64,000 nt of DNA from Acidihalobacter ferrooxydans (GCF_001975725.1 NZ_CP019434.1:1017041-1081040); one strand, 5' to 3'. Positions 1 through 64,000 are shown, numbered from the stretch's first letter. Notes: generated by a model from the sequence alone, not told the origin. Made by a program: numbers and translations.

Positions 1-51
1 ACAGCCGTCGCGCTCATCGATAGTCCATTGAGGGGCGTCGGTATCGCTCAT
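1..51 (-). CDS. Start of the next hopanoid-operon gene (partial)
   Basis: An ATG at 51-49 overlaps the hpnA stop codon (ATGA) and opens a frame of 17 codons, beginning MSDTDAPQWT, that runs off the window. The overlap shows translational coupling to hpnA, so this is probably another hopanoid-modification gene. Too little is visible to name it. Confidence 0.5.
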   Translation of the reverse strand, partial: MSDTDAPQWTIDERDGC

Positions 52-1073
52 TTCGAGGTTTCGCTGAGATGGCTGAGGTAATAGCGGACGGCGTCGGCCA
101 GCGCCTCGGCAGCGGGACGGTGCGTGTAGCCGAGTTCGCGCTCGGCCTTGGCGCTGCTGAAAAACATCTGCTTACGGGCCAGGCGGATGCCGTCGACGGT
201 CACTTGCGGTTCCGCGCCACGGGTCAGTCGGGCCCAGGCTTCGGCAATATGGGCCACGGGCAGCACGGCAGCGTGCGGCAGGCGCAGTCGCGGTGGCTGG
301 CGTCCGGATAGTACGGCGATGTGTACGAGTATTTCGCGCAGCGTGAGATTTTCGCCGCCGAGTACGTAGCGCTCGCCGGGGCGGCCGTGTTCGAAGGCGA
401 GCCGGTGGCCGGCGGCGACATCGTCAACGTGCACGATGTTCAGGCCGGTGTCGACATAGGCCGGCATGCGTCCGGTGGCGGCGTCGCGGATCAGGCGCCC
501 GGTCGGCGTGGGTCTGATGTCGCGCGGGCCGACCGGCGTGGAGGGATTGACGATGACCGCCGGCAGGGCGTGCGTTTCGACCATGCGGGAAAGCGCTTCT
601 TCGGCCAGGTATTTGGAGCGTTTGTAATGACCGATCATGTCGGCGAGCATGACCGGGGTGGTTTCGTCGGCGGGTTGGCCGTCGCTGCGCAGTCCGAGCG
701 TGGCCACGCTGCTGGTGTAGACGATGCGCTCGACGCCAGCGCGCAGCGCGGCTTCCATGAGCAGGCGGGTGCCGTCGACATTGACGCGGTAGAGCAGGTC
801 CGGGTCGGGCGTCCACAGGCGGTAGGCGGCGGCTACGTGGAACAGCGCGTCGCAGCCGTCGAGTGCGGCGTCCAGCGAATGCACGTCGAGCAGGTCGCCG
901 GGCACGATCTCCACGGGCAGGCCGTCAAGGTTGCGTCGGTCGGAGCCCTCCCGCACCAGTACGCGCACGCGGTGACCATGGGCAAGCAGGTCGCGCGCCA
1001 CGGCGGAACCGACGAAGCCGTTTGCGCCGGTGATCAGCGTCGTGCGCGGGATGACGGCACTGTGCATGTTCAT
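48..1073 (-). CDS. hpnA: Hopanoid-associated sugar epimerase HpnA
   Basis: A 341-residue extended short-chain dehydrogenase/epimerase. The nucleotide-binding motif TGANGFVG lies near residue 15 and a YxxxK catalytic pair (YKRSK) near residue 155. The family occurs in hopanoid clusters and is linked to side-chain elaboration of C35 hopanoids in the cytoplasm. The open frame extends about 100 codons further upstream, but the start at 1073 (MNMHSAV) has a GGAG sequence 6 nt away and matches the family length. It lies 19 nt after hpnG and overlaps the following gene by ATGA, so it is part of the dxs-sqs-shc-hpnG-hpnA operon. The family is clear. The exact reaction is not defined by sequence. Confidence 0.9.
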   Translation of the reverse strand: MNMHSAVIPRTTLITGANGFVGSAVARDLLAHGHRVRVLVREGSDRRNLDGLPVEIVPGDLLDVHSLDAALDGCDALFHVAAAYRLWTPDPDLLYRVNVDGTRLLMEAALRAGVERIVYTSSVATLGLRSDGQPADETTPVMLADMIGHYKRSKYLAEEALSRMVETHALPAVIVNPSTPVGPRDIRPTPTGRLIRDAATGRMPAYVDTGLNIVHVDDVAAGHRLAFEHGRPGERYVLGGENLTLREILVHIAVLSGRQPPRLRLPHAAVLPVAHIAEAWARLTRGAEPQVTVDGIRLARKQMFFSSAKAERELGYTHRPAAEALADAVRYYLSHLSETSK

Positions 1074-1092
1074 CGCGGGCTCCGTGGCGCTC

Positions 1093-1854
1093 TCAGCATG
1101 ATTCGGCCTGCGCGATGCCGGGGGCCGGCGCTGCTGCGTGGGCGGGGGGTGCGAGATGGCCAGCCAGTGCCTGCGCCGCCAGTGGCGCGAGGGTGCGGCG
1201 CGCGGCGGCAAAGTCGCGTGCCAGCGCGCGCAGCCCCGGCAGTTCGCCGGGGTGGCGGCAGAGTCCGGCGAGCAAGCGCATGCCGCTGAGCTGGCCGTTG
1301 CCGTCGATCGCGGCGGATACGGCGGGCGGGATGTGGCCGTCGGCCGGGTCTGCGATCGCACGCACCACAAGGAACGGCAGACCATGCTGGCGTGCCCGCG
1401 CGGCCAGTGCGGCGCTTTCCATGTCGACCGCGATGGCCGGGTGGGTGGTACGTAAAGTGCGTTTGGCCTGCACGGTGGTGACCACGGCGGGGCTGTGCAG
1501 GAGATCGCCAGTGCGGATGCGGCAGTGCCCTTCGACCATGCTTTGCACCTGCGCGCGCCAGCGGGCGTCGGTGGCGAAGCTGTCGTCCGCGCGGATGACG
1601 CGATGCGGCAGCAGCAGGTCGCCCGCAGCCAGATCCGGCGCCAGCGCGCCGGCCGTGCCCCAACTGATCAGCGCCAGCGCGCCGGCCGCGTCGAGCAGGC
1701 GCTCGGCGGCGGCGGTGGCGGCGTCCGCGCCGATGCCGGAGCGGACGATCCAGAGGTGTTCGTTGAGCTGACGCGGCGTGCCGGGTGGCGGTAAACGGCG
1801 AGCGAACATGCGCAGTTCGTCGGCGGTCGCGGCGATGAGGCCGATGGCATTCAT
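1093..1854 (-). CDS. hpnG: Hopanoid-associated nucleoside phosphorylase HpnG
   Basis: A 253-residue member of the nucleoside phosphorylase/MTA-SAH nucleosidase fold. Visible are a glycine-rich phosphate-site segment (SWGTAGAL, about residue 80) and the typical VDMESAA motif (about residue 145) that binds ribose. In the hopanoid pathway HpnG removes adenine from adenosylhopane, the HpnH product, giving a ribosyl or phosphoribosyl hopane. The start at 1854 overlaps the shc stop (ATGA), indicating coupled translation. The nearby hpnH supplies the substrate, which supports the assignment over a general MTA nucleosidase. Confidence 0.88.
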   Translation of the reverse strand: MNAIGLIAATADELRMFARRLPPPGTPRQLNEHLWIVRSGIGADAATAAAERLLDAAGALALISWGTAGALAPDLAAGDLLLPHRVIRADDSFATDARWRAQVQSMVEGHCRIRTGDLLHSPAVVTTVQAKRTLRTTHPAIAVDMESAALAARARQHGLPFLVVRAIADPADGHIPPAVSAAIDGNGQLSGMRLLAGLCRHPGELPGLRALARDFAAARRTLAPLAAQALAGHLAPPAHAAAPAPGIAQAESC

Positions 1855-3851
1855 GCGGCGCTGCCGGTCAGGGTGCGGTAGCGCGCCAGCGCCCACAGCG
1901 GGAAGTATTTGCTGTAGCCGTGATACTTGAGATAGAACACACGCGGGAAGCCGGGTGCGGAGAACTGTGGTTCGTGCCAGAGTCCTTCTGTGTCCTGCGT
2001 GGCGAGCAGGTGGTCGATGCCGCGGCGCGCTTCCGGCGCGTGTGCTTCGCCGGCCGCCATCAGGCCGAGCAGCGCCCAGGCGGTGTGAAACGAGGTGCTG
2101 GCGTCAGCCTGCCCGCGCAGTTCGGGTTCGAAATAGCTGAGGTTGGTCTCGCCCCAGCCGCCGTCGGCGCGCTGGGCGCGCTTGAGCCAGGCTACGGCGC
2201 GGCGGATCGCGGGGTGCTGTGGATCCACGCCGCAGACTTCCAGCGCGGCGAGCACGGACCAGGTGCCGTAGATGTAGTTGGTCCCCCAGCGGCCGAACCA
2301 GGCGCCGTCTTCTTCCTGTTGCGCATAGAGGTATTCGAGTACGCGCGATAGCGGCTCGCGGTAGGCCGGGTTTTCACGCGAGGCGTAATTGAGCAGGATG
2401 GCGCAGCGCGCCGAGACGTCGGCGGTGGGCGGGTCGAGCAGGGCGCCGTGGTCGGCGAAGGGGATTTCGTTGAGGTAGTCGTGCGTGTTGTCGGCATCGA
2501 AGGCGCCGTAGCCGCCGTTGCTCGATTGCATGCCGGCGACCCAGCGCGCGGCGCGCTCGCGCGCTTCGGTGTAGCGGGCGTCAGCACTACGGTACATGGC
2601 CCAGCCGACCGCGCCGGTATCGTCGAGATCAGGGTAGTAATCGTTGCGGAACTGGAAGGCCCAGCCGCCGCCGGGCAGGGTGGGATGTTGCTCGCGCCAG
2701 TCGCCGGGCGCGTCGAGCAGTTGTTCGCCGGCCAGCCACTGCAGGGCGCGTTCGGCTGCGTCGATGGCGCGTGCCTGGCCGGTTTCCTGTAGTGCGAGGG
2801 CGGCCAGCACGGAGTCCCAGACGGGCGAGACACAGGGCTGGCAGTAGGCTTCGTCGGCGTGCTCGATCAACAGTTTGTCGATGGCTTCGCGGGCGGTGCG
2901 CCGGTAGGGGTGATCGGCGGGGTAGCCGAGGCAGTCCAGCGCTTCGTAGGCGTTGACCATCGCCGGGAAAATTGCGCCGAGTCCGCCGTGGCCGTTGAGG
3001 CGGGCGGTGAACCAGGCTTCGCCGCGCGCGATGGCACGGCGGCGCAGCCAGCGCGGGATGAAGCGCTCGGCGCGGCGGCCCACGGCGTCCAGCCGGATCA
3101 ATACCCGGTTGGCGGCCGAACGCACGGGGAAATAGTCGGTTTCTTCCTCAGGCGCGGTGATGAAAAGTTCGCGCACGCCGATGCCGTGCGGGTTGCGCGC
3201 CATGCGCTTGAGCGAGCAGAGGATCAGCAGCGGGACCATGACGGTGCGCGACCAGTAGGCGACCTTGCTGAGATGGAAGGCGAACCACCTCGGGAATAGC
3301 ATGACCTCGATGGGCGTGAACGGCACGGCGCGCCAGGGCACCTGGCCGAACTGGGCCAGCGCGATGCGGGTGAATACGTTGGCGCGCGCCGCACCTCCGG
3401 CAGCGAGCACGCAGTCGCGGGCGCGGCGCATGTGGGGCGCGTCGGGCAAGTCGCCGGCCAGCTTGAGGGCGTAGTAGGCCTTGACCGTGCAGCTGATGTC
3501 GGCCGGGCCGCCCTCGAACAGCGGCCAGCCACCGTCCTCGTTCTGGTGGCGACGCAGATAACGCGCCATGCGCTCTTGCAGCGGCGCGTCGATTTCGTCC
3601 ATGAAATGCATCATGAGTATGTATTCGGCGGGAATGGTGCAGTCCGCTTCGAGTTCGTAGCACCAGTAGCCGTCGGCGTGCTGATCGTGTGTCAGTGCGC
3701 TGATCGCGCGTTCAAGGCCGTGTTCGAGCGCGGTGTCGTTGTTGACTCGCGCCGTGGCGTCGTCCCCTTCAGTGGCGAAGTCGGAGCGCAGCCCTGTCCA
3801 TTCGTACGGTTTTTCCAGGCTGATTTCTGTCGCGATGGGTTCGGACTTCAT
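1851..3851 (-). CDS. shc: Squalene-hopene cyclase
   Basis: A 666-residue membrane-associated triterpene cyclase that folds squalene into hopene or hopanol. The catalytic acid motif DxDD is present as DLDDTG near residue 405. Several QW-type repeats are visible, for example QNEDGGWPLF and RADGGWGE. Length fits the family (about 630-720). Two in-frame ATGs exist. The second, at 3851 (MKSEPIA), has AGAGG at a 6-nt spacing, whereas the first (3857) abuts the Shine-Dalgarno, so 3851 is preferred. It lies 73 nt downstream of squalene synthase, its substrate supplier, and overlaps hpnG. Confidence 0.95.
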   Translation of the reverse strand: MKSEPIATEISLEKPYEWTGLRSDFATEGDDATARVNNDTALEHGLERAISALTHDQHADGYWCYELEADCTIPAEYILMMHFMDEIDAPLQERMARYLRRHQNEDGGWPLFEGGPADISCTVKAYYALKLAGDLPDAPHMRRARDCVLAAGGAARANVFTRIALAQFGQVPWRAVPFTPIEVMLFPRWFAFHLSKVAYWSRTVMVPLLILCSLKRMARNPHGIGVRELFITAPEEETDYFPVRSAANRVLIRLDAVGRRAERFIPRWLRRRAIARGEAWFTARLNGHGGLGAIFPAMVNAYEALDCLGYPADHPYRRTAREAIDKLLIEHADEAYCQPCVSPVWDSVLAALALQETGQARAIDAAERALQWLAGEQLLDAPGDWREQHPTLPGGGWAFQFRNDYYPDLDDTGAVGWAMYRSADARYTEARERAARWVAGMQSSNGGYGAFDADNTHDYLNEIPFADHGALLDPPTADVSARCAILLNYASRENPAYREPLSRVLEYLYAQQEEDGAWFGRWGTNYIYGTWSVLAALEVCGVDPQHPAIRRAVAWLKRAQRADGGWGETNLSYFEPELRGQADASTSFHTAWALLGLMAAGEAHAPEARRGIDHLLATQDTEGLWHEPQFSAPGFPRVFYLKYHGYSKYFPLWALARYRTLTGSAA

Positions 3852-3924
3852 AAACATCCTCTGTCTGAAGTGCGTCCGTGGGTGAATGCGTGTGCCGCGT
3901 GATGTGCCCTGTTCGGTTCTATCC

Positions 3925-4989
3925 TCAACTCAGTGTGGAGAAGCTGTCGCGGATTTGGGGACGCGGCGGGGGCAGGCCCCGCGCGGCCAGGCCGAACAGC
4001 AATTTCAGCGCGCTGTCGCGGGTGGCGGTCAGGCGCAGGGCCGCGACGGTGAGGCGTACGCTGCGACGCGAAATCTTGACTTCATCGCCGGCGCGGAAAT
4101 CGCGGTGTTCGTTGATGCGGCGCAGGGTAAGCACGGCCATGCCGATCGCCCACAGGCAGAAGTTGCGGATGCCGGCTTCCTGACGCGGAATGGCCAGGGT
4201 GTAGTCGAGCGCGTCGCGCAGGTGGCGGTGGGCCACGCCGATCAGTTCTTCCAGGCCTGCACCAATGGCGTCCTTGCGGGCGTTTTCGAGATCGCCGAGA
4301 TCGACGCCGGTAGGCGCGAAAGTCGTGCGCGGTAGCCAGCATACACCGCGGCTGCGGTCTTCCCAGATGTCTTTGAGAATGTTGGTCATCTGCAACCCCT
4401 GGCCGAAGGAGACAGCGAGCCGCATTAGCGTTTCGCGCTGGCGGGCAATCTCGGGCGAGTGGTCGCAGAACAGCTCGGTGAGCATTTCGCCGACCACGCC
4501 GGCGACGTAGTAGCAATAGCGGTCGAGCGCGGGCTGGTCGCTGAGGCCGGCGAGGCCGGCCGTGGCCTGAAACTGGGCCATGCCTTCGGCCATGATGCGC
4601 ACGCAGCGTTCGATGGCGAGTTGCTGGGCGGGGCGGTAGCCGCGGGTGATGGCGAGGACGCGCGGCATCTGGCGCATGAGTTCGCGCTCGGCCGGCAGCG
4701 TGCTGTCCGACAGCAGCGGTGTGATTTGCGCAGCCAGCGCAACCGGGTCTTCCCGATCACCGACCGCAGCGGCGAAGCGCGAGCAGTAGTCCCGTTTCTG
4801 GTCAAGGGAGAGCGCCGGTTCGTCTTCGATGGTATCGACGAGGCGACACAGCAGATAGGCATTGGCTACCACGCCGCGCAGGCTGTCCGGCAATTGCGGA
4901 ATGGTCAGCGCGAAGGTGCGCGAAACGCCGACCAGCAGGGTGTTTTGCTGTTCGGCACTGAGGGCGGTGACGGTTGCTGCGCTCATCAT
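3925..4989 (-). CDS. Squalene synthase (farnesyl-diphosphate farnesyltransferase type)
   Basis: A 354-residue trans-isoprenyl diphosphate synthase. The two aspartate-rich regions appear as [10 protein letters not shown] (about residue 50) and [12 protein letters not shown] (about residue 205). The segments [13 protein letters not shown] and [12 protein letters not shown] resemble the one-enzyme squalene synthases of eukaryotes and Methylococcus rather than the bacterial HpnC/HpnD pair. It would condense two farnesyl diphosphates to squalene with NADPH. The start at 4989 overlaps the dxs stop. A second ATG follows directly at 4986. No HpnC or HpnE homologue is visible in the window, consistent with a one-step route. 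Phytoene synthase is the main alternative. Confidence 0.85.
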
Positions 4990-6839
4990 CGGCCGGCCTC
5001 GACCACTGTCTGCACACTGCGCAGGTGTGGCGGCAGGCGCATCTGCACGGCGCGCACAATGCCTTCGGCGTGCAGCCCGCATTCGGCAAGCAGTTCGCTG
5101 CGCGTGCCGTGTTCGACGAAGCGCGGCGGCAGACCGAGGTTGGCAGTGGGCACGTTCACGCCGTGCGCGGCCAGCATTTCGTTGACCGCGCTGCCGGCGC
5201 CGCCGGCGATGGCGTTGTCTTCGAGGGTGACGAGCAGTTCGTGGTTTTCGGCCGCATCGAGCACGGCCTGCTCGTCGAGCGGGCAGACGAAGCGCATGTC
5301 GATCAGGGTGGCGTTCAGCGCGTCGGCCGCTACGGCCGCTTCACGCAGCAAGATGCCGAAGACGAGCAGCGCCACGACCTCGCCTTGTCGGCGCAATGCG
5401 GACTTGCCAATGGGCAGCGGCTGTAGCCCGCGATCCAGAGCGCCGCCGATGCCGGCGTCGCGCGGGTAACGGATGGCGGCCGGGCCGGGGTGCGCGTAGC
5501 CGGTGCACAGCAGCCGCCGGGCCTCGTGCTCGTCGCTTGGGGTCATCAGAAGCATGTCGGGGATGCAGCGCAGGTAGCTCAGATCATAGGCGCCGGCGTG
5601 GGTCGGGCCGTCCGGGCCGACCAGCCCGGCGCGGTCGATGGCGAAGGTAACGTCCAGGCTCTGCAGTGCGACGTCGTGAATCAGTTGATCGTAGGCGCGC
5701 TGGAGAAAGGTCGAGTAGATCGCCACCACCGGTTTCATGCCCTCGCAGGCCAGTCCGGCGGCGAGCGTGACGGCGTGCTGCTCGGCGATGCCGGCATCGA
5801 AGTAGCGTGCCGGGAAGCGTTCGGCGAATTCAACCAGACCGGAACCTTCGCGCATGGCCGGCGTGACGGCGACGAGGCGCGGATCGCGCGCGGCCATGTC
5901 GCACAGCCAGCGGCCGAAAACCTGTGTGTAGCTGGGTGGCTTGTCTGGCGCGGGCGGGGCGCTGCGCAAGCCGTGCTGCGGGTCGAATGGGCGCACGCCG
6001 TGATAGCCCACCGGATCCGCTTCGGCGGGCGCGTAGCCTCTGCCCTTGCGCGTGACGACGTGCAGCAGCCGCGGACCGCGACCTTCGCGCAGCGTGCGCA
6101 GGGCGTCGACCAGCGCCGGCAGATCGTGACCGTCGACCGGGCCGGCGTAAGCAATGCCGAATTCGGCAAACAGATCGTGCGGACAGTCGCCGGCGTCCGC
6201 GTCGCGGCCGCAAAGCCGACCAAGGTGGCGAGCCAGTCCGCCGACGTTGGGCGAGATCGACATGGCGTTGTCGTTGAGCACCACCGGCAGGTCAGCCTGC
6301 AACTGGCCGGCGTGGTTGAGCGCTTCGAGCGCCATGCCGGCGGTCAGCGCGCCGTCGCCGATGACCGCGACGACCTCGCGATCCTCTCCAGCCCCGCGGG
6401 CGCCGAGCAGCATGCCGAGCGCGGCGCTGATCGAGGTTCCGGCATGCGCCACGCCGAAGCTGTCGCAGTGGCTCTCGTCGCGCCGCGGGAACCCGGACAG
6501 GCCGTGCCGCTGGCGGATCGTGGCCATGCGTTCGCGCCGGCCGGTCAGCATTTTGTGCGGGTAGGTCTGATGACCGACATCCCAGACCAGGCGGTCGTGC
6601 GGTGTGTCGAATACGTAGTGCAGGGCGACGGTCAGTTCGACGACGCCGAGGCCGGCCGCGAAGTGACCGCCGGTCTCGGCGACAGTCTCGATCAGGCAGG
6701 CGCGCAATTCATCCGCGAGAGCGGGTAGCTGCCCGGCGGAGAGTTTGCGCAGATCGGCGGGCTGATTGATCCTGTCGAGCAAGGAGTAGCCCGTGGTTGT
6801 TGTTGTCGTTGCGTTTTCACGCATCATGTTTTTTGTCAT
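4986..6839 (-). CDS. dxs: 1-deoxy-D-xylulose-5-phosphate synthase
   Basis: A 617-residue thiamine-diphosphate enzyme joining pyruvate and glyceraldehyde 3-phosphate, the first step of the MEP isoprenoid pathway. Visible are [10 protein letters not shown] (about residue 75), the ThDP/Mg motif starting GDGALTAG (about residue 150) and the transketolase-like second half containing [12 protein letters not shown]. The frame is open further upstream, but the start at 6839 (MTKNMM) has GGGAGG 9 nt away and gives the standard length. It heads the hopanoid operon and overlaps squalene synthase, so isoprenoid precursor supply is coupled to hopanoid demand. Whether a second dxs exists elsewhere cannot be seen. 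Confidence 0.95.
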
Positions 6840-7209
6840 TAATGTGCGCCTCCCGATGCGAGAAACGGTCGTCAAGTGATGACCGCCCTTTATGCATGTG
6901 ACAATTTTTGAGGTGTTCCGTTCAATCACGCCCGGACGATATAAAAATTTTGAACTGCCGCTTCTCAATTGAGTCTATATGTTCAATAAATGGCAAAGTT
7001 GAGTCGAAGTTTATCGCAAGTTCACACGCTATCCCGGTTACTTGGGTTACTTGGGTTACATGCGCATTCGCGTATCCGTGCTACAAATACCCTGTCCGAC
7101 AGGGTTTTCAAGTATATGGCAGCATCTCATACTATGGCCGTGTAATCGTGTCCGGGGTGTTCGAATGGCTGCATCAAGCCAGCAACATAAAAATGCAAGG
7201 AGGGCAGGA
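6840..7209. promoter_or_regulatory. Divergent control region between dxs and ispH
   Basis: This 370-bp AT-richer stretch separates the minus-strand dxs operon from plus-strand ispH-hpnH and must hold both promoters. No confident -35/-10 pair stands out. Three adjacent copies of a 9-bp unit (GGTTACTTG twice, then GGTTACATG) lie at 7036-7062. They could be operator half-sites or a simple repeat. Confidence 0.45.
7036..7062. repeat. 9-bp direct repeat, three copies
   Basis: GGTTACTTG at 7036-7044 and 7045-7053 is followed by GGTTACATG at 7054-7062. The repeat lies in the divergent regulatory region, about 150 bp upstream of the ispH start. Function unknown. Confidence 0.7.
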
Positions 7210-8199
7210 ATGGAAGTAGTACTCGCCAATCCACGCGGATTTTGTGCCGGGGTGATCCGGGCGGTCGAGATCGTCGAACGTGCGCTGGATGCCTACGGCG
7301 CGCCGGTCTACGTTGTCCACGAAATCGTGCATAACGAACATGTGGTCAAAGGTCTGCGTGAACGCGGCGCGGTGTTTGTCGATCATGTCGCTGAGGTGCC
7401 CGACGGCGCCACTATGATATTCAGCGCGCATGGCGTGGCCGCTGCGGTGTCCAAACACGCGCAAAGCCGGGATTTGCGCGTGATCGACGCGACCTGCCCG
7501 CTGGTGACCAAGGTGCATGTGGAAGTCGCGCAGCACGCGAAGCAAGGTCGTGAAGTGGTGCTCATCGGGCATGCCGGACATCCGGAAGTGATCGGGACGA
7601 TGGGCCAGTATGATACGGCCGACGGCGGCGCGATCTACCTGGTCGAGACGGTCGAGGACGCGGAAAAACTGGCGGTGTGCGATCCTTCGCGACTGGCCTA
7701 TGTGACCCAGACCACGCTCTCGCTCGACGATGCCCGTCAGATCACGGAAGTGTTGCAGCGGCGTTTTCCGGCGATCCGCGCGCCGCGCCGCGACGATATC
7801 TGCTATGCCACCCAGAATCGCCAGGTCGCCGTGCGCGAACTGAGCCGCGACATCGACGTGTTGCTGGTCATCGGTGCTCCGAACAGTTCAAATTCCAATC
7901 GTCTGCGCGAGGTTGGCGAACAGATGGGCGTACCCTCGTACCTGGTGCCGAGCGCCGCCGAATTGGACCCTGCCTGGGTGGCGGACGCCGCGCGCGTCGG
8001 CGTCACCGCCGGTGCGTCCGCGCCTGCGGTGCTCGTCAAAGGCGTGCTGGAGGCGTTGAGCCGGCTCGGCGTGGAGGATGTGCGCGAAATGGACGCCGAG
8101 CATGAAACGGTGACCTTCAATCTGCCGCAAACGCTGCTGCGCGATCTGCGCGCGGCGGAGCGCGCGGAAAATTCAGTCTCACAACAAGAGAGGGTATGA
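7210..8199 (+). CDS. ispH: 4-hydroxy-3-methylbut-2-enyl diphosphate reductase
   Basis: A 329-residue iron-sulfur reductase for the last step of the MEP pathway, giving IPP and DMAPP. The three cluster cysteines are visible in GFCAGV (C12), DATCPLV (about C96) and [11 protein letters not shown] (about C197). The start at 7210 has AAGGAGG 6 nt upstream. The longer open frame has no better signal. It is followed after one base by hpnH, so the pair forms a small operon opposite dxs. Together dxs and ispH bracket the MEP pathway next to hopanoid genes. Confidence 0.95.
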
Positions 8200-8200
8200 C

Positions 8201-9319
8201 ATGGGCGTTCCCATTCGTCAGCAATACCAGATAGCCCGTTACATCATCGGGCGTAAATTGGCGCGCGCTGAACGCTACCCGCTCGTGCTGATGCTCGAGC
8301 CGCTGTTCCGCTGCAATCTCGCCTGCGCGGGTTGCGGCAAGATCGACTATCCCGACGACGTGCTCAACCAGCGCCTGAGCGTGGAGGATTGCCTCGGGGC
8401 GGTCGACGAATGCGGCGCGCCGGTGGTGTCAATCGCTGGCGGCGAGCCGTTGCTGCACAAGGAAATGCCGCAGATCGTGCAAGGCATGATCGAACGGCGC
8501 AAGTTCGTCTATCTGTGCACCAACGCGCTGCTGCTCAAGAAACGTCTCAAGGACTACGAGCCTTCGCCGTATCTGACGTTTTCGATCCATCTCGACGGCA
8601 ACCGTCGCCGCCATGACGATTCGGTGTGCCAGCCGGGCGTGTTCGACCGTGTCGTGCCGGTAATTCGGGAAGTGGTTGAGCGGGGTTTTCGTGTGACCGT
8701 GAACTGCACGCTCTTCCAGGGCGAATCGCCGGATGAGATCGCCGAGTTCTTTGATTTCGTCACGGATCTGGGTGTCGAGGGCATCACGGTATCGCCCGGG
8801 TTCAGTTACGAACATGCGCCGCGGCAGGATCTGTTTCTGCAGCGTAAGCAGACCAAGCAATTGTTCCGCGATGTGTTCAAGCATGGCGCGAAAAAATGGC
8901 CACTCAATCATTCCTCGCTCTACCTGGATTTTCTTGCCGGCAATCAGAGCTACGGTTGCACGCCCTGGGGCAACCCGACGCGCAACGTGTTCGGCTGGCA
9001 GCGGCCTTGTTATCTGCTCGTGGATGAAGGCTACGCCGCCAGTTTCGATGAGTTGATGAACGACACCGACTGGTCGGCATACGGGACGGGTAACAACGCC
9101 AAATGCGCCAACTGCATGGCGCACTGCGGCTTTGAGCCGACTTCGGTGAATGATGCAGTGGCGCACCCGCTGAAGGCTCTGATGACCTCGCTGCGCGGAC
9201 CCCGTACCACGGGCAGCATGGCGGCCGACCCGGCGACCGATGGTCCGGTGCAGTCGGGCATGGTGATTCCGATAAAGGCCGCGGTTGAGGCGCCGGAAAG
9301 CCGCCGCAAGACCGGGTGA
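8201..9319 (+). CDS. hpnH: Adenosylhopane synthase, radical SAM protein HpnH
   Basis: A 372-residue radical SAM enzyme. The CX3CX2C cluster motif is at C38, C42 and C45, and the SAM-contacting GGEP motif (IAGGEPL) follows near residue 85. A C-terminal cysteine set (CANCMAHCGFEP) could bind a further cluster or form a structural site, as in this SPASM-like family. HpnH adds a 5'-deoxyadenosyl group to hopene, the first step to extended hopanoids. HpnG across the divergent promoter acts on its product. It is translated one base after the ispH stop, with a GAGAGGG site inside the ispH end. Confidence 0.93.
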   Translation: MGVPIRQQYQIARYIIGRKLARAERYPLVLMLEPLFRCNLACAGCGKIDYPDDVLNQRLSVEDCLGAVDECGAPVVSIAGGEPLLHKEMPQIVQGMIERRKFVYLCTNALLLKKRLKDYEPSPYLTFSIHLDGNRRRHDDSVCQPGVFDRVVPVIREVVERGFRVTVNCTLFQGESPDEIAEFFDFVTDLGVEGITVSPGFSYEHAPRQDLFLQRKQTKQLFRDVFKHGAKKWPLNHSSLYLDFLAGNQSYGCTPWGNPTRNVFGWQRPCYLLVDEGYAASFDELMNDTDWSAYGTGNNAKCANCMAHCGFEPTSVNDAVAHPLKALMTSLRGPRTTGSMAADPATDGPVQSGMVIPIKAAVEAPESRRKTG

Positions 9320-9462
9320 TGCCCGGATAGTGTGCAAATTGACGCCGAGATCGCGCTCTGCGGTCATCACCTAAACGGCGCTCGTCCGGGATGCCTTCGT
9401 GAAATCCCTATCCGGATGTACTATCTGCAAAAAATCGCGAAACATGCGGACCGCAGACAGTG

Positions 9463-9494
9463 CGCAGCAGGCTATGACAAAAAACCTGCTGCGC
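9463..9494. repeat. Inverted repeat downstream of hpnH
   Basis: GCGCAGCAGG (9463-9472) and CCTGCTGCGC (9485-9494) form a perfect 10-bp stem with a 12-nt loop. The loop contains an A-run, and no T-run follows on the plus strand. It may act as a weak terminator or transcript stabiliser between hpnH and the convergent operon. The rest of 9320-9591 shows no gene. Confidence 0.55.
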
Positions 9495-9591
9495 GCTGAC
9501 GCCCGTTGGTAACAGAAACGATGCGCCGCGCATGAACGTGCGGGCCTGCAAGCTGTTTTCTGACCGATTATCCGATTTATCGACGCGAACG

Positions 9592-9825
9592 TTATCGGCG
9601 CGAACGCGGCGCAATTGTTAGCGCGGCGGCGATGCGATGCGCGAACCAGTGGCGCAGGGCACTGCTGCCGCCCGCCGCGAGCCCGAGCAGAAAGGCATCG
9701 ACGAGCGGCCGCTGTGCCGGTTCCAGCAGACGCAACGGCCAGGGTTCGCGGTGTGCGACACGGCGCAGCCGCTGTCGGGCTGCGGCCAGGTTTTCGGCTT
9801 TCAGCGCATCAGGCGACGTACCCAT
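9592..9825 (-). CDS. Small basic protein, YqjK-like
   Basis: A 77-residue protein rich in arginine and alanine with a short hydrophobic stretch (VDAFLLGLAAGG). Its start at 9825 (MGTSPDALK) lies inside the end of the YqjE-like gene, overlapping by 25 nt. Position after a DUF883 gene and a YqjE-like gene matches the yqjD-yqjE-yqjK arrangement of enterobacteria, though sequence similarity is only suggestive. Function is unknown. Confidence 0.55.
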   Translation of the reverse strand: MGTSPDALKAENLAAARQRLRRVAHREPWPLRLLEPAQRPLVDAFLLGLAAGGSSALRHWFAHRIAAALTIAPRSRR

Positions 9826-10055
9826 AAAGCCAGCCCCGCTGCAATGAAAAGTAGGATGCCGCCAGCGATCAGCAGGCTCAGCACGGGGCCGAGCACGTCG
9901 CTGATCCAACGCTCGATGCCCCAGATGATGAGCAGCAGTCCGACCAGCAACGCGCTCGCCGCAACGCCGCCCAGCCATAATCCGAGCCCCAGGCGGAAGA
10001 GATGGCGCTTGAACTGTCGACCTTCGAGTTCGAGCAGATCGAACAGCGCCAGCAC
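9801..10055 (-). CDS. Inner-membrane protein, YqjE / phage holin superfamily III-like
   Basis: An 84-residue protein with a short charged amphipathic start (LFDLLELEGRQFKRHL) and two strong membrane segments (about residues 25-50 and 55-80), typical of YqjE-type proteins. The likely start is a GTG at 10055, about 17 nt after the DUF883 stop. The coding signal extends up to that stop, so a rarer upstream start is possible. Members of this family accompany ElaB/YqjD ribosome- or stress-linked membrane proteins. The precise role is unknown. Confidence 0.7.
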   Translation of the reverse strand: MLALFDLLELEGRQFKRHLFRLGLGLWLGGVAASALLVGLLLIIWGIERWISDVLGPVLSLLIAGGILLFIAAGLALWVRRLMR

Positions 10056-10072
10056 CCATTCGGTGAGATAGT

Positions 10073-10393
10073 TCAGCGGCGACCTCCAAGGTCGAGCAGC
10101 TTGGCGATCACGAAGCCCGCGCCGAAGGCAGCGGCCAGGCTGATCAGCGGCCGCTCGCCGACGCTGCTTTCCACTTGTTCGTAGTAGTCGTGCCCGCGCT
10201 GTCCGGCGCTGCCGACGCCAGCGCGCAGTTTCTCGCGCGCTGCGTCGAGACGGTCGTTCAGATTGCCACGTGCTTCGTGCGCCTGTTCGGCGCCCATATC
10301 TTTGAGGCTGTCGGTGAGTTTCCCCATGTCCTCGCGCAGCTTGTCGAAATCGGCACGCAGGGCTTCAAGGTCGTCTTTCGGGGTGTCGCTCAT
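10073..10393 (-). CDS. DUF883 (ElaB/YqjD/YgaM) family membrane-anchored protein
   Basis: A 106-residue protein with a long charged helical region (about residues 1-80, probably coiled coil) and a C-terminal glycine-rich membrane anchor (about 85-102) ending in GGRR. This is the layout of ElaB/YqjD, tail-anchored inner-membrane proteins reported to bind ribosomes in stationary phase. It heads a three-gene minus-strand operon with the YqjE- and YqjK-like genes. An AGGAT-like site lies upstream of the ATG. Confidence 0.85.
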   Translation of the reverse strand: MSDTPKDDLEALRADFDKLREDMGKLTDSLKDMGAEQAHEARGNLNDRLDAAREKLRAGVGSAGQRGHDYYEQVESSVGERPLISLAAAFGAGFVIAKLLDLGGRR

Positions 10394-10818
10394 GGTCGTA
10401 TCCTCCAGATAAAGTACGAATAGACAGAGTTTAAACTTGGGATGAATTTGTTCATATCAAGCCCGAATATTTCACAACGAGTGCTGATATCGCGTCGGAT
10501 ATTGTTTTCACAAGGGGATTTCAGAAGGAGCGGCGTATCGGTGATTACGGTCGACTGAGGAAATACCCCTTGTGGAATCAAGAGACCCGCGAGATCGGTG
10601 GTCGTTGTGAAACATTCGGGGCAAGTTCCCGCCGCCGGTAAAATTGTTTTCCCTTTGTGTGATCCTGTTTGAAGCGGCTGACTCGCTGTCGGGTCAGATG
10701 CCGGTGGTTGGGCATTCGTGGCGAGCAACGCGGTTATGCTGCGGTGCGCGGAAGCATTTTATACTCGCTTTGAGTGCATGCTGTATTTTCAATTCCTTAT
10801 AGTCCATCAGGCGAGGCG
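10394..10818. other. Intergenic region without a recognisable gene
   Basis: This region lies between the divergent DUF883 operon and the ABC exporter operon. It must contain their promoters. I find no convincing -35/-10 pair, RNA gene or repeat. A 112-codon minus-strand frame inside it has no family features or ribosome-binding site and is judged spurious. Confidence 0.4.
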
Positions 10819-10890
10819 ATGATTGCACGATTTTTTCTGACTCTGCGGCGCAGTTGCCTGCGCCTGCCTGCGTTCACGCGCGATGCGTGA
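10819..10890 (+). CDS. Possible 23-codon leader ORF overlapping the ABC ATPase start
   Basis: ATG at 10819 follows a GGCGAGGCG purine-rich site and opens 23 codons of a basic, hydrophobic peptide (MIARFFLTLRR...). Its TGA at 10888-10890 lies just after the ATPase ATG at 10883. The ATPase has no clear ribosome-binding site of its own, so the leader may provide coupled initiation. It could also be chance. Confidence 0.35.
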   Translation: MIARFFLTLRRSCLRLPAFTRDA

Positions 10891-11572
10891 ATCTGCCGTG
10901 CCTCTGGTGCGCCTTGAGGGCGTGTACCACGCCTACCGCGACGGTGCGCGCGAGCATGCCGTCTTGCGGGGCGTCGACATCACCATTGCGCGGGGTGAAC
11001 GCGTCGCGTTGCTCGGCCAGAGCGGGTCCGGCAAGTCCACGCTGCTGAACCTGATCGCCGGCATCGAGCCGCCTGTGCAGGGGCGCATCACGGTGGCCGG
11101 TGTGGACCTCAACGGGTTGGACGAGCATGCGCGCACGGTGTTTCGGCGACATCATGTCGGCTTCGTTTACCAGTTCTTCAATCTCGTGCCGACGCTCACG
11201 CTGCTGGAAAACGTACGGCTGCCACGCGAGCTCAATGGCGCGCGTCCGGCCGAGGCGCTCCGCGTGGCCGCCGATCTGCTCACGCGGGTCGGGTTGGGCG
11301 ATCGCGGCGATGCGTATCCCGAACAACTCTCCGGCGGCGAGCAGCAGCGCGTGGCCATCGCCCGCGCGCTGGCGCATCGCCCGGCGCTGCTCCTCGCCGA
11401 CGAGCCGACCGGCAGTCTGGATACGCAAACCGGCGCGCAGGTGTTGGCGCTGCTGGAGGAAGCGGCGCGTACGGACGGCACCGCATTGTTGATGGTTACG
11501 CACAGCGAGCAGGTGGCGCAGGCCGCGCAACGCGTGATCCGCCTGCGCGACGGCGTACTGGAGCGCGCATGA
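10883..11572 (+). CDS. ABC transporter ATP-binding protein, LolD/MacB type
   Basis: A 229-residue ABC ATPase. Walker A is GQSGSGKST (about residue 45), the signature LSGGEQQR (about 150) and Walker B LLLADEPTGSLD (about 170). The H-loop VTHSEQ follows. It belongs to the subfamily that powers FtsX-type (MacB/LolCE) permeases, which act on lipoproteins or periplasmic substrates without transporting through the membrane. It overlaps the next gene, the permease, by ATGA, so the two form one transporter. Confidence 0.9.
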   Translation: MRESAVPLVRLEGVYHAYRDGAREHAVLRGVDITIARGERVALLGQSGSGKSTLLNLIAGIEPPVQGRITVAGVDLNGLDEHARTVFRRHHVGFVYQFFNLVPTLTLLENVRLPRELNGARPAEALRVAADLLTRVGLGDRGDAYPEQLSGGEQQRVAIARALAHRPALLLADEPTGSLDTQTGAQVLALLEEAARTDGTALLMVTHSEQVAQAAQRVIRLRDGVLERA

Positions 11573-14058
11573 CGCAACGGCTGATCGCCCGCGCCGGGCT
11601 GCGCTACTGGTTGCGCAATCCGGTCCAGCTCGGGCTGGCGCTGGCCGGCATCGCGCTGGGCGTTGCGGTGGTGATCGCCGTGGCGCTGGCCAACGCGAGC
11701 GCGCTCAAGGGCTTCGAGTCGAGCACGCGGGCACTGGCGGGGGGCGCCAACGCGCGGATCGTCGCCGATGGTCCACGGGGGCTGAGCGATGCGCTCTATG
11801 TGCGCCTGCGCGTGACGGACGGTTTCACGCAGTCTGCGCCGGTGGTCGAAGGCTACGTGCAGGTGCGCGGCCAAACGCTGCGACTGGTCGGCGTCGATCC
11901 CTTCGCCCAGGCGACGCTGGCGCCCCGGCTGCTGGCCGGCGGGGTGAATCCGGCCGCGTTGCTGACCACGCACAATGGTGTGTTGATGAGCGCAGCGACG
12001 GCGCGTGGGCTGGGCCTCGCGCCGGGGGCGTCGTTCGCGGCGCGCGCCGATGGCCGCAGCCACCGATTGCACCTGTTGGGTGCGCCCGGCGGGGATACGG
12101 CGGCGCTGCGCGGCGTGCTCCTGACCGACATCGGCACGGCGCAGGATCTGCTTGGCCGGGTCGGGCGCCTGAGCCGCATCGAGCTGCGCCTGAACCCGGC
12201 GCAGATGGCGCGGGTGCGTGCGCTGCTGCCGGCCGGCACGCGGCTGGAGCCGGTCGCGGCGGTGGTCGCGGGCGCCGCGCGCGTGACCCGCGCGTTTCGC
12301 CTAAACCTGCTGGCAATGAGTGGCCTCGCGCTGCTGATCGGCGCGTATCTGATCTACAACACGCTGGTGTTTTCGGTGCTGCGGCGGCGGCATCTGGTCA
12401 GCCTGCTGCGGGCGCAGGGCCTCACGCGCGGTGAGGTCGTGCGCAGCATTCTCGGCGAGGCACTGGTGCTGGCCGTGCTCGGCGCTGCGCTGGGTACGGG
12501 GCTCGGCATCGTGCTCGGGCGCGGGCTGGTCGGACTGGTCACGCGGACCATCGACGATCTGTATTTCACGCTGAGCGTCGATCACCTGTTTCTCAGCCCC
12601 TGGGTGCTGGCCGAAGGATTCGGCCTCGCGCTGGCGATGGTGCTGATCGCAGCCCTGCCGCCAGCCCGTGAGGCGGCGGGCCTGCCGCCACGCGGGCGCG
12701 GCCTGCCGATGTCGCTGGAGGCGCGATCGCGCCGCCGCGAACCGTGGCGCGTGCTCGGTGGCGCCGTGCTGCTGGGGCTGGGCGCCGGCTTTCTGTTTTG
12801 GCCGGGCGGACGGCTGTTCGGCGCCTTCGCCGGCTTGTTCCTCGGCGTCATTGGCGCCAGTTTGTGGATTCCCGCCTGGGTGCGGCTGGCGGTGTGGCTG
12901 CTTGGCGCAGCGACGCGTCGCGCCGGCATCGGGGTACGGCTCGCGGTGGGCGGCGTGCGTGCCTCGCTGGGACGCACGGGCCTGGCCGTGGCGGCGCTGG
13001 CGGTGGCGCTGGCCGCCTCGATTGGCGTCGGCATCATGGTCGAGAGCTTTCGCGCGACGCTGGTCGACTGGCTTGCGCAGAGTCTGCGGGGCGATATCTA
13101 CGTCAATGCCGATTCCGGACCGGGCGGGCGCGGCTTCGCGTCGGGCTTCGTGACAGCGGTCAGGGGCCTGCCGGAGGTCGCCTACGTCACGACCGCTCGC
13201 CACGGCAGCGCCCAAGGGCCGCAGGGTCGGGTGTCGATCCTTGCGCTCGACGCGGCCTCGGGCCACCACCCTAATGCGGTGCTCAAGCGCGCCGTGCCTG
13301 ACGTGTGGTCAAAGGTGGTCGCCGGCCATGCGGTGCTGGTCAGCGAAGCATTGGCGAGCCGCCTGCATCTGGCGCCGGGCGGCACATTGCGCCTGGCCAC
13401 GGCGCAGGGGCCGCAACAGTTTCACGTCGGTGGCGTGTTCTACGACTACGGCGGCGGAGCCGGGCTGGTCATCATGGCGCGCACGCTCTATGCCCGCGAC
13501 TGGGCCGATCCGGCAATCGGTTCGCTGGCGGTGTATCTCAAGCCGGGCGCGTCGGTAGACGCGGCGCTCGCCGCAATCCGCGCGCGGGCCGATCTGGCCG
13601 GCGTGGCGATCACGGCGCAGGCCAACGGCGCTATCGTGGCGCATTCGCTGCGGGTTTTCGACCGCACCTTCGCCATCACCCGCGTATTGCGCGTGCTGCT
13701 GCTGGCGGTGGCGATGGTGGGCGTGCTCGCCAGCCTGATGGCGCTGCAACTGGAGCGCACGCGTGAACACGCCACGCTGCGCGCGCAGGGCGTCACGCCG
13801 CGCGGCCTGTTCGCGCTGGTGGCGGGGCAGAGCCTGCTGCTCGGCCTGCTCGCCGGGCTGGCTGCGCTGCCGCTGGGGCTGGGCATGGGCTGGGTGCTGA
13901 TCGATGTGGTCAATCCGCGTGCTTTCGGCTGGACGCTGCAGTGGCATGGCGACCCGCTGCTGCTGGTCGAGGCGCTGGCCGCCGCTCTGGTCGCCGCCTT
14001 GTGTGCCGCGTTGTGGCCGGCGGGCGCCATGGGCGCCGCCACACGCGCGCACGCCTGA
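11569..14058 (+). CDS. ABC transporter permease with two FtsX domains
   Basis: An 829-residue permease with an N-terminal membrane segment, a large periplasmic part, three membrane helices around residues 245-365, a second unit starting near residue 390 and a final FtsX domain near 705-820. This YbbP-like duplicated FtsX layout is typical of exporters paired with LolD-like ATPases and an AttH/CrtC-like exported protein, exactly as here. Substrate unknown, probably a lipid or lipoprotein at the inner-membrane outer face. Confidence 0.88.
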   Translation: MTQRLIARAGLRYWLRNPVQLGLALAGIALGVAVVIAVALANASALKGFESSTRALAGGANARIVADGPRGLSDALYVRLRVTDGFTQSAPVVEGYVQVRGQTLRLVGVDPFAQATLAPRLLAGGVNPAALLTTHNGVLMSAATARGLGLAPGASFAARADGRSHRLHLLGAPGGDTAALRGVLLTDIGTAQDLLGRVGRLSRIELRLNPAQMARVRALLPAGTRLEPVAAVVAGAARVTRAFRLNLLAMSGLALLIGAYLIYNTLVFSVLRRRHLVSLLRAQGLTRGEVVRSILGEALVLAVLGAALGTGLGIVLGRGLVGLVTRTIDDLYFTLSVDHLFLSPWVLAEGFGLALAMVLIAALPPAREAAGLPPRGRGLPMSLEARSRRREPWRVLGGAVLLGLGAGFLFWPGGRLFGAFAGLFLGVIGASLWIPAWVRLAVWLLGAATRRAGIGVRLAVGGVRASLGRTGLAVAALAVALAASIGVGIMVESFRATLVDWLAQSLRGDIYVNADSGPGGRGFASGFVTAVRGLPEVAYVTTARHGSAQGPQGRVSILALDAASGHHPNAVLKRAVPDVWSKVVAGHAVLVSEALASRLHLAPGGTLRLATAQGPQQFHVGGVFYDYGGGAGLVIMARTLYARDWADPAIGSLAVYLKPGASVDAALAAIRARADLAGVAITAQANGAIVAHSLRVFDRTFAITRVLRVLLLAVAMVGVLASLMALQLERTREHATLRAQGVTPRGLFALVAGQSLLLGLLAGLAALPLGLGMGWVLIDVVNPRAFGWTLQWHGDPLLLVEALAAALVAALCAALWPAGAMGAATRAHA

Positions 14059-14155
14059 GGCCGAATGATGCGCGCTGGGCTGGCTGTCTGCGCCACACAC
14101 TGTTTGTTGCTGGGCGGCGCGGCAGGGCGGGTCGAGTCGGCAAACCGGGACGACC

Positions 14156-15286
14156 TTGCAACAGGCGCTCGGCGGCAGCGATACTGCCGGTTTCGCGCGT
14201 GCCTACGCGCCGCGGCCATTGACCTTTCCGGCGGCTTTCGGGCCGCATCCGCACTTTCGCACCGAATGGTGGTATTTCACCGGCAATCTGCATGGCCCAC
14301 AGGGCCAGCCCTACGGCTTCGAACTGACCTTCTTTCGCATCGCCCTCGCACCGCAGCGCCCGGCCGGCGCTTCGCCCTGGCTGACCAATCAGGTCTACAT
14401 GGCGGATTTCGCCATGACCGATCCGGCGGGGAAACGGTTCGAGGCCTGGCAGCGCTTCGCGCGCGGCGCGCTGGGGCTGGCCGGTGCGCAAGCCGCTCCG
14501 TTCCATGTCTGGCTGGGCGAATGGTCCGTACGCCATACGGGCCACTGGCGCCCGCCGTCGGGTGGCGCGGGTGCCGACGCGCCCTGCGCGACGCCGGGCG
14601 TGTGCGCGGCATTCCCCTGGCGGCTGCACGCGACGCACGCCGGTACGACGCTGAGCCTGCGTCTGGTGCCGGCGCAAGGTGTGGTGCTCAACGGCGATGC
14701 CGGGCTGAGCCGTAAAGGCGCAGCGCCCGGCGATGCTTCGTACTACTACTCGATGCCACGGCTGGCGGCGCGGGGTACGCTGGACCTGGGCGGCACGCAC
14801 GTCGCGGTCAGCGGCACAGTGTGGCTGGACCGCGAGTGGAGCACATCCGCGCTGGCGCCCGACCAGGTCGGCTGGGACTGGTTCGCGCTGCGCCTGCGCG
14901 ATGGCGCGGACCTGATGTTCTATCGCCTGCGCGACCGCGACGGGGCGACCGACCCGCACAGCGCCGGCACCTGGGTCTCGCCCACCGGCACGGTCAGACA
15001 TTTGACCGCGAAGGACGTGCATATCGACGTGCTCGGACATTGGAACAGCCCGCACGGCGGACGTTATCCGGCGCGGTGGCGGCTGCGCGTGCCCGCGCTG
15101 GGCCTGAGCGTGGAGGTCACGCCGCTGCTGGCGGATCAGGAACTCGACCTGGCCGTGCGCTACTGGGAAGGCGCCGTCGGTGTGGTCGGCACGCAACATG
15201 GCCGCGCGGTACGCGGGGAGGGCTATGTCGAACTGACGGGGTACGGAGATACAAAGAATCGATTTATGTCAATTAAATCCAGATAG
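14156..15286 (+). CDS. AttH/carotenoid 1,2-hydratase-like exported protein, apparent frameshift at the 5' end
   Basis: The 376-codon frame contains both AttH-type lipocalin halves, with the hallmark HFRTEWWYFTGNL near residue 40 and WLDREWST near 225. Such proteins accompany LolD/FtsX-type exporters as periplasmic or lipoprotein partners. In this frame the only start is a TTG at 14156 and no signal peptide is present. In the next frame an ATG at 14065/14068 opens a typical signal peptide (MRAGLAVC...LLLGGAAG), which reads out of frame into the domain. One surplus base between about 14130 and 14160, real or a sequencing error, would explain it. If real, the protein is mislocalised or inactive. 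Confidence 0.8.
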   Translation: MQQALGGSDTAGFARAYAPRPLTFPAAFGPHPHFRTEWWYFTGNLHGPQGQPYGFELTFFRIALAPQRPAGASPWLTNQVYMADFAMTDPAGKRFEAWQRFARGALGLAGAQAAPFHVWLGEWSVRHTGHWRPPSGGAGADAPCATPGVCAAFPWRLHATHAGTTLSLRLVPAQGVVLNGDAGLSRKGAAPGDASYYYSMPRLAARGTLDLGGTHVAVSGTVWLDREWSTSALAPDQVGWDWFALRLRDGADLMFYRLRDRDGATDPHSAGTWVSPTGTVRHLTAKDVHIDVLGHWNSPHGGRYPARWRLRVPALGLSVEVTPLLADQELDLAVRYWEGAVGVVGTQHGRAVRGEGYVELTGYGDTKNRFMSIKSR

Positions 15287-15398
15287 ATTATTGGCCCGGA
15301 CGCTGCTGAAATTCAGATTTATCAGCGCGTTCCGTAAACGGATGGATGCGTGTCCCGATCCCGGCGCATTCTTGTGCTTTCGAACCCTGATCCCCGAT

Positions 15399-17111
15399 TC
15401 AAAACCGCTCCAGATAGGCGCTGCTTTCGAGCAGTTCGGCTGATGTGCCGCGCTCGATAATGCGCCCGCCGCTCATGACTACGATGTCGTCGACGTAGCG
15501 CAGGGCCTGTGGACGGTGAGTGATGAGCACGGTCGTGCGCCCTTGCATCAGGGTTTCCAGCGCTTCGAGCACGGCATGTTCCGAGGCGGCATCAAGGCCT
15601 TCGGTGGGTTCGTCGAGTAACAGGATCGGGGCGTCCTTGAGCAGGGCGCGGGCGATGGAAACGCGGCGCGCCTGACCGCCGGAGAGTCGGGTGCCGGTTT
15701 CGCCGACGAAGGTGTCGAGGCCTTCGGGCATGGCCATGATTTCGTCGTCAATGTGGGCCTGGCGCAGGGCGTTGAGCAGGTCCTCTTCGGTGGCTTCGGG
15801 GCGGGCAAGGAGGAGGTTCTGGCGAATGCTGGTATTGAACAGGTGGGTCTGTTGGGCGACCACGGCGCACCAGCCGCGCACGGTTTCGCCACGCAGCGCG
15901 CGCAGCGGTGTGTCGCCGATGCGGATGTCGCCGTCCTGATAGTCCCAGAAACGCAGCAGTACGTTGAGCAGGCTGGATTTGCCGGAGCCGGTGGCGCCGA
16001 CGATGCCGAGCCGGTCGCCGGCGGGAACGTGCAGGTCGATACCGTCCAGTGCCCAGGCCGCATCGTCGGCGTAGCGCATGCGCAGGCCGCTGAGCTTGAG
16101 GTCGAAATGCGCGGGCGTGGCGGCATCGGTGTCCGGTTCGGTCACGGCGGGTGGGGTGTCGACGATTTCGAAGATGCGCCGCGCGGCGGCCAGTGTTTCG
16201 CCGAGAGTCTGGAAGGCCAGCGGCAGGGCGCTGATGGTCTCGAAGCTGGCCAGCACGAACAGCGCAATCATTGCCAGAACCGGGCCGGAGATGTGGTGCT
16301 GGGCAACCAGCGGAATGGCGATGATGATGGCAAGCCACATGCTGAGTTGGGTGATCAGGCCGGTGAGTGCGGTCGAAAGGCCGTTGATATGGGCCTGGCG
16401 GCGCTGCGGGGTGATGAGCGCGCCGCTCAGTTGCGCGATGCGTTCGCCCTGACGTGCGCCGGCCTGATAGATGCGCAGTTCGCCCATGCCGCGCACGGTG
16501 TCGGCGACGGTGGAGCGCAGTTCCGAGCGCATCTGCACGGCTTGTGCGCCGGGCGCACGGCCGAGGCGCTGGGCGAGCAGGGGCAGGCCGACGCCGGCGA
16601 GCAGCAGGCCGGCGAGGTTGAGCAGCGCGACGTGTACGGAGAACAGCGCCATGAAGCCGATGGCGAGGGCAATGCTGATTGCGGCGGCGATGGTGGGCGC
16701 GAGCACGCGCAGATAGAAGTTGTCGAGGGTGTCGATGTCGGCGCGGATGCGGCTGAGCAGGTCGCCGCCACGGTAGTACTGCAGGCGGGCGGGCGCGAGC
16801 GGTTCGAGATGGTCGTAGAACCACACGCGCAGTTGCGAGAGCAGGCGGAAGGTGGCCTCGTGCGTGACCAGGCGCTCGATGTAACGTCCGCTGAAACGCA
16901 GGATGGCGAGACCGCGGATGCCGGCGGCCGGGGTGAAGTAATTGATCATCTGATTGCCGAGGCCGGACAGGGCCATGGCGGCGATGAACCAGCCGGACAG
17001 GGCGAGCAGCCCGATGTTGGCGAGCATGACGATGATGCTCAAAGCGGTGCCGGCGACGATCCAGCCGGCGTAGGGGCGGAACAGCCCGAGCAGGCGGAGC
17101 AGGTCTTTCAT
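15399..17111 (-). CDS. cydC: Heterodimeric thiol exporter subunit CydC
   Basis: A 570-residue ABC half-transporter with six membrane helices in the first 300 residues, then an ATPase domain with Walker A GATGSGKSS, signature LSGGQ and Walker B ILLLDEPTEGLD. CydDC exports cysteine and glutathione to the periplasm and is needed to assemble haem-containing cytochrome bd. Its start overlaps the cydD stop (ATGA). Location next to three bd oxidase units supports the name. The gene ends 112 bp from the convergent AttH-like gene. Confidence 0.93.
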   Translation of the reverse strand: MKDLLRLLGLFRPYAGWIVAGTALSIIVMLANIGLLALSGWFIAAMALSGLGNQMINYFTPAAGIRGLAILRFSGRYIERLVTHEATFRLLSQLRVWFYDHLEPLAPARLQYYRGGDLLSRIRADIDTLDNFYLRVLAPTIAAAISIALAIGFMALFSVHVALLNLAGLLLAGVGLPLLAQRLGRAPGAQAVQMRSELRSTVADTVRGMGELRIYQAGARQGERIAQLSGALITPQRRQAHINGLSTALTGLITQLSMWLAIIIAIPLVAQHHISGPVLAMIALFVLASFETISALPLAFQTLGETLAAARRIFEIVDTPPAVTEPDTDAATPAHFDLKLSGLRMRYADDAAWALDGIDLHVPAGDRLGIVGATGSGKSSLLNVLLRFWDYQDGDIRIGDTPLRALRGETVRGWCAVVAQQTHLFNTSIRQNLLLARPEATEEDLLNALRQAHIDDEIMAMPEGLDTFVGETGTRLSGGQARRVSIARALLKDAPILLLDEPTEGLDAASEHAVLEALETLMQGRTTVLITHRPQALRYVDDIVVMSGGRIIERGTSAELLESSAYLERF

Positions 17112-18877
17112 GCTGCGGCCCCCCGATAGAGTGCGTTCATGTTGGCATAGGCGCCGCCGGCTTCGAGCAGGTCGGCGTGATTGCCTTGTTCGACGATGCG
17201 ACCGCTGTCGAGCACGAGGATTCGATCAGCGCGGCGCACGGTTTCCAGCCGGTGGGCGATGACGAGCATGGCGCGATCCTGCGCGAGGCGTTCGACCGAT
17301 TCGGTGATGAGTGACTCGGTCTCGGGGTCGAGGCTGGCGCTGGCTTCGTCGAGCACGACGAGCCGGGCGTTCTTGAGAAAGGCGCGGGCCAGGGCGATGC
17401 GCTGGATTTCGCCGCCGGACAGCCCCTGCCCGCGATCACCGATCAAGGTGTCGTAGCCCTGCGGCAGGCGCTGGATGAAGCCGTCGGCATTGGCCAGACG
17501 CGCGGCCTCGCGCACTGCATCGGGGTCGGCGTCGGGACGGCCGAGGCGGATGTTGTCGAGCAGAGTGCCGTGGAACAGCGTCGGGCGCTGCGGCAGCCAG
17601 GCGACCTCGGCTTGCCAGGCGCTTTCGCTGAGTTCGCTCAGGTCGATGCCGTTGACGAGGATGCGCCCGCCCTGCGGCCGGATGAAGCCGAGCAGGAGCT
17701 GACTGAGGGTGGTTTTGCCCGCGCCGCTGGGGCCGACCAGCGCGACGCGCTCGCCTTGCCTGAGCGTGAACGCGATGCCGGAAAGCACCGGGTGTTGCGG
17801 TTCGTAGGCGAAACCGACGCTTTCATAGCGGATGTCCAGGGCGGCGCCGGCGGGCAGCGTGCGGCTGCCGGCATGCGCTTCGGGCAATGGGACGTTGAGG
17901 ATTTTGACGATCTGTTCGGTGGCGCCGATGGCTTCCATGCGGGCGTGGTACTGCGTGCCCATGGTGCGCAGCGGCAGGTAGAATTCGGGTGCGAGCAGCA
18001 GCACGGCGAAGCCCTGCAGAAAATGCATGTCGCCGTAATACAGACGAAAACCGATGAACACGGCGACCATGGCGACGCTCACGGTGGCCAGGAATTCGAG
18101 AATCAGCGAGGAGAGAAAGGCCACACGCAGTACGGCCATGGTGCTGCGGCGGTATTCGTCGGAAATTTCGGCAATGATCTCGCCTTCGTAACGGCTCGCG
18201 TTGAACAGTTTGAGCGTGGTCAGGCCTTCGATGACGTCGAAAAAGTGCGCGCTCATGCGTGCCAGCTTGCGCCACTGGCGCTGGTTGAGCCGTTCGGCAC
18301 CCTTGCCGATCAGGATCATGAAGAACGGGATCAGCGGCGCGGTGATGAGCATGATGATCCCGGATACCCAGTCGGTCGGGAACACGAAGACCAGGATGGC
18401 GAATGGGATAAAGACGGCGAGCACGGTCTGCGGCAGGTAGGCGGCGTAGTAGTTGTCGAGCGCCTCGATGCCGTCGACGGCAGTGTTGGCCAGGTCGCCG
18501 CTGCGCTGTTGGCGAGTCCAGGCCGGGCCGAGGCCTTCGATGTGGGTGTATAAGCGTTGGCGCAGATCGAGCTTGACGCGCGCGGCGGCTTCGAAGGCGG
18601 CGGTGTCGACCAGCGCGGCGAGCACAGCGCGTCCGGCGAATACGCCGAGCAGGCCGAGCAGCCAATGCCATACGTAGGCCAGTCCGTGCCCGTGGATGAC
18701 CACGGCGTTGATCGTGAGGGCCAGCAGCCAGGCTTGCAGGATGAGCAGCAGGCCGTTGGCCGCGCCGGCGCCGACGGCGAGCGTGAGCGGACGGCGAACC
18801 TGTTTGACGTGGACGCGCAACCAGTCGTTGAGCGCTTTGCTGGTGGCGCGGGGCATGGGTGCAGACGGTGAGGCCAT
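17108..18877 (-). CDS. cydD: Heterodimeric thiol exporter subunit CydD
   Basis: A 589-residue ABC half-transporter with an N-terminal membrane domain (about residues 30-320) and an ATPase domain with Walker A GPSGAGKTT, signature LSGGEIQR and Walker B LVVLDEASASLD. It partners CydC. It begins 111 nt downstream of the response regulator on the same strand, so the small membrane protein, kinase, regulator, cydD and cydC could be one transcription unit. Confidence 0.93.
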   Translation of the reverse strand: MASPSAPMPRATSKALNDWLRVHVKQVRRPLTLAVGAGAANGLLLILQAWLLALTINAVVIHGHGLAYVWHWLLGLLGVFAGRAVLAALVDTAAFEAAARVKLDLRQRLYTHIEGLGPAWTRQQRSGDLANTAVDGIEALDNYYAAYLPQTVLAVFIPFAILVFVFPTDWVSGIIMLITAPLIPFFMILIGKGAERLNQRQWRKLARMSAHFFDVIEGLTTLKLFNASRYEGEIIAEISDEYRRSTMAVLRVAFLSSLILEFLATVSVAMVAVFIGFRLYYGDMHFLQGFAVLLLAPEFYLPLRTMGTQYHARMEAIGATEQIVKILNVPLPEAHAGSRTLPAGAALDIRYESVGFAYEPQHPVLSGIAFTLRQGERVALVGPSGAGKTTLSQLLLGFIRPQGGRILVNGIDLSELSESAWQAEVAWLPQRPTLFHGTLLDNIRLGRPDADPDAVREAARLANADGFIQRLPQGYDTLIGDRGQGLSGGEIQRIALARAFLKNARLVVLDEASASLDPETESLITESVERLAQDRAMLVIAHRLETVRRADRILVLDSGRIVEQGNHADLLEAGGAYANMNALYRGAAA

Positions 18878-18988
18878 GATCGTTTTGCTTCCTTACTTCC
18901 TGGTTAAACAGGTGATTGGGGGGCGCTCCGGCGCGAGAAATCGGTCTGGTTTCTGGCGTGTCGCATGGGTAGGCTTGCCCGCAGCCGG

Positions 18989-20368
18989 TTATTTCTGCAA
19001 GGCGTATTTCTGCACGCGGTAGCGCAGTGTTTCGCGGCTGACGCCGAGCGTGCGGGCAGCGGCGGAGAGGTTGCCGTCGTGCCGGTCAAGAGTGTGTTCG
19101 ATGACGCGCCGCTCGATGTCGTCGAGCGTCAGGCTGCCGTCGAGGGGCAGTTCCAGCATCGGCCCGCCCGGCCAGGCGATGGGGCAGGGGCTTGTGGTGC
19201 ACAACTGGAGCCAGCGTGTAGACAGTTGCGGGCCTTCGCTGAGCAAGACGCTGCGTTCGATGACATTGCGCAGTTCGCGCACGTTGCCGGGCCAGTTGTA
19301 CCGCTTGAGTTCGGCCATCATGTCGTCCGGAATCCTTTGCAGTTCCTTGCCGGCAATGGCGCTGAATTCGGCCACAAAGGCGGGCACGAGCTGTTCGAGG
19401 TCTTGCGGGCGCTCGCGCAGCGGCGGCAACTGGATGCGGAACACGCTCATGCGGTGATAGAGATCGGCGCGGAACGAGCCTTGCGCGACGCAGGCGGCGA
19501 GATCGCGGTGGGTGGCGGCGATAATCTGGGCGTCGACGCGGATTTCACGGGCGCCGCCGAGGCGTCGGATGCTGCGTTCTTCGATGGCGGTGAGCAGTTT
19601 GGCTTGCAGGTGGGTGTCCAGATCGCCGATTTCATCGAGGAACAGGGTGCCGCCATCGGCCTGTTCGAACAGGCCGGCATGGCGGCCGTGCGCGCCGGTG
19701 AACGCGCCGGCCTCATGGCCGAACAGTTCGGCCTCGATCAGCTCGCGCGGCAGCGCGGCGCAGTTCAGGTGGACGAACGGGCCTTCGCTGCGTGCGCCGG
19801 TGTGATGCAGGATGCGCGCGGCCAGACCCTTGCCGGTGCCCGTCTCGCCAGCCAGCAGCAGGGAGGTGAACGGCGCCTGCGCCAGGCGGCGCAACAGTTC
19901 CTGCACCTGGCGGTTGGCCGGGCTGTCGCCGAGCATGGCCTCGGGGCGGTAACGCTGGCTGCCGGCCTGCTGCTCGCGCTCCAGGCGGCGATGCGCGCGC
20001 GCCGCGCGGGCGGCGCCGGCGACCACGAGGTCGAGCCGGTCGCGCGGGCAGGGCTTTTCCAGAAATTCGTGCGCGCCCAGGCGCAACGCGCGAACCGAGT
20101 CCGGGACGCTGCCGTAACCGGTGAGAAAGATCCATTCCGAGCGATGCCCGGCCTCGCGCAGGCGTTCCAGCAGGTCGAGCGCGCTGCCGTCGGGCAGGCT
20201 CATGTCGGAAAGCACGACCAGGGGCTGAGGGGTGCTCGCGAGCAATTCGCGCTCGGCGTCGGCGAGTGTTCCGGCCAGGGTGGCGTCCCAGTTCTCACGC
20301 TTGAAGTGGCGCAGGAGTTCCTGGCCGAGCAGGGCTTCGTCTTCAATGATGAAAAGGGTGTCGGTCAT
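18989..20368 (-). CDS. NtrC-family sigma-54 response regulator
   Basis: A 459-residue activator with a receiver domain (acidic pair E9/D10, phospho-acceptor D55, lysine in FLEKP), a sigma-54 interaction AAA+ domain with Walker A GETGTGKG, the diagnostic GAFTGA loop and Walker B LFLDEIGD, and a C-terminal Fis-type helix-turn-helix (SAAARTLGVSRETLRYRV). It lies 68 nt after its kinase and directly before cydDC. Sigma-54-like promoters with paired palindromes upstream of all three cydA genes make those its probable targets. This is inferred from position only. Confidence 0.92.
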   Translation of the reverse strand: MTDTLFIIEDEALLGQELLRHFKRENWDATLAGTLADAERELLASTPQPLVVLSDMSLPDGSALDLLERLREAGHRSEWIFLTGYGSVPDSVRALRLGAHEFLEKPCPRDRLDLVVAGAARAARAHRRLEREQQAGSQRYRPEAMLGDSPANRQVQELLRRLAQAPFTSLLLAGETGTGKGLAARILHHTGARSEGPFVHLNCAALPRELIEAELFGHEAGAFTGAHGRHAGLFEQADGGTLFLDEIGDLDTHLQAKLLTAIEERSIRRLGGAREIRVDAQIIAATHRDLAACVAQGSFRADLYHRMSVFRIQLPPLRERPQDLEQLVPAFVAEFSAIAGKELQRIPDDMMAELKRYNWPGNVRELRNVIERSVLLSEGPQLSTRWLQLCTTSPCPIAWPGGPMLELPLDGSLTLDDIERRVIEHTLDRHDGNLSAAARTLGVSRETLRYRVQKYALQK

Positions 20369-20436
20369 GGTGCTCAGGCTGAGGTGATGTCAGTGGTTTT
20401 CCATTGTGCCAGATCATGTTGCCGGGCGATTCATGC

Positions 20437-21888
20437 TCAGCAGTCGGGGGCCTGCCGCGACGCCGGGCAGGCCAATACGAGCAGTGCGCGGGCACCGCCC
20501 TCGGGGCGGTTGGACAGCGTCAGCCGCCCCTGATTTTCATGCGCGAAACGCTGCACGGAAACCAGCCCAAGACCGGTGCCGCCTGGCTTGTCGGTGGTGA
20601 ACAGTTGCGGGCCCTGCTTGAGCATGGCTGCTGGAAAGCCGGGACCATTGTCTTCGACAATGATGCGCAGCTCATCGGCGACGCGCCCGGCTTGCACGCG
20701 GACTTCGCCGTTTTTGTCGCTGACGGCTTCGCAGGCATTTGAAATCAGGTTGTCCAGGGCGAGCCGGAGGCCGACTTCGGGAACCCGACAGCACAGTTTC
20801 GTCGGCGTTTCGATGCGCAGACGGCAATGGCCCTCGAAACGCAGTTGTTGCAGCCGGGCGATGGCCTGAAACTGCGTGGCGATGTCCACCGGGGTGGCCG
20901 CTTCGGGCTGCTGGCGCACACGCGCAAGCTGGGCATTGAGTGTGTCGACGAGACGATCGACTTCGGCGCCGACCAGTTGCAGCCGTTCACGCAGCTCGGG
21001 CGATTCGCAGTCGTTTTCCAGATTGTGCAGCGCGAGACGCACCCCGGCCAGGGGGTTGCGCAGGTCGTGGGCCAGGCTGGCGGCGAGTTCGCCGGCCGCG
21101 GCCAGGCGCTCAGCGCGAGTGAGGGCGCTTTGCGTGAGCATCAGTGAACGGGTCGTTTCGGCTACGGCAGTGGCCAGTTCGCGTTCGCGGCCGCGATGCG
21201 CGCTTTCGAGTTCCTGCAGTCGACCGACCAGCTGATTGTAGCTGTTGAACAGTGGCCGCAGCACCGGCGTCAGCTCGTCCGCGGGCAGCGGTCGGTAGGT
21301 CCGGTCCGAGAGGCTGACAAGCAGTTCGGCCAGGTGTTCGAGGGGTGCGACGAGTCGCCCGCGCAAGGCGTTGAGCAACGCGATAATGATGAACGGAAAT
21401 ACCAGTAGCGTGGTCAGGGACAGTTGCAGCGCGTGCAGCCCGGAGGTTTTGACCGCTTCGAAACGGCGCAGGTCGGAGGCGTTTTCCGCGGCGATGGCGT
21501 TGCTGAGCAATTTGCGCGCGCGCGGAAGCTGTGCGTTGGCGGTCGGCTGACGTAGCAGCGCGGCTGCTTCGCGCAAATCATCGGGCGTGTTGGCCTGCAT
21601 CCAGACGGGTGCCGTTGCCAGTTGATCGATCCGGCGGCTCAGTGGCCCCAGCGCCGCTGGCGGCGACGCGAGGCGGGCAGCAGCCTGCTCAAGTCGGCTC
21701 AGTTCCTGGACGTGGCGATACAGGGGATCGAAACGCTGCAGCCCGGTATACAAGAGGAACACGATCACGGCCATGGTCGCAGTCACCAGTAAGGTGCTGA
21801 GCAACACCGGCAGCCAGAGCGGCTGCGTGACCAGCAGGCGCAGGGCCTGACTGGGGGTGCGGGTGAGGCGTTCGTATTTGATGGGCAT
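20437..21888 (-). CDS. Membrane sensor histidine kinase
   Basis: A 483-residue kinase with two membrane segments (about residues 25-48 and 160-180) flanking a helical periplasmic sensor of about 110 residues, a linker, the H-box SLAHDLRNPL (about residue 282), N-box NLISNACEA, G1 DNGPGF and G2 GGTGLGL. It is the cognate partner of the adjacent NtrC-type regulator. The ligand is not predictable. Context suggests a redox, quinone or respiratory-inhibitor signal. It starts directly after the stop of the upstream small membrane protein. Confidence 0.9.
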   Translation of the reverse strand: MPIKYERLTRTPSQALRLLVTQPLWLPVLLSTLLVTATMAVIVFLLYTGLQRFDPLYRHVQELSRLEQAAARLASPPAALGPLSRRIDQLATAPVWMQANTPDDLREAAALLRQPTANAQLPRARKLLSNAIAAENASDLRRFEAVKTSGLHALQLSLTTLLVFPFIIIALLNALRGRLVAPLEHLAELLVSLSDRTYRPLPADELTPVLRPLFNSYNQLVGRLQELESAHRGRERELATAVAETTRSLMLTQSALTRAERLAAAGELAASLAHDLRNPLAGVRLALHNLENDCESPELRERLQLVGAEVDRLVDTLNAQLARVRQQPEAATPVDIATQFQAIARLQQLRFEGHCRLRIETPTKLCCRVPEVGLRLALDNLISNACEAVSDKNGEVRVQAGRVADELRIIVEDNGPGFPAAMLKQGPQLFTTDKPGGTGLGLVSVQRFAHENQGRLTLSNRPEGGARALLVLACPASRQAPDC

Positions 21889-22125
21889 TCAATGCTCTTG
21901 ACTGGCGCGCAGGCATTTTATTTCAGCGCGCAGCAGCAGACCATACAGAAAAAGGATGAAGACAATCATGCCCGCAGCGGCGATGCGCAGCCCCATGCTC
22001 ATATCGAAAATGATCGTGACCAGGGTGACCCCGAAGATCGGGCCAACCAGGAACAGTCCGAACAGGCGCAGATTCCAGGCCGCTTGTAGGGCGAGATTGT
22101 CGAATTGTCGGGCGGGAGTTTTCAT
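21889..22125 (-). CDS. Small two-helix membrane protein upstream of the kinase
   Basis: A 78-residue protein with two hydrophobic segments (about residues 18-40 and 45-66) and a basic/acidic C-terminus. Its stop codon abuts the kinase ATG with no gap, so the two are translated together. I do not recognise a family. It may be an accessory to the sensor kinase. A stretch of about 200 bp upstream (22126-22323) holds no gene and should carry the operon promoter. Confidence 0.65.
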   Translation of the reverse strand: MKTPARQFDNLALQAAWNLRLFGLFLVGPIFGVTLVTIIFDMSMGLRIAAAGMIVFILFLYGLLLRAEIKCLRASQEH

Positions 22126-22323
22126 CGCGCAGTGTCATGGGTCGGCATAGTGGGAGTCCGTTCAGCATAGCGGATTCTGTCGCAGCGGTTTCGCCGGAAC
22201 GACCCGCTGGCACTAGCTCAGGCGCTTCCAGTCGCGTCAGCGTCGGAGCAACGCCATGCATTGGGGACGGTGTTGGAGGCTTGCATGCGCTTGATCGGCT
22301 CTGGCATGCGCAGCGTGCGGTAT

Positions 22324-22352
22324 ACCACGGTGGGCAGGACGCCCACCGTGGT
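22324..22352 (-). terminator. Hairpin after cydB1
   Basis: A 12-bp perfect stem (CCACGGTGGGC with its complement and one extra A-T pair) with a 5-nt loop starts 10 nt beyond the cydB1 stop. No U-run follows, so it is either a Rho-assisted terminator or a 3' stabiliser. Confidence 0.6.
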
Positions 22353-22361
22353 GTCCGGGGC

Positions 22362-23435
22362 TCAGTGCCCGTAAGCGACCAGCTTGGTGACGCGACCGCG
22401 AAACACCCACCATTGATAGGCGTTGTACATGATCATAATCGGGAAGAAGCCGATCATGGCCATGGTGAAGGTGATGATCGAAACGTTCGGGCTGGCGCCG
22501 CTGAAGATCGTCCAGGTGTTGGGCACGATCCACGGGAACATGGTTGCCATCATGCCACCCCACATCAGCGTCACGACCAGATTCAGCCAGAGAATGGCTG
22601 CCAGGTCGTGCCCTTTGGCCGTGGCCATGCGCGATTTGATGGCGGCGAACACGGTGGCGAGCAACACCAGCAGCCACGCCCACCAGTACGCTCCCAGCCA
22701 TTTGTGGACCGCCCAGGGGAACAGGAAGATGCTCCACACCACGGTGATCACGACTGCGGCCAACGCCAGGTAGAAAGAGGTGTTGGCCCAGGTCAGCGCC
22801 GTTTCACGCACGGGGCAGTGTTTCTCGAAGCGGGCGCGGATGAACAGGCCGCCGGCCAGCGCGACCGCGATCAGCGCGCCGAACCCGGTCCAGACGCTGA
22901 ACGGCGAGATGAACGCCAGGGGGCTGCCGGAATAGGTCGGCAGAGTGAACGGTCCGAGGTTCGCATGCGCGTTGCCCGGGTGCAGCGAGGTCATGGGGAA
23001 ACCGAGCAGTACAGCGCCCATCGCCATGCCGGCGAAATACGGCGTGACCAGGCTGCCGAAGCCGAACATGAAACCCCAGAAACGCTTGCTGCTCTCGGCG
23101 TGGTGATAGAACTCCAGCGAAATGGCCCGGCTGATGATGCCCCACAAGGCCAGCGCCAGCGGCACCATCAGAAAATGGAAGGCCGAGCCGTAGACAAAGG
23201 GGAAGGTGCCGAACATCACGCCGCCGGCGACCACCAGCCAGGTCTCGTTGGCGTCCCAGGTGCCGGCCATGGAGGCCATGATGGCGCCTTTTTCCTGCGG
23301 ATCCTTGATGAACAAAGAGATCACGCCGGCGCCGAGATCGGCGCCGTCGAGAACCAGGTAGGCCAGGAAACTGAAGCCGAGCAGAGCCCACCACGCGGTG
23401 GCGAGTATCTCCTGCATGGCAGATAAATGTTGCAT
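22362..23435 (-). CDS. cydB: Cytochrome bd-type (cyanide-insensitive) quinol oxidase subunit II, copy 1
   Basis: A 357-residue polytopic membrane protein with the N-terminal LDGADLGAG and GTWDANETWLVVAGG motifs of CydB/CioB. It is the second subunit of the quinol oxidase whose catalytic haems sit in CydA. It follows cydA1 after 49 nt. It is intact, unlike the remnant at 25249-25494, which matches its first 75 codons closely. No cydX-like small gene follows. Shorter length than E. coli CydB (379) fits the CIO group. Confidence 0.93.
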   Translation of the reverse strand: MQHLSAMQEILATAWWALLGFSFLAYLVLDGADLGAGVISLFIKDPQEKGAIMASMAGTWDANETWLVVAGGVMFGTFPFVYGSAFHFLMVPLALALWGIISRAISLEFYHHAESSKRFWGFMFGFGSLVTPYFAGMAMGAVLLGFPMTSLHPGNAHANLGPFTLPTYSGSPLAFISPFSVWTGFGALIAVALAGGLFIRARFEKHCPVRETALTWANTSFYLALAAVVITVVWSIFLFPWAVHKWLGAYWWAWLLVLLATVFAAIKSRMATAKGHDLAAILWLNLVVTLMWGGMMATMFPWIVPNTWTIFSGASPNVSIITFTMAMIGFFPIMIMYNAYQWWVFRGRVTKLVAYGH

Positions 23436-23484
23436 GATCGATTACTCCTAAATGATTTAAAGAGTTTAAGAGACACAGCCGCAC

Positions 23485-24930
23485 TCAGGCCGGGCGGACA
23501 TAGCGCGGCGATGCGCTTTCGTCGTGCGAGGGTTCTTCGAGATGACCGAGGTGCTCGTGACCTTCCCCGACCACCGGGCTGTCCATGTCGGGACCCTTGC
23601 GGATGATCTTGGAGAAGAAGTACCAGGTGCCACCCCATACAGTGAGCTCGAAGATGACGTAACCGGCCAACCAGAAAATTTCCTGGCCGACGGTCATCGG
23701 GCTCATGCCCTGTGCGGTGCGCATCAGGCCATAGACGATCCACGGCTGACGGGCGATCTCACGCGTCCACCAGCCGGTCCAGATCGCCAGATAGGGGAGG
23801 AAGGCGCTGAACACCAGGGTGCGGAGGAACCACTTGTTCTTCGCGATGCTGCTGATCGACAGGCGACCTTTGAACGCCAGCCATGCAGCCCACAGGGCGA
23901 CGAACCACAGGAAGAAGCCGATCGCGACCATGACGCGGAAGGAGTAGAACGGAATCACCACGGGCGGACGGTCCTTGGGAGCGATGGTGTCCATGCCGGG
24001 CACCTTGCCGTTGAGCGTATGCGTTTCGAGCATGCTCAACACATGCGGAATGGTGATTGCCCAGGCATTGCCGTTGCCTTCGGCGTTCGGCCAGGCCAGC
24101 AGATGCCAGCCGGTGTTGGGCGACCCATCCTTGTTAAGCGTATGGTAATGCCCCTCCATCGAGGCCAGTGCGGCGGGCTGATCGTGCGCGATGACCACCC
24201 CCAGTGTATCGCCTAGCCAGATCTGGAAGGGCACGACCAGCACGGCGGCGAGCAGGGCGTATTTCAGCGGACGGGCGAACAGATCCACATGGCGCCCCTT
24301 GAGCACGAACCAGGCGGACACGCCGGCGACGAAGAACAACGCCAGCACGATGCCGGCCACTACCATATGTGGCACCGCCCACACCATGTCCGGGGTGAAG
24401 ATCGCGGTATACCAGTTGGTGACGTGGAATGAGCCGTCCTGCAGTTTGACGCCGCGCGGGGTCTGCATCCAGGAATTGGCGATCAGAATCCACATCGCCG
24501 AGAGCAGGGACGAAAGCACCACGTTGAAGGTGGCGAACAGGTGCATCTTCTTGCCGATCTTGCCCCAGCCAAACACCATCAGACCGAGAAAACCGGCCTC
24601 ATACATAAAGGCCGTGATGGTTTCGTAGCCGAGGATCTGACCGAAGAAGGGTCCGGCGGCCTGCGAAAACGGCCCGAACAGAATCCCGAAGGACATCTCC
24701 ATGGTCACGCCGGTAGCCACACCGGCGCCGAAGTTGACAATGAACAGCTTTTCGAAGAAGCGATTTAGTCGGTACCAGTGCTCTTCGTTGGTTTTCATCC
24801 AGCGCCATTCAGAGAACAACAGCAAGGGTGCCAAGCCGAAGGTCAGTGGCGGATACAGGATGTGCATCGATGTGATCCACGCGAAATCAAATCGCGCGAG
24901 CAGCACCGATAGGGTGTTTTCCAACAGCAT
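23485..24930 (-). CDS. cydA: Cytochrome bd-type (cyanide-insensitive) quinol oxidase subunit I, copy 1
   Basis: A 481-residue CydA/CioA. Visible are the conserved segment MEMSFGILFGP...FFGQILGYE with proton-path glutamates and the Q-loop end REIARQPW. The length and the ARQPW variant fit the short-Q-loop, cyanide-insensitive group. The start at 24930 (MLLENTL) has GGAGGATC upstream. The longer open frame runs through the promoter. It is nearly identical to the copy at 25536-26981. A sigma-54-like promoter lies about 90-105 nt upstream. Confidence 0.94.
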   Translation of the reverse strand: MLLENTLSVLLARFDFAWITSMHILYPPLTFGLAPLLLFSEWRWMKTNEEHWYRLNRFFEKLFIVNFGAGVATGVTMEMSFGILFGPFSQAAGPFFGQILGYETITAFMYEAGFLGLMVFGWGKIGKKMHLFATFNVVLSSLLSAMWILIANSWMQTPRGVKLQDGSFHVTNWYTAIFTPDMVWAVPHMVVAGIVLALFFVAGVSAWFVLKGRHVDLFARPLKYALLAAVLVVPFQIWLGDTLGVVIAHDQPAALASMEGHYHTLNKDGSPNTGWHLLAWPNAEGNGNAWAITIPHVLSMLETHTLNGKVPGMDTIAPKDRPPVVIPFYSFRVMVAIGFFLWFVALWAAWLAFKGRLSISSIAKNKWFLRTLVFSAFLPYLAIWTGWWTREIARQPWIVYGLMRTAQGMSPMTVGQEIFWLAGYVIFELTVWGGTWYFFSKIIRKGPDMDSPVVGEGHEHLGHLEEPSHDESASPRYVRPA

Positions 24931-25019
24931 TGGGTTGATCCTCCATGACGTTTTGTGAAGAAGAACTTCGTGTAGTGAAGATGAACTTCGTAGATTTAGC
25001 CGAAGCCGATCACTAAACT

Positions 25020-25036
25020 TGCATAACCAATGCCAA
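25020..25036 (-). promoter_or_regulatory. Putative sigma-54 promoter of cydA1
   Basis: On the minus strand TTGGCATTGGTTATGCA has GG and GC separated by exactly 10 nt, as required for -24/-12 elements (consensus TGGCACG-N4-TTGC). The start would lie near 25009, leaving about 80 nt of leader. The same 17 bases precede cydA2. Confidence 0.7.
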
Positions 25037-25087
25037 CTACAAGTTATTGATAGATAAGAGGAGGATCGCAAATGTGAGTGGCGAAAT

Positions 25088-25133
25088 TGTTGATATGAAC
25101 CACCATGACCAATCAGCATGGTTGATATAAACC
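25088..25133. promoter_or_regulatory. Paired palindromic activator sites of cydA1
   Basis: TGTTGATATGAACC (25088-25101) and GGTTGATATAAACC (25120-25133) fit the palindrome GGTTnATATnAACC. Their centres are 32 bp apart, about three helical turns, and the nearer site is 54 bp upstream of the -24 element. This is a normal position for a sigma-54 enhancer. Confidence 0.65.
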
Positions 25134-25248
25134 AATTCGGGGGCGTTCAGGAAGTCCTGAATAAAGAGTGGAAATACAACGAGAAGGGGGGAGTGACAGG
25201 GTCAAGGGTTTTGAGATAACCCCCGTTAAGTGGCTTTTTCCCTGTTCA

Positions 25249-25494
25249 TCAGACGAAGGGGAAGGCGCCGAATATCACGCCGCCGGCGACCACCAGCCAG
25301 GTCTCGTTGGCGTCCCAGGTGCCGGCCATGGAGGCCATGATGGCGCCTTTTTCCTGCGGATCCTTGATGAACAAAGAGATCACGCCGGCGCCGAGATCGG
25401 CGCCGGCGTGAACCAGGTAAGCCAGGAAACTGAAGCCGAGCAGGGCCTATCACTCGGTGGCAAGTACCTCCTGTATGCCAGATAAATGTTGCAT
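25249..25494 (-). pseudogene. cydB remnant (first ~75 codons, with two stops)
   Basis: Translation from ATG 25494 follows CydB1 almost exactly (MQHLSGIQEVLAT... GTWDANETWLVVAGG). The two tryptophan codons 15-16 of CydB1 are TGA and TAG here, and homology ends after FPFV near 25252. It lies 41 nt after cydA2 where an intact cydB would start. It is the scar of a partial tandem duplication, so cydA2 has no cydB of its own. Confidence 0.9.
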
Positions 25495-25535
25495 GATCGA
25501 TGACTCCTCAATGATTTAAAGAGACACAGCCTCAC

Positions 25536-26981
25536 TCAGGCCGGGCGCACATAGCTCGGCGGAGCGCTTTCGTCGTGCGAGGGTGCTTCGAGATGACCGA
25601 GATGCTCGTGACCTTCCCCGACCATCGGGCTGTCCATGTCGGGACCCTTGCGGATGATCTTGGAGATGAAGTACCAGGCACCGCCCCACACGGTGAGTTC
25701 GAAGATGATGTAACCGGCCAACCAGAAAATCTCCTGGCCGACGGTCATCGGGCTCATGCCCTGCGCGACACGCATCTGGCCGTAGACGATCCACGGCTGA
25801 CGGGCGATTTCGCGCGTCCACCAGCCGGTCCAGACCGCCAGATAGGGCAGGAAGGCGCTGAACACCAAGGTGCGGAGGAACCACTTGTTCTTCGCGACGC
25901 TGCTGATCGACAGGCGGCCTTTGAACGCCAGCCAGGCGGCCCACAGGGCGACGAACCACAGGAAGAAGCCGATCGCGACCATGACGCGGAATGCATAGAA
26001 CGGAATCACCACGGGCGGACGGTCTTTGGGAGCGATGCTGTCCATGCCGGGCACCTTGCCGTTGAGCGTATGCGTTTCGAGCAGGCTCAGCACATGCGGA
26101 ATGGTGATTGCCCAGGCATTGCCGGTGTGATCGGCATTCGGCCAGGCCAGCAGATGCCAGCCGGTGTTGGGCGACCCATCCTTGTTGAGCGTATGGTAAT
26201 GTCCCTCCATCGAGGCCAGTGCGGCGGGCTGATCGTGCGCAACGACCACCCCCTGGGAATCGCCCAGCCAGATCTGGAAGGGTGCGACCAGCACGGCGGC
26301 GAGCAGGGCGTATTTCAGCGGACGAGCGAACAGATCCACATGGCGCCCCTTGAGCACGAACCAGGCGGACACGCCGGCGATGAAGAACAGCGACAACTCA
26401 AGACCGGCCGTCACCATATGTGGCACCGCCCAGACGGCGTCGGGGCTAAAGATGGCGTCGAACCAGTTGATGACATGGAATGAGCCATCTACCAGCTTGA
26501 CGCCGCTAGGGGTCTGCATCCAGGAGTTTGCCATCACAATCCACATCGCCGAGAGCAGGGACGAGAGTGCAACGTTGAAGGTGGCGAACAGGTGCATCTT
26601 CTTGCCGATCCTGCCCCAGCCGAACACCATCAGGCCGATGAAACCAGCCTCATACATAAAGGCCGTGATGGTTTCATAGCCGAGGATCTGACCGAAGTAC
26701 GGTCCGGCAGCCTGCGAAAACGGGCCGAACAGGATGCCGAAGGCCATTTCCATAGTCACGCCGGTGGCCACGCCGGCGCCGAAGTTGACGATGAAGATTT
26801 TTTCGAAAAACCGGGTGAGCCGGTACCAGTGCTCTTCGTTGGTTTTCATCCAGCGCCATTCGGCGAAGACCAGCCACGTCGCCAAGCCGAAAGTCAGTGG
26901 CGGATACAGGATATGCATTGTGGTGATCCACGCGAAATCGAAGCGCGCGAGCAGCACCGGTAGGGTGTTTTCTAACAGCAT
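25536..26981 (-). CDS. cydA: Cytochrome bd-type quinol oxidase subunit I, copy 2 (orphan)
   Basis: A 481-residue CydA nearly identical to copy 1 through most of its length, with the same MEMAFGILFGP and REIARQPW motifs. Differences cluster around the periplasmic stretch encoded near 26380-26520. The start at 26981 has GGAGGATC upstream as in copy 1. It is followed only by the broken cydB remnant, so any product must pair with CydB1 or CydB3, or remain unassembled. The preserved frame and different residues argue that it is not simply decaying. Confidence 0.93.
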   Translation of the reverse strand: MLLENTLPVLLARFDFAWITTMHILYPPLTFGLATWLVFAEWRWMKTNEEHWYRLTRFFEKIFIVNFGAGVATGVTMEMAFGILFGPFSQAAGPYFGQILGYETITAFMYEAGFIGLMVFGWGRIGKKMHLFATFNVALSSLLSAMWIVMANSWMQTPSGVKLVDGSFHVINWFDAIFSPDAVWAVPHMVTAGLELSLFFIAGVSAWFVLKGRHVDLFARPLKYALLAAVLVAPFQIWLGDSQGVVVAHDQPAALASMEGHYHTLNKDGSPNTGWHLLAWPNADHTGNAWAITIPHVLSLLETHTLNGKVPGMDSIAPKDRPPVVIPFYAFRVMVAIGFFLWFVALWAAWLAFKGRLSISSVAKNKWFLRTLVFSAFLPYLAVWTGWWTREIARQPWIVYGQMRVAQGMSPMTVGQEIFWLAGYIIFELTVWGGAWYFISKIIRKGPDMDSPMVGEGHEHLGHLEAPSHDESAPPSYVRPA

Positions 26982-27050
26982 TGGTTTGATCCTCCATGAC
27001 GTTTAGTGGAGATGAACTTCGTGGTTCTTGCTGAAGTCGTTCATCAACGC

Positions 27051-27067
27051 TGCATAACCAATGCCAA
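27051..27067 (-). promoter_or_regulatory. Putative sigma-54 promoter of cydA2
   Basis: TTGGCATTGGTTATGCA on the minus strand, identical over 17 bases to the cydA1 promoter, with the GG-N10-GC spacing. It lies 70-86 nt upstream of the cydA2 start. Confidence 0.7.
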
Positions 27068-27118
27068 TTACAAGTTATTGATATATATGTATAGTCTAGA
27101 ATAGATGAGTGACGAAAT

Positions 27119-27164
27119 TGTTGATAAGAGCCACCATGACCAACCAGGTGGGTTGATATAAACC
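27119..27164. promoter_or_regulatory. Paired palindromic activator sites of cydA2
   Basis: TGTTGATAAGAGCC (27119-27132) and GGTTGATATAAACC (27151-27164) repeat the cydA1 layout, with centres 32 bp apart and the nearer site 54 bp from the -24 element. The distal site is identical to its cydA1 counterpart. The proximal one has changed at two bases. Confidence 0.62.
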
Positions 27165-27208
27165 AATTCGGTGTTGCTCAGAAGTCAGAGGAAAAAGTGC
27201 GAAGAGAG

Positions 27209-27236
27209 GGCGGCGCGAGACTGCTCCCGCGCCGCC
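27209..27236 (-). terminator. Terminator-like hairpin after cydB3
   Basis: GGCGGCGCG and CGCGCCGCC form a 9-bp GC stem with a 10-nt loop, starting 8 nt past the cydB3 stop. A five-T run occurs about 12 nt further on the minus strand, so termination may be imperfect. Confidence 0.6.
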
Positions 27237-27243
27237 GGCGTGG

Positions 27244-28281
27244 TCAGTGGCCGTAGGCGGCGAGTTTGGTGATGCGGGCGCGAAACACCCAGATCTGATA
27301 CCAGTTGTACATGATCATCACCGGGAAAAATCCACCCATCGCAAGTGTGAAGGTGAAGATCGAGACGGACGGACTCGCGCCACTGTAGAGGGTCCAGGTG
27401 CCCGGTACGATCCAGGGATACATGGTAGCCATCATTCCGCCCCACATCAGCGTGATGGCGAGGTTGAGCCACAGAATGGCGTTCAGGTCATTGCCCAGCG
27501 CCGAGGCGCGACGCATGCGGATCACGGCGTACACCGTGATCAGGCCGAGCACGATCCAGACCCAGGCATGCGGTCCCAGCCACTTCGAGGACGCCCACGG
27601 GAACGCGAACAGGCTCCATATGACGGTCACGAGCACCGCGGCCAGCGCCAGCCAGAACGTGGTGTTGGTCCAGGTGGCGGCGCGCTTGCGGATCGGACAG
27701 TGCGGCTCGAAGCGGGCGCGCACGAACAGTCCGCCGGCCAGCGCGGCCGCAACCACGGCGCCGATGCCAGTCCAGATACTGAACGGACTGAGGAACAGGA
27801 ACGCGCCGCCGGAGAAGGTCGGCACCGGCCCGGAAGTCATCGGAAAGCCCTTGAGCACGGCGCCGATGGCGACACCTGCGGAGAACACGGCGGTGAGGCT
27901 GGAGACGCCGAAGGCGCGATCCCAGAACACTTTGCTGCGTTCCGCGTGGTGGCGGAACTCCAGCGCCACGGCACGCGTGATGATGCTCCACAGCGCGAAG
28001 GCCAGTGGCACCAGTAGATAGTGAAAGGCCGAGCCGTAGACCAGCGGGAAGGTGCCGAACAGTACGCCGCCTGCGACTACCAGCCAGGTCTCGTTGGCGT
28101 CCCAGGTGCCGGCCATCGCGGCCATGATGGCGCCGCGTTCCTGTTTGTCCCGCAGGAAGAGCGAGAAGATGCCGGCGCCGAGGTCGGCGCCGTCGAGGAT
28201 GATGTAAAGCAGCAGGCTGAGGCCAAGCGCGATCCACCAGGCGAAGGTGATGATTTGTTGCGTTTGCGTCAATGTGTCCAT
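27244..28281 (-). CDS. cydB: Cytochrome bd-type quinol oxidase subunit II, copy 3
   Basis: A 345-residue CydB/CioB with LDGADLGAG, GTWDANETWLVVAGG and the C-terminal ending AAYGH shared with copy 1. It is clearly more divergent from copy 1 than the cydA1/cydA2 pair are from each other, so it is an older paralogue. It follows cydA3 by 27 nt. Together they form a complete quinol oxidase. Confidence 0.93.
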   Translation of the reverse strand: MDTLTQTQQIITFAWWIALGLSLLLYIILDGADLGAGIFSLFLRDKQERGAIMAAMAGTWDANETWLVVAGGVLFGTFPLVYGSAFHYLLVPLAFALWSIITRAVALEFRHHAERSKVFWDRAFGVSSLTAVFSAGVAIGAVLKGFPMTSGPVPTFSGGAFLFLSPFSIWTGIGAVVAAALAGGLFVRARFEPHCPIRKRAATWTNTTFWLALAAVLVTVIWSLFAFPWASSKWLGPHAWVWIVLGLITVYAVIRMRRASALGNDLNAILWLNLAITLMWGGMMATMYPWIVPGTWTLYSGASPSVSIFTFTLAMGGFFPVMIMYNWYQIWVFRARITKLAAYGH

Positions 28282-28308
28282 CGTCTGTCTCCTTGATCGG
28301 TTCGCGGC

Positions 28309-29748
28309 TCAGGCCGGACGCACATAGGCGGGGTCGGCGTTTTCGTCATGCGAAGGTGCTTCGAGATGCCCCAGCGGTTCATTGCCTTCCACAATCGGGC
28401 TGTCCATGTCGGGGCCCTTGCGGATCACCTTGGCGAAGAAGTACCAGGCTCCGAACCAGACGCCGAGTTCAAAGAACATGAAACCGATCAGCCAGAAAAT
28501 GGCTTCACCGACGCTCATGTGACTGACGCCCTCGGCGGTGGTCATCATGCCGTATACCAGCCAGGGCTGACGGGCGATTTCGCGCGTCCACCAACCGGTC
28601 CAGATCGCCAGATAGGGCAGAAACGCGCTGAAGATCAGCGCGCGCAGGAACCATCTGTTTCGAGTGATGTTCTCGACGGTCAGACGGCCGCGCACGGCGA
28701 GCCAGGCACCCCACAGGGCCACGAAAAACAGGGCGAAGCCGATCGCCACCATGATGCGGAAACTGTAAAACGGAATCAGTACCGGCGGGCGCTCTGCGGG
28801 CTTGAACTGATCGAGGCCCTTCACGACGCCATTCAGTGTGTGTGTTTCGATCAGACTCAGGGCGTACGGAATGGTGATTGCCCAGTCATTCTTGCCTGCG
28901 GCATCGTTGGGCCAGGCGATGATGTGCCAGCCGGTGTTGGGCTGACCGTCGGCATTGTAGGTCTCGAAATGTCCTTCCATGGCGGCCAGGGCGGCTGGCT
29001 GATGGTCCTTGACCGTGAGTCCGAGGTCGTCGCCCAGATAGATCTGCAACGGCGCGACGATGACTGCGGCCAGAATCGAGTATTTCAGCGCGCGCTGGAA
29101 CAGCGCGACGTGACGACCCTTGAGCACATACCAGGCCGAGACGCCGGCAACGAAGAACAGGGCCAGTTCCACCGCTGCAATCCACATGTGCGGGAAGGCT
29201 ACGAGGAAGTCTGGATTGAGGATGGCCTCTGCCCAGTTGGTGACATGGAACAGGCCGTCCTTGAATTCGACGCCGGTTGGCGTTTGCATCCACGAGTTCG
29301 CGTCCAGAATCCACATCGCCGAGAGGCTCGACGAGAGCATCACGTTGAAGGTGGCGAACAGATGCATTTTTTTGCTGATCTTGCCCCAGCCGAAAATCAT
29401 CAGGCCGATGAAACCGGCCTCGTACATGAAGGCGGTGATGGTTTCATAGCCGAGAATCTGGCCGAAGAAGGGCCCGGCGGCCTGCGAAAACGGCCCATAC
29501 AGAATGCCGAAGGCCATTTCCATAGTGACGCCGGTAGCGACGCCGGCGCCGAAGTTGATAATGAACAGCTTTTCGAAGAAGCGGGTCAGCCGGTACCACT
29601 GTTCGTCATCGGTTTTCATCCAGCGCCACTCTGTGAAAAACAGCAGCAGGGCCAGCCCGATGGTCAGCGGCGGATAAATAATATGCATGGTGGTGATCCA
29701 TGCAAAATCGAGTCGCGAGATTAAAAGCGCAAGGTCTGATTCAATCAT
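28309..29748 (-). CDS. cydA: Cytochrome bd-type quinol oxidase subunit I, copy 3
   Basis: A 479-residue CydA/CioA with MEMAFGILYGP, FFGQILGYE and REIARQPW, again of the short-Q-loop type. The start at 29748 (MIESDLALLI) follows an A/T-rich leader with a GGGGTATT-like site. It is the first gene of an intact cydAB pair and has the best sigma-54 consensus of the three units upstream. Confidence 0.94.
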   Translation of the reverse strand: MIESDLALLISRLDFAWITTMHIIYPPLTIGLALLLFFTEWRWMKTDDEQWYRLTRFFEKLFIINFGAGVATGVTMEMAFGILYGPFSQAAGPFFGQILGYETITAFMYEAGFIGLMIFGWGKISKKMHLFATFNVMLSSSLSAMWILDANSWMQTPTGVEFKDGLFHVTNWAEAILNPDFLVAFPHMWIAAVELALFFVAGVSAWYVLKGRHVALFQRALKYSILAAVIVAPLQIYLGDDLGLTVKDHQPAALAAMEGHFETYNADGQPNTGWHIIAWPNDAAGKNDWAITIPYALSLIETHTLNGVVKGLDQFKPAERPPVLIPFYSFRIMVAIGFALFFVALWGAWLAVRGRLTVENITRNRWFLRALIFSAFLPYLAIWTGWWTREIARQPWLVYGMMTTAEGVSHMSVGEAIFWLIGFMFFELGVWFGAWYFFAKVIRKGPDMDSPIVEGNEPLGHLEAPSHDENADPAYVRPA

Positions 29749-29818
29749 TATTAATACCCCTATATAATTTTGTAATGCCCCGTTTAGCCTGAATTCACGG
29801 ACTAAGCTGAATCGTCAA

Positions 29819-29834
29819 AGCAAAAAACGCGCCA
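29819..29834 (-). promoter_or_regulatory. Putative sigma-54 promoter of cydA3
   Basis: TGGCGCGTTTTTTGCT on the minus strand matches the -24/-12 consensus TGGCRCG-N4-TTGCW at every defined base. The start would be about 60 nt upstream of the cydA3 ATG. Confidence 0.78.
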
Positions 29835-29889
29835 TCTCAGGAAACCGCGGAAAACCGGGGGTGTGGCGATGATCCGAGAAGCCGTTGGT

Positions 29890-29921
29890 GGTTGATATGA
29901 GCCATGTGGTTTATATCAACC
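29890..29921. promoter_or_regulatory. Paired palindromic activator sites of cydA3
   Basis: GGTTGATATGAGCC (29890-29903) and GGTTTATATCAACC (29908-29921) are the same 14-bp element in opposite orientation, with centres 18 bp apart and 57 bp upstream of the -24 element. The spacing differs from the 32 bp at the other two promoters. Confidence 0.65.
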
Positions 29922-30499
29922 ACCAATCCGCAGGAATATTTTCCTGCGGCGCTATGCCGGATCGCTACGTTTTCATTTGAGAATGAGAGGCCAGGCGAGC
30001 GTGAGTGGTCAGGCATCAAGCGACATGGCATTCGGAACCGACTTCGCGTGACGTTCGTTTCTCATGACGCGCAACGGAAGAGTTCATGTGAGTGCCTCCG
30101 AATGATCCATCCGGGTGGGCGGTGTTGTTCGATTCGCGTGGCGACTGTCAGGTCTGGAGGCTTGCGGCCCAGCGATGCTGTCCCTGAAGCAAGTCCTTTA
30201 CGAATCCGGATCTCAGCGCCAAATCATCCCGCCTACGGGAGCATCCGGTTTGAATCTGTGTGCGAACCTCTGCGCCGATTGCCTGCGCCGATTGTCTGCA
30301 CAGATCGCCTGCGCACGAAAACCGCGCCCTGTGGGGCGCCGTCTTCGTTTCTTGCCGTGTCGTGCGAGGGAGCACCACATTGTCTGATGCATGCGAGGTG
30401 AGGCGTTTGCCGCGATTGCTTGCTTTGCGCAAGCCCGCGATGTGTCAAACCCGTCTGCGTAGTCTGCCGTGAGTCGTTATTGCGCGCGGCGCTTGTTTA
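29922..30499. other. Non-coding stretch between cydA3 and the flavoprotein gene
   Basis: No frame here has family features or a ribosome-binding site. A degenerate 13-bp unit (TGCGCCGATTGCC) is repeated three times at 30271-30309, and a short GC hairpin lies at about 30324-30340. No RNA gene is recognised. Confidence 0.4.
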
Positions 30500-33400
30500 T
30501 CAATCGGGCGCTTGGGCAAGTACGTGGTCCAGCCAGCGGGCAGTGAGTCGGTCGGACAGACGGTTCTGCGCCTGGCGGGCGGCGAGGTTGCCGACATCGA
30601 TCCACGCGAGCGGCTGGTCCTGCTCGGCGCAGGAGAATACCGCGCGGGTGCGTTCGCCGGTTTCGGGGTCGATCTGCCATTGCAGGCACTGCCCGCACAC
30701 ACCCTTGAGCATGCATTGCATCGGGCTGCCGACGGTGCCGTGGGCCTGTACGCCGTCCTTGAACAGCGGGTGCAGGCGGCCGTTCGGCTGGAGCGCCTGC
30801 TGGAACGCGCCGAGCAGGCCGGTTGAACCCATGACCATGATCTGGTCGACCGCGCTGAGCGGGGTGTGCGACTGACCACGTTTACCGAACTCGCCGGCAC
30901 CGTAGCGCTGCAGCAGTTCGACCACGTCGCGCGCTTCGATGCTGATGTCCTGCGGGCGCCGGGCGTCGATCTGACGGCCCGAACCGACCGCCCAGATGAT
31001 CTGGTCGGCGGCCTGTTCGAGTTCGTCCTGACGGTCGAGTTCGTGCGCGGAGCTGAAGGCGCCGACGTAGACCACGCGGTTGCCCGCGGCACGCAGTGCC
31101 GGGCCGAGGTCGAGCATGACCGCCGCGCCCCAGCGGCCGGCGACGATGAGTACGGTTTTGCCTTCGGGGATGTGTACGGGCGCGCCGGTCGGGCCCATGA
31201 GCACCACCGGTTCGCCCGGTTTGAGCCGACCGGTGAGCCGCGGGCTGCTGCCCCATTGCAGTACCAGCAGGCGGATGCGGTCGCCGTCCACGCCGGTGCC
31301 GCTGACGGTGATGACCGGAATCTGCAGGCGGGTGTTCTCGACGGTCTCGCTGGTGCTCTCGAAGGTCTGCAGGCGGAAAAACTGGCCGGGACGGTAGTTG
31401 CGTGCGGCCATCGGCGCGCGCACCCAAAGCTCGACTACCGCCGGACTGGGGCGCAGCACTTCGGCGACGGTGGCGACGAGGCGGTCGTCGAGGCGCTGGG
31501 CGAAGGCGTCGTAGGCCTCCTCGTCGTGCGCGGGCAGGGTGTTCAATGCGCGCATGACGCCGCCGTAGCTGCGCTTGGCCGAGGCGATGGCCTTGACCAC
31601 GCTGCCGTTGAACACGGGGTTGGTGTCGCCGAGGAAGGTGACCTTGCGGCCCTGATTCTCGTAGGAGGTGAAGCCGCCGAATTCCTTACTCTTGCAGTGC
31701 TCGGAGACATCCACGGGCTGCAGGCTGCCGGTGTGGTTGCGGTGCGGTTTGTAGTGTGTGCCCTCGAGTTCGAAGGTGTTGGGGTATTCGCGTTCGTAGA
31801 GCGTGTTGGGCACGGTGCCGGCGGCGACGAACACGGCGCGCGCGGGCAGGCGCACTTCTTCGTTGGTGCCGATCCAGCGGCCTTCCTGGGCGATCACGCG
31901 GCGGAACACCACGGCTTCGGTGTGCAGGGAGTCATCCAGCTCGACGCGCTGCGGGTCGAGGCCTTCGGCGTAGTAGATGCCTTCCTCGGCGGCCTTGATG
32001 ATTTCCTCGTGGTTGCGCAGGTAGGCGGGGGAGGCGTTCATGCCCTTGCGATACGCCAGGGTCACGCCGCCCCATTCGCGCAGCAGATGAATGAAGTCCG
32101 GCGCGCGGCCTTCGGCGGCGGCGCGTTCGCGCTCGGCGCGCACGGCGCGGCCGTGGGCGAGGAATTCGGCCAACACGCCCTGGTCTTCCGGGTTGAGGCC
32201 GGGGAGGATGTCGCCGTCGCCGCCCTCGGCTTCGAGCGCTTCATGGCGCGCCAGCACCTTTTCGACCTGTTTGATGTAATAGGCCTGCACTTCGGTGGCG
32301 GTATCGATGGCAGTCAGGCCGCCGCCGATGACGACCGCCGGCAGGCGTACCTGCAGATTGGCGAGGCTGTCTTCCTTGCCCGCGCCGGTGAGTTGCAGGG
32401 CCATCAGAAAGTCGCTGGCCTGGCGCATGCCGCGGGCCAGGCTGTTGCCGATGGGAATGACGCGCGGCAGGCCGGCGCCGGTGGCGAGGCAGACGTGGTC
32501 GAAGCCCAGACGCCAGGCGTCGTCGAGGGTCAGCGTACCGCCGAGGCGCACGCCGCCGAAGGCCTGGAAGGTGGGGCGGCGCAGCAGGGTGAGGTAGATC
32601 AGCTTGAGGAAGTTTTTGTCCCAGCGCGGGGTGATGCCGTATTCGGCAACGCCGCCGAAGCCGAGCAGAATGCGGCTGTCGAGCGGTTCGACGAGGTCGC
32701 TCCAGTGTTCCACGGGTGCGTCGATCAGTGCTTGCGGCAACGGTTCGATCTTGAGGCCGTCGATACCGACCACGGCGCAGCCTTCCTGCGTCAGGTGATG
32801 GGCCATGGTGAAGCCGGCCGGGCCGAGGCCGGCGATGAGCACGCGGCGGCCGTTATAGTCTTGCATCACCGGTTGTTTGCTGCGCAGCGGATTCCAGCGG
32901 GTGAGCAGATCGTAGAGCTCCACGCCCCAGGGCAGATCCAGAATGTCGGTCAGTACGCGGGTTTCGATCTGCGGAATGTTGACCGGGTCCTGCTTCTGGT
33001 AGATGCAGGCTTTCATGCAGTCGTTGCAGATGCGGTGGCCGGTCGCGGGAATCATCGGGTTGTCGCGCATGGCGACGGCCAGCGCGGCCAGCGGACGGCC
33101 GTCGCGGCGCAGCGCGTGCATCTCGGAAATTTTTTCTTCCAGCGGGCAGCCGGTGAGCGTGTTGCCGAGCGGGTCCTGCTTGAGGCCGAGTTCGGGCGAG
33201 CCTTTCTTCTCCGGGAAACCCTTGGCGCAGAAGTCGCCGTCGTGATCGTGGCAGAAGATGCAGTAATTGACCTGATCCTGCACCGCGCGCAGGCCGGCGC
33301 GGGTGTCGGTGAGGGCGAAGCCGTCGCGGGGGCGCCAATGAATGGGCTCGGCCTGCAGGCGACCGTATGGGTCGCCGGTTGCTGCTTGCAGGTTGACCAG

Positions 33401-33988
33401 CCGCGCGTGATCGACGCGTCCTGGCAGGCGGAAGCTGACCCAGTCGGCGACATCGACCGGCTCCTTGAGCGTGACGACGGCCCACTGGATCAGGCGGTCG
33501 AGATCGGCGGCGGCTTCGGGGTCGTTGATCAGCCGGTCGAAGAGCAGGGCGGTGCCGAGTTCCATGTCGCCGGGGGCCTGTTCGGCGGCGCGTTCGGCGA
33601 CCCAGGCGTGCAGTTCCTCGCGGCTGGCGCTGATCTGACCGCGGTAGCGGCGAGCGCGGCGCGAGACGAGGCCGGCCTTCATGCGCATGACCGGATCCTG
33701 GGCCAGGATTTCGGCGCGCAGTTCGCCGATGGCGTCATCCAGCGAGAACAGTCGGGTGAGGAAGTCTTCGAGATGGCCTGAGGTGGCGATCAGCCATTCG
33801 CTCAGTTCCAGCCCTTCGGGGCGCTCACCGGCGCGGATCGCGTCCAGGCGCGAGGCCAGTGCGGGCGCGGCTTCGGTGAGTTCTGCGCGGAAGGCGGCGT
33901 CGAGCCGGGACAGGCCCTGAGCGGTACGCAAGGCAGCGTAATCGAGGTCGAGGCGTTCCAGTCCAGGGAAGCGGGCGGTGGTCTGCAT
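30500..33988 (-). CDS. Fused GltD-like / PyrK-like flavin iron-sulfur oxidoreductase
   Basis: A 1162-residue protein. Residues 1-240 are unassigned. About 243-325 hold cysteine clusters (NYCIFCHDHDGDFC, GCPLEE, ICNDCMKAC) like the double 4Fe-4S N-domain of GltD. About 380-800 form the FAD/NAD(P)-binding part (VLIAGLGPAGF, VVIGGGLTAIDTA). About 845 to the end resemble PyrK/ferredoxin-NADP reductase, with YRPGQFFRL for FAD and a 2Fe-2S set CX5CX2C (CMLKGVCGQC) plus a later Cys. This is the combined content of NfnB and NfnA in one chain, so an electron-bifurcating or NADPH-ferredoxin exchange role is possible. It appears monocistronic. The substrate is not shown by sequence. Confidence 0.85.
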   Translation of the reverse strand: MQTTARFPGLERLDLDYAALRTAQGLSRLDAAFRAELTEAAPALASRLDAIRAGERPEGLELSEWLIATSGHLEDFLTRLFSLDDAIGELRAEILAQDPVMRMKAGLVSRRARRYRGQISASREELHAWVAERAAEQAPGDMELGTALLFDRLINDPEAAADLDRLIQWAVVTLKEPVDVADWVSFRLPGRVDHARLVNLQAATGDPYGRLQAEPIHWRPRDGFALTDTRAGLRAVQDQVNYCIFCHDHDGDFCAKGFPEKKGSPELGLKQDPLGNTLTGCPLEEKISEMHALRRDGRPLAALAVAMRDNPMIPATGHRICNDCMKACIYQKQDPVNIPQIETRVLTDILDLPWGVELYDLLTRWNPLRSKQPVMQDYNGRRVLIAGLGPAGFTMAHHLTQEGCAVVGIDGLKIEPLPQALIDAPVEHWSDLVEPLDSRILLGFGGVAEYGITPRWDKNFLKLIYLTLLRRPTFQAFGGVRLGGTLTLDDAWRLGFDHVCLATGAGLPRVIPIGNSLARGMRQASDFLMALQLTGAGKEDSLANLQVRLPAVVIGGGLTAIDTATEVQAYYIKQVEKVLARHEALEAEGGDGDILPGLNPEDQGVLAEFLAHGRAVRAERERAAAEGRAPDFIHLLREWGGVTLAYRKGMNASPAYLRNHEEIIKAAEEGIYYAEGLDPQRVELDDSLHTEAVVFRRVIAQEGRWIGTNEEVRLPARAVFVAAGTVPNTLYEREYPNTFELEGTHYKPHRNHTGSLQPVDVSEHCKSKEFGGFTSYENQGRKVTFLGDTNPVFNGSVVKAIASAKRSYGGVMRALNTLPAHDEEAYDAFAQRLDDRLVATVAEVLRPSPAVVELWVRAPMAARNYRPGQFFRLQTFESTSETVENTRLQIPVITVSGTGVDGDRIRLLVLQWGSSPRLTGRLKPGEPVVLMGPTGAPVHIPEGKTVLIVAGRWGAAVMLDLGPALRAAGNRVVYVGAFSSAHELDRQDELEQAADQIIWAVGSGRQIDARRPQDISIEARDVVELLQRYGAGEFGKRGQSHTPLSAVDQIMVMGSTGLLGAFQQALQPNGRLHPLFKDGVQAHGTVGSPMQCMLKGVCGQCLQWQIDPETGERTRAVFSCAEQDQPLAWIDVGNLAARQAQNRLSDRLTARWLDHVLAQAPD

Positions 33989-34188
33989 GGCGTCTCTCTG
34001 CGGGAAAAAGACGCGATCTTACTCCGTTGGGAGGGCAATTTCAGGTATTGGCTCAGGCGCGGTGCGGGTTCTGTCTGGACGCGCCTGTGCTGGAAGCAGC
34101 CATGCGCCGACCGTAGACAACCCGCGGCATTGTGCGCCGGGGCGGGTGAAACCTGTGCGGCGCCCCGTATGAGGCGCCGCGTGGCTGT

Positions 34189-34383
34189 TCAGTGATTCTT
34201 TACAGGGCAGGTTTTGATGCCGAGCAGGGTGTAAAGCCCACAGTAACCGACGATGCCGGTGAGGAGCGGCACGACGCCGATCCAGCCCCACGGAGTGTGC
34301 AGGCCGAAGAAGACTTGCGAGATCAGCGCCAGGCCGATGATGATGCGAATTGCGCGATCAATGATGCCGACGTTTATGTTCAT
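34189..34383 (-). CDS. DUF2892 (YgaP-type) small membrane protein
   Basis: A 64-residue protein with the DUF2892 pattern: MNINVGIIDRAIR start, two hydrophobic helices (about 10-28 and 34-52) and a conserved end LLGIKTCP. In some proteins this domain is fused to rhodanese and anchors it in the membrane. Here it stands alone. A GGGACATCC-type purine site precedes the ATG. Its link to the upstream flavoprotein is only positional. Confidence 0.85.
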   Translation of the reverse strand: MNINVGIIDRAIRIIIGLALISQVFFGLHTPWGWIGVVPLLTGIVGYCGLYTLLGIKTCPVKNH

Positions 34384-34568
34384 GTTGGATGTCCCTCTGT
34401 CAGTGCGTTGCGGAATGCGCTCCGGTGGAGCGCTGTGCTGTACAGGGGTCAGTATGCGCGGACTGCCGCGGTGGCTTCAGTGACTAGGTCACCGTCGCTT
34501 CGTGGTTTGCGTGTTTTGGCTATTTGCAAAACAGGGTTGGGAAAGTTGCCAACCAGCAAACTGTCCAA

Positions 34569-35012
34569 TCAAGCCCTCTGGTTGGAACCAAGCGCTCCAA
34601 AGATTGCAACGCCTGCGGCTATAGCGGCCTTCTCCAGGCTTGCATCCAGCGTTGCCAATGGCAAGCCTGCCCGTAGTGACAGTTCCAGATAAGCCGCATC
34701 GTAAGACGACAGTTTATATCGGCGTGCGAGATTCAATGTGTCGCTCAGGGCCTGTGCGGCTGTAGCCGGGTCAACCGTGATGTTGAGGCGCTCAAGCACG
34801 GCAATGTAACGCTGCGACTCGGCTTCGGTCACGACCTCTTTGAATTCGAGCCTGGCAATCACGTTGGCTACCTCGAGCGCGAACAGAGAGGGCACGACTG
34901 CTGGTGATTGTTTGAGTGCGCTCAGCGTAGAGGTCGCATACTCGAGACCAGTAGGGTTGGCCTGAGGTGCCAACCACAACAGCGCCACTGACGCATCGAG
35001 AACAAAATTCAC
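34569..35012 (-). CDS. VapC-like PIN-domain toxin
   Basis: A 147-residue PIN-domain ribonuclease. The acidic metal-binding residues are visible in FVLDASVAL (D6), FALEVAN (about E46), SYDAAYLEL (about D106) and ATLDASLE (about D125). It overlaps the upstream antitoxin by ATGA, the usual layout for type II toxin-antitoxin operons. All key residues are present, so the toxin is probably active. Confidence 0.9.
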   Translation of the reverse strand: MNFVLDASVALLWLAPQANPTGLEYATSTLSALKQSPAVVPSLFALEVANVIARLEFKEVVTEAESQRYIAVLERLNITVDPATAAQALSDTLNLARRYKLSSYDAAYLELSLRAGLPLATLDASLEKAAIAAGVAIFGALGSNQRA

Positions 35013-35254
35013 GCACGACCCTCGTTGATCAGTGCTTTCAGATCAACGCCTGCCCCCGATTTGTGCGCCTGCATGTAGGCCAGCATGTCATCTACAGCCG
35101 TCGCGGCATCAGAGTGCCGGTTTGCTTGTGCTGGCACCAAGTCAGCCACGGCCTCTCCCCGCAGGGTGATAGTGTAGCGATTTCCAGCCTTGATGCCTCG
35201 CAACAACTCCGGCAATTTGGTCTTTGCTTCGTAGGATCCAATTTCGATGTTCAT
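35009..35254 (-). CDS. Phd/YefM-family antitoxin
   Basis: An 81-residue protein with the Phd/YefM fold signature at the N-terminus (IGSYEAKTKLPELLRGI, then YTITLRGEAVADLVP). The variable C-terminal tail would neutralise the PIN toxin. It is the first gene of the pair, so it probably autoregulates the operon through its N-terminal DNA-binding fold. Confidence 0.9.
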   Translation of the reverse strand: MNIEIGSYEAKTKLPELLRGIKAGNRYTITLRGEAVADLVPAQANRHSDAATAVDDMLAYMQAHKSGAGVDLKALINEGRA

Positions 35255-35414
35255 GCCGCGCCCCGTTCATCTTGTTCAGACCAGTATATAGACCAGTCCA
35301 ACAAATTCAACGCCTGGATGGGACTCAATCCAACCCTATTTTGCACAAAACAGATGACTTTCAGGTTTTCTGCAGCCGAGGACTTCTAACCTCAGAATGC
35401 AAATACCCCGTTTT

Positions 35415-36110
35415 TTATTCTTCCGCCGCCAGTTTGCACAGTGCGCCGCGATTGAGGATTTCTATTTCGCCGCGGTGCGTCGTAACCCAACCCTGTTCGG
35501 CGAAATGCTTGAGCATGCGGCCGATCACTTCTCGCGCGCTACCGAGTTCGACGGCCAGCGCCTGGTGCGTGATGGCGATATGCGGGGAGTCGCTGCCGAG
35601 CGCGAGAAGCCGCTTGGCGAGACGCGCGTCGAGCCGCTCGAAGGCGATTTCCTCCAGCAGACGCAGCAGCGCGGCCAGCCGTTCGCCATACGCGGCGAAG
35701 ATGAAACGGCGTAAGCCCTCGGAGGTTTCCATCGCGTCCTGAAAGGCTGCGGCGGGGATGGCGGCGGCGACCACATCCGTTTCGCTGATGCCTTCGGCGA
35801 CGTAGCGGCTGTGCGCGAGCAGACAGGTGGTGGTGAGTACGCACGATTCGCCGGGGCCGACCCGGTAGAGCACGATTTCGCGTCCGCTGACGGCCAGTTG
35901 CTGAACCCGGACCGTGCCGTCGATGATCAGCAGGTAGTTGCGGCAGACGGCGCCGGATTCAAAGACTGTCGTCTGCGCCGGCACGCGCACGATTTGCGCC
36001 GCACGCAGGATGCGCTGGCCAGCGGCATCGTCGATGGCGCGCAAGGCCGGAAAGCGTTCAAACCAGACAGTTTCGTGCATCGCGGATTCGTGCATCGCGG
36101 ATTCGTGCAT
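35415..36110 (-). CDS. Crp/Fnr-family transcription regulator
   Basis: A 231-residue regulator with an N-terminal cyclic-nucleotide-type beta-barrel (about residues 25-140), a dimerisation helix and a C-terminal winged helix-turn-helix (HQALAVELGSAREVIGRML). It lacks the N-terminal cysteine cluster of FNR, so it is not an Fnr-type oxygen sensor. The 5' end has three in-frame ATGs, 15 nt apart, created by a tandem repeat. The true start could be 36110, 36095 or 36080. It lies 18 nt downstream of aguB, so it may be cotranscribed with the agmatine genes. Confidence 0.88.
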   Translation of the reverse strand: MHESAMHESAMHETVWFERFPALRAIDDAAGQRILRAAQIVRVPAQTTVFESGAVCRNYLLIIDGTVRVQQLAVSGREIVLYRVGPGESCVLTTTCLLAHSRYVAEGISETDVVAAAIPAAAFQDAMETSEGLRRFIFAAYGERLAALLRLLEEIAFERLDARLAKRLLALGSDSPHIAITHQALAVELGSAREVIGRMLKHFAEQGWVTTHRGEIEILNRGALCKLAAEE

Positions 36111-36118
36111 CGCGGAGC
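36066..36118. repeat. 15-bp tandem repeat at the Crp/Fnr start
   Basis: The unit GATTCGTGCATCGCG occurs in about three copies. Each carries one in-frame start codon, giving MHESA-MHESA-MHE. Copy-number change would keep the frame but alter the N-terminus and spacing to the ribosome-binding region. Confidence 0.75.
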
Positions 36119-36128
36119 GAGCGCCGGG

Positions 36129-37004
36129 TCAGTCCCGATAGCGCAGGAGGATTTCGTCGTAGGCGTCGATGCGCCGGTCGCGCAGGAACGGCCACATGCG
36201 GCGCACGCGTTCGCTGCGCTGCATGTCGACATCGGCGACGAGGACGCAGGGCGCATCGGTGGGTGCTTCGGCGAGTAGTTCGCCCTGCGGTCCACAGACA
36301 AAGCTGGCGCCCCAGAACTGCGCGTCGGCGAGCGCCGTGCTGGGATCGGATTCGGGCCCTACACGGTTGCACGACAGGACCGGCAGGCCGTTGGCGACGG
36401 CATGGCCGCGCTGCACGGTGCGCCAGGCGTCGATCTGGCGCTGGTGTTCGTCCTCGGGTTCTTCCGGATGCCAGCCGATGGCGGTCGGATAGAGCAGCAC
36501 TTCGGCGCCGGCCAGCGCCATCAGGCGAGCGGCTTCCGGGTACCACTGGTCCCAGCAGACCAGTACACCGAGCCGGCCGACGCTGGTGTCGATGGGTTCG
36601 AAGCCGAGGTCGCCGGGGGTGAAGTAGAACTTCTCGTAGTAGCCGGGATCGTCCGGGATGTGCATTTTGCGGTAGACGCCTGCAACACTGCCGTCGCGTT
36701 CGAGAACGACGGCGGTGTTGTGATAGATGCCGGCGGCCCGGCGCTCGAAGATCGAGCCGACGATGACCAGGCCGTGCTTGCGGGCCTGCTCGGCCAGCAG
36801 GGTGACGGTGGGGCCGTCCAGCGCTTCGGCCTGATCGAACACATCGGCATCTTCGGTCTGGCAGAAATAGAGGCCGGCGTGAAGTTCCTGCAGGAGCACG
36901 AGTTCGGCGCCTTGCGAGGCGGCCTGCTCGATCCCTTCTACGCTCCGGGCGAGATTGGCCGCGCGGTCGGCGGTGTTGGCTTGCTGAACGAGGGCGACGC
37001 GCAT
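36129..37004 (-). CDS. aguB: N-carbamoylputrescine amidase
   Basis: A 291-residue nitrilase-superfamily enzyme with the Glu-Lys-Cys triad in LLQELH (about E41), YRKMHIPDD (about K113) and VCWDQWYPE (about C150). FFSP/HIPDDPGYYEKFYF-type segments are typical of AguB. It hydrolyses N-carbamoylputrescine to putrescine, CO2 and ammonia in the cytosol. The neighbouring aguA makes the substrate. Both lie on the minus strand, 10 nt apart. Confidence 0.93.
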   Translation of the reverse strand: MRVALVQQANTADRAANLARSVEGIEQAASQGAELVLLQELHAGLYFCQTEDADVFDQAEALDGPTVTLLAEQARKHGLVIVGSIFERRAAGIYHNTAVVLERDGSVAGVYRKMHIPDDPGYYEKFYFTPGDLGFEPIDTSVGRLGVLVCWDQWYPEAARLMALAGAEVLLYPTAIGWHPEEPEDEHQRQIDAWRTVQRGHAVANGLPVLSCNRVGPESDPSTALADAQFWGASFVCGPQGELLAEAPTDAPCVLVADVDMQRSERVRRMWPFLRDRRIDAYDEILLRYRD

Positions 37005-37014
37005 CGTGAGTTCT

Positions 37015-38079
37015 CTAGTGTGGTTTGACGGGCAATACGCCGGCGGGCAGTTGCATGGTCAGGCAATGCAGGCTGCCGTATTGCTGGATGATCGGCACGC
37101 AGTTGATGCCGATGACTTCACGGTCCGGGAAGGCGCCGGAAAGGATGTCCAGCGCCATCGGATCGTGTACGGGGTCGTCGTAGGTCGGCATCAGCACGGC
37201 GCCGTTGATGATCAGGAAGTTGGCATAGGTGGCCGGCAGCCGCTGGCCGTCATGCTTGTAGTGCGCGCGCGGCAGCGGCAGCGGAAGCAGTCGATAAGGG
37301 GCGCCGCCGGCATCGCGCAGTGCCTGCAGTTCGGCTTCCATTGCCTGCAGTTCGGCATAGTGTTCGTCAGCCTGATCGTCGCAACGCACGTAGGCGATGG
37401 TGTGTTCGTCGCAGAACCGGGCCAGCGTGTCGATGTGGCCGTCGGTGTCGTCGCCGGCCAGCGCGCCGTGGTCGAGCCAGAGGATGCGGCGAATGCCGAA
37501 CAGGCGGCGCAGTTCGGCGGCGATGGCCGCTTCGTCCATGCCGCGATTGCGCGTCGGGGTCAGCAGGCAATGGCGCGTGGTGAGCAGCGTGCCGGTGCCG
37601 TCGGTGTCGATCGAGCCGCCTTCCAGCACCAGATCGACCGGCTCCAGTTGGGTATCGCCAAAACCACCGGCGGCGCTGACGGCGCGGTTGATCGCGTTGT
37701 CTTGCGCATAGGGATATTTTTCGCCCCAGGCGTTGAAGCGGAAATCGAGCAGCCGCGGCAGACCGTCTTCGACAATGGCGATGGGGCCGTGGTCGCGGGC
37801 CCAGGTGTCGTCGGAGGGGGCGATCACGAGATGCCGGCGCTGCTGTGGGCAGCAATGCGCGTCGAGCAGCGCATTGACGTGGTCGCGGTGCGCAGCGTCA
37901 TGGCAGACGACGAGCAGATCCTCGCGCGCGCAGACGGCGGCGGCGATTTCGAGGTATACGCGCTCGACGGCGGCCAGTTGCGGCGCCCAGAAAGTACGCG
38001 CATGCGACCAGGTGAGCATGACGCCGCTCTGCACGGCCCATTCCGCGGGAAGCGCCCGCCGGGTATCGCCGAGAGTCAT
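37015..38079 (-). CDS. aguA: Agmatine deiminase
   Basis: A 354-residue peptidyl-arginine-deiminase-fold enzyme that converts agmatine to N-carbamoylputrescine. Visible are the substrate-binding DTWARDHGP (about residue 90), the catalytic GDDTDGHID segment (about 220) and the nucleophile cysteine in YGSLHCLT near the C-terminus. It is first in the aguA-aguB pair and begins 16 nt past the small exported-protein gene on the same strand. Confidence 0.94.
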   Translation of the reverse strand: MTLGDTRRALPAEWAVQSGVMLTWSHARTFWAPQLAAVERVYLEIAAAVCAREDLLVVCHDAAHRDHVNALLDAHCCPQQRRHLVIAPSDDTWARDHGPIAIVEDGLPRLLDFRFNAWGEKYPYAQDNAINRAVSAAGGFGDTQLEPVDLVLEGGSIDTDGTGTLLTTRHCLLTPTRNRGMDEAAIAAELRRLFGIRRILWLDHGALAGDDTDGHIDTLARFCDEHTIAYVRCDDQADEHYAELQAMEAELQALRDAGGAPYRLLPLPLPRAHYKHDGQRLPATYANFLIINGAVLMPTYDDPVHDPMALDILSGAFPDREVIGINCVPIIQQYGSLHCLTMQLPAGVLPVKPH

Positions 38080-38095
38080 GTTGAGCGCTCGCTAA

Positions 38096-38422
38096 TCAGG
38101 GTTGGCCATGCCCGGCCGGCGCGCCGCCGCCGTGTACGACCGTGTGGATCACGCTGTCATTGGCAAAGTACACGGTGTAATCCGGATACACCCAGCGGTT
38201 GATGGTCGGATAGTGCGGTGCGGTGGGCGTCGGCGCGAGTATTTTCAGCGGCGCGCCGAATGCCTTGCGGACCTGCTGCATGGTCATGCCGCGATGCGGT
38301 TGTTTGTGCAACCTGGCGGCTTCGATCTTGCCATTGGGCAGGACCAGAATCTCGGCCAGCGCGGGCGCGGTCAGAGAGAGTCCGAGCAGGGCGGTCAGGC
38401 AAAGGGTCAGGGCGCGTTTCAT
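38096..38422 (-). CDS. Small exported protein with SmpA/OmlA-like fold
   Basis: A 108-residue protein with a clear signal peptide (MKRALTLCLTALLGLSLTAPALA) and a mature part with GMTMQQVRKAFGAP and WVYPDYTVYF, the pattern of BamE/OmlA-like small outer-envelope domains. The start at 38422 has GGAG at 6 nt and gives the clean signal peptide. A start 12 codons upstream is less likely. It runs into aguA after 16 nt. Function unknown. Confidence 0.75.
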   Translation of the reverse strand: MKRALTLCLTALLGLSLTAPALAEILVLPNGKIEAARLHKQPHRGMTMQQVRKAFGAPLKILAPTPTAPHYPTINRWVYPDYTVYFANDSVIHTVVHGGGAPAGHGQP

Positions 38423-38547
38423 GGGCATCTCCGGATTTATTCGAGTGTCGTTCATCACCGGCGACCGGGCGTGATCCAGTCAGTTGGCAACTATAACGGG
38501 TCAGGGCTCGAAGTGCATCCGGCCTGGTGTGGCGCTGACACACGAAA

Positions 38548-38578
38548 ACCCGCGAACGGCCACATGCCGTTCGCGGGT
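38548..38578 (-). terminator. Rho-independent terminator of the PEP-CTERM gene
   Basis: A perfect 13-bp stem (ACCCGCGAACGGC with its complement) around a 5-nt loop is followed on the minus strand by TTTTC. It lies 22 nt after the PEP-CTERM stop. Confidence 0.85.
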
Positions 38579-38599
38579 GGGTAAAGCCGGCTGGGGCAA

Positions 38600-39208
38600 T
38601 CAGCCCTGCTGGCGGCGCCGACGCCAGGCCAGAAAACCGATCATGCCAAGGCCCAGACCCAGCATGCCAAGGTCAGAGGGTTCGGGGACATTGTGGCTGA
38701 TCTTCGGCAATTTGTTGATATTGATTCCTTCCTCCAGTGAAAAATAAGTGTTGGCCCCATTGGCCAGGCCTCCATAGAAATTCACCGTTCCTGAGCTGTA
38801 TCCAGTAATGTTGGTGAAATAGGCGATGGGGCCGCCGTAACCCGTAGTATCCGGATTGCCGGCTACCTTGGGATTTGGTACGACGTAGCCATCAATTCCA
38901 TCGCGGTCGAAGCCGAATATATTGCTTCCACTGATATTGAAGGAGTTGAGGGTGCTGCCCGAATTATTGGTGACGCCTATCAAAGCGTCTTCAAATCCAT
39001 CATAGTTTGATTGCGGCCCCGAGGTGGTGGTAATGCCTCCTCCCGTACCGAAGGTGATGAACAGGTTACAGGTTGTGGCATAGCCACCATAAGGCGTTGT
39101 ATCAGGACAGACTCCTGATGGTATAGCGCCCGCGAAAGCGGGGGCGGCGAAACCGCCTCCAAGGGTCAATGCGATAGTTCCGTTGAGCAAAAGTTTGCGC
39201 GTATTCAT
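38600..39208 (-). CDS. PEP-CTERM sorting-domain exported protein
   Basis: A 202-residue protein with an N-terminal signal peptide (about residues 1-26), a low-charge Gly/Ser/Asn-rich body and a C-terminal PEP-CTERM tail: VPEP, a hydrophobic helix (LGMLGLGLGMIGFLAW) and RRRR. The tail is the target of an exosortase, linked to exopolysaccharide and surface display. The exosortase is not in this window. A sigma-54-like promoter and two 20-bp boxes lie upstream, and a strong terminator follows, so it is a single-gene unit. Confidence 0.92.
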   Translation of the reverse strand: MNTRKLLLNGTIALTLGGGFAAPAFAGAIPSGVCPDTTPYGGYATTCNLFITFGTGGGITTTSGPQSNYDGFEDALIGVTNNSGSTLNSFNISGSNIFGFDRDGIDGYVVPNPKVAGNPDTTGYGGPIAYFTNITGYSSGTVNFYGGLANGANTYFSLEEGININKLPKISHNVPEPSDLGMLGLGLGMIGFLAWRRRRQQG

Positions 39209-39280
39209 TGTCTTTAGCCCTCTTCGTTATGATGGTTCCTGATGTGAAATGCAGATTTTGAATCTGCATGCAATCGATAA

Positions 39281-39297
39281 GGCATTAATCGGGCCAA
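39281..39297 (-). promoter_or_regulatory. Putative sigma-54 promoter of the PEP-CTERM gene
   Basis: TTGGCCCGATTAATGCC on the minus strand has the GG-N10-GC spacing of -24/-12 promoters. A 7-bp hairpin (39251-39267) sits at the expected transcript start. Sigma-54 control of PEP-CTERM genes is known from other bacteria with the PrsK/PrsR system. Confidence 0.62.
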
Positions 39298-39359
39298 TAA
39301 TAATATTTATATAAATAACAATAAGTTATAAAATTTTTAATCTTGTTTTATAATAAATT

Positions 39360-39559
39360 TGTAAGATATTTCGACACTGTATCCTGGATGTCTCGTTCAT
39401 TTTGCGTTGCACCAAAGAACGGGGTAGCTCATTTGGATCAGAGTAATTATACTGTAATCAATTGATATTCATATAAAATATGAAGTAATTGAGATGGGCT
39501 TGGATGAGCTTTTTGCCTAAAATATGCGCTTAAAAAGTGTGTAAGAATTTTCGACACTG
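39360..39559. promoter_or_regulatory. Two copies of a 20-bp upstream box
   Basis: TGTAAGATATTTCGACACTG (39360-39379) and TGTAAGAATTTTCGACACTG (39540-39559) differ at only two positions and are 180 bp apart in the same orientation. They lie in an AT-rich stretch upstream of the sigma-54-like promoter and resemble activator sites for the PEP-CTERM regulon. The rest of 39209-39681 shows no gene. Confidence 0.65.
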
Positions 39560-39681
39560 ATTTTCAGGTCAAGATTTTGGGATCGTGACGTCCTACGGCA
39601 TGACCCCACTTCTCAGGTATGTGTGCAGTCTGAGCCTCGCGCCTCCCCACGCCGCCCCTTGCTGTGGTTTAATCCGCGTCT

Positions 39682-40926
39682 ATGTTCCGACCTCTCGAAC
39701 TCAGTATCGGATTGCGCTACACGCGGGCCAAGCGGCGTAATCACTTTATTTCCTTCATCACGCTCACCTCTATGCTGGGCATCGCTCTCGGGGTGATGGC
39801 TTTGCTCACGGTGTTGTCGGTGATGAACGGGTTCGAGCGTGAGTTGCAGAGCAAGATTTTGAGCTTTGCGTCGGATGTGACTGTGCGGGACTTCAATGGT
39901 GGCCTGCGCGATTGGCAAGCGCTGGAGACCCGGGTGCAGCAAACGCCGGGGGTGACCGGCATCGCGCCTTATGTGCAGGGTGAGGCATTGATTTCGGCGG
40001 GGCGCGCGGTCAGCGGCGCGGCGGTGCGCGGCATCCTGCCGGCGCGCGAGGACAGTGTTTCGTCGCTTGGCAAGGATATGCGGGCCGGTTCGCTCGACGC
40101 GCTCAAGCCGGGGGGGTTCGGCATCGTGCTGGGGAAGAGTCTGGCGGAGTATCTGGGCGTGACGGTAGGCGATCACGTGACCGTAATCACGCCCGAGACA
40201 ACGGTCACGCCGGCGGGCCTTCTGCCGCGCTTTCGCCGGTTTACCGTAGTCGGTATTTTCTCGGCCGGCATGTATCAGTACGACCGCGGCATGGCGTTCA
40301 TCGATTTGCAGGATGCTTCACGGCTGTTTCGCGTTGACGGCGTGACCGGCTTGCGGCTCAAGCTGGCGAATGTGATGCAGGCGCCCGAGGTGTCATCGCA
40401 ACTGCGGCAGGTGCTTGGGCCGAACTATTGGGTGACGGACTGGACGCAGGAAAACGCGAACTTTTTCCATGCGGTGCAGACCGAAAAAACGGTGATGTTC
40501 GTGATTCTCTTTCTGATCGTGGCTGTCGGCGTGTTCAATATCGTGTCGACGCTGGTCATGGTGGTCAACGACAAGCAGGCGGATATTGCCATTTTGCGGA
40601 CGCTCGGCATGTCTCCGGCCAGGGTCATGCGCATTTTCATCATTCAGGGTACGGTGATCGGGCTGGTCGGGGTCTTGCTCGGGGTTGCCGGTGGCGTCGC
40701 CTTGTCGCTGAATGTGGAAACCATCGTGCCTGCCATCGAACACCTCTTTCACGTGCAGTTTCTGTCGCCGAAGGTCTACTACATCAGTCAGTTGCCCTCG
40801 CACCTCGAATGGCGCGACGTGCTGCGCGTCAGCCTGATCGCTTTCGTGTTGACGGTGCTGGCCACGATCTATCCGGCGCGCCGGGCCGCGCGCACGCAGC
40901 CTGCCGAAGCGTTGCGCTACGAATGA
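39682..40926 (+). CDS. lolC: Lipoprotein-releasing system permease LolC/LolE
   Basis: A 414-residue FtsX-type permease. It has the LolC/E N-terminus (LELSIGLRYTRAKRRNHFISFITLTSMLGIALG...), one membrane helix, a large periplasmic domain (about residues 50-265) and three C-terminal helices. It extracts outer-membrane lipoproteins from the inner membrane for LolA. Only one permease gene is present next to lolD, so the complex may be a homodimer (LolF-like) or the partner lies elsewhere. Confidence 0.9.
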   Translation: MFRPLELSIGLRYTRAKRRNHFISFITLTSMLGIALGVMALLTVLSVMNGFERELQSKILSFASDVTVRDFNGGLRDWQALETRVQQTPGVTGIAPYVQGEALISAGRAVSGAAVRGILPAREDSVSSLGKDMRAGSLDALKPGGFGIVLGKSLAEYLGVTVGDHVTVITPETTVTPAGLLPRFRRFTVVGIFSAGMYQYDRGMAFIDLQDASRLFRVDGVTGLRLKLANVMQAPEVSSQLRQVLGPNYWVTDWTQENANFFHAVQTEKTVMFVILFLIVAVGVFNIVSTLVMVVNDKQADIAILRTLGMSPARVMRIFIIQGTVIGLVGVLLGVAGGVALSLNVETIVPAIEHLFHVQFLSPKVYYISQLPSHLEWRDVLRVSLIAFVLTVLATIYPARRAARTQPAEALRYE

Positions 40927-40941
40927 CGACGGGGCCGACAC

Positions 40942-41640
40942 ATGGTGCTTGACGTGTTGTCCGCGAATGAACCGGTGTTGCGGGTCAGCGGATTGAAAAA
41001 AAGCTACCACGAAAACGGTCTGTCGGTGCAGGTTCTGCGCGGCGTGGATCTGGACGTGATGCCGGGCGAAAAAATCGCTATCGTCGGTAGCTCCGGCAGC
41101 GGTAAAAGCACGCTGTTGCACCTGCTCGGTGGTCTGGATGTGCCAAGCGAGGGTCGGGTGGAAGTGTGCGGCAAAGATATGGGCAAGCTTAGCGATCGCG
41201 CGCGCGGCAAGCTGCGCAATCAGGCCTTGGGTTTCGTGTATCAGTTCCATCACCTGTTGCCGGAGTTCACAGCGCTGGAAAATGTTGCCATGCCGCTGAT
41301 GATCCGTGGCACCCATGCGGCGCTGGCCGAGCAGCGGGCGCGCATGCTGCTCGAACGCATCGGTATGTCTGACCGCGCCGAGCATAAACCTGGCGAGCTA
41401 TCCGGTGGCGAGCGCCAGCGCGTGGCGATTGCGCGCGCGGTCATCACCGAACCGCGGGCGGTGCTGGCGGACGAACCGACCGGCAATCTGGATCGGCAGA
41501 ACGCCGATCAGGCGTATCGTTTGCTGCTGAGATTGAACGAGGAACTGGAAACTTCCCTGATCATCGTCACCCATGATTCCACGTTGAGCCAGCGCATGGA
41601 TCGTGTCCTGCGGTTGGATGACGGGCGCCTTTATGCCTAG
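40942..41640 (+). CDS. lolD: Lipoprotein-releasing system ATPase LolD
   Basis: A 232-residue ABC ATPase with Walker [10 protein letters not shown], the LolD-specific stretch [21 protein letters not shown], signature LSGGERQR and Walker [12 protein letters not shown]. It powers lipoprotein release with the upstream LolC/E permease. The gap between the genes is 15 nt. Confidence 0.93.
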
Positions 41641-41674
41641 AGGCTAACGGATACGCTACAGCTTTGTGGCGCCG

Positions 41675-42130
41675 CTATCTTGGTTCGCCGGACAGGCGGC
41701 GCTGGCGGCGTAACGCCCAGCGTCGGGCAACGGTGCAGCGCCAGAACAGGCGCATGCCGGCATAGCCGAGCAGCGCGGTGCTTGCGCTGAGCAGGAAACT
41801 CCCGACCAGCAGTGGTTCCCATATTTTCAGGAATTCGCCGCCGAACCACTCCAGAGACAGCGTGAATGCGGGCATATGATGCGGCGACCGTCTCAGTACC
41901 CACAGGCCGAGCTTGTACGCGAAAAACAGGATTGGCGGCATGGTCAATGGGTTGCTGATCCACACCAGCGCGGCTGCAGTTGGCAGGTTGACGCGCAGGA
42001 TGATGGCTGCCACGGCAGCAAACAGCATCTGAAATGGCAGGGGTACAAAGGCCATGAACAGGCCGACGGCGACGCCGCCCGAAATGGATCGCCGGTTCAG
42101 GTGCCACAGGCTGGCACCATTAACGAAGAA
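41675..42130 (-). pseudogene. 5'-truncated DUF2062 membrane protein gene
   Basis: The frame encodes the DUF2062 core (SLWHLNRRSISGGVAVGLFMAFVPLPFQ, written here in two parts: SLWHLNRRSISGG and VAVGLFMAFVPLPFQ) and two further hydrophobic segments. Homology starts abruptly at about 42118. Only four unrelated codons and a TGA (42133-42131) precede it, and the usual 30 or so N-terminal residues with their start codon are missing. The first usable ATG (42055) is inside the domain. This marks the left edge of the foreign region. Confidence 0.75.
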
Positions 42131-42289
42131 TCAATAAGTTACACATTACGCCGCATTATCCTACATTTTATCGGTACGACAACAAGTTAAGAATCATGCG
42201 TCACAACTTCTTGCCACTTTCTACAGCTTCTTTTGGTTTGCTGGTACGCCATAAATACGCCGTGGCGTAAATCAGGTCTTCGGCGGGCA

Positions 42290-42913
42290 TCAGGCGCTAA
42301 CCAGACTTTTTTCCGCCGTCGCGCCGGTCAACTGAAGCACCCCCTTCAACCAACACAGGCCAGCAACGTCGCCCTGGGGCAGACGGTTCCAGTGCCTGGC
42401 GAAACGCATGACATCGGTATCATCGGGGTTGCCCGCCCAATCGCCCCGCGAAGGCAGCACGCAACGCGCCTCCGCACGCAATGCCAGGTGATCTGCATAG
42501 GCCACACGCTCCTGCTCGTGTTGAAGCGGCCGCGAAACACCCAGGCGTTGGTAAATGGCGGCATCAAGACGCTCGGCAATCATGCCGACCGCGTTCACCC
42601 CGGACAAAGACTGCATTGCGCGAATCAAGGGCGTTGGCAAATCACCCAGATAGGCCTCGTGCGCATCGTGCAGCAATGCATGGAGTTGGACTTGAGGTCC
42701 TTCGCCGAGATACCGCGCAATCTCGGCGGTCAGCAAAAGATGGGTTGCCACGCAGGTCTCGCGCACCCCGCGTCCACCGAAGCGCGGAATGCGCCCGAGG
42801 GCTGTCGCAATATCGAGCACTTCGATGCCATCGGGTCGCGGGTCGAGCAGGTCCAGAAAAGCGCCCGCCTCGCCTGTTTCAACGGCGGTTCGAGATACCT
42901 GTCTGGTGTCCAT
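42290..42913 (-). CDS. HD-domain phosphohydrolase (YfbR-like)
   Basis: A 207-residue metal-dependent hydrolase with the HD signature in LHALLHDAHEAYLGD (about residue 75), upstream histidine (THLLLTAE) and a distal Asp (YADHLAL). The arrangement resembles YfbR-type 5'-deoxynucleotidases, common on mobile elements as nucleotide-pool enzymes. The start at 42913 (MDTRQ) has GGAGG 4 nt upstream. The longer open frame lacks a signal. It is transcribed away from the clamp gene. Confidence 0.82.
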   Translation of the reverse strand: MDTRQVSRTAVETGEAGAFLDLLDPRPDGIEVLDIATALGRIPRFGGRGVRETCVATHLLLTAEIARYLGEGPQVQLHALLHDAHEAYLGDLPTPLIRAMQSLSGVNAVGMIAERLDAAIYQRLGVSRPLQHEQERVAYADHLALRAEARCVLPSRGDWAGNPDDTDVMRFARHWNRLPQGDVAGLCWLKGVLQLTGATAEKSLVSA

Positions 42914-43220
42914 ACATCCTCCATTTGTGTGGCGCGTCACCAAGATGCTCACAGTCTTGATCATGTCCCTTTTTAAGCAAGGCCAATAGAAAAAGCGGCA
43001 AAAACGAGGTTGTTTTCCGTATCTGTTGCGAAAGACTTGTGCGCTTGAAGGGGGTCGTATAAACACGCTATTGAAAACGCCCCCGTGAGCGCTTCACGGC
43101 CATCTGAATGAAGCTCCGGGCAACAAGCCCGGAACACGTCCCCGCCGGCCGGCGGACATTTCTCGTAAGACCCAATACAGGAGACGTGCGTGCGTGCGCG
43201 CGTGTCCATAGGAGACTCCA
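42914..43220. promoter_or_regulatory. Divergent region between HD gene and clamp gene, three hairpins
   Basis: Stems are CCGTGA/TCACGG (43083-43099), TCCGGG/CCCGGA (43115-43133) and the perfect 12-bp palindrome CGCCGGCCGGCG (43143-43154). A GT/GC dinucleotide run and two AGGAGAC copies lie just before the clamp start, the second being the likely ribosome-binding site. This is the first case of the leader-hairpin layout seen across the region. Confidence 0.55.
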
Positions 43221-44309
43221 ATGCAAATCATGATTGAGGCTGCCGACCTGAAGTCGGCGGTACAGGCGGTTGCGCCTGTGATTAAGAAATCCACCATGCC
43301 CATTCTTTCGAGCCTTTTGCTCAGAAAGTCCGGCACGGAAACCACGCTGACGGCCAACAACCTGTCAGTTGCCGTGCAGTCGAGCTTTGTCGCCGAAGGC
43401 GACGATCTCGAATTGACCATCCCAGGGGAGAAGCTGCAAAAGCTGGTGCAGCGGATTCCAGACAGCCAGCGGGTCACCGTCAGGGCTGATGGAGACACCT
43501 GTACCATCAGTGCCGGGCGAGCACGTTTCGTGTTCGAGACGTTTCTCGCAGGAGACTTCCCTGACCCGCCCGAGCACAAGGGCGGCGCCGACATGGTCGT
43601 TCCAACAGAAGAGTTTTTGGCAGCCCTGTCACGGGTAAGCCTGGCGATGGCAGAAAACGATGTCCGGTATTACCTGAACGGCGTCAATCTCGTTTTCGAC
43701 AAAGATCGTCTGACGATGGTTGGCACCAATGCTCATCGGCTGTTTGTTGACCGTGTGGAAATCACTTCCGCCGAGACGGTTAGCGGCATTCTGCCGTCGC
43801 AAAGCGTAGGTCAGCTGATCAAGGCACTCTCAAAATCCGATGGGGAATCCAATGTTCAAATGGGACTCACATCGGTTCGCATCCAGTCCGGCGATATCCT
43901 CTTCGTCTCACAGCTGGTTGGGGGAACATTCCCGAACTGGCCGGCCGTCATGCAAAAACAGGCGGCCACCCCCATCGTTGCTGATCGGCTCGAACTGGTC
44001 GATGCGATCGAGACCGTGGCTATCACTCAGTCGGACTCGCCATTAAAGGCGGTCAAAATGGTCGCCGAAGGCTCAACGCTGCGCATTAGCGCAAAGGGCC
44101 TGGGCGCCACATCCGGCATGGAAGAGGTCGAAATCGACTACAGCGGAGTGCCCATTCAGACGATGCTGCGCACCGATTACCTGATTGACGCGCTCAAGAG
44201 CGCCGAAGGGGAGAAGGTGTCCATGCATCTGCATGGCGGAGAAATGCCCGTGCTTGTCGAAGGCGCCCGCGATGCGTTCAGCGCTACCATAGGCTGCGTG
44301 CGCGAATAA
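43221..44309 (+). CDS. DNA polymerase III beta sliding clamp, element-encoded
   Basis: A full-length 362-residue clamp with the start MQIMIEAADLKSAVQ, three repeat domains and family segments such as LSRVSLAMAENDVRYYLNGV and GTNAHRLFVDRV. It tethers polymerases and other clamp-binding proteins to DNA. A chromosomal dnaN would sit with dnaA and gyrB. The setting here (HD hydrolase, small proteins, exonuclease) shows that this is an extra clamp carried by the element. AGGAGA lies 6 nt upstream of the ATG. Confidence 0.93.
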   Translation: MQIMIEAADLKSAVQAVAPVIKKSTMPILSSLLLRKSGTETTLTANNLSVAVQSSFVAEGDDLELTIPGEKLQKLVQRIPDSQRVTVRADGDTCTISAGRARFVFETFLAGDFPDPPEHKGGADMVVPTEEFLAALSRVSLAMAENDVRYYLNGVNLVFDKDRLTMVGTNAHRLFVDRVEITSAETVSGILPSQSVGQLIKALSKSDGESNVQMGLTSVRIQSGDILFVSQLVGGTFPNWPAVMQKQAATPIVADRLELVDAIETVAITQSDSPLKAVKMVAEGSTLRISAKGLGATSGMEEVEIDYSGVPIQTMLRTDYLIDALKSAEGEKVSMHLHGGEMPVLVEGARDAFSATIGCVRE

Positions 44310-44336
44310 AAACAGCAGAAAATCCCGATTTTTCCA

Positions 44337-44477
44337 AAGCGGACCGCAGATAGCTTGCGATCCGCTTGTGGGATCTGCTAAAAGAGAATCACCAAAGTCC
44401 TCGTCGAACTCATCGACGAACATCATTCGGCCATGCCGAAAATCAGCCCATCTGCGGGACATCTCTCCCGCGATGGG
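44337..44477. repeat. Cluster of four perfect or near-perfect hairpins after the clamp gene
   Basis: In a 248-bp gap (44310-44557) lie AAGCGGA/TCCGCTT with an inner CGCA/TGCG (44337-44367), TCGTCGA/TCGACGA (44401-44419), TTCGGC/GCCGAA with a 3-nt loop (44426-44440) and CCCATC-GCGGG/CCCGC-GATGGG (44447-44477). This density suggests a structured RNA or origin-like element. No coding frame is evident. Confidence 0.65.
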
Positions 44478-44557
44478 GGTCATGATGTCCTTTCCGCTAC
44501 GCGGATAGGCAAACATGAAATTTTCCAATGGGAGTAGCGGCCCAGAGGAGAACTGTC

Positions 44558-44782
44558 ATGACCATGATTAACACGCGTGAAAATCCAGTCGTTGAAGCGT
44601 TTGTAAACCTGCATTCGCAGGACCGCCATGCGCGGTCGCTCGCAGTGTTGGAGGCGCGCTTCGATGCGCTGTATGCCAAAGACCCGGAACTGGCGGAAGC
44701 CAAAGTCTGGCAGGCGGCCGACGCTGTTGGCCTGTCATCTGAGGAAGTTCACAGCTTCCTCGCCGAATATCGTTACAACTAA
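44558..44782 (+). CDS. Small protein of unknown function
   Basis: A 74-residue soluble, helical, Glu/Ala-rich protein. The start at 44558 (MTMINTREN) has AGAGGAG 7 nt upstream. I do not recognise a family. A strong terminator follows 20 nt after the stop, so it ends a transcription unit. Confidence 0.65.
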   Translation: MTMINTRENPVVEAFVNLHSQDRHARSLAVLEARFDALYAKDPELAEAKVWQAADAVGLSSEEVHSFLAEYRYN

Positions 44783-44801
44783 ACAGATATTCGATACCGT
44801 C

Positions 44802-44834
44802 AAAGACCCCGCCTTGTGCGGGGTCTTTGTTTTT
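44802..44834 (+). terminator. Rho-independent terminator
   Basis: AAAGACCCCGC and GCGGGGTCTTT form an 11-bp stem with a 5-nt loop, followed by GTTTTT. Confidence 0.92.
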
Positions 44835-44879
44835 CAATCCCAACCACAACCCTCCAGAAGGAGGAACCAGGAGGTGCAC

Positions 44880-45041
44880 ATGAAAAAGGTATTTAAACAC
44901 CTTGCCATGTCCACCTGGGGAGTCGCTATAGCGACGTGGATTCAGATCGGTCGGTCTGGACAGTTTGATGCTGTCCAGCTCGCCGCTGGTTCACTCGCCG
45001 TGGTGGCTACCGTCGTGTTTCTCCTTCTTGCATTCCTATAA
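44880..45041 (+). CDS. Small membrane protein, 53 residues
   Basis: ATG at 44880 is preceded by two AGGAGG sites. The product has a basic start (MKKVFKHL), a first hydrophobic stretch (about 8-24) and a strong C-terminal helix (about 34-53). Family not recognised. It is the first of several very small membrane proteins in the region. Confidence 0.65.
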   Translation: MKKVFKHLAMSTWGVAIATWIQIGRSGQFDAVQLAAGSLAVVATVVFLLLAFL

Positions 45042-45092
45042 TAAAATAGGAAGGAGGAACCGACGGCCCCAGGCAGGCCATGGGAGATTACT

Positions 45093-45272
45093 ATGGAAAC
45101 GTTACCCAACAAAGTCGTAGTAGCGCTGGCTTATATCGCGTTGGCTATATCGGTGATTGGGTTAATTACTAATAACTTTTTGTTTGTCGCCTATGTTCCG
45201 CTTGCCATTCTCTTGGTGGCGGGAGTGACATACACGGTAGTTTACTTAATGAAGATTCGGCGTCATCAATGA
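45093..45272 (+). CDS. Small membrane protein, 59 residues
   Basis: The frame METLPNKVVVALAYIA... has two hydrophobic helices (about 7-26 and 29-51) and a basic end. A GGGAGATT site lies upstream. The stop codon is inside the stem of the following terminator. Unrecognised family. It resembles the 53-residue neighbour in layout only. Confidence 0.65.
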   Translation: METLPNKVVVALAYIALAISVIGLITNNFLFVAYVPLAILLVAGVTYTVVYLMKIRRHQ

Positions 45273-45281
45273 CGCCGAATC
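45254..45281 (+). terminator. Terminator overlapping a stop codon
   Basis: GATTCGGCGTCA and TGACGCCGAATC form a perfect 12-bp stem with a TCAA loop, followed by a pyrimidine-rich CTTCTGTTCTTTC. Confidence 0.75.
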
Positions 45282-45323
45282 CTTCTGTTCTTTCGTTGAG
45301 TCAATTGATTCGACAAAACTAAC

Positions 45324-45512
45324 TTATTTACCGCTTTCTTCCCAATATCCACCGCCTTCCGGGGCGCTGAATATTGCGTCCAGCAATTTCTCCCGCATCA
45401 TTTCCCAGTTTTCTATCTCCTGACAATTGCGTTCCCGGCGTCGTTGCAGCAGTCGCTTCTTTACGTCCGGTCGCTGACGGTATTTCAAAAAATCGATAGG
45501 CTCATTGTTCAT
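45324..45512 (-). CDS. Small charged protein on the minus strand
   Basis: A 62-residue highly charged frame starting MNNEPIDFLKYR, with GGAG 5 nt upstream of the ATG at 45512. Its direction is opposite to the surrounding genes. Composition looks protein-like (Arg/Glu helices, aromatic end), but no family is recognised. Confidence 0.45.
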   Translation of the reverse strand: MNNEPIDFLKYRQRPDVKKRLLQRRRERNCQEIENWEMMREKLLDAIFSAPEGGGYWEESGK

Positions 45513-45647
45513 AAAGACTCCATGGTTGAATCCGGTCGGCATTCGCCGATGACTTGAATTCACGCTAACACGGGTTTCGGCAAATGCCAGCCTGAATTCA
45601 AAGTCCCCAGGCACTCAGTCCTGGCCGACGGTCACAGGAGTTAACAA

Positions 45648-45878
45648 ATGAGCATCATCACAGACATCGCGGAGGCTTTGGGTTCCGCGAAAATCACGGG
45701 CAGTAAAACCCGAAAGACATCCGAACGCGTCGAGCACTTCTGGTCCATTCAAGGCGGACGAACCGCCTACCTGGTTGAAGTACGCAAGCGGTTTGTTTCA
45801 TGGCAGTTGATAGACAAACCACTCGGTGTTGTGTGGACACAATCCAGACAGGACGAAGCGGAGCAAAAAACAGACTAA
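45648..45878 (+). CDS. Small protein of unknown function
   Basis: A 76-residue protein (MSIITDIAEALG...) with a well-placed AGGAG site 8 nt upstream. The mixed beta/alpha pattern with HFWSIQGGRTAYLVEV suggests a compact fold. No family recognised. Upstream, TTGAATTCA and TGAATTCAA (45554-45601) form an inverted pair. Confidence 0.65.
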   Translation: MSIITDIAEALGSAKITGSKTRKTSERVEHFWSIQGGRTAYLVEVRKRFVSWQLIDKPLGVVWTQSRQDEAEQKTD

Positions 45879-45947
45879 GACTTCAAACCGACTCAGTCCG
45901 GTATAAGGCTGAAAACCCTTTCCAGCGGGACGCCGTTGGAATAACGC

Positions 45948-45963
45948 TTACCTCCGGAGGTAA
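45948..45963 (+). promoter_or_regulatory. Perfect palindrome containing a Shine-Dalgarno sequence
   Basis: TTACCTCCGGAGGTAA is a 16-bp perfect palindrome whose GGAGG is the ribosome-binding site of the gene starting at 45968. It could sequester the site by intermolecular pairing or form a protein-binding site. Confidence 0.7.
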
Positions 45964-45967
45964 AAAA

Positions 45968-46648
45968 ATGGCTGAAGTAGTGGTCCTTTCAATCATGCTT
46001 GGCATGACTTTGTTGGCCGTCGTAAAGGCGGTCTTTTCTCAACACAAGACATGGATTGATCATATCTTGTGGATTATGGCGGGGATGGTGTTCCCGCCGG
46101 CCATGTTGTACTACGTGATTGTACACATGAGAAAAAAACGTTCGGCAAAGGATGATTTGAGCACCGACCAGGTCGAGCAATGGGAAGCCGAGTCAGATCC
46201 GGTCGATGCATCGGAGAAAAAAACCTCCGAATCCAATCCGCAACCAACGATAACCGCGGAGAAACCAAAACCGCGCATCTTCAACACGAAGACGGGCCTC
46301 AAAAATCCTTTTTCCCCAGAAAAAGGATTCAGTGGCGACTACCTCGCGCTCATGCGCGAGCGGTACAAGACCTCTCACAGAGAGGCCTTGCACGGTCTTG
46401 TTGGAAAAGTGGCCGCTGGGCAACCAGTCCGCTTCGTCGGACCTTGGGCCGAAGAGGCCGCGCATGTTCTGCGTGGGCTGACGAAAATCCCGGTACCCAA
46501 AAATAACGTGGTGCCGTTCAACTTAGGGAGAGATGAGACGCCAAAATCTCATGCTCCCGAAAACATCGCCGATGAAGGCGAAAAAAGCTGGTTGAATCCA
46601 GAGCCCCCGGAAGGGGTCGATGAGTATTTCAACCAGAACCAACAATAA
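45968..46648 (+). CDS. Membrane-anchored protein of unknown function
   Basis: A 226-residue protein with two N-terminal membrane helices (about residues 5-24 and 32-53), then a long charged, Lys/Glu/Pro-rich cytoplasmic part and a C-terminal segment with WAEEAAHVLRGL. The start at 45968 has GGAGG embedded in a palindrome. Family not recognised. It is followed 6 nt later by terminator hairpins. Confidence 0.65.
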   Translation: MAEVVVLSIMLGMTLLAVVKAVFSQHKTWIDHILWIMAGMVFPPAMLYYVIVHMRKKRSAKDDLSTDQVEQWEAESDPVDASEKKTSESNPQPTITAEKPKPRIFNTKTGLKNPFSPEKGFSGDYLALMRERYKTSHREALHGLVGKVAAGQPVRFVGPWAEEAAHVLRGLTKIPVPKNNVVPFNLGRDETPKSHAPENIADEGEKSWLNPEPPEGVDEYFNQNQQ

Positions 46649-46654
46649 CTGACC

Positions 46655-46745
46655 GGGAGCGCTTTGGCGCTCCCCTTTCAAAGCCGCGGACGGCTTCGAA
46701 AGGTTTTTGCTGGGTCCGTTCACCTATCACTGAACGGAAAGGAGG
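46655..46745 (+). terminator. Double terminator followed by leader hairpin before the exonuclease
   Basis: First stem GGGAGCGC/GCGCTCCC (46655-46674). Second stem CTTTC-AGCCG/CGGCT-GAAAG (46675-46702) with T5 after it. Then a 7-bp stem CCGTTCA/TGAACGG (46716-46737) directly abuts the AAAGGAGG ribosome-binding site. The last hairpin belongs to the next gene's leader. Confidence 0.75.
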
Positions 46746-46753
46746 ACATCAAT

Positions 46754-47797
46754 GTGAAGATAGTCAATCTCGACCAGAAGTCAGATGCCTGGCTGAACTG
46801 GCGACAAAACGGAATCACGGCAACCGATAGCGTTGTCATCCAAAACAAAAGCCCTTACAAAACGCGATGGCGATTGTGGGCTGAAAAAACCGGGAAGGTT
46901 GCACCCGACGACTTGTCCAAAAACCCCAATGTCATACGGGGCGTCGAAAACGAAGACAAGGCCCGGCAACACTATGAGTCGCTGCATGACGACATGCTAT
47001 TGCCGGTCTGCGCCGAGTACGAGGCCAATCCCTTGTTCAAGGCATCCTTCGATGGAATTAGCAAGGATGGCTTTCCAGTTGAGCTGAAATGCCCGTCTTC
47101 ATCGGTCATCAGCGAGGTTCTTGAAAAAGGCGAAGCCTCAGAAGCCTACCAGTTATATTGGTGGCAGGTGCAGCACCAAATCATGGTAGCCGGTGCAGAC
47201 CATGGGAAGCTGTGCTTTTACCAGCTGCCCGATGGCGACGCGCCACCCCAGTGGGTCGAGTTCGACGTTCTTCGGGATGATCAGGCAATAGAGTCCATCC
47301 TGCAGGATGGACAGAATTTCTGGGCCATGATCGAGGCCAAAAAGCCCCCGCCGAAAGATCCCGAAAGAGATGAGTACGCGCCTGAAGATTTCACGGCCAT
47401 CACAGCCTGGAAAGAATCGGCCACCCAGTGGCTCGAACAGCATCGTCGGATGAAATATCTTGAAGACGAGATCAAGACGCTCAAACAAACCATGGGCAAA
47501 GAGCAAGAAGCGCTTATCAAGCTCATGGGCGAGTTCGTCCGGGCGAACGCATTTGGCGTGCAGCTGACTCGATTTCAAGTTCAGGGCGCCATCGACTGGA
47601 GCAGGGTTCGACAGGATTTGCTACCCAACGTCGCGGATGAGCAGCTTGACGCCTATCGAAAAAAACCGCGCCAGCAGGTGCGAATAACGCCCTCTTCGGA
47701 GCTTTCAGAAAAAGCGGCCAAGGCTGAGGTCAAGGCGGCCAAGGCTGAAGCCGAAAAAGCGGAACAATCAGAAGGCGAAGGAAAATTCGCCTGGTAA
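46754..47797 (+). CDS. YqaJ-type viral recombinase / exonuclease
   Basis: A 347-residue PD-(D/E)XK nuclease of the lambda-exonuclease/YqaJ group. Visible are the start KSDAWLNWRQNGITATD (about residue 8), GVENEDKAR, the catalytic FDGIS...VELKCPS (about residues 100-115) and QVQHQIMV (about 140). It degrades one DNA strand for single-strand annealing recombination. The probable start is a GTG at 46754 with AAAGGAGG 8 nt upstream. A coiled-coil segment lies near residue 235. The tail has a KAAKAE duplication and ends KFAW. No Bet/RecT partner is in view. Confidence 0.87.
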   Translation: MKIVNLDQKSDAWLNWRQNGITATDSVVIQNKSPYKTRWRLWAEKTGKVAPDDLSKNPNVIRGVENEDKARQHYESLHDDMLLPVCAEYEANPLFKASFDGISKDGFPVELKCPSSSVISEVLEKGEASEAYQLYWWQVQHQIMVAGADHGKLCFYQLPDGDAPPQWVEFDVLRDDQAIESILQDGQNFWAMIEAKKPPPKDPERDEYAPEDFTAITAWKESATQWLEQHRRMKYLEDEIKTLKQTMGKEQEALIKLMGEFVRANAFGVQLTRFQVQGAIDWSRVRQDLLPNVADEQLDAYRKKPRQQVRITPSSELSEKAAKAEVKAAKAEAEKAEQSEGEGKFAW

Positions 47798-47808
47798 AAC
47801 CCTCTTCC

Positions 47809-47954
47809 ATGCCGGCTCGTTTGAGTCGGCATGTTTTCTCACCAAGAATGGGTTGATCGAATAGCGCGATATCCCGGGCTATTCCATCAACGGAGCCGGT
47901 CCGTACAACCGGCCTTCCATTAACCCCCGTGGGGCTCATATCCCCACGCGGGGG
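47809..47954 (+). terminator. Terminator and two large leader hairpins before the CobS-like gene
   Basis: Terminator stem ATGCCGGCT/AGTCGGCAT with GTTTTC (47809-47837). Then GTTGATCGAATAG pairs with CTATTCCATCAAC (47852-47891), 12 of 13 matched, and CCCCCGTGGGG pairs with CCCCACGCGGGGG (47924-47954). AGGAGG and the ATG follow at 47969-47982. Confidence 0.7.
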
Positions 47955-47981
47955 TGTGCGCCTCCATTAGGAGGAAAACTC

Positions 47982-48941
47982 ATGAGTATCACTCTTTACG
48001 ACGCCTTCGTCGTCACTTCACCGGTGGCCGACACCAAAAAAATTCCGTTGGACAAGGTTTGCTCGCTGGGCAACTGCGAGCAGGTCGAACCTGACCCAAA
48101 CTACGTGTTTGAATACCGCACCGTCAAGCGTGTGCTGAAGAACATCGGTACTCGCAAGCCCATGTGGATACATGGCCCGTCCGGATGCGGCAAGACTGAA
48201 CTGATGGTTCAGGTCGGCGCGCGACTGAAGCGGCCCGTTCACGTCATCAGCATGGGCGAAGAAACCAGCCTCCGCGAGCTGCTTGGGACTTTCGAGCTGA
48301 AATCCGCTGAGAGCAAAAACGGTTTCGAGACAGCGTTCCAGTATGGCGCGCTGACTCAAGCCATGCAAAACCCCGGCGCCATTGTGGTGTTGGACGAATT
48401 CAATATGGCGCCGTCCACTGTGGCAGCGCAGTTTAACCGGCTGCTGGAAACCGGGGAAATTACCGTTCCTGAAACCGGTGAGACTGTAAAGGCGGCCGAC
48501 AACGTGACTTTCGTGGTCACCGCCAATACTAGCGGCGGAATCGACGAATCCGGTATTTACGCGGGGTCTCAGGCCCAGAACGGCGCGACGCGCTCACGGT
48601 TTTCCGGATTGCGGGTGAACTATCTGCCACGCGATTTGGAAGAGCAAATCATCGTTCGTTCATTCCCGCGCATCAACGCGGTGGTGCAATTGCCTGAGAC
48701 CAACAAGTCGTTGTCCGCCTTGATGGTTGAAACGGCCATCGCAATCAGATCGCTCGTCGCCGATCAAGAGGTTTCCCTGCCCTTCACGGTGCGTAACCTG
48801 AAAGAATGGGCCGGCTCTACGCTGGCTTTCCGGGACATCGGGGAGGCTTTTACCGACGCTTATTTCGATATGCTCGGTGAAACCGAGCGCACGGCCGTTG
48901 GAGAGGTGTTCCAACGGATGTTCGGCTGGAACCTGGAGTGA
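47982..48941 (+). CDS. CobS-like AAA+ ATPase (MoxR group)
   Basis: A 319-residue AAA+ ATPase with Walker A GPSGCGKTEL (about residue 65), Walker B IVVLDEFN (about 137) and a sensor segment TFVVTANTS (about 178). It resembles the CobS subunit of cobaltochelatase and MoxR-type ATPases, which work with VWA-domain partners. The VWA protein at 52434-54137 is the likely partner. On ICEs such CobS/CobT pairs sit in recombination segments and are not taken to make cobalamin. Five bases separate it from the WGR gene. Confidence 0.88.
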   Translation: MSITLYDAFVVTSPVADTKKIPLDKVCSLGNCEQVEPDPNYVFEYRTVKRVLKNIGTRKPMWIHGPSGCGKTELMVQVGARLKRPVHVISMGEETSLRELLGTFELKSAESKNGFETAFQYGALTQAMQNPGAIVVLDEFNMAPSTVAAQFNRLLETGEITVPETGETVKAADNVTFVVTANTSGGIDESGIYAGSQAQNGATRSRFSGLRVNYLPRDLEEQIIVRSFPRINAVVQLPETNKSLSALMVETAIAIRSLVADQEVSLPFTVRNLKEWAGSTLAFRDIGEAFTDAYFDMLGETERTAVGEVFQRMFGWNLE

Positions 48942-48945
48942 CGCT

Positions 48946-49353
48946 ATGAACGGCGTTCTCTTTTACAACAAAAACGGCTCAGACAAGTTCTGGGCCATTT
49001 CCGTCCGAGAAAGCATTTGTTACACCTTCTTCGGACGCCGAGGCAGAGACGGGCAAGTGAGAAGAAAGCATTTTGCTGGAAGTCGGGTTGCAAATGCCTA
49101 CTCCGAAAAAAGTTTGATGAAAAACTTAATAAGGGGTACGAACCAATGTCGCCTTCTGTGCATGGTTTTTCAGAAGAACGGTTCCTCAATGCTCTTTTCA
49201 GGGCGCATGGGATCGACGAGGACAACGATTCAAAACCAGAACAGAAGCCATCCCAGGATACCGGAATCACAACCATCATCACCTGGACGGCAAAAAAACG
49301 CGTTACGCTGGAAAACCTCAATGACGCGGTCACCCTGGTTAATACGGTGTTGA
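48946..49353 (+). CDS. WGR-domain protein, N-terminal part (apparent frameshift)
   Basis: The first 55 or so codons give a WGR-type DNA-binding fold: MNGVLFYNKNGSDKFW, then FGRRGRDGQ and RKHFAGS. After an A6 run at 49106-49111 this frame loses protein character, while the -1 frame continues the WGR pattern (FDEKLNKGYEP) and leads into the next ORF. A seventh A or a -1 ribosomal slip would join the two into one protein of about 288 residues. It lies 4 nt after the CobS-like gene. Confidence 0.65.
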   Translation: MNGVLFYNKNGSDKFWAISVRESICYTFFGRRGRDGQVRRKHFAGSRVANAYSEKSLMKNLIRGTNQCRLLCMVFQKNGSSMLFSGRMGSTRTTIQNQNRSHPRIPESQPSSPGRQKNALRWKTSMTRSPWLIRC

Positions 49354-49811
49354 ATACGGCCGGACTAGAGCCGCGCGTGTTCATCACCCCTGAAGGTCAG
49401 GTAACGTTTCCCGGTGTGGGCGATAAAGACCTGCACTTTGGCTATCCGCCAAAAGACTTCATAGACAGTCTGGCGCCTGTAGCGCAAAAGACGCTCGTGG
49501 AACGTAACGTGAGCCGCGATGGATGGCTTTCCGTCGAGGGAACTGGCAGCGGAGCACTTGAATACGGTGAATCCATGCATCAGTTCATCATGCCGTTATT
49601 TTTGGCGGTTCTTATTCGCAATGCGAAGAATTTCTCTGCCATCAATCACGACAACGAATCCCTGGGTGTCTGCCTTGATTGGGAGAACATGAAACTCCCG
49701 AAAGGCTATCCGGTAGAAAAACTGGTTAACGCCGTGCGCGAGCATTGGTTTACAACGGACTCCAGAGCCCGCATCGCAGAGGATGCAGATTCAGGGTACG
49801 TTTACTGGTAA
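49146..49811 (+). CDS. Unknown protein continuing the WGR gene in the -1 frame
   Basis: A 221-residue frame from ATG 49146, with AAGGGG 9 nt upstream so independent initiation is possible. No known domain is recognised. Segments such as GITTIITWTAKKRVTLENL and PRVFITPEGQVTFPGVG look like a compact alpha/beta fold. The same frame upstream of the ATG encodes the end of the WGR domain, so the true product is more likely a WGR fusion. It ends YVYW and is followed by a terminator. Confidence 0.7.
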   Translation: MSPSVHGFSEERFLNALFRAHGIDEDNDSKPEQKPSQDTGITTIITWTAKKRVTLENLNDAVTLVNTVLNTAGLEPRVFITPEGQVTFPGVGDKDLHFGYPPKDFIDSLAPVAQKTLVERNVSRDGWLSVEGTGSGALEYGESMHQFIMPLFLAVLIRNAKNFSAINHDNESLGVCLDWENMKLPKGYPVEKLVNAVREHWFTTDSRARIAEDADSGYVYW

Positions 49812-49817
49812 TCCTAT

Positions 49818-49845
49818 CGCCCCCATCCATTGGGGGCGCATTTTT
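49818..49845 (+). terminator. Rho-independent terminator after the WGR gene
   Basis: CGCCCCC/GGGGGCG stem with a 7-nt loop, followed by CA and T5. Confidence 0.88.
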
Positions 49846-49912
49846 CGCTCTTATCGCAAAGCCTGTCTGGCTTCGCCGTAACAGCTATTCCAGCAGCCTT
49901 AAGCTGGAAAAT
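49846..49912 (+). ncRNA. 67-nt structured leader motif, copy 1
   Basis: This element shares most of its length with 50454-50520. It contains two hairpins: GCAAAGCC/GGCTTCGC and TTCCAGC/GCTGGAA. Downstream, 49913-50033 holds further short GC hairpins and a 16-codon ORF (49982-50032), with no recognised gene. Confidence 0.55.
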
Positions 49913-50070
49913 CGGTCCCTGCGCGGGGAGGCCATCTCCCTGCGGGAGCCCTTCATTCGCCTCATGCAGGATAAGACTTACATGCAGAAGAAATGGGGTG
50001 TTTTTATGATTAAGGTATTAGACGTTGTGTGAGGTGGCATATTCAAACCATGGCAACGCTCATGCCACAT

Positions 50071-50364
50071 CTAGTAATCAATGCCAAGCACATCAAGAAT
50101 GCTTTCCCCGCCGCTGGCGCGCGCCGTGCGGGCGGACTCGACGAGCGAAGGCGTATGACGCTTCGAATCGAGATCCTTGAAGTAGGCCGCTTCCAAATCC
50201 TTCAATCCAGGGTCGTCAAGCGACTCGAAAAAATAGCGGCCTACGGCGTACTGAATAATCCATTCACGATTTTGACCGGTTAGTTGCTGAAGATCATGTA
50301 AAAAATCCTCGACAGAGGGTATCTGTGTTTTGGGTGTATCGATGGGTTGAGAGTTCTTTCCCAT
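50071..50364 (-). CDS. Protein of unknown function on the minus strand
   Basis: A 97-residue acidic protein, with CGAGGAAA 8 nt upstream of the ATG at 50364. Segments SVEDFLHDLQQLTGQNREW and YAVGRYFFESLDDPGL look like a helical fold. It is opposite to its neighbours and sits between the two copies of the 67-nt motif, so it may have been inserted there. Family not recognised. Confidence 0.6.
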   Translation of the reverse strand: MGKNSQPIDTPKTQIPSVEDFLHDLQQLTGQNREWIIQYAVGRYFFESLDDPGLKDLEAAYFKDLDSKRHTPSLVESARTARASGGESILDVLGIDY

Positions 50365-50453
50365 GCCTGTTTCCTCGTTTGTCAGCGTGCTTTAGCTAAA
50401 GCATACCAAAAGACAACGGAATGCAACTCCACGCAATCACCGCGACATTTGAC

Positions 50454-50520
50454 CGCTCTTACCGCAAAGCTAACTTGGCTTTGCCGTAACAGCCTCTCCG
50501 GCGGCTTTGAGCTGGAGCAT
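50454..50520 (+). ncRNA. 67-nt structured leader motif, copy 2
   Basis: This copy lies in the leader of the dNMP kinase-like gene. Hairpins GCAAAGC/GCTTTGC and CTCCGGC/GCTGGAG correspond to those of copy 1. One stem pair changes from T-A to C-G between copies, a compensatory change. A short CAGCC/GGCTG hairpin follows before the ribosome-binding site. Confidence 0.55.
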
Positions 50521-50566
50521 GATTCACCATCAGCCTGTTGGCTGGATACCACCTATGGAGATCAAC

Positions 50567-51160
50567 ATGGTCATAGGACTTATGGGCGCGGCCGGTTCTG
50601 GCAAAGACACCGTCGCCGATTATCTGGTCAGCACATATGGTTTCAAACGCCATGCGTTTGCTGACCTTCTATACGAAGAAGTGTCTGCGGCATTCGACGT
50701 GCCGGTAAAGCGGCTGATGCAGCGAGACACGAAGGAGCAGCCCATGCGCGCGTTGCGACTCAGTCGATGCCATGAGGCCGGTTTTACAGCGTTCCTTATG
50801 GTCAATGAGGCGCCAATGCTCAACGAAACGTTCTCACCCCGGCACATCCTGCAACAATGGGGCGATTACCGCCGGACCAAAAAGCCGAATTATTTCATTG
50901 AGCCCGTGATAGATGCGCTGAGTGCCGAACCGGGGAAACACGTCGTATCCGACGTGCGATTTCCAAACGAGCGCGAAGCCCTCATAAAGCTGAATGCTTC
51001 GTTCTGGCGCATCGAGCGCCCTGGTATTGGATATGCATCAAAGCACGCCTCAGAAACTGCTCTAGCCAATGCGCACGTGGACAAAACCATCCCCAATCAT
51101 GGGTCGCTTCAAGAGCTACAGCGTGCCATTGACGGGAAGCTTTTCACAAAAGTCGCCTAA
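50567..51160 (+). CDS. Deoxynucleotide monophosphate kinase-like protein
   Basis: A 197-residue P-loop kinase with Walker A GLMGAAGSGKDT at the N-terminus and VVSDVRFPNE near residue 130, the pattern of phage-type deoxynucleoside monophosphate kinases and adenylate-kinase-like proteins. It would raise dNTP precursors for element replication. The start at 50567 (MVIGLMG) has GGAG 6 nt upstream. An in-frame ATG lies 12 nt earlier. Confidence 0.8.
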   Translation: MVIGLMGAAGSGKDTVADYLVSTYGFKRHAFADLLYEEVSAAFDVPVKRLMQRDTKEQPMRALRLSRCHEAGFTAFLMVNEAPMLNETFSPRHILQQWGDYRRTKKPNYFIEPVIDALSAEPGKHVVSDVRFPNEREALIKLNASFWRIERPGIGYASKHASETALANAHVDKTIPNHGSLQELQRAIDGKLFTKVA

Positions 51161-51274
51161 GCGCTGCAAATTGATCCACCGGGCCGAAAGTCCCTTTTCT
51201 TTCCCAAATACATCCGAATCCGAAACCACGGCTTCGGTGCCTAAACAAGGCCCACAGGGGCACAAGGAGGACGC
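51161..51274. other. Leader with hairpins before the DUF3150-like gene
   Basis: CCGAA/TTCGG (51220-51237) and GTGCC/GGCAC (51237-51263) lie directly before the AAGGAGG site at 51264-51270. The last stem ends at the Shine-Dalgarno, as at other genes of the region. Confidence 0.5.
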
Positions 51275-52294
51275 ATGAAAGTCCATGTATTCAATGTCGC
51301 CATTTCTCTGGTCTCGCCATCGCGCCTGGCCGGGGAGAAAGACATCAAGCGCATCCTGGGGATTGACCATATCCCGCAGGCCATGAAACCGCTGCTGCGT
51401 CAGTCTGTGCTGCCGCAGGAAGCCATTAACCCTCTGGCGAAACAACGCGGCCGCGCACGAGCGCTGCTCATGCAGCATGCGACCCGTTCGGAGTTTTTCG
51501 GCTGGGTCATCAATCCAGGCATGCAGAGCGAATTGCTTCGTGAGCTTGAGGCCATCAAATCAGCGTTCTACACCGAGAAACAGCATCTGCTGGACAACTA
51601 CGAGCACATTTGCGAGCAGCATTTGGCCGCCCTACGCGAATCGTGTGACGAAGAGCACTTTAGCCACACGGATGCCTTTATCCAGGTGGTGAGCGCCGCG
51701 CAGCCGTCCAAGGAGTATCTCGACGAGCAGTTGACGTTCGAGTACTTGAATCCCAAGACTATCGAGCTGGTGCCTTCCGAAGAGGGCATTGTGCGCGAAG
51801 GTGTTCTGGGCAGCGTGCTGCATGAAGTCGCACAGCGCGCAGCTCAGGGTGACCAGGCCGAAACACCGAAGGCCAAGCTTTCCGCGCTGAATGAGATTTC
51901 GCGGAAGGTGAAAGGCCTTGCCTATATCGCTCCACAGCTACATCAAGTCTCGAATGAGATCGAGACCTTGCTACTGGCGATTCCTCGCGGGATCAAAAAC
52001 AAGGAATACAGCCCCATCCATGCGCTCGCACTGACCCAGGCGCTGCAGGTTCTCTCTGACGAAGCCAGATTTCAAAAGGCCGTCAAGAACAATGAGGGTC
52101 TTTTCGGCGACGTGTTTTTGCCAAAATCAGGCGATTTGCTGGATGGTGGCGACAACACCGACGATACCGAAAGCATCACCGATAAGGCTGAGGCCGAGCC
52201 GGAAATTGAGGTTGAAGTTGAAGCCGAGCCGGAAGACGAAGCCGAAGACGAAGTTGAGGCCGAATCCGAGCCGGAAGCAGAGCTTTTCTGGTAA
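51275..52294 (+). CDS. DUF3150-like protein with acidic tail
   Basis: A 339-residue protein. The body (about 1-285) is helical and resembles proteins annotated DUF3150 that lie between CobS- and CobT-like genes on ICEs. That assignment rests partly on position. The last 50 residues are almost entirely Glu, Asp, Ala, Val and Pro and end ELFW. It sits between the kinase and the CobT-like gene, with AAGGAGG 4 nt upstream. Probably a partner of the CobS/CobT-like pair. Confidence 0.65.
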   Translation: MKVHVFNVAISLVSPSRLAGEKDIKRILGIDHIPQAMKPLLRQSVLPQEAINPLAKQRGRARALLMQHATRSEFFGWVINPGMQSELLRELEAIKSAFYTEKQHLLDNYEHICEQHLAALRESCDEEHFSHTDAFIQVVSAAQPSKEYLDEQLTFEYLNPKTIELVPSEEGIVREGVLGSVLHEVAQRAAQGDQAETPKAKLSALNEISRKVKGLAYIAPQLHQVSNEIETLLLAIPRGIKNKEYSPIHALALTQALQVLSDEARFQKAVKNNEGLFGDVFLPKSGDLLDGGDNTDDTESITDKAEAEPEIEVEVEAEPEDEAEDEVEAESEPEAELFW

Positions 52295-52301
52295 CCACTG
52301 A

Positions 52302-52411
52302 CAGCGCCCCTCACGGGGCGCTGCACTTTATCGATACGGTTCAATTTTTGGCTATCCCATTGAACAGCATAGCCAAAGATTTCAATCACGAGCACCGGCG
52401 TTATCCGGTGC
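52302..52411 (+). terminator. Terminator-like hairpin, middle hairpin and leader hairpin
   Basis: CAGCGCCCC/GGGGCGCTG (52302-52323), TTTGGCTAT/ATAGCCAAA (52347-52377) and GCACCGG/CCGGTGC (52392-52411), all perfect. AAAGGAGG follows the third stem by 8 nt. Confidence 0.7.
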
Positions 52412-52433
52412 ACAAACCAAAGGAGGCTCGCCT

Positions 52434-54137
<1,704 letters not shown>

Positions 54138-54149
54138 CTTCTTTTTTAA

Positions 54150-54227
54150 CCCCGGCTTCGGCCGGGGACTTTTCCAAGCGGGTCTCCACTTAGAAAAGGT
54201 TTCATGCCGCCCCGGCCGGTTGCCGGG
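54150..54227 (+). terminator. Terminator and leader hairpins
   Basis: CCCCGGC/GCCGGGG with a TTCG loop and CTTTT after it (54150-54173), CTTTTC/GAAAAG (54169-54198) and CCCGGC/GCCGGG (54211-54227). The CAGGAGA ribosome-binding site lies 22 nt after the last stem. Confidence 0.75.
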
Positions 54228-54262
54228 TTAATTTCTCCCTCTATGGGATACAGGAGACAAAC

Positions 54263-54784
54263 ATGCGCGAAATCGCAACAGAGGCGTTAATCCGCCAAAA
54301 TTTCGAATCTGAGCTGATTGAAAAAGCACTCGAGATTCTGAACATGGTTCCCGAGGTAAACTCGGACAAGCTGCCATTCGAGCAGTTCGTCAACGCGATC
54401 CTTGCCTTCAACAAGGCCTCGTTGATGGCCGCATTGAATACCGGCGTTCCGGTTCAATGTGAAGTCGAATATGCCGGCAGTGGCGATTCCGGTGGCGTGG
54501 AAGATGTGTCCATTCCGGATCACCTGAAGGATGTTTCGGTCACATTTTTGAACTTCCACTCGCCTTGGATAAGAGACGGGAGGGATATCACAGTCTATGT
54601 GAATGCTCTCCCAATCAAAGATTTCCTTTGGTATTTATTCGACCATTACGACTACGAAAACAACGAAGGTGGGCAGGGGACGGTCACATTCACCTCCCCC
54701 AACAAAGAACATCCACAAGGCGTCATTGTCCTTGAGCATAGCGATAACGTCATTGAGACGGTCGACTATGAACATGCGTTTTAA
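54263..54784 (+). CDS. Protein of unknown function (DUF6878-like pattern)
   Basis: A 173-residue acidic protein. The segment VEYAGSGDSGGVEDV (about residue 68) and the final YENNEGGQGTVTF resemble small proteins annotated DUF6878 on plasmids and ICEs. The assignment is tentative. AGGAGA lies 6 nt upstream. Its end overlaps the start of the next gene by 17 nt, so the two are coupled. Confidence 0.65.
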   Translation: MREIATEALIRQNFESELIEKALEILNMVPEVNSDKLPFEQFVNAILAFNKASLMAALNTGVPVQCEVEYAGSGDSGGVEDVSIPDHLKDVSVTFLNFHSPWIRDGRDITVYVNALPIKDFLWYLFDHYDYENNEGGQGTVTFTSPNKEHPQGVIVLEHSDNVIETVDYEHAF

Positions 54785-55517
54785 CGTCAGTCTCGGCGCC
54801 TGGCGTGGACTGAGAGTGAAAACGGCGCTCGCTGAAGCCAGGTGTTCAAGCGAGCCCTGGTTAGGCGCGCTCTCTGTCGAGCATGTCCAGATATGCCCGC
54901 AGAATCCTGGCAACCTGACTCCGAAGGATGCCGATGAGCTGATATCGGACAACCCCGATGTGAAATTCAGGCTTCATGCCAATGTTCATGTCGAAGATTG
55001 GACGGTGGATGCGGACGCATCAACATACGATCGCTACCCGGATTATTTTGATCGGCTGGTCGAGGTATCCGAAGCGTTCCGCTCACCGGCATACACATGG
55101 CATGCCGGCCATCGTAAAAACGCCTCACTTGAGGCTATCTTCAAAAACACCCGCCAACTGGAAGACAGAATGGGTATTCCGGTGGGCATCGAGGGAATGT
55201 ACCCAAGCCGAGCCGACTATCTCATCTCAACCTGGGATGAATACGAGGCCCTGTTTCGGTCGGGCGTCAATTACGCCATTGACCTCTCTCACATCAACAT
55301 CCTCGCCCACAAAACGGGTGAGCGAAAAGACCACTTGTTGGTCAAGCTGCTGTCCAGTGATCGGTGCATAGAAATACACCTCTCCGGTAATACTGGAGAT
55401 GCCGACACGCACGGTCAGCTCGCCTCACAACCCTGGTGGTGGGAAACGCTGTCATGCGCCAACCCACAAGCCACCCTATTCACGGAAGGCGGTCAAACAA
55501 GGCCCGTCTTTTTTTAG
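54768..55517 (+). CDS. TIM-barrel protein, xylose isomerase / endonuclease IV-like
   Basis: A 249-residue protein. Motifs FRLHANVHVEDW, AYTWHAGHRKNAS, VGIEGMYP and NYAIDLSHINI, together with EIHLSGN, follow the order of metal-binding His/Glu/Asp residues in AP endonuclease family 2 barrels. The function could be DNA repair or sugar metabolism. The recombination setting slightly favours a nuclease-like role. The start is at 54768 or 54774, inside the preceding gene. Confidence 0.7.
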   Translation: MNMRFNVSLGAWRGLRVKTALAEARCSSEPWLGALSVEHVQICPQNPGNLTPKDADELISDNPDVKFRLHANVHVEDWTVDADASTYDRYPDYFDRLVEVSEAFRSPAYTWHAGHRKNASLEAIFKNTRQLEDRMGIPVGIEGMYPSRADYLISTWDEYEALFRSGVNYAIDLSHINILAHKTGERKDHLLVKLLSSDRCIEIHLSGNTGDADTHGQLASQPWWWETLSCANPQATLFTEGGQTRPVFF

Positions 55518-55524
55518 CACACCA

Positions 55525-55599
55525 ACCCTCCGGCTTCGGCCGGCAGGGTCACTTTCATGAACAGTTCACCCTGCGGGACACAGCCCCGCGGGCTGTGTC
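55525..55599 (+). terminator. Terminator and perfect 10-bp leader hairpin
   Basis: ACCCT-CGGC/GCCG-AGGGT (55525-55549) after the TIM-barrel gene, then GACACAGCCC/GGGCTGTGTC with a 3-nt loop (55577-55599), 10 nt before the AGGAGA of the methyltransferase. Confidence 0.75.
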
Positions 55600-55619
55600 T
55601 CCGTATACAGGAGACCAGA

Positions 55620-57350
55620 ATGGACGACCTTCAGTTTTACCCAACACCACCGGAACTGGCCGAGCGGGCCTGGTCGCTGTTTCGCAATCGTCGGTTCGAG
55701 CGCGTGCTTGAGCCGGAGGCGGGCAGAGGGGACCTAATCAGGTCGATGGTGGAAAAATACGACTACCGGCGCAATGTCGACTGTCTTGAACTGGACATTC
55801 GGCATCACCCAACACTGCGCGAACTGCGCGCAAACGTCCTGGGTTTCGATTTTCTCTCTTTCGATAAAGGCGCCCAGTATTCCCACATCATCATGAACCC
55901 CCCGTTTGCCGAAGGTGTGCAGCACGTTCTGCATGCTTGGGACATCCTATGGGATGGCGAGATTGTGGCGATTCTCAACGCCGAAACAATCCGCAATCCG
56001 TTCAGCCGGGAGCGCCAGCATTTAGTCAACCTCATCAAAGAGCACGGAAGTGTCGAGTTCGTTGAGGGCGCGTTCTCTAATGCCGAGCGCAAAACCAATG
56101 TTGAGGTTGCCTTGATCCACCTGGAAAAGAAGGCGGAAAGCAAGGAGCTGCTGGGAACACTGCTATCGGGCCTTCGCAAAGACAGCGAATCGCCCGGCAG
56201 AGCGGAGGTTGAGTCTCATCAGGACCTCGCGGTTCCGAATTCCAGCATCGAGAACGCCGTACTGGTGTTCAATGCAGCCTGGACCGCCACGCAGGAACTG
56301 GTGCGCGCCGAAGCGCGTGCTGAGTATTACAGCAAGCTGATAGGTCCCTCGTTTGAGCAAATCATCGGTGAAAAGCACGATGTAACAAAAGACCTATCAG
56401 CCAAGCAGGTTCGGCGCGAGCTTCATAATCGCTACGACACGCTAAAAAATTCTGCCTGGGCCAATATCCTCCAGATGACCGACATCCAATCCAGGATGAC
56501 GGCTCAAATGCAGTCTGAAATACAGCGGCGCTTTGAGCAAATCAAGTCGCTGGATTTCACGGTGGAGAATATCCGTGGGTTTCTGTCCGGACTGGTAGAA
56601 AATCAAGGTGAAATTCAAGTCGAAATGCTGTGTGGCGTCTTCGATGAAATCACCAAGTACCATACGGGAAACAGAGCGCATTATCGCGGCTGGAAGTCGA
56701 ACGACAAGCACCGCACTTGCGGCATGCGAATCAAGAATACGCGCTTCATTCTTCCTTACTTCGAGCCCAGTTACGGCAACTCGCTTAAATGGGAAGCCGA
56801 AAACAAGCTCAGGGATTTTGACAAAGCCTTTGCGTTGCTTGATGGCAATCCTCAGGCAGAACATTTCGGGCTGCTCGATCTTTTCCAGTCTCGTTATGAA
56901 GAGCTGAAAGCCGGAAACAGGTTGTCGTGTGATTTCTTCGATGTGCGTTATTACTTCGGGACGGGGACGATTCACTTCTTCCCTGGCAACAGGAAGCATA
57001 TCGACCGACTGAACATGATTGTCGGCCGGCACCGGCAATGGCTACCGCCGGAAGAAGAACGCGTGGACAAGGATTTCTGGCTCCAATATGAGGATGCCGA
57101 AAAGTTCGACAAGGAAATCACCCGTCGAGCCAAAGCGCATCCCGAAAACAAAAAGTCATGGAGAGGCTTGCTTTATAACGCCTTCAGTTCCCATGATCCA
57201 AAAGAAAAAGCCAGTGCCAGCGCCTTGCTGGACGACATCATGAAAGATGTCCAGCAAGAAAAAGGCATCGATATCGACACGGCTATTGAGCACGAAAACC
57301 GGGATTTGCCCGCATTAATCCATCAGCAGAACGATCTGTTCGCTGCCTGA
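55620..57350 (+). CDS. DNA adenine methyltransferase with DUF4942-like C-terminus
   Basis: A 576-residue protein. The N-terminal SAM-binding methyltransferase has YPTPPELAERAW, VLEPEAGRGDLI (SAM motif I, about residue 28) and the catalytic NPPF (about 97). The C-terminal two-thirds resemble DUF4942 proteins found on plasmids and ICEs. The last residues HQQNDLFAA contain QNDLF, close to the beta-clamp-binding consensus QL[SD]LF. Since the region encodes its own clamp, methylation may be tied to replication. The start at 55620 (MDDLQFY) has AGGAGA 5 nt upstream. Confidence 0.85.
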   Translation: MDDLQFYPTPPELAERAWSLFRNRRFERVLEPEAGRGDLIRSMVEKYDYRRNVDCLELDIRHHPTLRELRANVLGFDFLSFDKGAQYSHIIMNPPFAEGVQHVLHAWDILWDGEIVAILNAETIRNPFSRERQHLVNLIKEHGSVEFVEGAFSNAERKTNVEVALIHLEKKAESKELLGTLLSGLRKDSESPGRAEVESHQDLAVPNSSIENAVLVFNAAWTATQELVRAEARAEYYSKLIGPSFEQIIGEKHDVTKDLSAKQVRRELHNRYDTLKNSAWANILQMTDIQSRMTAQMQSEIQRRFEQIKSLDFTVENIRGFLSGLVENQGEIQVEMLCGVFDEITKYHTGNRAHYRGWKSNDKHRTCGMRIKNTRFILPYFEPSYGNSLKWEAENKLRDFDKAFALLDGNPQAEHFGLLDLFQSRYEELKAGNRLSCDFFDVRYYFGTGTIHFFPGNRKHIDRLNMIVGRHRQWLPPEEERVDKDFWLQYEDAEKFDKEITRRAKAHPENKKSWRGLLYNAFSSHDPKEKASASALLDDIMKDVQQEKGIDIDTAIEHENRDLPALIHQQNDLFAA

Positions 57351-57356
57351 ATCATC

Positions 57357-57518
57357 ACCCGAGCGCCTTGCGCGCTCGGGTCCTTCCAAAGACGCCGTTT
57401 GGCGATACAAAAAACAAAGCAAAGTTGAACAGGCCTGCGCCCCATCTCTGGGGCGCGTTTTCAGGGTCAGCCTCCGCCCTGAAAACGTTTCTAGGCGAAT
57501 GCCGGCGCATACCGGCAT
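57357..57518 (+). terminator. Four serial perfect hairpins
   Basis: ACCCGAGCGC/GCGCTCGGGT (57357-57381), GCGCCCC/GGGGCGC (57437-57456), GTTTTCAGGG/CCCTGAAAAC (57457-57486) and ATGCCGG/CCGGCAT (57499-57518). GGAGG of the next gene begins 11 nt after the last stem. Confidence 0.75.
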
Positions 57519-57537
57519 ACAAATCAACGGAGGCAAC

Positions 57538-58128
57538 ATGGAAAACCCAAACAAGAACTGCCTTGAAGGCATGCAGTGCCCGGAGTGCCAAAGCTTCGGT
57601 CCTTTCGACATTGCCGCCGATGTCATGTGTCACGTCTACGACGAAGGCAGCCAGGCGTTCGGTGACCACGAATGGACGGACGAATCCTTTTGCGAGTGCC
57701 CGAAATGCAAGTATTCGAGCACCGTCGCCGAGTTCAGCGGCGAACAACCCAAAATCTCTCCAGAACAAAAAATGCGCGAGTTTATCCAGTCGCTCGCTGA
57801 ACTAAGCCTGTGGGACCATGACGACGACAATGGACAGCCATTCGAAGAATGCGATGAGCCGGAATATGGCTATCTTGATTCGCACGAGGCGCTCATGACA
57901 CACATAGAAGCGGTAAAACCAGGCTCGCATGAGGCCACCGCTGTCGATACAATAGGGGCCATGATCCTGGCCCAGAAAAAGGCTGGATTCGATATCGTGT
58001 CTCCAGCCTATCTAGAGGCGCTGGAAACGGTTTTCGATGCCGTGGCGAACAATTTGACGGACGACGAGTTGCCGCCCGGAGGGTGTACAAATAACTGTGT
58101 AACTGGTTATCTACCGACAAACCAGTGA
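57538..58128 (+). CDS. Zinc-ribbon-like acidic protein of unknown function
   Basis: A 197-residue protein with two CxxC knuckles (MQCPECQSFG, about residue 12, and CECPKCKYSS, about 58), which could bind one zinc ion. The rest is acidic and helical. The start at 57538 has GGAGG 4 nt upstream. The last 15 or so codons look unlike the rest and run into the inserted restriction-locus fragment, so the natural C-terminus may be altered. Confidence 0.65.
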   Translation: MENPNKNCLEGMQCPECQSFGPFDIAADVMCHVYDEGSQAFGDHEWTDESFCECPKCKYSSTVAEFSGEQPKISPEQKMREFIQSLAELSLWDHDDDNGQPFEECDEPEYGYLDSHEALMTHIEAVKPGSHEATAVDTIGAMILAQKKAGFDIVSPAYLEALETVFDAVANNLTDDELPPGGCTNNCVTGYLPTNQ

Positions 58129-58406
58129 GGAACCAACCAGTGACCAGTACCAAATGGGCAATTCTTGAATCAGAACGAGTTGCGATGCCAAAAATAAACC
58201 GGGAAGCACTAGCCACGCTACGATTCCCACTTCCTCCAGTTTGTGAACAATCCAAGATTATCGATTACCTCACCAAGAAAACGCATGATATCGATTATTA
58301 CAGCCAAGCTATTCGCGAAAGTATCTCTTTGCTCAAAGAACGCCGCTCCGCCTTGATCACCGCCGCCGTCACCGGCCAGATCGATCCCAAAGAGATGGCC
58401 GCATGA
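58129..58406 (+). pseudogene. C-terminal remnant of a type I restriction specificity subunit (HsdS)
   Basis: The frame encodes only the end of HsdS: MPKINREALATLRFPLPP, then EQSKIIDYLTKKT and LKERRSALITAAVTGQID. Both target-recognition domains are missing. An ATG at 58125 could start it, but the product would not bind DNA specifically. It overlaps the next gene by ATGA, as in an intact restriction locus. No hsdM or hsdR is present. Confidence 0.85.
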
Positions 58407-59557
58407 GTCAGCGCGTTGCGGTCAATCCGGAACTCCTTCACTGGGCGCTTGCGCGCGCGGGTGTTTCCGCAGATACGCTGACGGGCAAGTTTCCAAAGTT
58501 GCGCAACTGGCTGGCGGGCGAGTTAATGCCAACCCTGAAACAACTCGAAGCCTTTGCCGCCGCCACCCATACGGCCATTGGCCTGATGTTTCTGTCCGAA
58601 CCGCCAGATGAACCCTTGCCGATTCACGATTTTCGCACCATGCCAGAGGCGGTGTTGGCGCGACCCAGCGCCGATCTGCTCGATACCATCTACCTCTGTC
58701 AGCAGCGTCAGGCGTGGTATCGGAATTATCAACGCATTCAGGGCACGCAATCGCTGGCCTTTGTGGGTAGCGCTACCCGGCAAGACAGTATTATTGAGAC
58801 GGCGCAACGAATCGCACAAACCATTGGTTTCAGTACCGCTGAACGCCAAAGGTTGCCGAACTGGAGCGAGGCGCTTCGTCGGTTCATTGCGCTGGTGGAG
58901 CAGAGCGGTGTACTGGTGATGATCAGTGGCGTGGTGGGCAGCAATACCCATCGCCCTTTGAATCCACAGGAGTTTCGCGGCTTTGCCCTGGTCGATCCGC
59001 TCGCGCCGCTGATCTTTGTCAACGGTAAGGACAGCAAAGCGGCGCAGATGTTTACCCTGGCGCATGAACTGGCGCATCTGTGGTTGGGGGAAAGCGGTAT
59101 TTCGGACGTGCAGGCCGCCAATCTGCCGAATGAAGCCGTCGAACGCTGGTGCAATGCCGTTGCTGCAGAGCTGCTGGTTCCGCTGGCGCGGATACGCGAA
59201 AGCTATCGACCGGGCGAATCCCTGGATGAGGCCATGCAACGACTTGCAGGCCAGTTCAAGGTCAGCACCCTGGTTATTTTGCGCCGCTTGCATGACCTGG
59301 GTGTGATTGATCGAGAAACCCTGTGGGACACCTATCGCGAAGAGCTGGAACGGCTGAAGGCTTTGTCACGAAAAACCGGTGGTGGCGGCGACTTTTACAA
59401 CAGTCTGGGCGCTCGCGTGAGTAAGCGCTTTGCCAGTTCTCTAGTCGCCAGTACGCTGGAAGGCCAGACGCCATTCACCGAGGCTTTCCGCATGTTGGGC
59501 ATACGCAAATCGGCCACTTTTTATGAAGAGGCAAGGCGACTGGGGCTGCACGGATGA
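58403..59557 (+). CDS. ImmA/IrrE metallopeptidase with N-terminal XRE-like region
   Basis: A 384-residue COG2856-type protein with an N-terminal helix-turn-helix-like region (about 1-70) and a zinc peptidase domain with HELAH (about residue 222, HExxH). In type I restriction loci such proteins lie between hsdS and hsdR, paired with a DUF4411 toxin, and are considered antitoxin or regulatory partners. It overlaps both neighbours by ATGA. The gene is intact. Confidence 0.87.
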   Translation: MSQRVAVNPELLHWALARAGVSADTLTGKFPKLRNWLAGELMPTLKQLEAFAAATHTAIGLMFLSEPPDEPLPIHDFRTMPEAVLARPSADLLDTIYLCQQRQAWYRNYQRIQGTQSLAFVGSATRQDSIIETAQRIAQTIGFSTAERQRLPNWSEALRRFIALVEQSGVLVMISGVVGSNTHRPLNPQEFRGFALVDPLAPLIFVNGKDSKAAQMFTLAHELAHLWLGESGISDVQAANLPNEAVERWCNAVAAELLVPLARIRESYRPGESLDEAMQRLAGQFKVSTLVILRRLHDLGVIDRETLWDTYREELERLKALSRKTGGGGDFYNSLGARVSKRFASSLVASTLEGQTPFTEAFRMLGIRKSATFYEEARRLGLHG

Positions 59558-60036
59558 AATACTTGCTCGATGCCAATGTCTTTATCGCTGCAAACAATCT
59601 GCACTACGGTCTGGATTTTTGCCCGGCATTTTGGGATTGGTTGCTCGCGGCGAATTATCGGCAATCCGTTTACAGCATCGAGAAAGTGGGTGATGAGATC
59701 GAGGCGGGGGAAGATCAACTGTCAGAGTGGGCGAAAGGCTGCGGTGAGCATTTCTTTCTCAAACCCGACGCAAAAGTCCTTGAGGTCATGGCCGAGGTGA
59801 GTCAGTGGGTGACCAGCAATGGCTATACCCCGGCGGCGATCAACACCTTTTTACAAGTGGCGGATTACTGGTTGGTGGCTCATGCGCGGCATTGTACCCA
59901 TGGTCGATGCCTCCACGGCACATCTATCCGACAGCGACACCAACCTGCTGAACGCGATGGAATCGGGTGGACAGCCCGGATTCCCTCGCACGGTGTCGCA
60001 CGAATACGGCTGGTTGCTCTTCCTATCACAGGCTAA
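59554..60036 (+). pseudogene. 3'-truncated DUF4411 PIN-like toxin
   Basis: The first 110 residues match DUF4411: MKYLLDANVFIAANNLHYG with the PIN aspartate, CPAFWDW, VGDEIEAG and INTFLQVADYWLVAHA. Family members then continue with a THE-containing strand and a terminal helix. Here the frame leaves the family at about 59885 and reads antisense-quality sequence of the next gene to 60036. The toxin probably lacks an essential part of its active site. Confidence 0.8.
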
Positions 60037-60211
60037 AGACGATGATGATGGATCGCTAGAACGTCTGTTCGACGAATGCGGCGTAAGCAAAGGCCTCGCC
60101 GGCCTGATCCGATACGGCATGGAGCACAGCGCCTATATTCTCAATATAGATGCGGACGCTCCACAGATACCTGGGATCGCTTTATACGGCTTAGATTCTT
60201 CGCCGGAATAG
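59882..60211 (+). CDS. DUF5983-like small protein, possibly 5'-affected by the insertion
   Basis: A 109-residue frame with VDASTAHLSDSDTNLLNAM and SHEYGWLLFL, resembling small plasmid/ICE proteins annotated DUF5983 (ISTAHL...). Homology begins near 59895, just past the end of the inserted restriction fragment. The ATGs at 59882 and 59900 have no good ribosome-binding site, so the original start may have been lost. A terminator follows 20 nt later. Confidence 0.6.
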   Translation: MRGIVPMVDASTAHLSDSDTNLLNAMESGGQPGFPRTVSHEYGWLLFLSQAKDDDDGSLERLFDECGVSKGLAGLIRYGMEHSAYILNIDADAPQIPGIALYGLDSSPE

Positions 60212-60231
60212 CGATTTACAACAATTTGCAT

Positions 60232-60300
60232 GGGCGCCGATGGCGCCCGTGTTTTTTACCTGCCCAGCAGATAAAAAACAGTTTACCGGTCGCCGGACCG
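60232..60300 (+). terminator. Terminator and two leader hairpins
   Basis: GGGCGCC/GGCGCCC then T6 (60232-60257), GTTTTTTA/TAAAAAAC (60251-60279) and CGGTC/GACCG (60287-60300). The gene at 60337 follows with AAAGGAGAG. Confidence 0.78.
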
Positions 60301-60336
60301 TATGCCGGCCAACAGTTCAATCAAAAGGAGAGAACA

Positions 60337-60711
60337 ATGCGGAAGTACATTGTTTCGTATGCGCTAGACTATACCCACGATGTTAGTGTGGGTGTAGAAG
60401 CCGAAACCAAGGAAGCCGCCTTGGCGAAAGCGGAATCCGCTTTCAATGAGGGCACGATATGGGATGACACACGACGAATACCATTGCTGTACGACGACTT
60501 CAACGAGTCGGATGGCAACACGCTCGAGTTCGAAGCGGAAGAAGTTGACGCCTGGCCGAAACCAGACGCTTCCGTCCTTGATCTCAAATCAAGACAAATG
60601 GCATTGAGCGTTTGTCGCCAAATCGTGCAGTCGGCCAGAGACGGAGAAGACAAGGCCCAAGCATTTGATCGGGTTTACGAATCGGCGCTCCTGGCACTAG
60701 GTGGCGCGTGA
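60337..60711 (+). CDS. Protein of unknown function
   Basis: A 124-residue protein beginning MRKYIVSYALDYTHDV, with a beta-alpha-beta ferredoxin-like start followed by ETKEAALAKAESAFNEG, an acidic middle and a helical end. AAAGGAGA lies 6 nt upstream. Family not recognised. Its stop overlaps the ATG of the next gene (TGATG). Confidence 0.65.
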   Translation: MRKYIVSYALDYTHDVSVGVEAETKEAALAKAESAFNEGTIWDDTRRIPLLYDDFNESDGNTLEFEAEEVDAWPKPDASVLDLKSRQMALSVCRQIVQSARDGEDKAQAFDRVYESALLALGGA

Positions 60712-60896
60712 TGCCAACACAAGAACAGATGTTCTACCAGGCGCACAAGCGCCTTGCTGACGCCAACAAATTCATCATGGATCTCGCCAGAGACCCATCG
60801 AACCCACTGACCAACAATGATCTTCGAAAGCTGGTCGATCGCTTTCCGGAGCGATGGGGCCGGTATCGCGGGCTCATTGGCAAGCTGCCTCACTGA
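60711..60896 (+). CDS. Small helical protein of unknown function
   Basis: A 61-residue protein (MPTQEQMFYQAHK...) with two charged helices. It is translationally coupled to the preceding gene through a one-base stop/start overlap. Family not recognised. Confidence 0.55.
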   Translation: MPTQEQMFYQAHKRLADANKFIMDLARDPSNPLTNNDLRKLVDRFPERWGRYRGLIGKLPH

Positions 60897-60908
60897 AGGA
60901 GAACTAAA

Positions 60909-61106
60909 ATGAGAACGTGGGCCTATTATGGTGGATACCATGAACATGGTGGCTGGCTTGTCCACACCATCGTTTCCGCTATCATCCATGGCATCATTTA
61001 TGATGCCATCTTCAAACTACTGCGCGGTGTACCAGCCGTGGATGTTGTATTGATTGCCGTCGGAGTTATCGCGGCAATCGGATTTCTTTGGTCTGTACTC
61101 AGATAG
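60909..61106 (+). CDS. Small membrane protein, 65 residues
   Basis: The protein starts MRTWAYYGGYHEHGG and has a His-rich first third and two hydrophobic segments (about 17-38 and 44-63). GAAGGAGAA lies 6 nt upstream. Family not recognised. It ends 4 nt before a strong terminator. Confidence 0.6.
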   Translation: MRTWAYYGGYHEHGGWLVHTIVSAIIHGIIYDAIFKLLRGVPAVDVVLIAVGVIAAIGFLWSVLR

Positions 61107-61109
61107 CAA

Positions 61110-61149
61110 AACCCGGCGACACCCTTGTGGTGATCGCCGGGTTTTTTTT
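61110..61149. terminator. Bidirectional terminator between convergent genes
   Basis: AACCCGGCGA/TCGCCGGGTT with an inner CACC/GGTG stem is followed by T8 on the plus strand and TTTTGC on the minus strand. It separates the plus-strand small-gene run from the minus-strand helicase. Confidence 0.92.
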
Positions 61150-61179
61150 GCCAAATACGGCTGCCGAACAACAGATGGA

Positions 61180-62751
61180 TTAGATGCACAACCGCACATA
61201 ATCACTCGCCCTCGTTACGGCGACATAAAGAGCCCGGTGATAGGCTTCGGCGCCGGATACTTTAACCATGCCGTACAAATCGAGGACATCAACAATCGAG
61301 CAATAAAATGTGCTTCCCTGGGACTTGTGCGCCGTCATGGCATAGGCATGCATCACCGGTGCGCAAGCTCGCGTCACGGTCCAAGCTCGGCCGAACTCTT
61401 CTTTGCGCAATATCGGGTTTTTCTGCTTGCGATAGTTTCCCCATGTCGAGGTTTTGATTCGATTGTGCTCGGCGGCGTCATCCGCAATATAAAACTCGAC
61501 CTTTCCGTGTTCCGGCGTCGACGTTAAAATCCGCCAGCTTGGAATCTGCAGATAGGGGTGGTCCATTGCGCGGCATTCGATCACGGCCATCTCGGTGTTG
61601 TTCTGGATCAAGACAGGCTTAAAACCGCCGTTCGTCTTATCCTTGTTCTGGCGGCTGGATTTTTCTTCGCGCGGAGACAGCATCCCCTCCCAGAAGGACG
61701 CCCCTCGCCAGTGGCTGCCGCAGCCGGCGGGAAACGCATGCAACATTTCTCGTGCAATAATCGTTTCGCCAGGCCAGAAGGGCGCGTCATTTCTTACCTT
61801 GCTACTCGCGTACAAATCGGCTAGTTCGCGATGCACAAAGGCGTTGTGCTGGTCGACAACGCGGTTACGCCATGCCACCGCGCGAATGTCCGCATGAGGC
61901 CGCGCGCGCCTGAGCTTCACCAATCCTGTTCCGATATCCGATACAGAGGCGATGCGCACCCGCCCCGCCAGGGAATCACTATGCTGGCTCACGTAGTCAA
62001 GAATACCTTCGGGCGTGAATAGGCCGCGCTGTCCGCCTTCGATGTAAGCCCGTATGACCTGGGCGAATTGCGCAATCGGGTGAGGCCGCCCGGTCGCTTT
62101 CTGGCGCACAATCTCGTTTAGCGTATGTTGCCTTGGGACGGTTTCAAATACCGGTGGTAGCCTCGCCAGCAAAGAACCGGCATCAGTGCCCCGGTTGGGC
62201 GGGTCCTCGACCGGTAATAATTGCCCCGGATCGCCAACATAAAGCACCCGAACGTCACCGCGCTGTTGTGCGGCGTGGATATGATCAAGCAGGGTATCGC
62301 CTACCATGGACGATTCGTCGATTACGACAAGCTGATAATTCTCGAAGTATTCGTTGTCGTGGTTTCGGTCGATTTCAACCCGATAGCTGCCCAGCCTGTC
62401 TTCTTTGAGGCGCAGTCCCAACAAAGCATGCAGTGTGCCTGTCCAAACGGCTGCCGGGCCAGTATTTTTGCCTTCCCGGGTTGGCGCCACGTCGAGTTTT
62501 TCACGAATAACGGCAACCGCCTTATGGGTGGGTGCGCATACGGCCGTTTTGATACCTTGCGAAGAGGCCCACATGACGACTTGCACCAATAGCCAAGTTT
62601 TTCCGGTCCCTGCATATCCCTTGAGCACGCGTTGCCCGGACGGCTCGCGGATAAACCGGCGCAATTCGTCGAATACTCGCGTTTGATCTGCGTTCATCCC
62701 AACAGTGGTGACCGTATCGACAACAGCGGCTGTATTGGCAGCGGATCTCAT
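61180..62751 (-). CDS. RecD/Dda-like superfamily 1B DNA helicase
   Basis: A 523-residue ATP-dependent helicase with Walker A GYAGTGKTWL (about residue 45), Walker B VVIDESSMVGD (about 145), motif III-like LYVGDPGQLLP (about 170) and the C-terminal UvrD_C_2 box HKSQGST...YVAVTRAS. It resembles phage T4 Dda and RecD2, enzymes that unwind 5'-3' during replication or recombination. The start at 62751 (MRSAAN) has no clear ribosome-binding site. MNADQ at 62697 is an alternative and an upstream ATG at 62838 is less likely. Confidence 0.88.
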   Translation of the reverse strand: MRSAANTAAVVDTVTTVGMNADQTRVFDELRRFIREPSGQRVLKGYAGTGKTWLLVQVVMWASSQGIKTAVCAPTHKAVAVIREKLDVAPTREGKNTGPAAVWTGTLHALLGLRLKEDRLGSYRVEIDRNHDNEYFENYQLVVIDESSMVGDTLLDHIHAAQQRGDVRVLYVGDPGQLLPVEDPPNRGTDAGSLLARLPPVFETVPRQHTLNEIVRQKATGRPHPIAQFAQVIRAYIEGGQRGLFTPEGILDYVSQHSDSLAGRVRIASVSDIGTGLVKLRRARPHADIRAVAWRNRVVDQHNAFVHRELADLYASSKVRNDAPFWPGETIIAREMLHAFPAGCGSHWRGASFWEGMLSPREEKSSRQNKDKTNGGFKPVLIQNNTEMAVIECRAMDHPYLQIPSWRILTSTPEHGKVEFYIADDAAEHNRIKTSTWGNYRKQKNPILRKEEFGRAWTVTRACAPVMHAYAMTAHKSQGSTFYCSIVDVLDLYGMVKVSGAEAYHRALYVAVTRASDYVRLCI

Positions 62752-62919
62752 GGTAAAAATAGAAAATAGCGTTCCAAATAAGGTGATTGTATAACACATT
62801 GCAAATTTGCAAACGCAGTGCCAGGCGACGGTTTTCAAATACGCTGCAAATTAACCTGAATTCAGCACGTATACCCGTTATTTCTTGCCGTCGACACGAA
62901 AGCCGTGTACTAACGCGGT

Positions 62920-63669
62920 ATGTATATCAGTGGCATCGACAGCTTGTTTTCAACCGGCGCAGCGTATTTCGGCGGCAAGCAGCTTGCCCTTCGACTCTGG
63001 CCGGGCCGCCCCATCGTTGAACCCATTATTGCGCTTGGCGATACGCCGCCTCTGGTATCCGGCGAAATTCTCTACCGACATCAGGGACTTTGGCGGCGCT
63101 TTCCCTTCGCGGAACGCAACCGCTATTTGGCTTGGCAGCGGGGCTTGATCAAAGCGCTGCCAACATTGCTTGAGCGACATGCTTCCAGTGCCGGACAGGG
63201 TCGCTTGGCAATCAATCTGTCAACCCTTGAGGCGGCGGACTCGCGGGTTTGTGACGCACTCAAAAACAGCGAGCTGTTGCCGCGTCTTGTTATCGAGTGG
63301 ACGGAGACCCCCAATGCACATGAGGCAATCGATCGTGCGGCCAAACATCTCAACCTGCTTGCCGAAAAGGGGGCCTTGTTATCTATTGATGATGCGGGCT
63401 CTGGGGTAGACTGGATGCTTCGTGCCAGACTGGTGCCGGCATCCATTGCCAAAATTGATGGCATTCTTTTTCAGCAGGCGGCAGGCGGTGATGCAACCGC
63501 CGACGCCTTTTGCCGGACCATTACCCAATCGGCTCATGAACTCGGTATGCAGGTTGTTGCAGAATGGATTGAAGATGAACCTCAGCTGCGCTACGCCATT
63601 GACCTGGGCGCCGATCTTGGGCAGGGTTGGTTATTCGAGCAGAACCGGCTTAATCCGGATCGGACTTAA
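62920..63669 (+). CDS. EAL-domain cyclic-di-GMP phosphodiesterase-like protein
   Basis: A 249-residue stand-alone EAL domain. The catalytic set appears intact: SGEILYRH for EAL (Glu), LAINLS (Asn), LVIEWTE (Glu), SIDDAGSG (Asp-Asp), AKIDG (Lys), VAEWIED (Glu) and QGWLFEQ (Gln). It may hydrolyse c-di-GMP and so affect surface attachment or element transfer. No sensor domain is attached. The start at 62920 (MYISGID) lacks a strong ribosome-binding site. Confidence 0.82.
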   Translation: MYISGIDSLFSTGAAYFGGKQLALRLWPGRPIVEPIIALGDTPPLVSGEILYRHQGLWRRFPFAERNRYLAWQRGLIKALPTLLERHASSAGQGRLAINLSTLEAADSRVCDALKNSELLPRLVIEWTETPNAHEAIDRAAKHLNLLAEKGALLSIDDAGSGVDWMLRARLVPASIAKIDGILFQQAAGGDATADAFCRTITQSAHELGMQVVAEWIEDEPQLRYAIDLGADLGQGWLFEQNRLNPDRT

Positions 63670-63868
63670 ACAGGGCGACAAAACGCTTATGCGTCGGCTG
63701 GTCATCGTCGAATCTATTTTGGGGTCTTCCAGTGAAGACCCAGTTCGAAAACGCACGGCACGCCAATGCATTTTCCGCGCACTCGGTATAAAAAGCGCAG
63801 CCATTGCAGGGGCGCCCGAAAGGTTCGGCCAGAATCGTATTCGACAGCTTTTTCAATGAGGCATCCAT
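63650..63868 (-). CDS. Small cysteine-rich protein
   Basis: A 72-residue protein with a four-cysteine cluster (CNGCAFYTECAENALAC) that could hold zinc or an iron-sulfur cluster. It is convergent with the EAL gene and overlaps its end by 20 nt. Family not recognised. Composition supports a real gene, but the ribosome-binding site is weak. Confidence 0.55.
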   Translation of the reverse strand: MDASLKKLSNTILAEPFGRPCNGCAFYTECAENALACRAFSNWVFTGRPQNRFDDDQPTHKRFVALFKSDPD

Positions 63869-63919
63869 GGCGGCATCTTAGCAGTCGAAGCGCTGGGGCG
63901 GGATGCCGAAAAACGCGGT

Positions 63920-64000
63920 TCAGTTCGCTTTTTCAGGCGCCATTTCAGACAGTTTGGCGGCCACTTCTTCGGCAAGTTCAACGCTGATCGAATGCCCAAA
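63920..64000 (-). CDS. C-terminal end of a minus-strand gene (partial)
   Basis: The last 26 codons of a frame entering from the window edge, ending AAKLSEMAPEKAN and TGA at 63922-63920. The helical acidic composition (VELAEEVAAKL) looks coding. The gene cannot be named. Confidence 0.5.
   Translation of the reverse strand, partial: FGHSISVELAEEVAAKLSEMAPEKAN

Follow-up and report, generated by a model that had tools for sequence, protein, structure and literature searches.

Palindrome pairs as putative enhancers of a sigma-54 regulator at the cytochrome bd genes of Acidihalobacter ferrooxydans

Described sigma-54 systems and the cyd cluster

The control of bd oxidases is better known through ArcA, FNR or RegA-type regulators. 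In the open-licence literature, the sole case of sigma-54 control of cyd that was found is that of Acidithiobacillus ferrooxidans. According to the accessible part of the report on strain ATCC 23270, 5' RACE maps a sigma-54 promoter, TGGCACAGAGATTGCT, together with a second, sigma-70 promoter; AFE_0957, the gene of a sigma-54-dependent regulator, adjoins cyd and was suggested to be its activator, and IHF sites were predicted (PMC5506826). A sigma-54 promoter, a nearby sigma-54 regulator gene and predicted IHF sites are likewise found in the 64,000-nucleotide stretch of A. ferrooxydans DNA analysed here (the window), but the accessible part of that report defines no UAS (PMC5506826). The record with the exact At. 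ferrooxidans promoter (G387) contains a stretch of 117 bp that is 100% identical to the published cyd promoter of ATCC 23270, and the family name Acidithiobacillus used below is taken from this match. Its cydA is of the long type (544 aa), whereas that of the window is of the short type; only a distant sigma-54 regulator, with 43% identity over the AAA+ part, lies beside its cyd, and the record is without an orthologue of the present regulator, a short-type cydA or a palindrome pair.

Similar to the present system is TspS/TspR of Acidithiobacillus caldus, the sigma-54 two-component system of an acidophilic sulfur oxidiser, which binds to a palindromic UAS before an energy-metabolism cluster, sox-II (PMC6335251). 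However, that system targets sox genes, and its unrelated UAS, TGTCCCAAATGGGACA, has no match in the window at up to three mismatches. In a 2025 survey of Acidithiobacillia, nine groups of sigma-54 regulators were described, with cytochromes not mentioned in the main text (PMC12194929); a cyd-linked regulator would fill that gap. The mechanism class is known, while the operator and the assignment of the regulator appear to be new within the open-licence literature.

The cluster in the window is encoded on the minus strand in the order cydA3, cydB3, cydA2, a cydB2 remnant, cydA1, cydB1, a small ORF, a histidine kinase (HK), an NtrC-type response regulator (RR), cydD and cydC. Cytochrome bd subunit I is encoded by cydA3 (28309..29748; short type, 479 aa), cydA2 (25536..26981; 481 aa) and cydA1 (23485..24930; 481 aa), and subunit II by cydB3 (27244..28281) and cydB1 (22362..23435), while cydB2 (25252..25494) is truncated to approximately 81 N-terminal codons with two internal stops. 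The ABC exporter subunits cydD (17108..18877) and cydC (15399..17111) score above the cut-offs of TIGR02857 and TIGR02868, respectively; with cydA and cydB (PF01654, PF02322) and cydDC nearby, the cluster has the composition of a cytochrome bd operon. The sensor histidine kinase (20437..21888) possesses HisKA and HATPase_c domains.

The NtrC-type response regulator (18989..20368, minus strand), proposed here as the UAS-binding protein, combines REC (PF00072), sigma-54 AAA+ (PF00158) and Fis-type HTH (PF02954; HTH_8) domains in one protein, with the GAFTGA loop at residues 221-226 (GAFTDA in one distant orthologue) and a candidate phospho-acceptor aspartate, D55, that is invariant in six aligned orthologues. 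It shares its domain plan and mode of action with the NtrC and AtoC equivalogs, but its best-scoring NCBIfam models, TIGR01818 (NtrC; 355.6 against a cut-off of 558.6) and NF008469 (AtoC; 355.9 against 714), stay below their cut-offs, which excludes it from both equivalogs, and its score is far under the cut-offs of every named regulator listed. The genome holds nine NtrC-type matches at E <= 1e-60, with at least eight paralogues of the linked regulator, and its rpoN product scores above the TIGR02395 cut-off.

Palindrome pairs and promoter anatomy

The 14-bp palindrome GGTTnATATnAACC was described in an earlier note on this DNA as six copies forming three pairs, one ahead of each cydA gene (cydA1-3). 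The positions and the pairing hold, but the copies are uneven, with three exact, two having one mismatch and one having three. The pair at cydA1 comprises a promoter-proximal half at 25088..25101 (TGTTGATATGAACC, one mismatch) and an exact distal half at 25120..25133 (GGTTGATATAAACC); that at cydA2, a degenerate half at 27119..27132 (TGTTGATAAGAGCC, three mismatches) and an exact one at 27151..27164; and that at cydA3, a half at 29890..29903 (GGTTGATATGAGCC, one mismatch) and an exact one at 29908..29921. Measured from start to start, the spacing within pairs is 32, 32 and 18 bp at cydA1, cydA2 and cydA3, in agreement with the values first proposed. The further remark that the second cydA3 copy is inverted has little meaning for a palindrome, as the difference is limited to the degenerate central bases.

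Each pair lies upstream of a minus-strand sigma-54 -24/-12 element, located at 25020..25035 for cydA1 and 27051..27066 for cydA2 (both TGGCATTGGTTATGCA) and at 29819..29834 for cydA3 (TGGCGCGTTTTTTGCT). The layout is the one given in the earlier note, with gaps between the nearer palindrome and the element of 52, 52 and 55 bp, respectively, slightly shorter than the 54-57 bp stated there. Judged by sequence, such paired candidate sites upstream of a -24/-12 promoter have the arrangement of the UAS of an NtrC-type regulator.

Between the putative UAS and the sigma-54 element, cydA1 and cydA2 each have an IHF-consensus site (25040..25052 and 27071..27083, both CAAGTTATTGATA with no mismatches, as consensus matches only), whereas the cydA3 gap has no IHF-consensus site. 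Such sites are modestly enriched across promoters of this kind (11 of 31, against 3.1 expected), and at this frequency IHF was rejected as a general requirement. Over 188 bp, the promoters of cydA1 and cydA2 share 79% identity, indicating a duplication, and the window is therefore counted as two independent instances of the arrangement and not three; the short palindrome matches are all that the cydA3 promoter shares with them.

Within the window, seven matches to the palindrome were found at up to two mismatches, five of them in the cyd cluster, against 0.8 expected by shuffling (none of 100 shuffles reached seven). The genome-wide scan proposed earlier, carried out by pattern search and reading of short stretches, gave no random spread: the exact motif occurs four times across the genome (a single contig of 3,448,835 bases), three times at cyd and once (455809) inside an unrelated ketosynthase-like gene, over codons 4-8. 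The genome has 28 sites at no more than one mismatch from the wider consensus given below, and none of them outside cyd has a good pair with a well-placed, good sigma-54 element. The same combination was absent outside cyd from the checked sites with up to two mismatches to the original motif, which are most of such sites in the genome. The regulon in its own genome looks confined to the three cyd promoters. A fourth short-type cydAB of this genome (2574311) is without a palindrome pair and is flanked by an insertion sequence.

Operator and regulator in other genomes

Four relatives share the gene order cydA-cydB-HK-RR-cydD-cydC and have regulators with 70-81% identity to that of the window; in all four, a palindrome pair and a sigma-54 element precede cydA (for instance, GGTGGATATCAACC with GGTGGATATCCACC). 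From these pairs, the consensus was widened to GGTKNATATNMACC. The regulator's orthologues stand apart as a group: their identity is 51-61% outside the family, and the next-best proteins in the search of relatives reach no more than 44%. Counting the window's family, the group is present in 17 of the 369 genomes sampled from the class (about 5%).

Of 21 genomes of the Acidithiobacillus family, 14 have both the regulator orthologue and short-type cydA, and the rest have neither; free reassortment would produce this agreement with a probability of about 9e-6, shared descent being ignored. In the four genomes in which the regulator locus was read at length (L152, L302-L304), its neighbours are gpsA or squalene/hopanoid-type genes and not cyd. 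Short-type cydA nevertheless has palindrome pairs or triplets with a sigma-54 element in this family. Over both families, with up to five mismatches allowed in a pair, the layout was found at 31 of 36 short-type cydA upstream regions against none of 16 other cydA and approximately none in shuffles. No palindrome pair was found at two short-type copies of the Acidithiobacillus family (L275, L291), and two other copies (L242, L276) are one mismatch beyond the threshold. Some cydA promoters possess a third palindrome copy.

In other families, cyd does not adjoin most of the orthologue loci, but the same pair and sigma-54 element recur there upstream of other operons. With a pair counted at up to four mismatches in total and followed by a sigma-54 element (thresholds set after the motif had been seen), 18 distinct arrangements were identified in 385 kb comprising the window and 19 orthologue loci; the surroundings of 78 more distant NtrC-type regulators, 1,165 kb in all, gave none, and neither did the reversed sequences. 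Some of the 18 pairs are weak outside cyd, with 3-4 mismatches in total. The genes behind the pairs include the kinase-regulator operon itself (L146, L155, L156, L055), YfdX-like proteins (L150, L154), a DegQ-like protease (L146, L148) and a DUF202 protein (L146). Single exact motifs separate the genomes weakly, with 31 in 18 genomes with the regulator against 13 in 18 without it; the pair plus the sigma-54 element is diagnostic, and a lone palindrome copy is not. The predicted operator code GGTKNATATNMACC is that of the regulator family, not of cyd as such. These comparative data, which link the operator to orthologues of the local regulator even when unlinked to cyd, support the proposal in the earlier note of a candidate new operator class.

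Within pairs, the observed spacings fall into two ranges, 18-26 bp and 30-32 bp; the distances from pair to -24 element cluster near 64-69, 75-80, 88-90 and 112-113 bp. Strict helical phasing of the pairs was dropped in view of this spread.

Proposed binding protein and mode of action

The palindrome pairs are very probably enhancers (UAS) for the NtrC-type regulator at 18989-20368, acting on cydA1-3. The membrane kinase (20437-21888) would phosphorylate this regulator, dimers of which would occupy the two neighbouring palindromes and assemble an AAA+ ring there; the assembly would act across 52-55 bp on the sigma-54 RNA polymerase bound to the -24/-12 element, remodelling it and so switching on each cydA, with the IHF-like sites possibly assisting DNA bending at the cydA1 and cydA2 promoters. 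We infer regulator binding, phosphorylation, activation as the direction of control and looping from this architecture. Candidates for the signal are low oxygen, a quinone pool that is over-reduced, and stress in the periplasm. FisR-type persulfide control was set aside, as FisR is described without a partner kinase.

It is improbable that the palindromes are instead bound by a Crp/Fnr-family regulator, the product of the gene at 35415-36110 or an FNR homologue, with the sigma-54-like elements being incidental. The Crp/Fnr-type gene does lie approximately 5 kb away, and a single mismatch separates the distal palindromes of cydA1 and cydA2 from the FNR consensus TTGATN4ATCAA, so that the earlier statement that the motif does not fit FNR is too strong for these two copies. 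It stands for the comparative picture: relatives retain GGTK...MACC around ATAT and have lost the TTGAT halves (GGTGGATATCCACC, GGTGCATATGCACC), and the window sites, at one to two mismatches from the consensus with halves unconserved in relatives, do not qualify as FNR-type operators. The Crp gene is present in none of the relatives' loci that were read, and the pairs, at 64-113 bp upstream of the sigma-54 element, are placed as typical enhancers are, unlike Crp/Fnr sites. The earlier note did not name the regulator; the evidence points to that of the HK-RR pair in the cyd operon, and not to the Crp/Fnr-type gene, as the putative UAS-binding protein.

An equally small probability is given to a different NtrC-type regulator of the same genome binding the sites while the linked regulator acts elsewhere, although the nine NtrC-type matches leave other candidates and DNA sites alone cannot name a protein. 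In many families the pairs accompany orthologues of this regulator, none was found near other NtrC-type regulators, the co-occurrence with short-type cydA in the At. ferrooxidans family is perfect, and the regulator is located in the cyd operon in five genomes. Least credible of all is a motif without regulatory meaning that arose through cyd promoter duplication or as part of a repeated element, a reading which the 79% identity of the cydA1 and cydA2 promoters over 188 bp might suggest but which is at odds with the short UAS matches as the only sequence common to the cydA3 and cydA1 promoters, with the same pair and sigma-54 layout between divergent flanks in relatives and other families, and with the third palindrome copies of some promoters.

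Beyond the preferred reading of the pairs as enhancers for the NtrC-type regulator, a broader proposal stands at roughly even chances. It holds that a previously unassigned sigma-54 two-component system with one operator code (paired GGTKNATATNMACC), present in approximately 5% of sampled gammaproteobacterial genomes, was ancestrally an envelope/stress switch on its own operon (YfdX-like, DegQ, DUF202) and was rewired in acidophiles to all expanded short-type cytochrome bd copies, being unlinked in Acidithiobacillus and lying within the cyd operon in the window's family. An uncharacterised and fairly widespread sigma-54 regulator gains a candidate operator and a target list, and bd oxidase gains a directly testable candidate enhancer; the arrangement also suggests a route to the joint control of two to six cytochrome bd copies in acidophiles.

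The small hydrophobic ORF between cydB1 and the kinase (21889..22125, minus strand; 78 aa) has no match in Pfam or NCBIfam, and comparable small ORFs occupy the equivalent place in four relatives.

Further cyd copies and their upstream regions

The cydB2 remnant (25252-25494) comprises approximately 81 N-terminal codons, over which it shares 88% identity with CydB1, and is truncated and interrupted by two stops; cydB2 being broken, the predicted cydA2 promoter would serve a cydA without a cydB of its own. The A. ferrooxydans genome also has a fourth cydAB, of the short type, at contig position 2574311 (locus L252, 6046-8806), with insertion sequences on its flanks. A sigma-54-like element is retained upstream of this copy and the paired 14-bp palindromes of cydA1-3 are absent; where the pair would stand, approximately 78 bp upstream, there is another inverted repeat, TGCAAN5TTGCA. 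A fifth cydAB, of the long type, is located at approximately contig position 2203626 (locus L255, 5621-8446), and the motif is absent there.

Genes beside the kinase and the cyd cluster

A small hydrophobic ORF of 78 aa (21889-22125, minus strand) lies between cydB1 and the histidine kinase gene, with counterpart small ORFs at the equivalent position in four relatives (L046-L049). Pfam and NCBIfam gave no match for it, and it may serve the sensor or the oxidase as an accessory. A fusion-like oxidoreductase of 1162 aa, encoded on the upstream side of the cyd cluster (30500-33988, minus strand), contains Pyr_redox_2 and has a weak match to dihydropyrimidine dehydrogenase domain II.

At three loci of regulator orthologues (L055, L155, and L156), the gene for a conserved protein of 115-117 aa, probably secreted, separates the kinase gene from the palindrome pair; Pfam gave no match for the copy at L155.

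Operator architecture and motif copies elsewhere

In genomes whose regulator does not adjoin cydA (L146, L148, L150, and L154), the same operator layout precedes genes for a DegQ-like protease, DUF202, and YfdX-like proteins; at L148, a cydB-like gene stands immediately upstream of the kinase gene. In the Acidithiobacillus family, several cydA promoters (L269, L270, L274, L278, L290, and L295) have, nearer the sigma-54 element, an additional palindrome-like copy, the third in the promoter. In the A. ferrooxydans genome, a set of two weak motif copies with 44-bp spacing is seen at two sites (contig positions 261398/261442 and 2217530/2217574), in inverted orientation; this looks like a mobile element.
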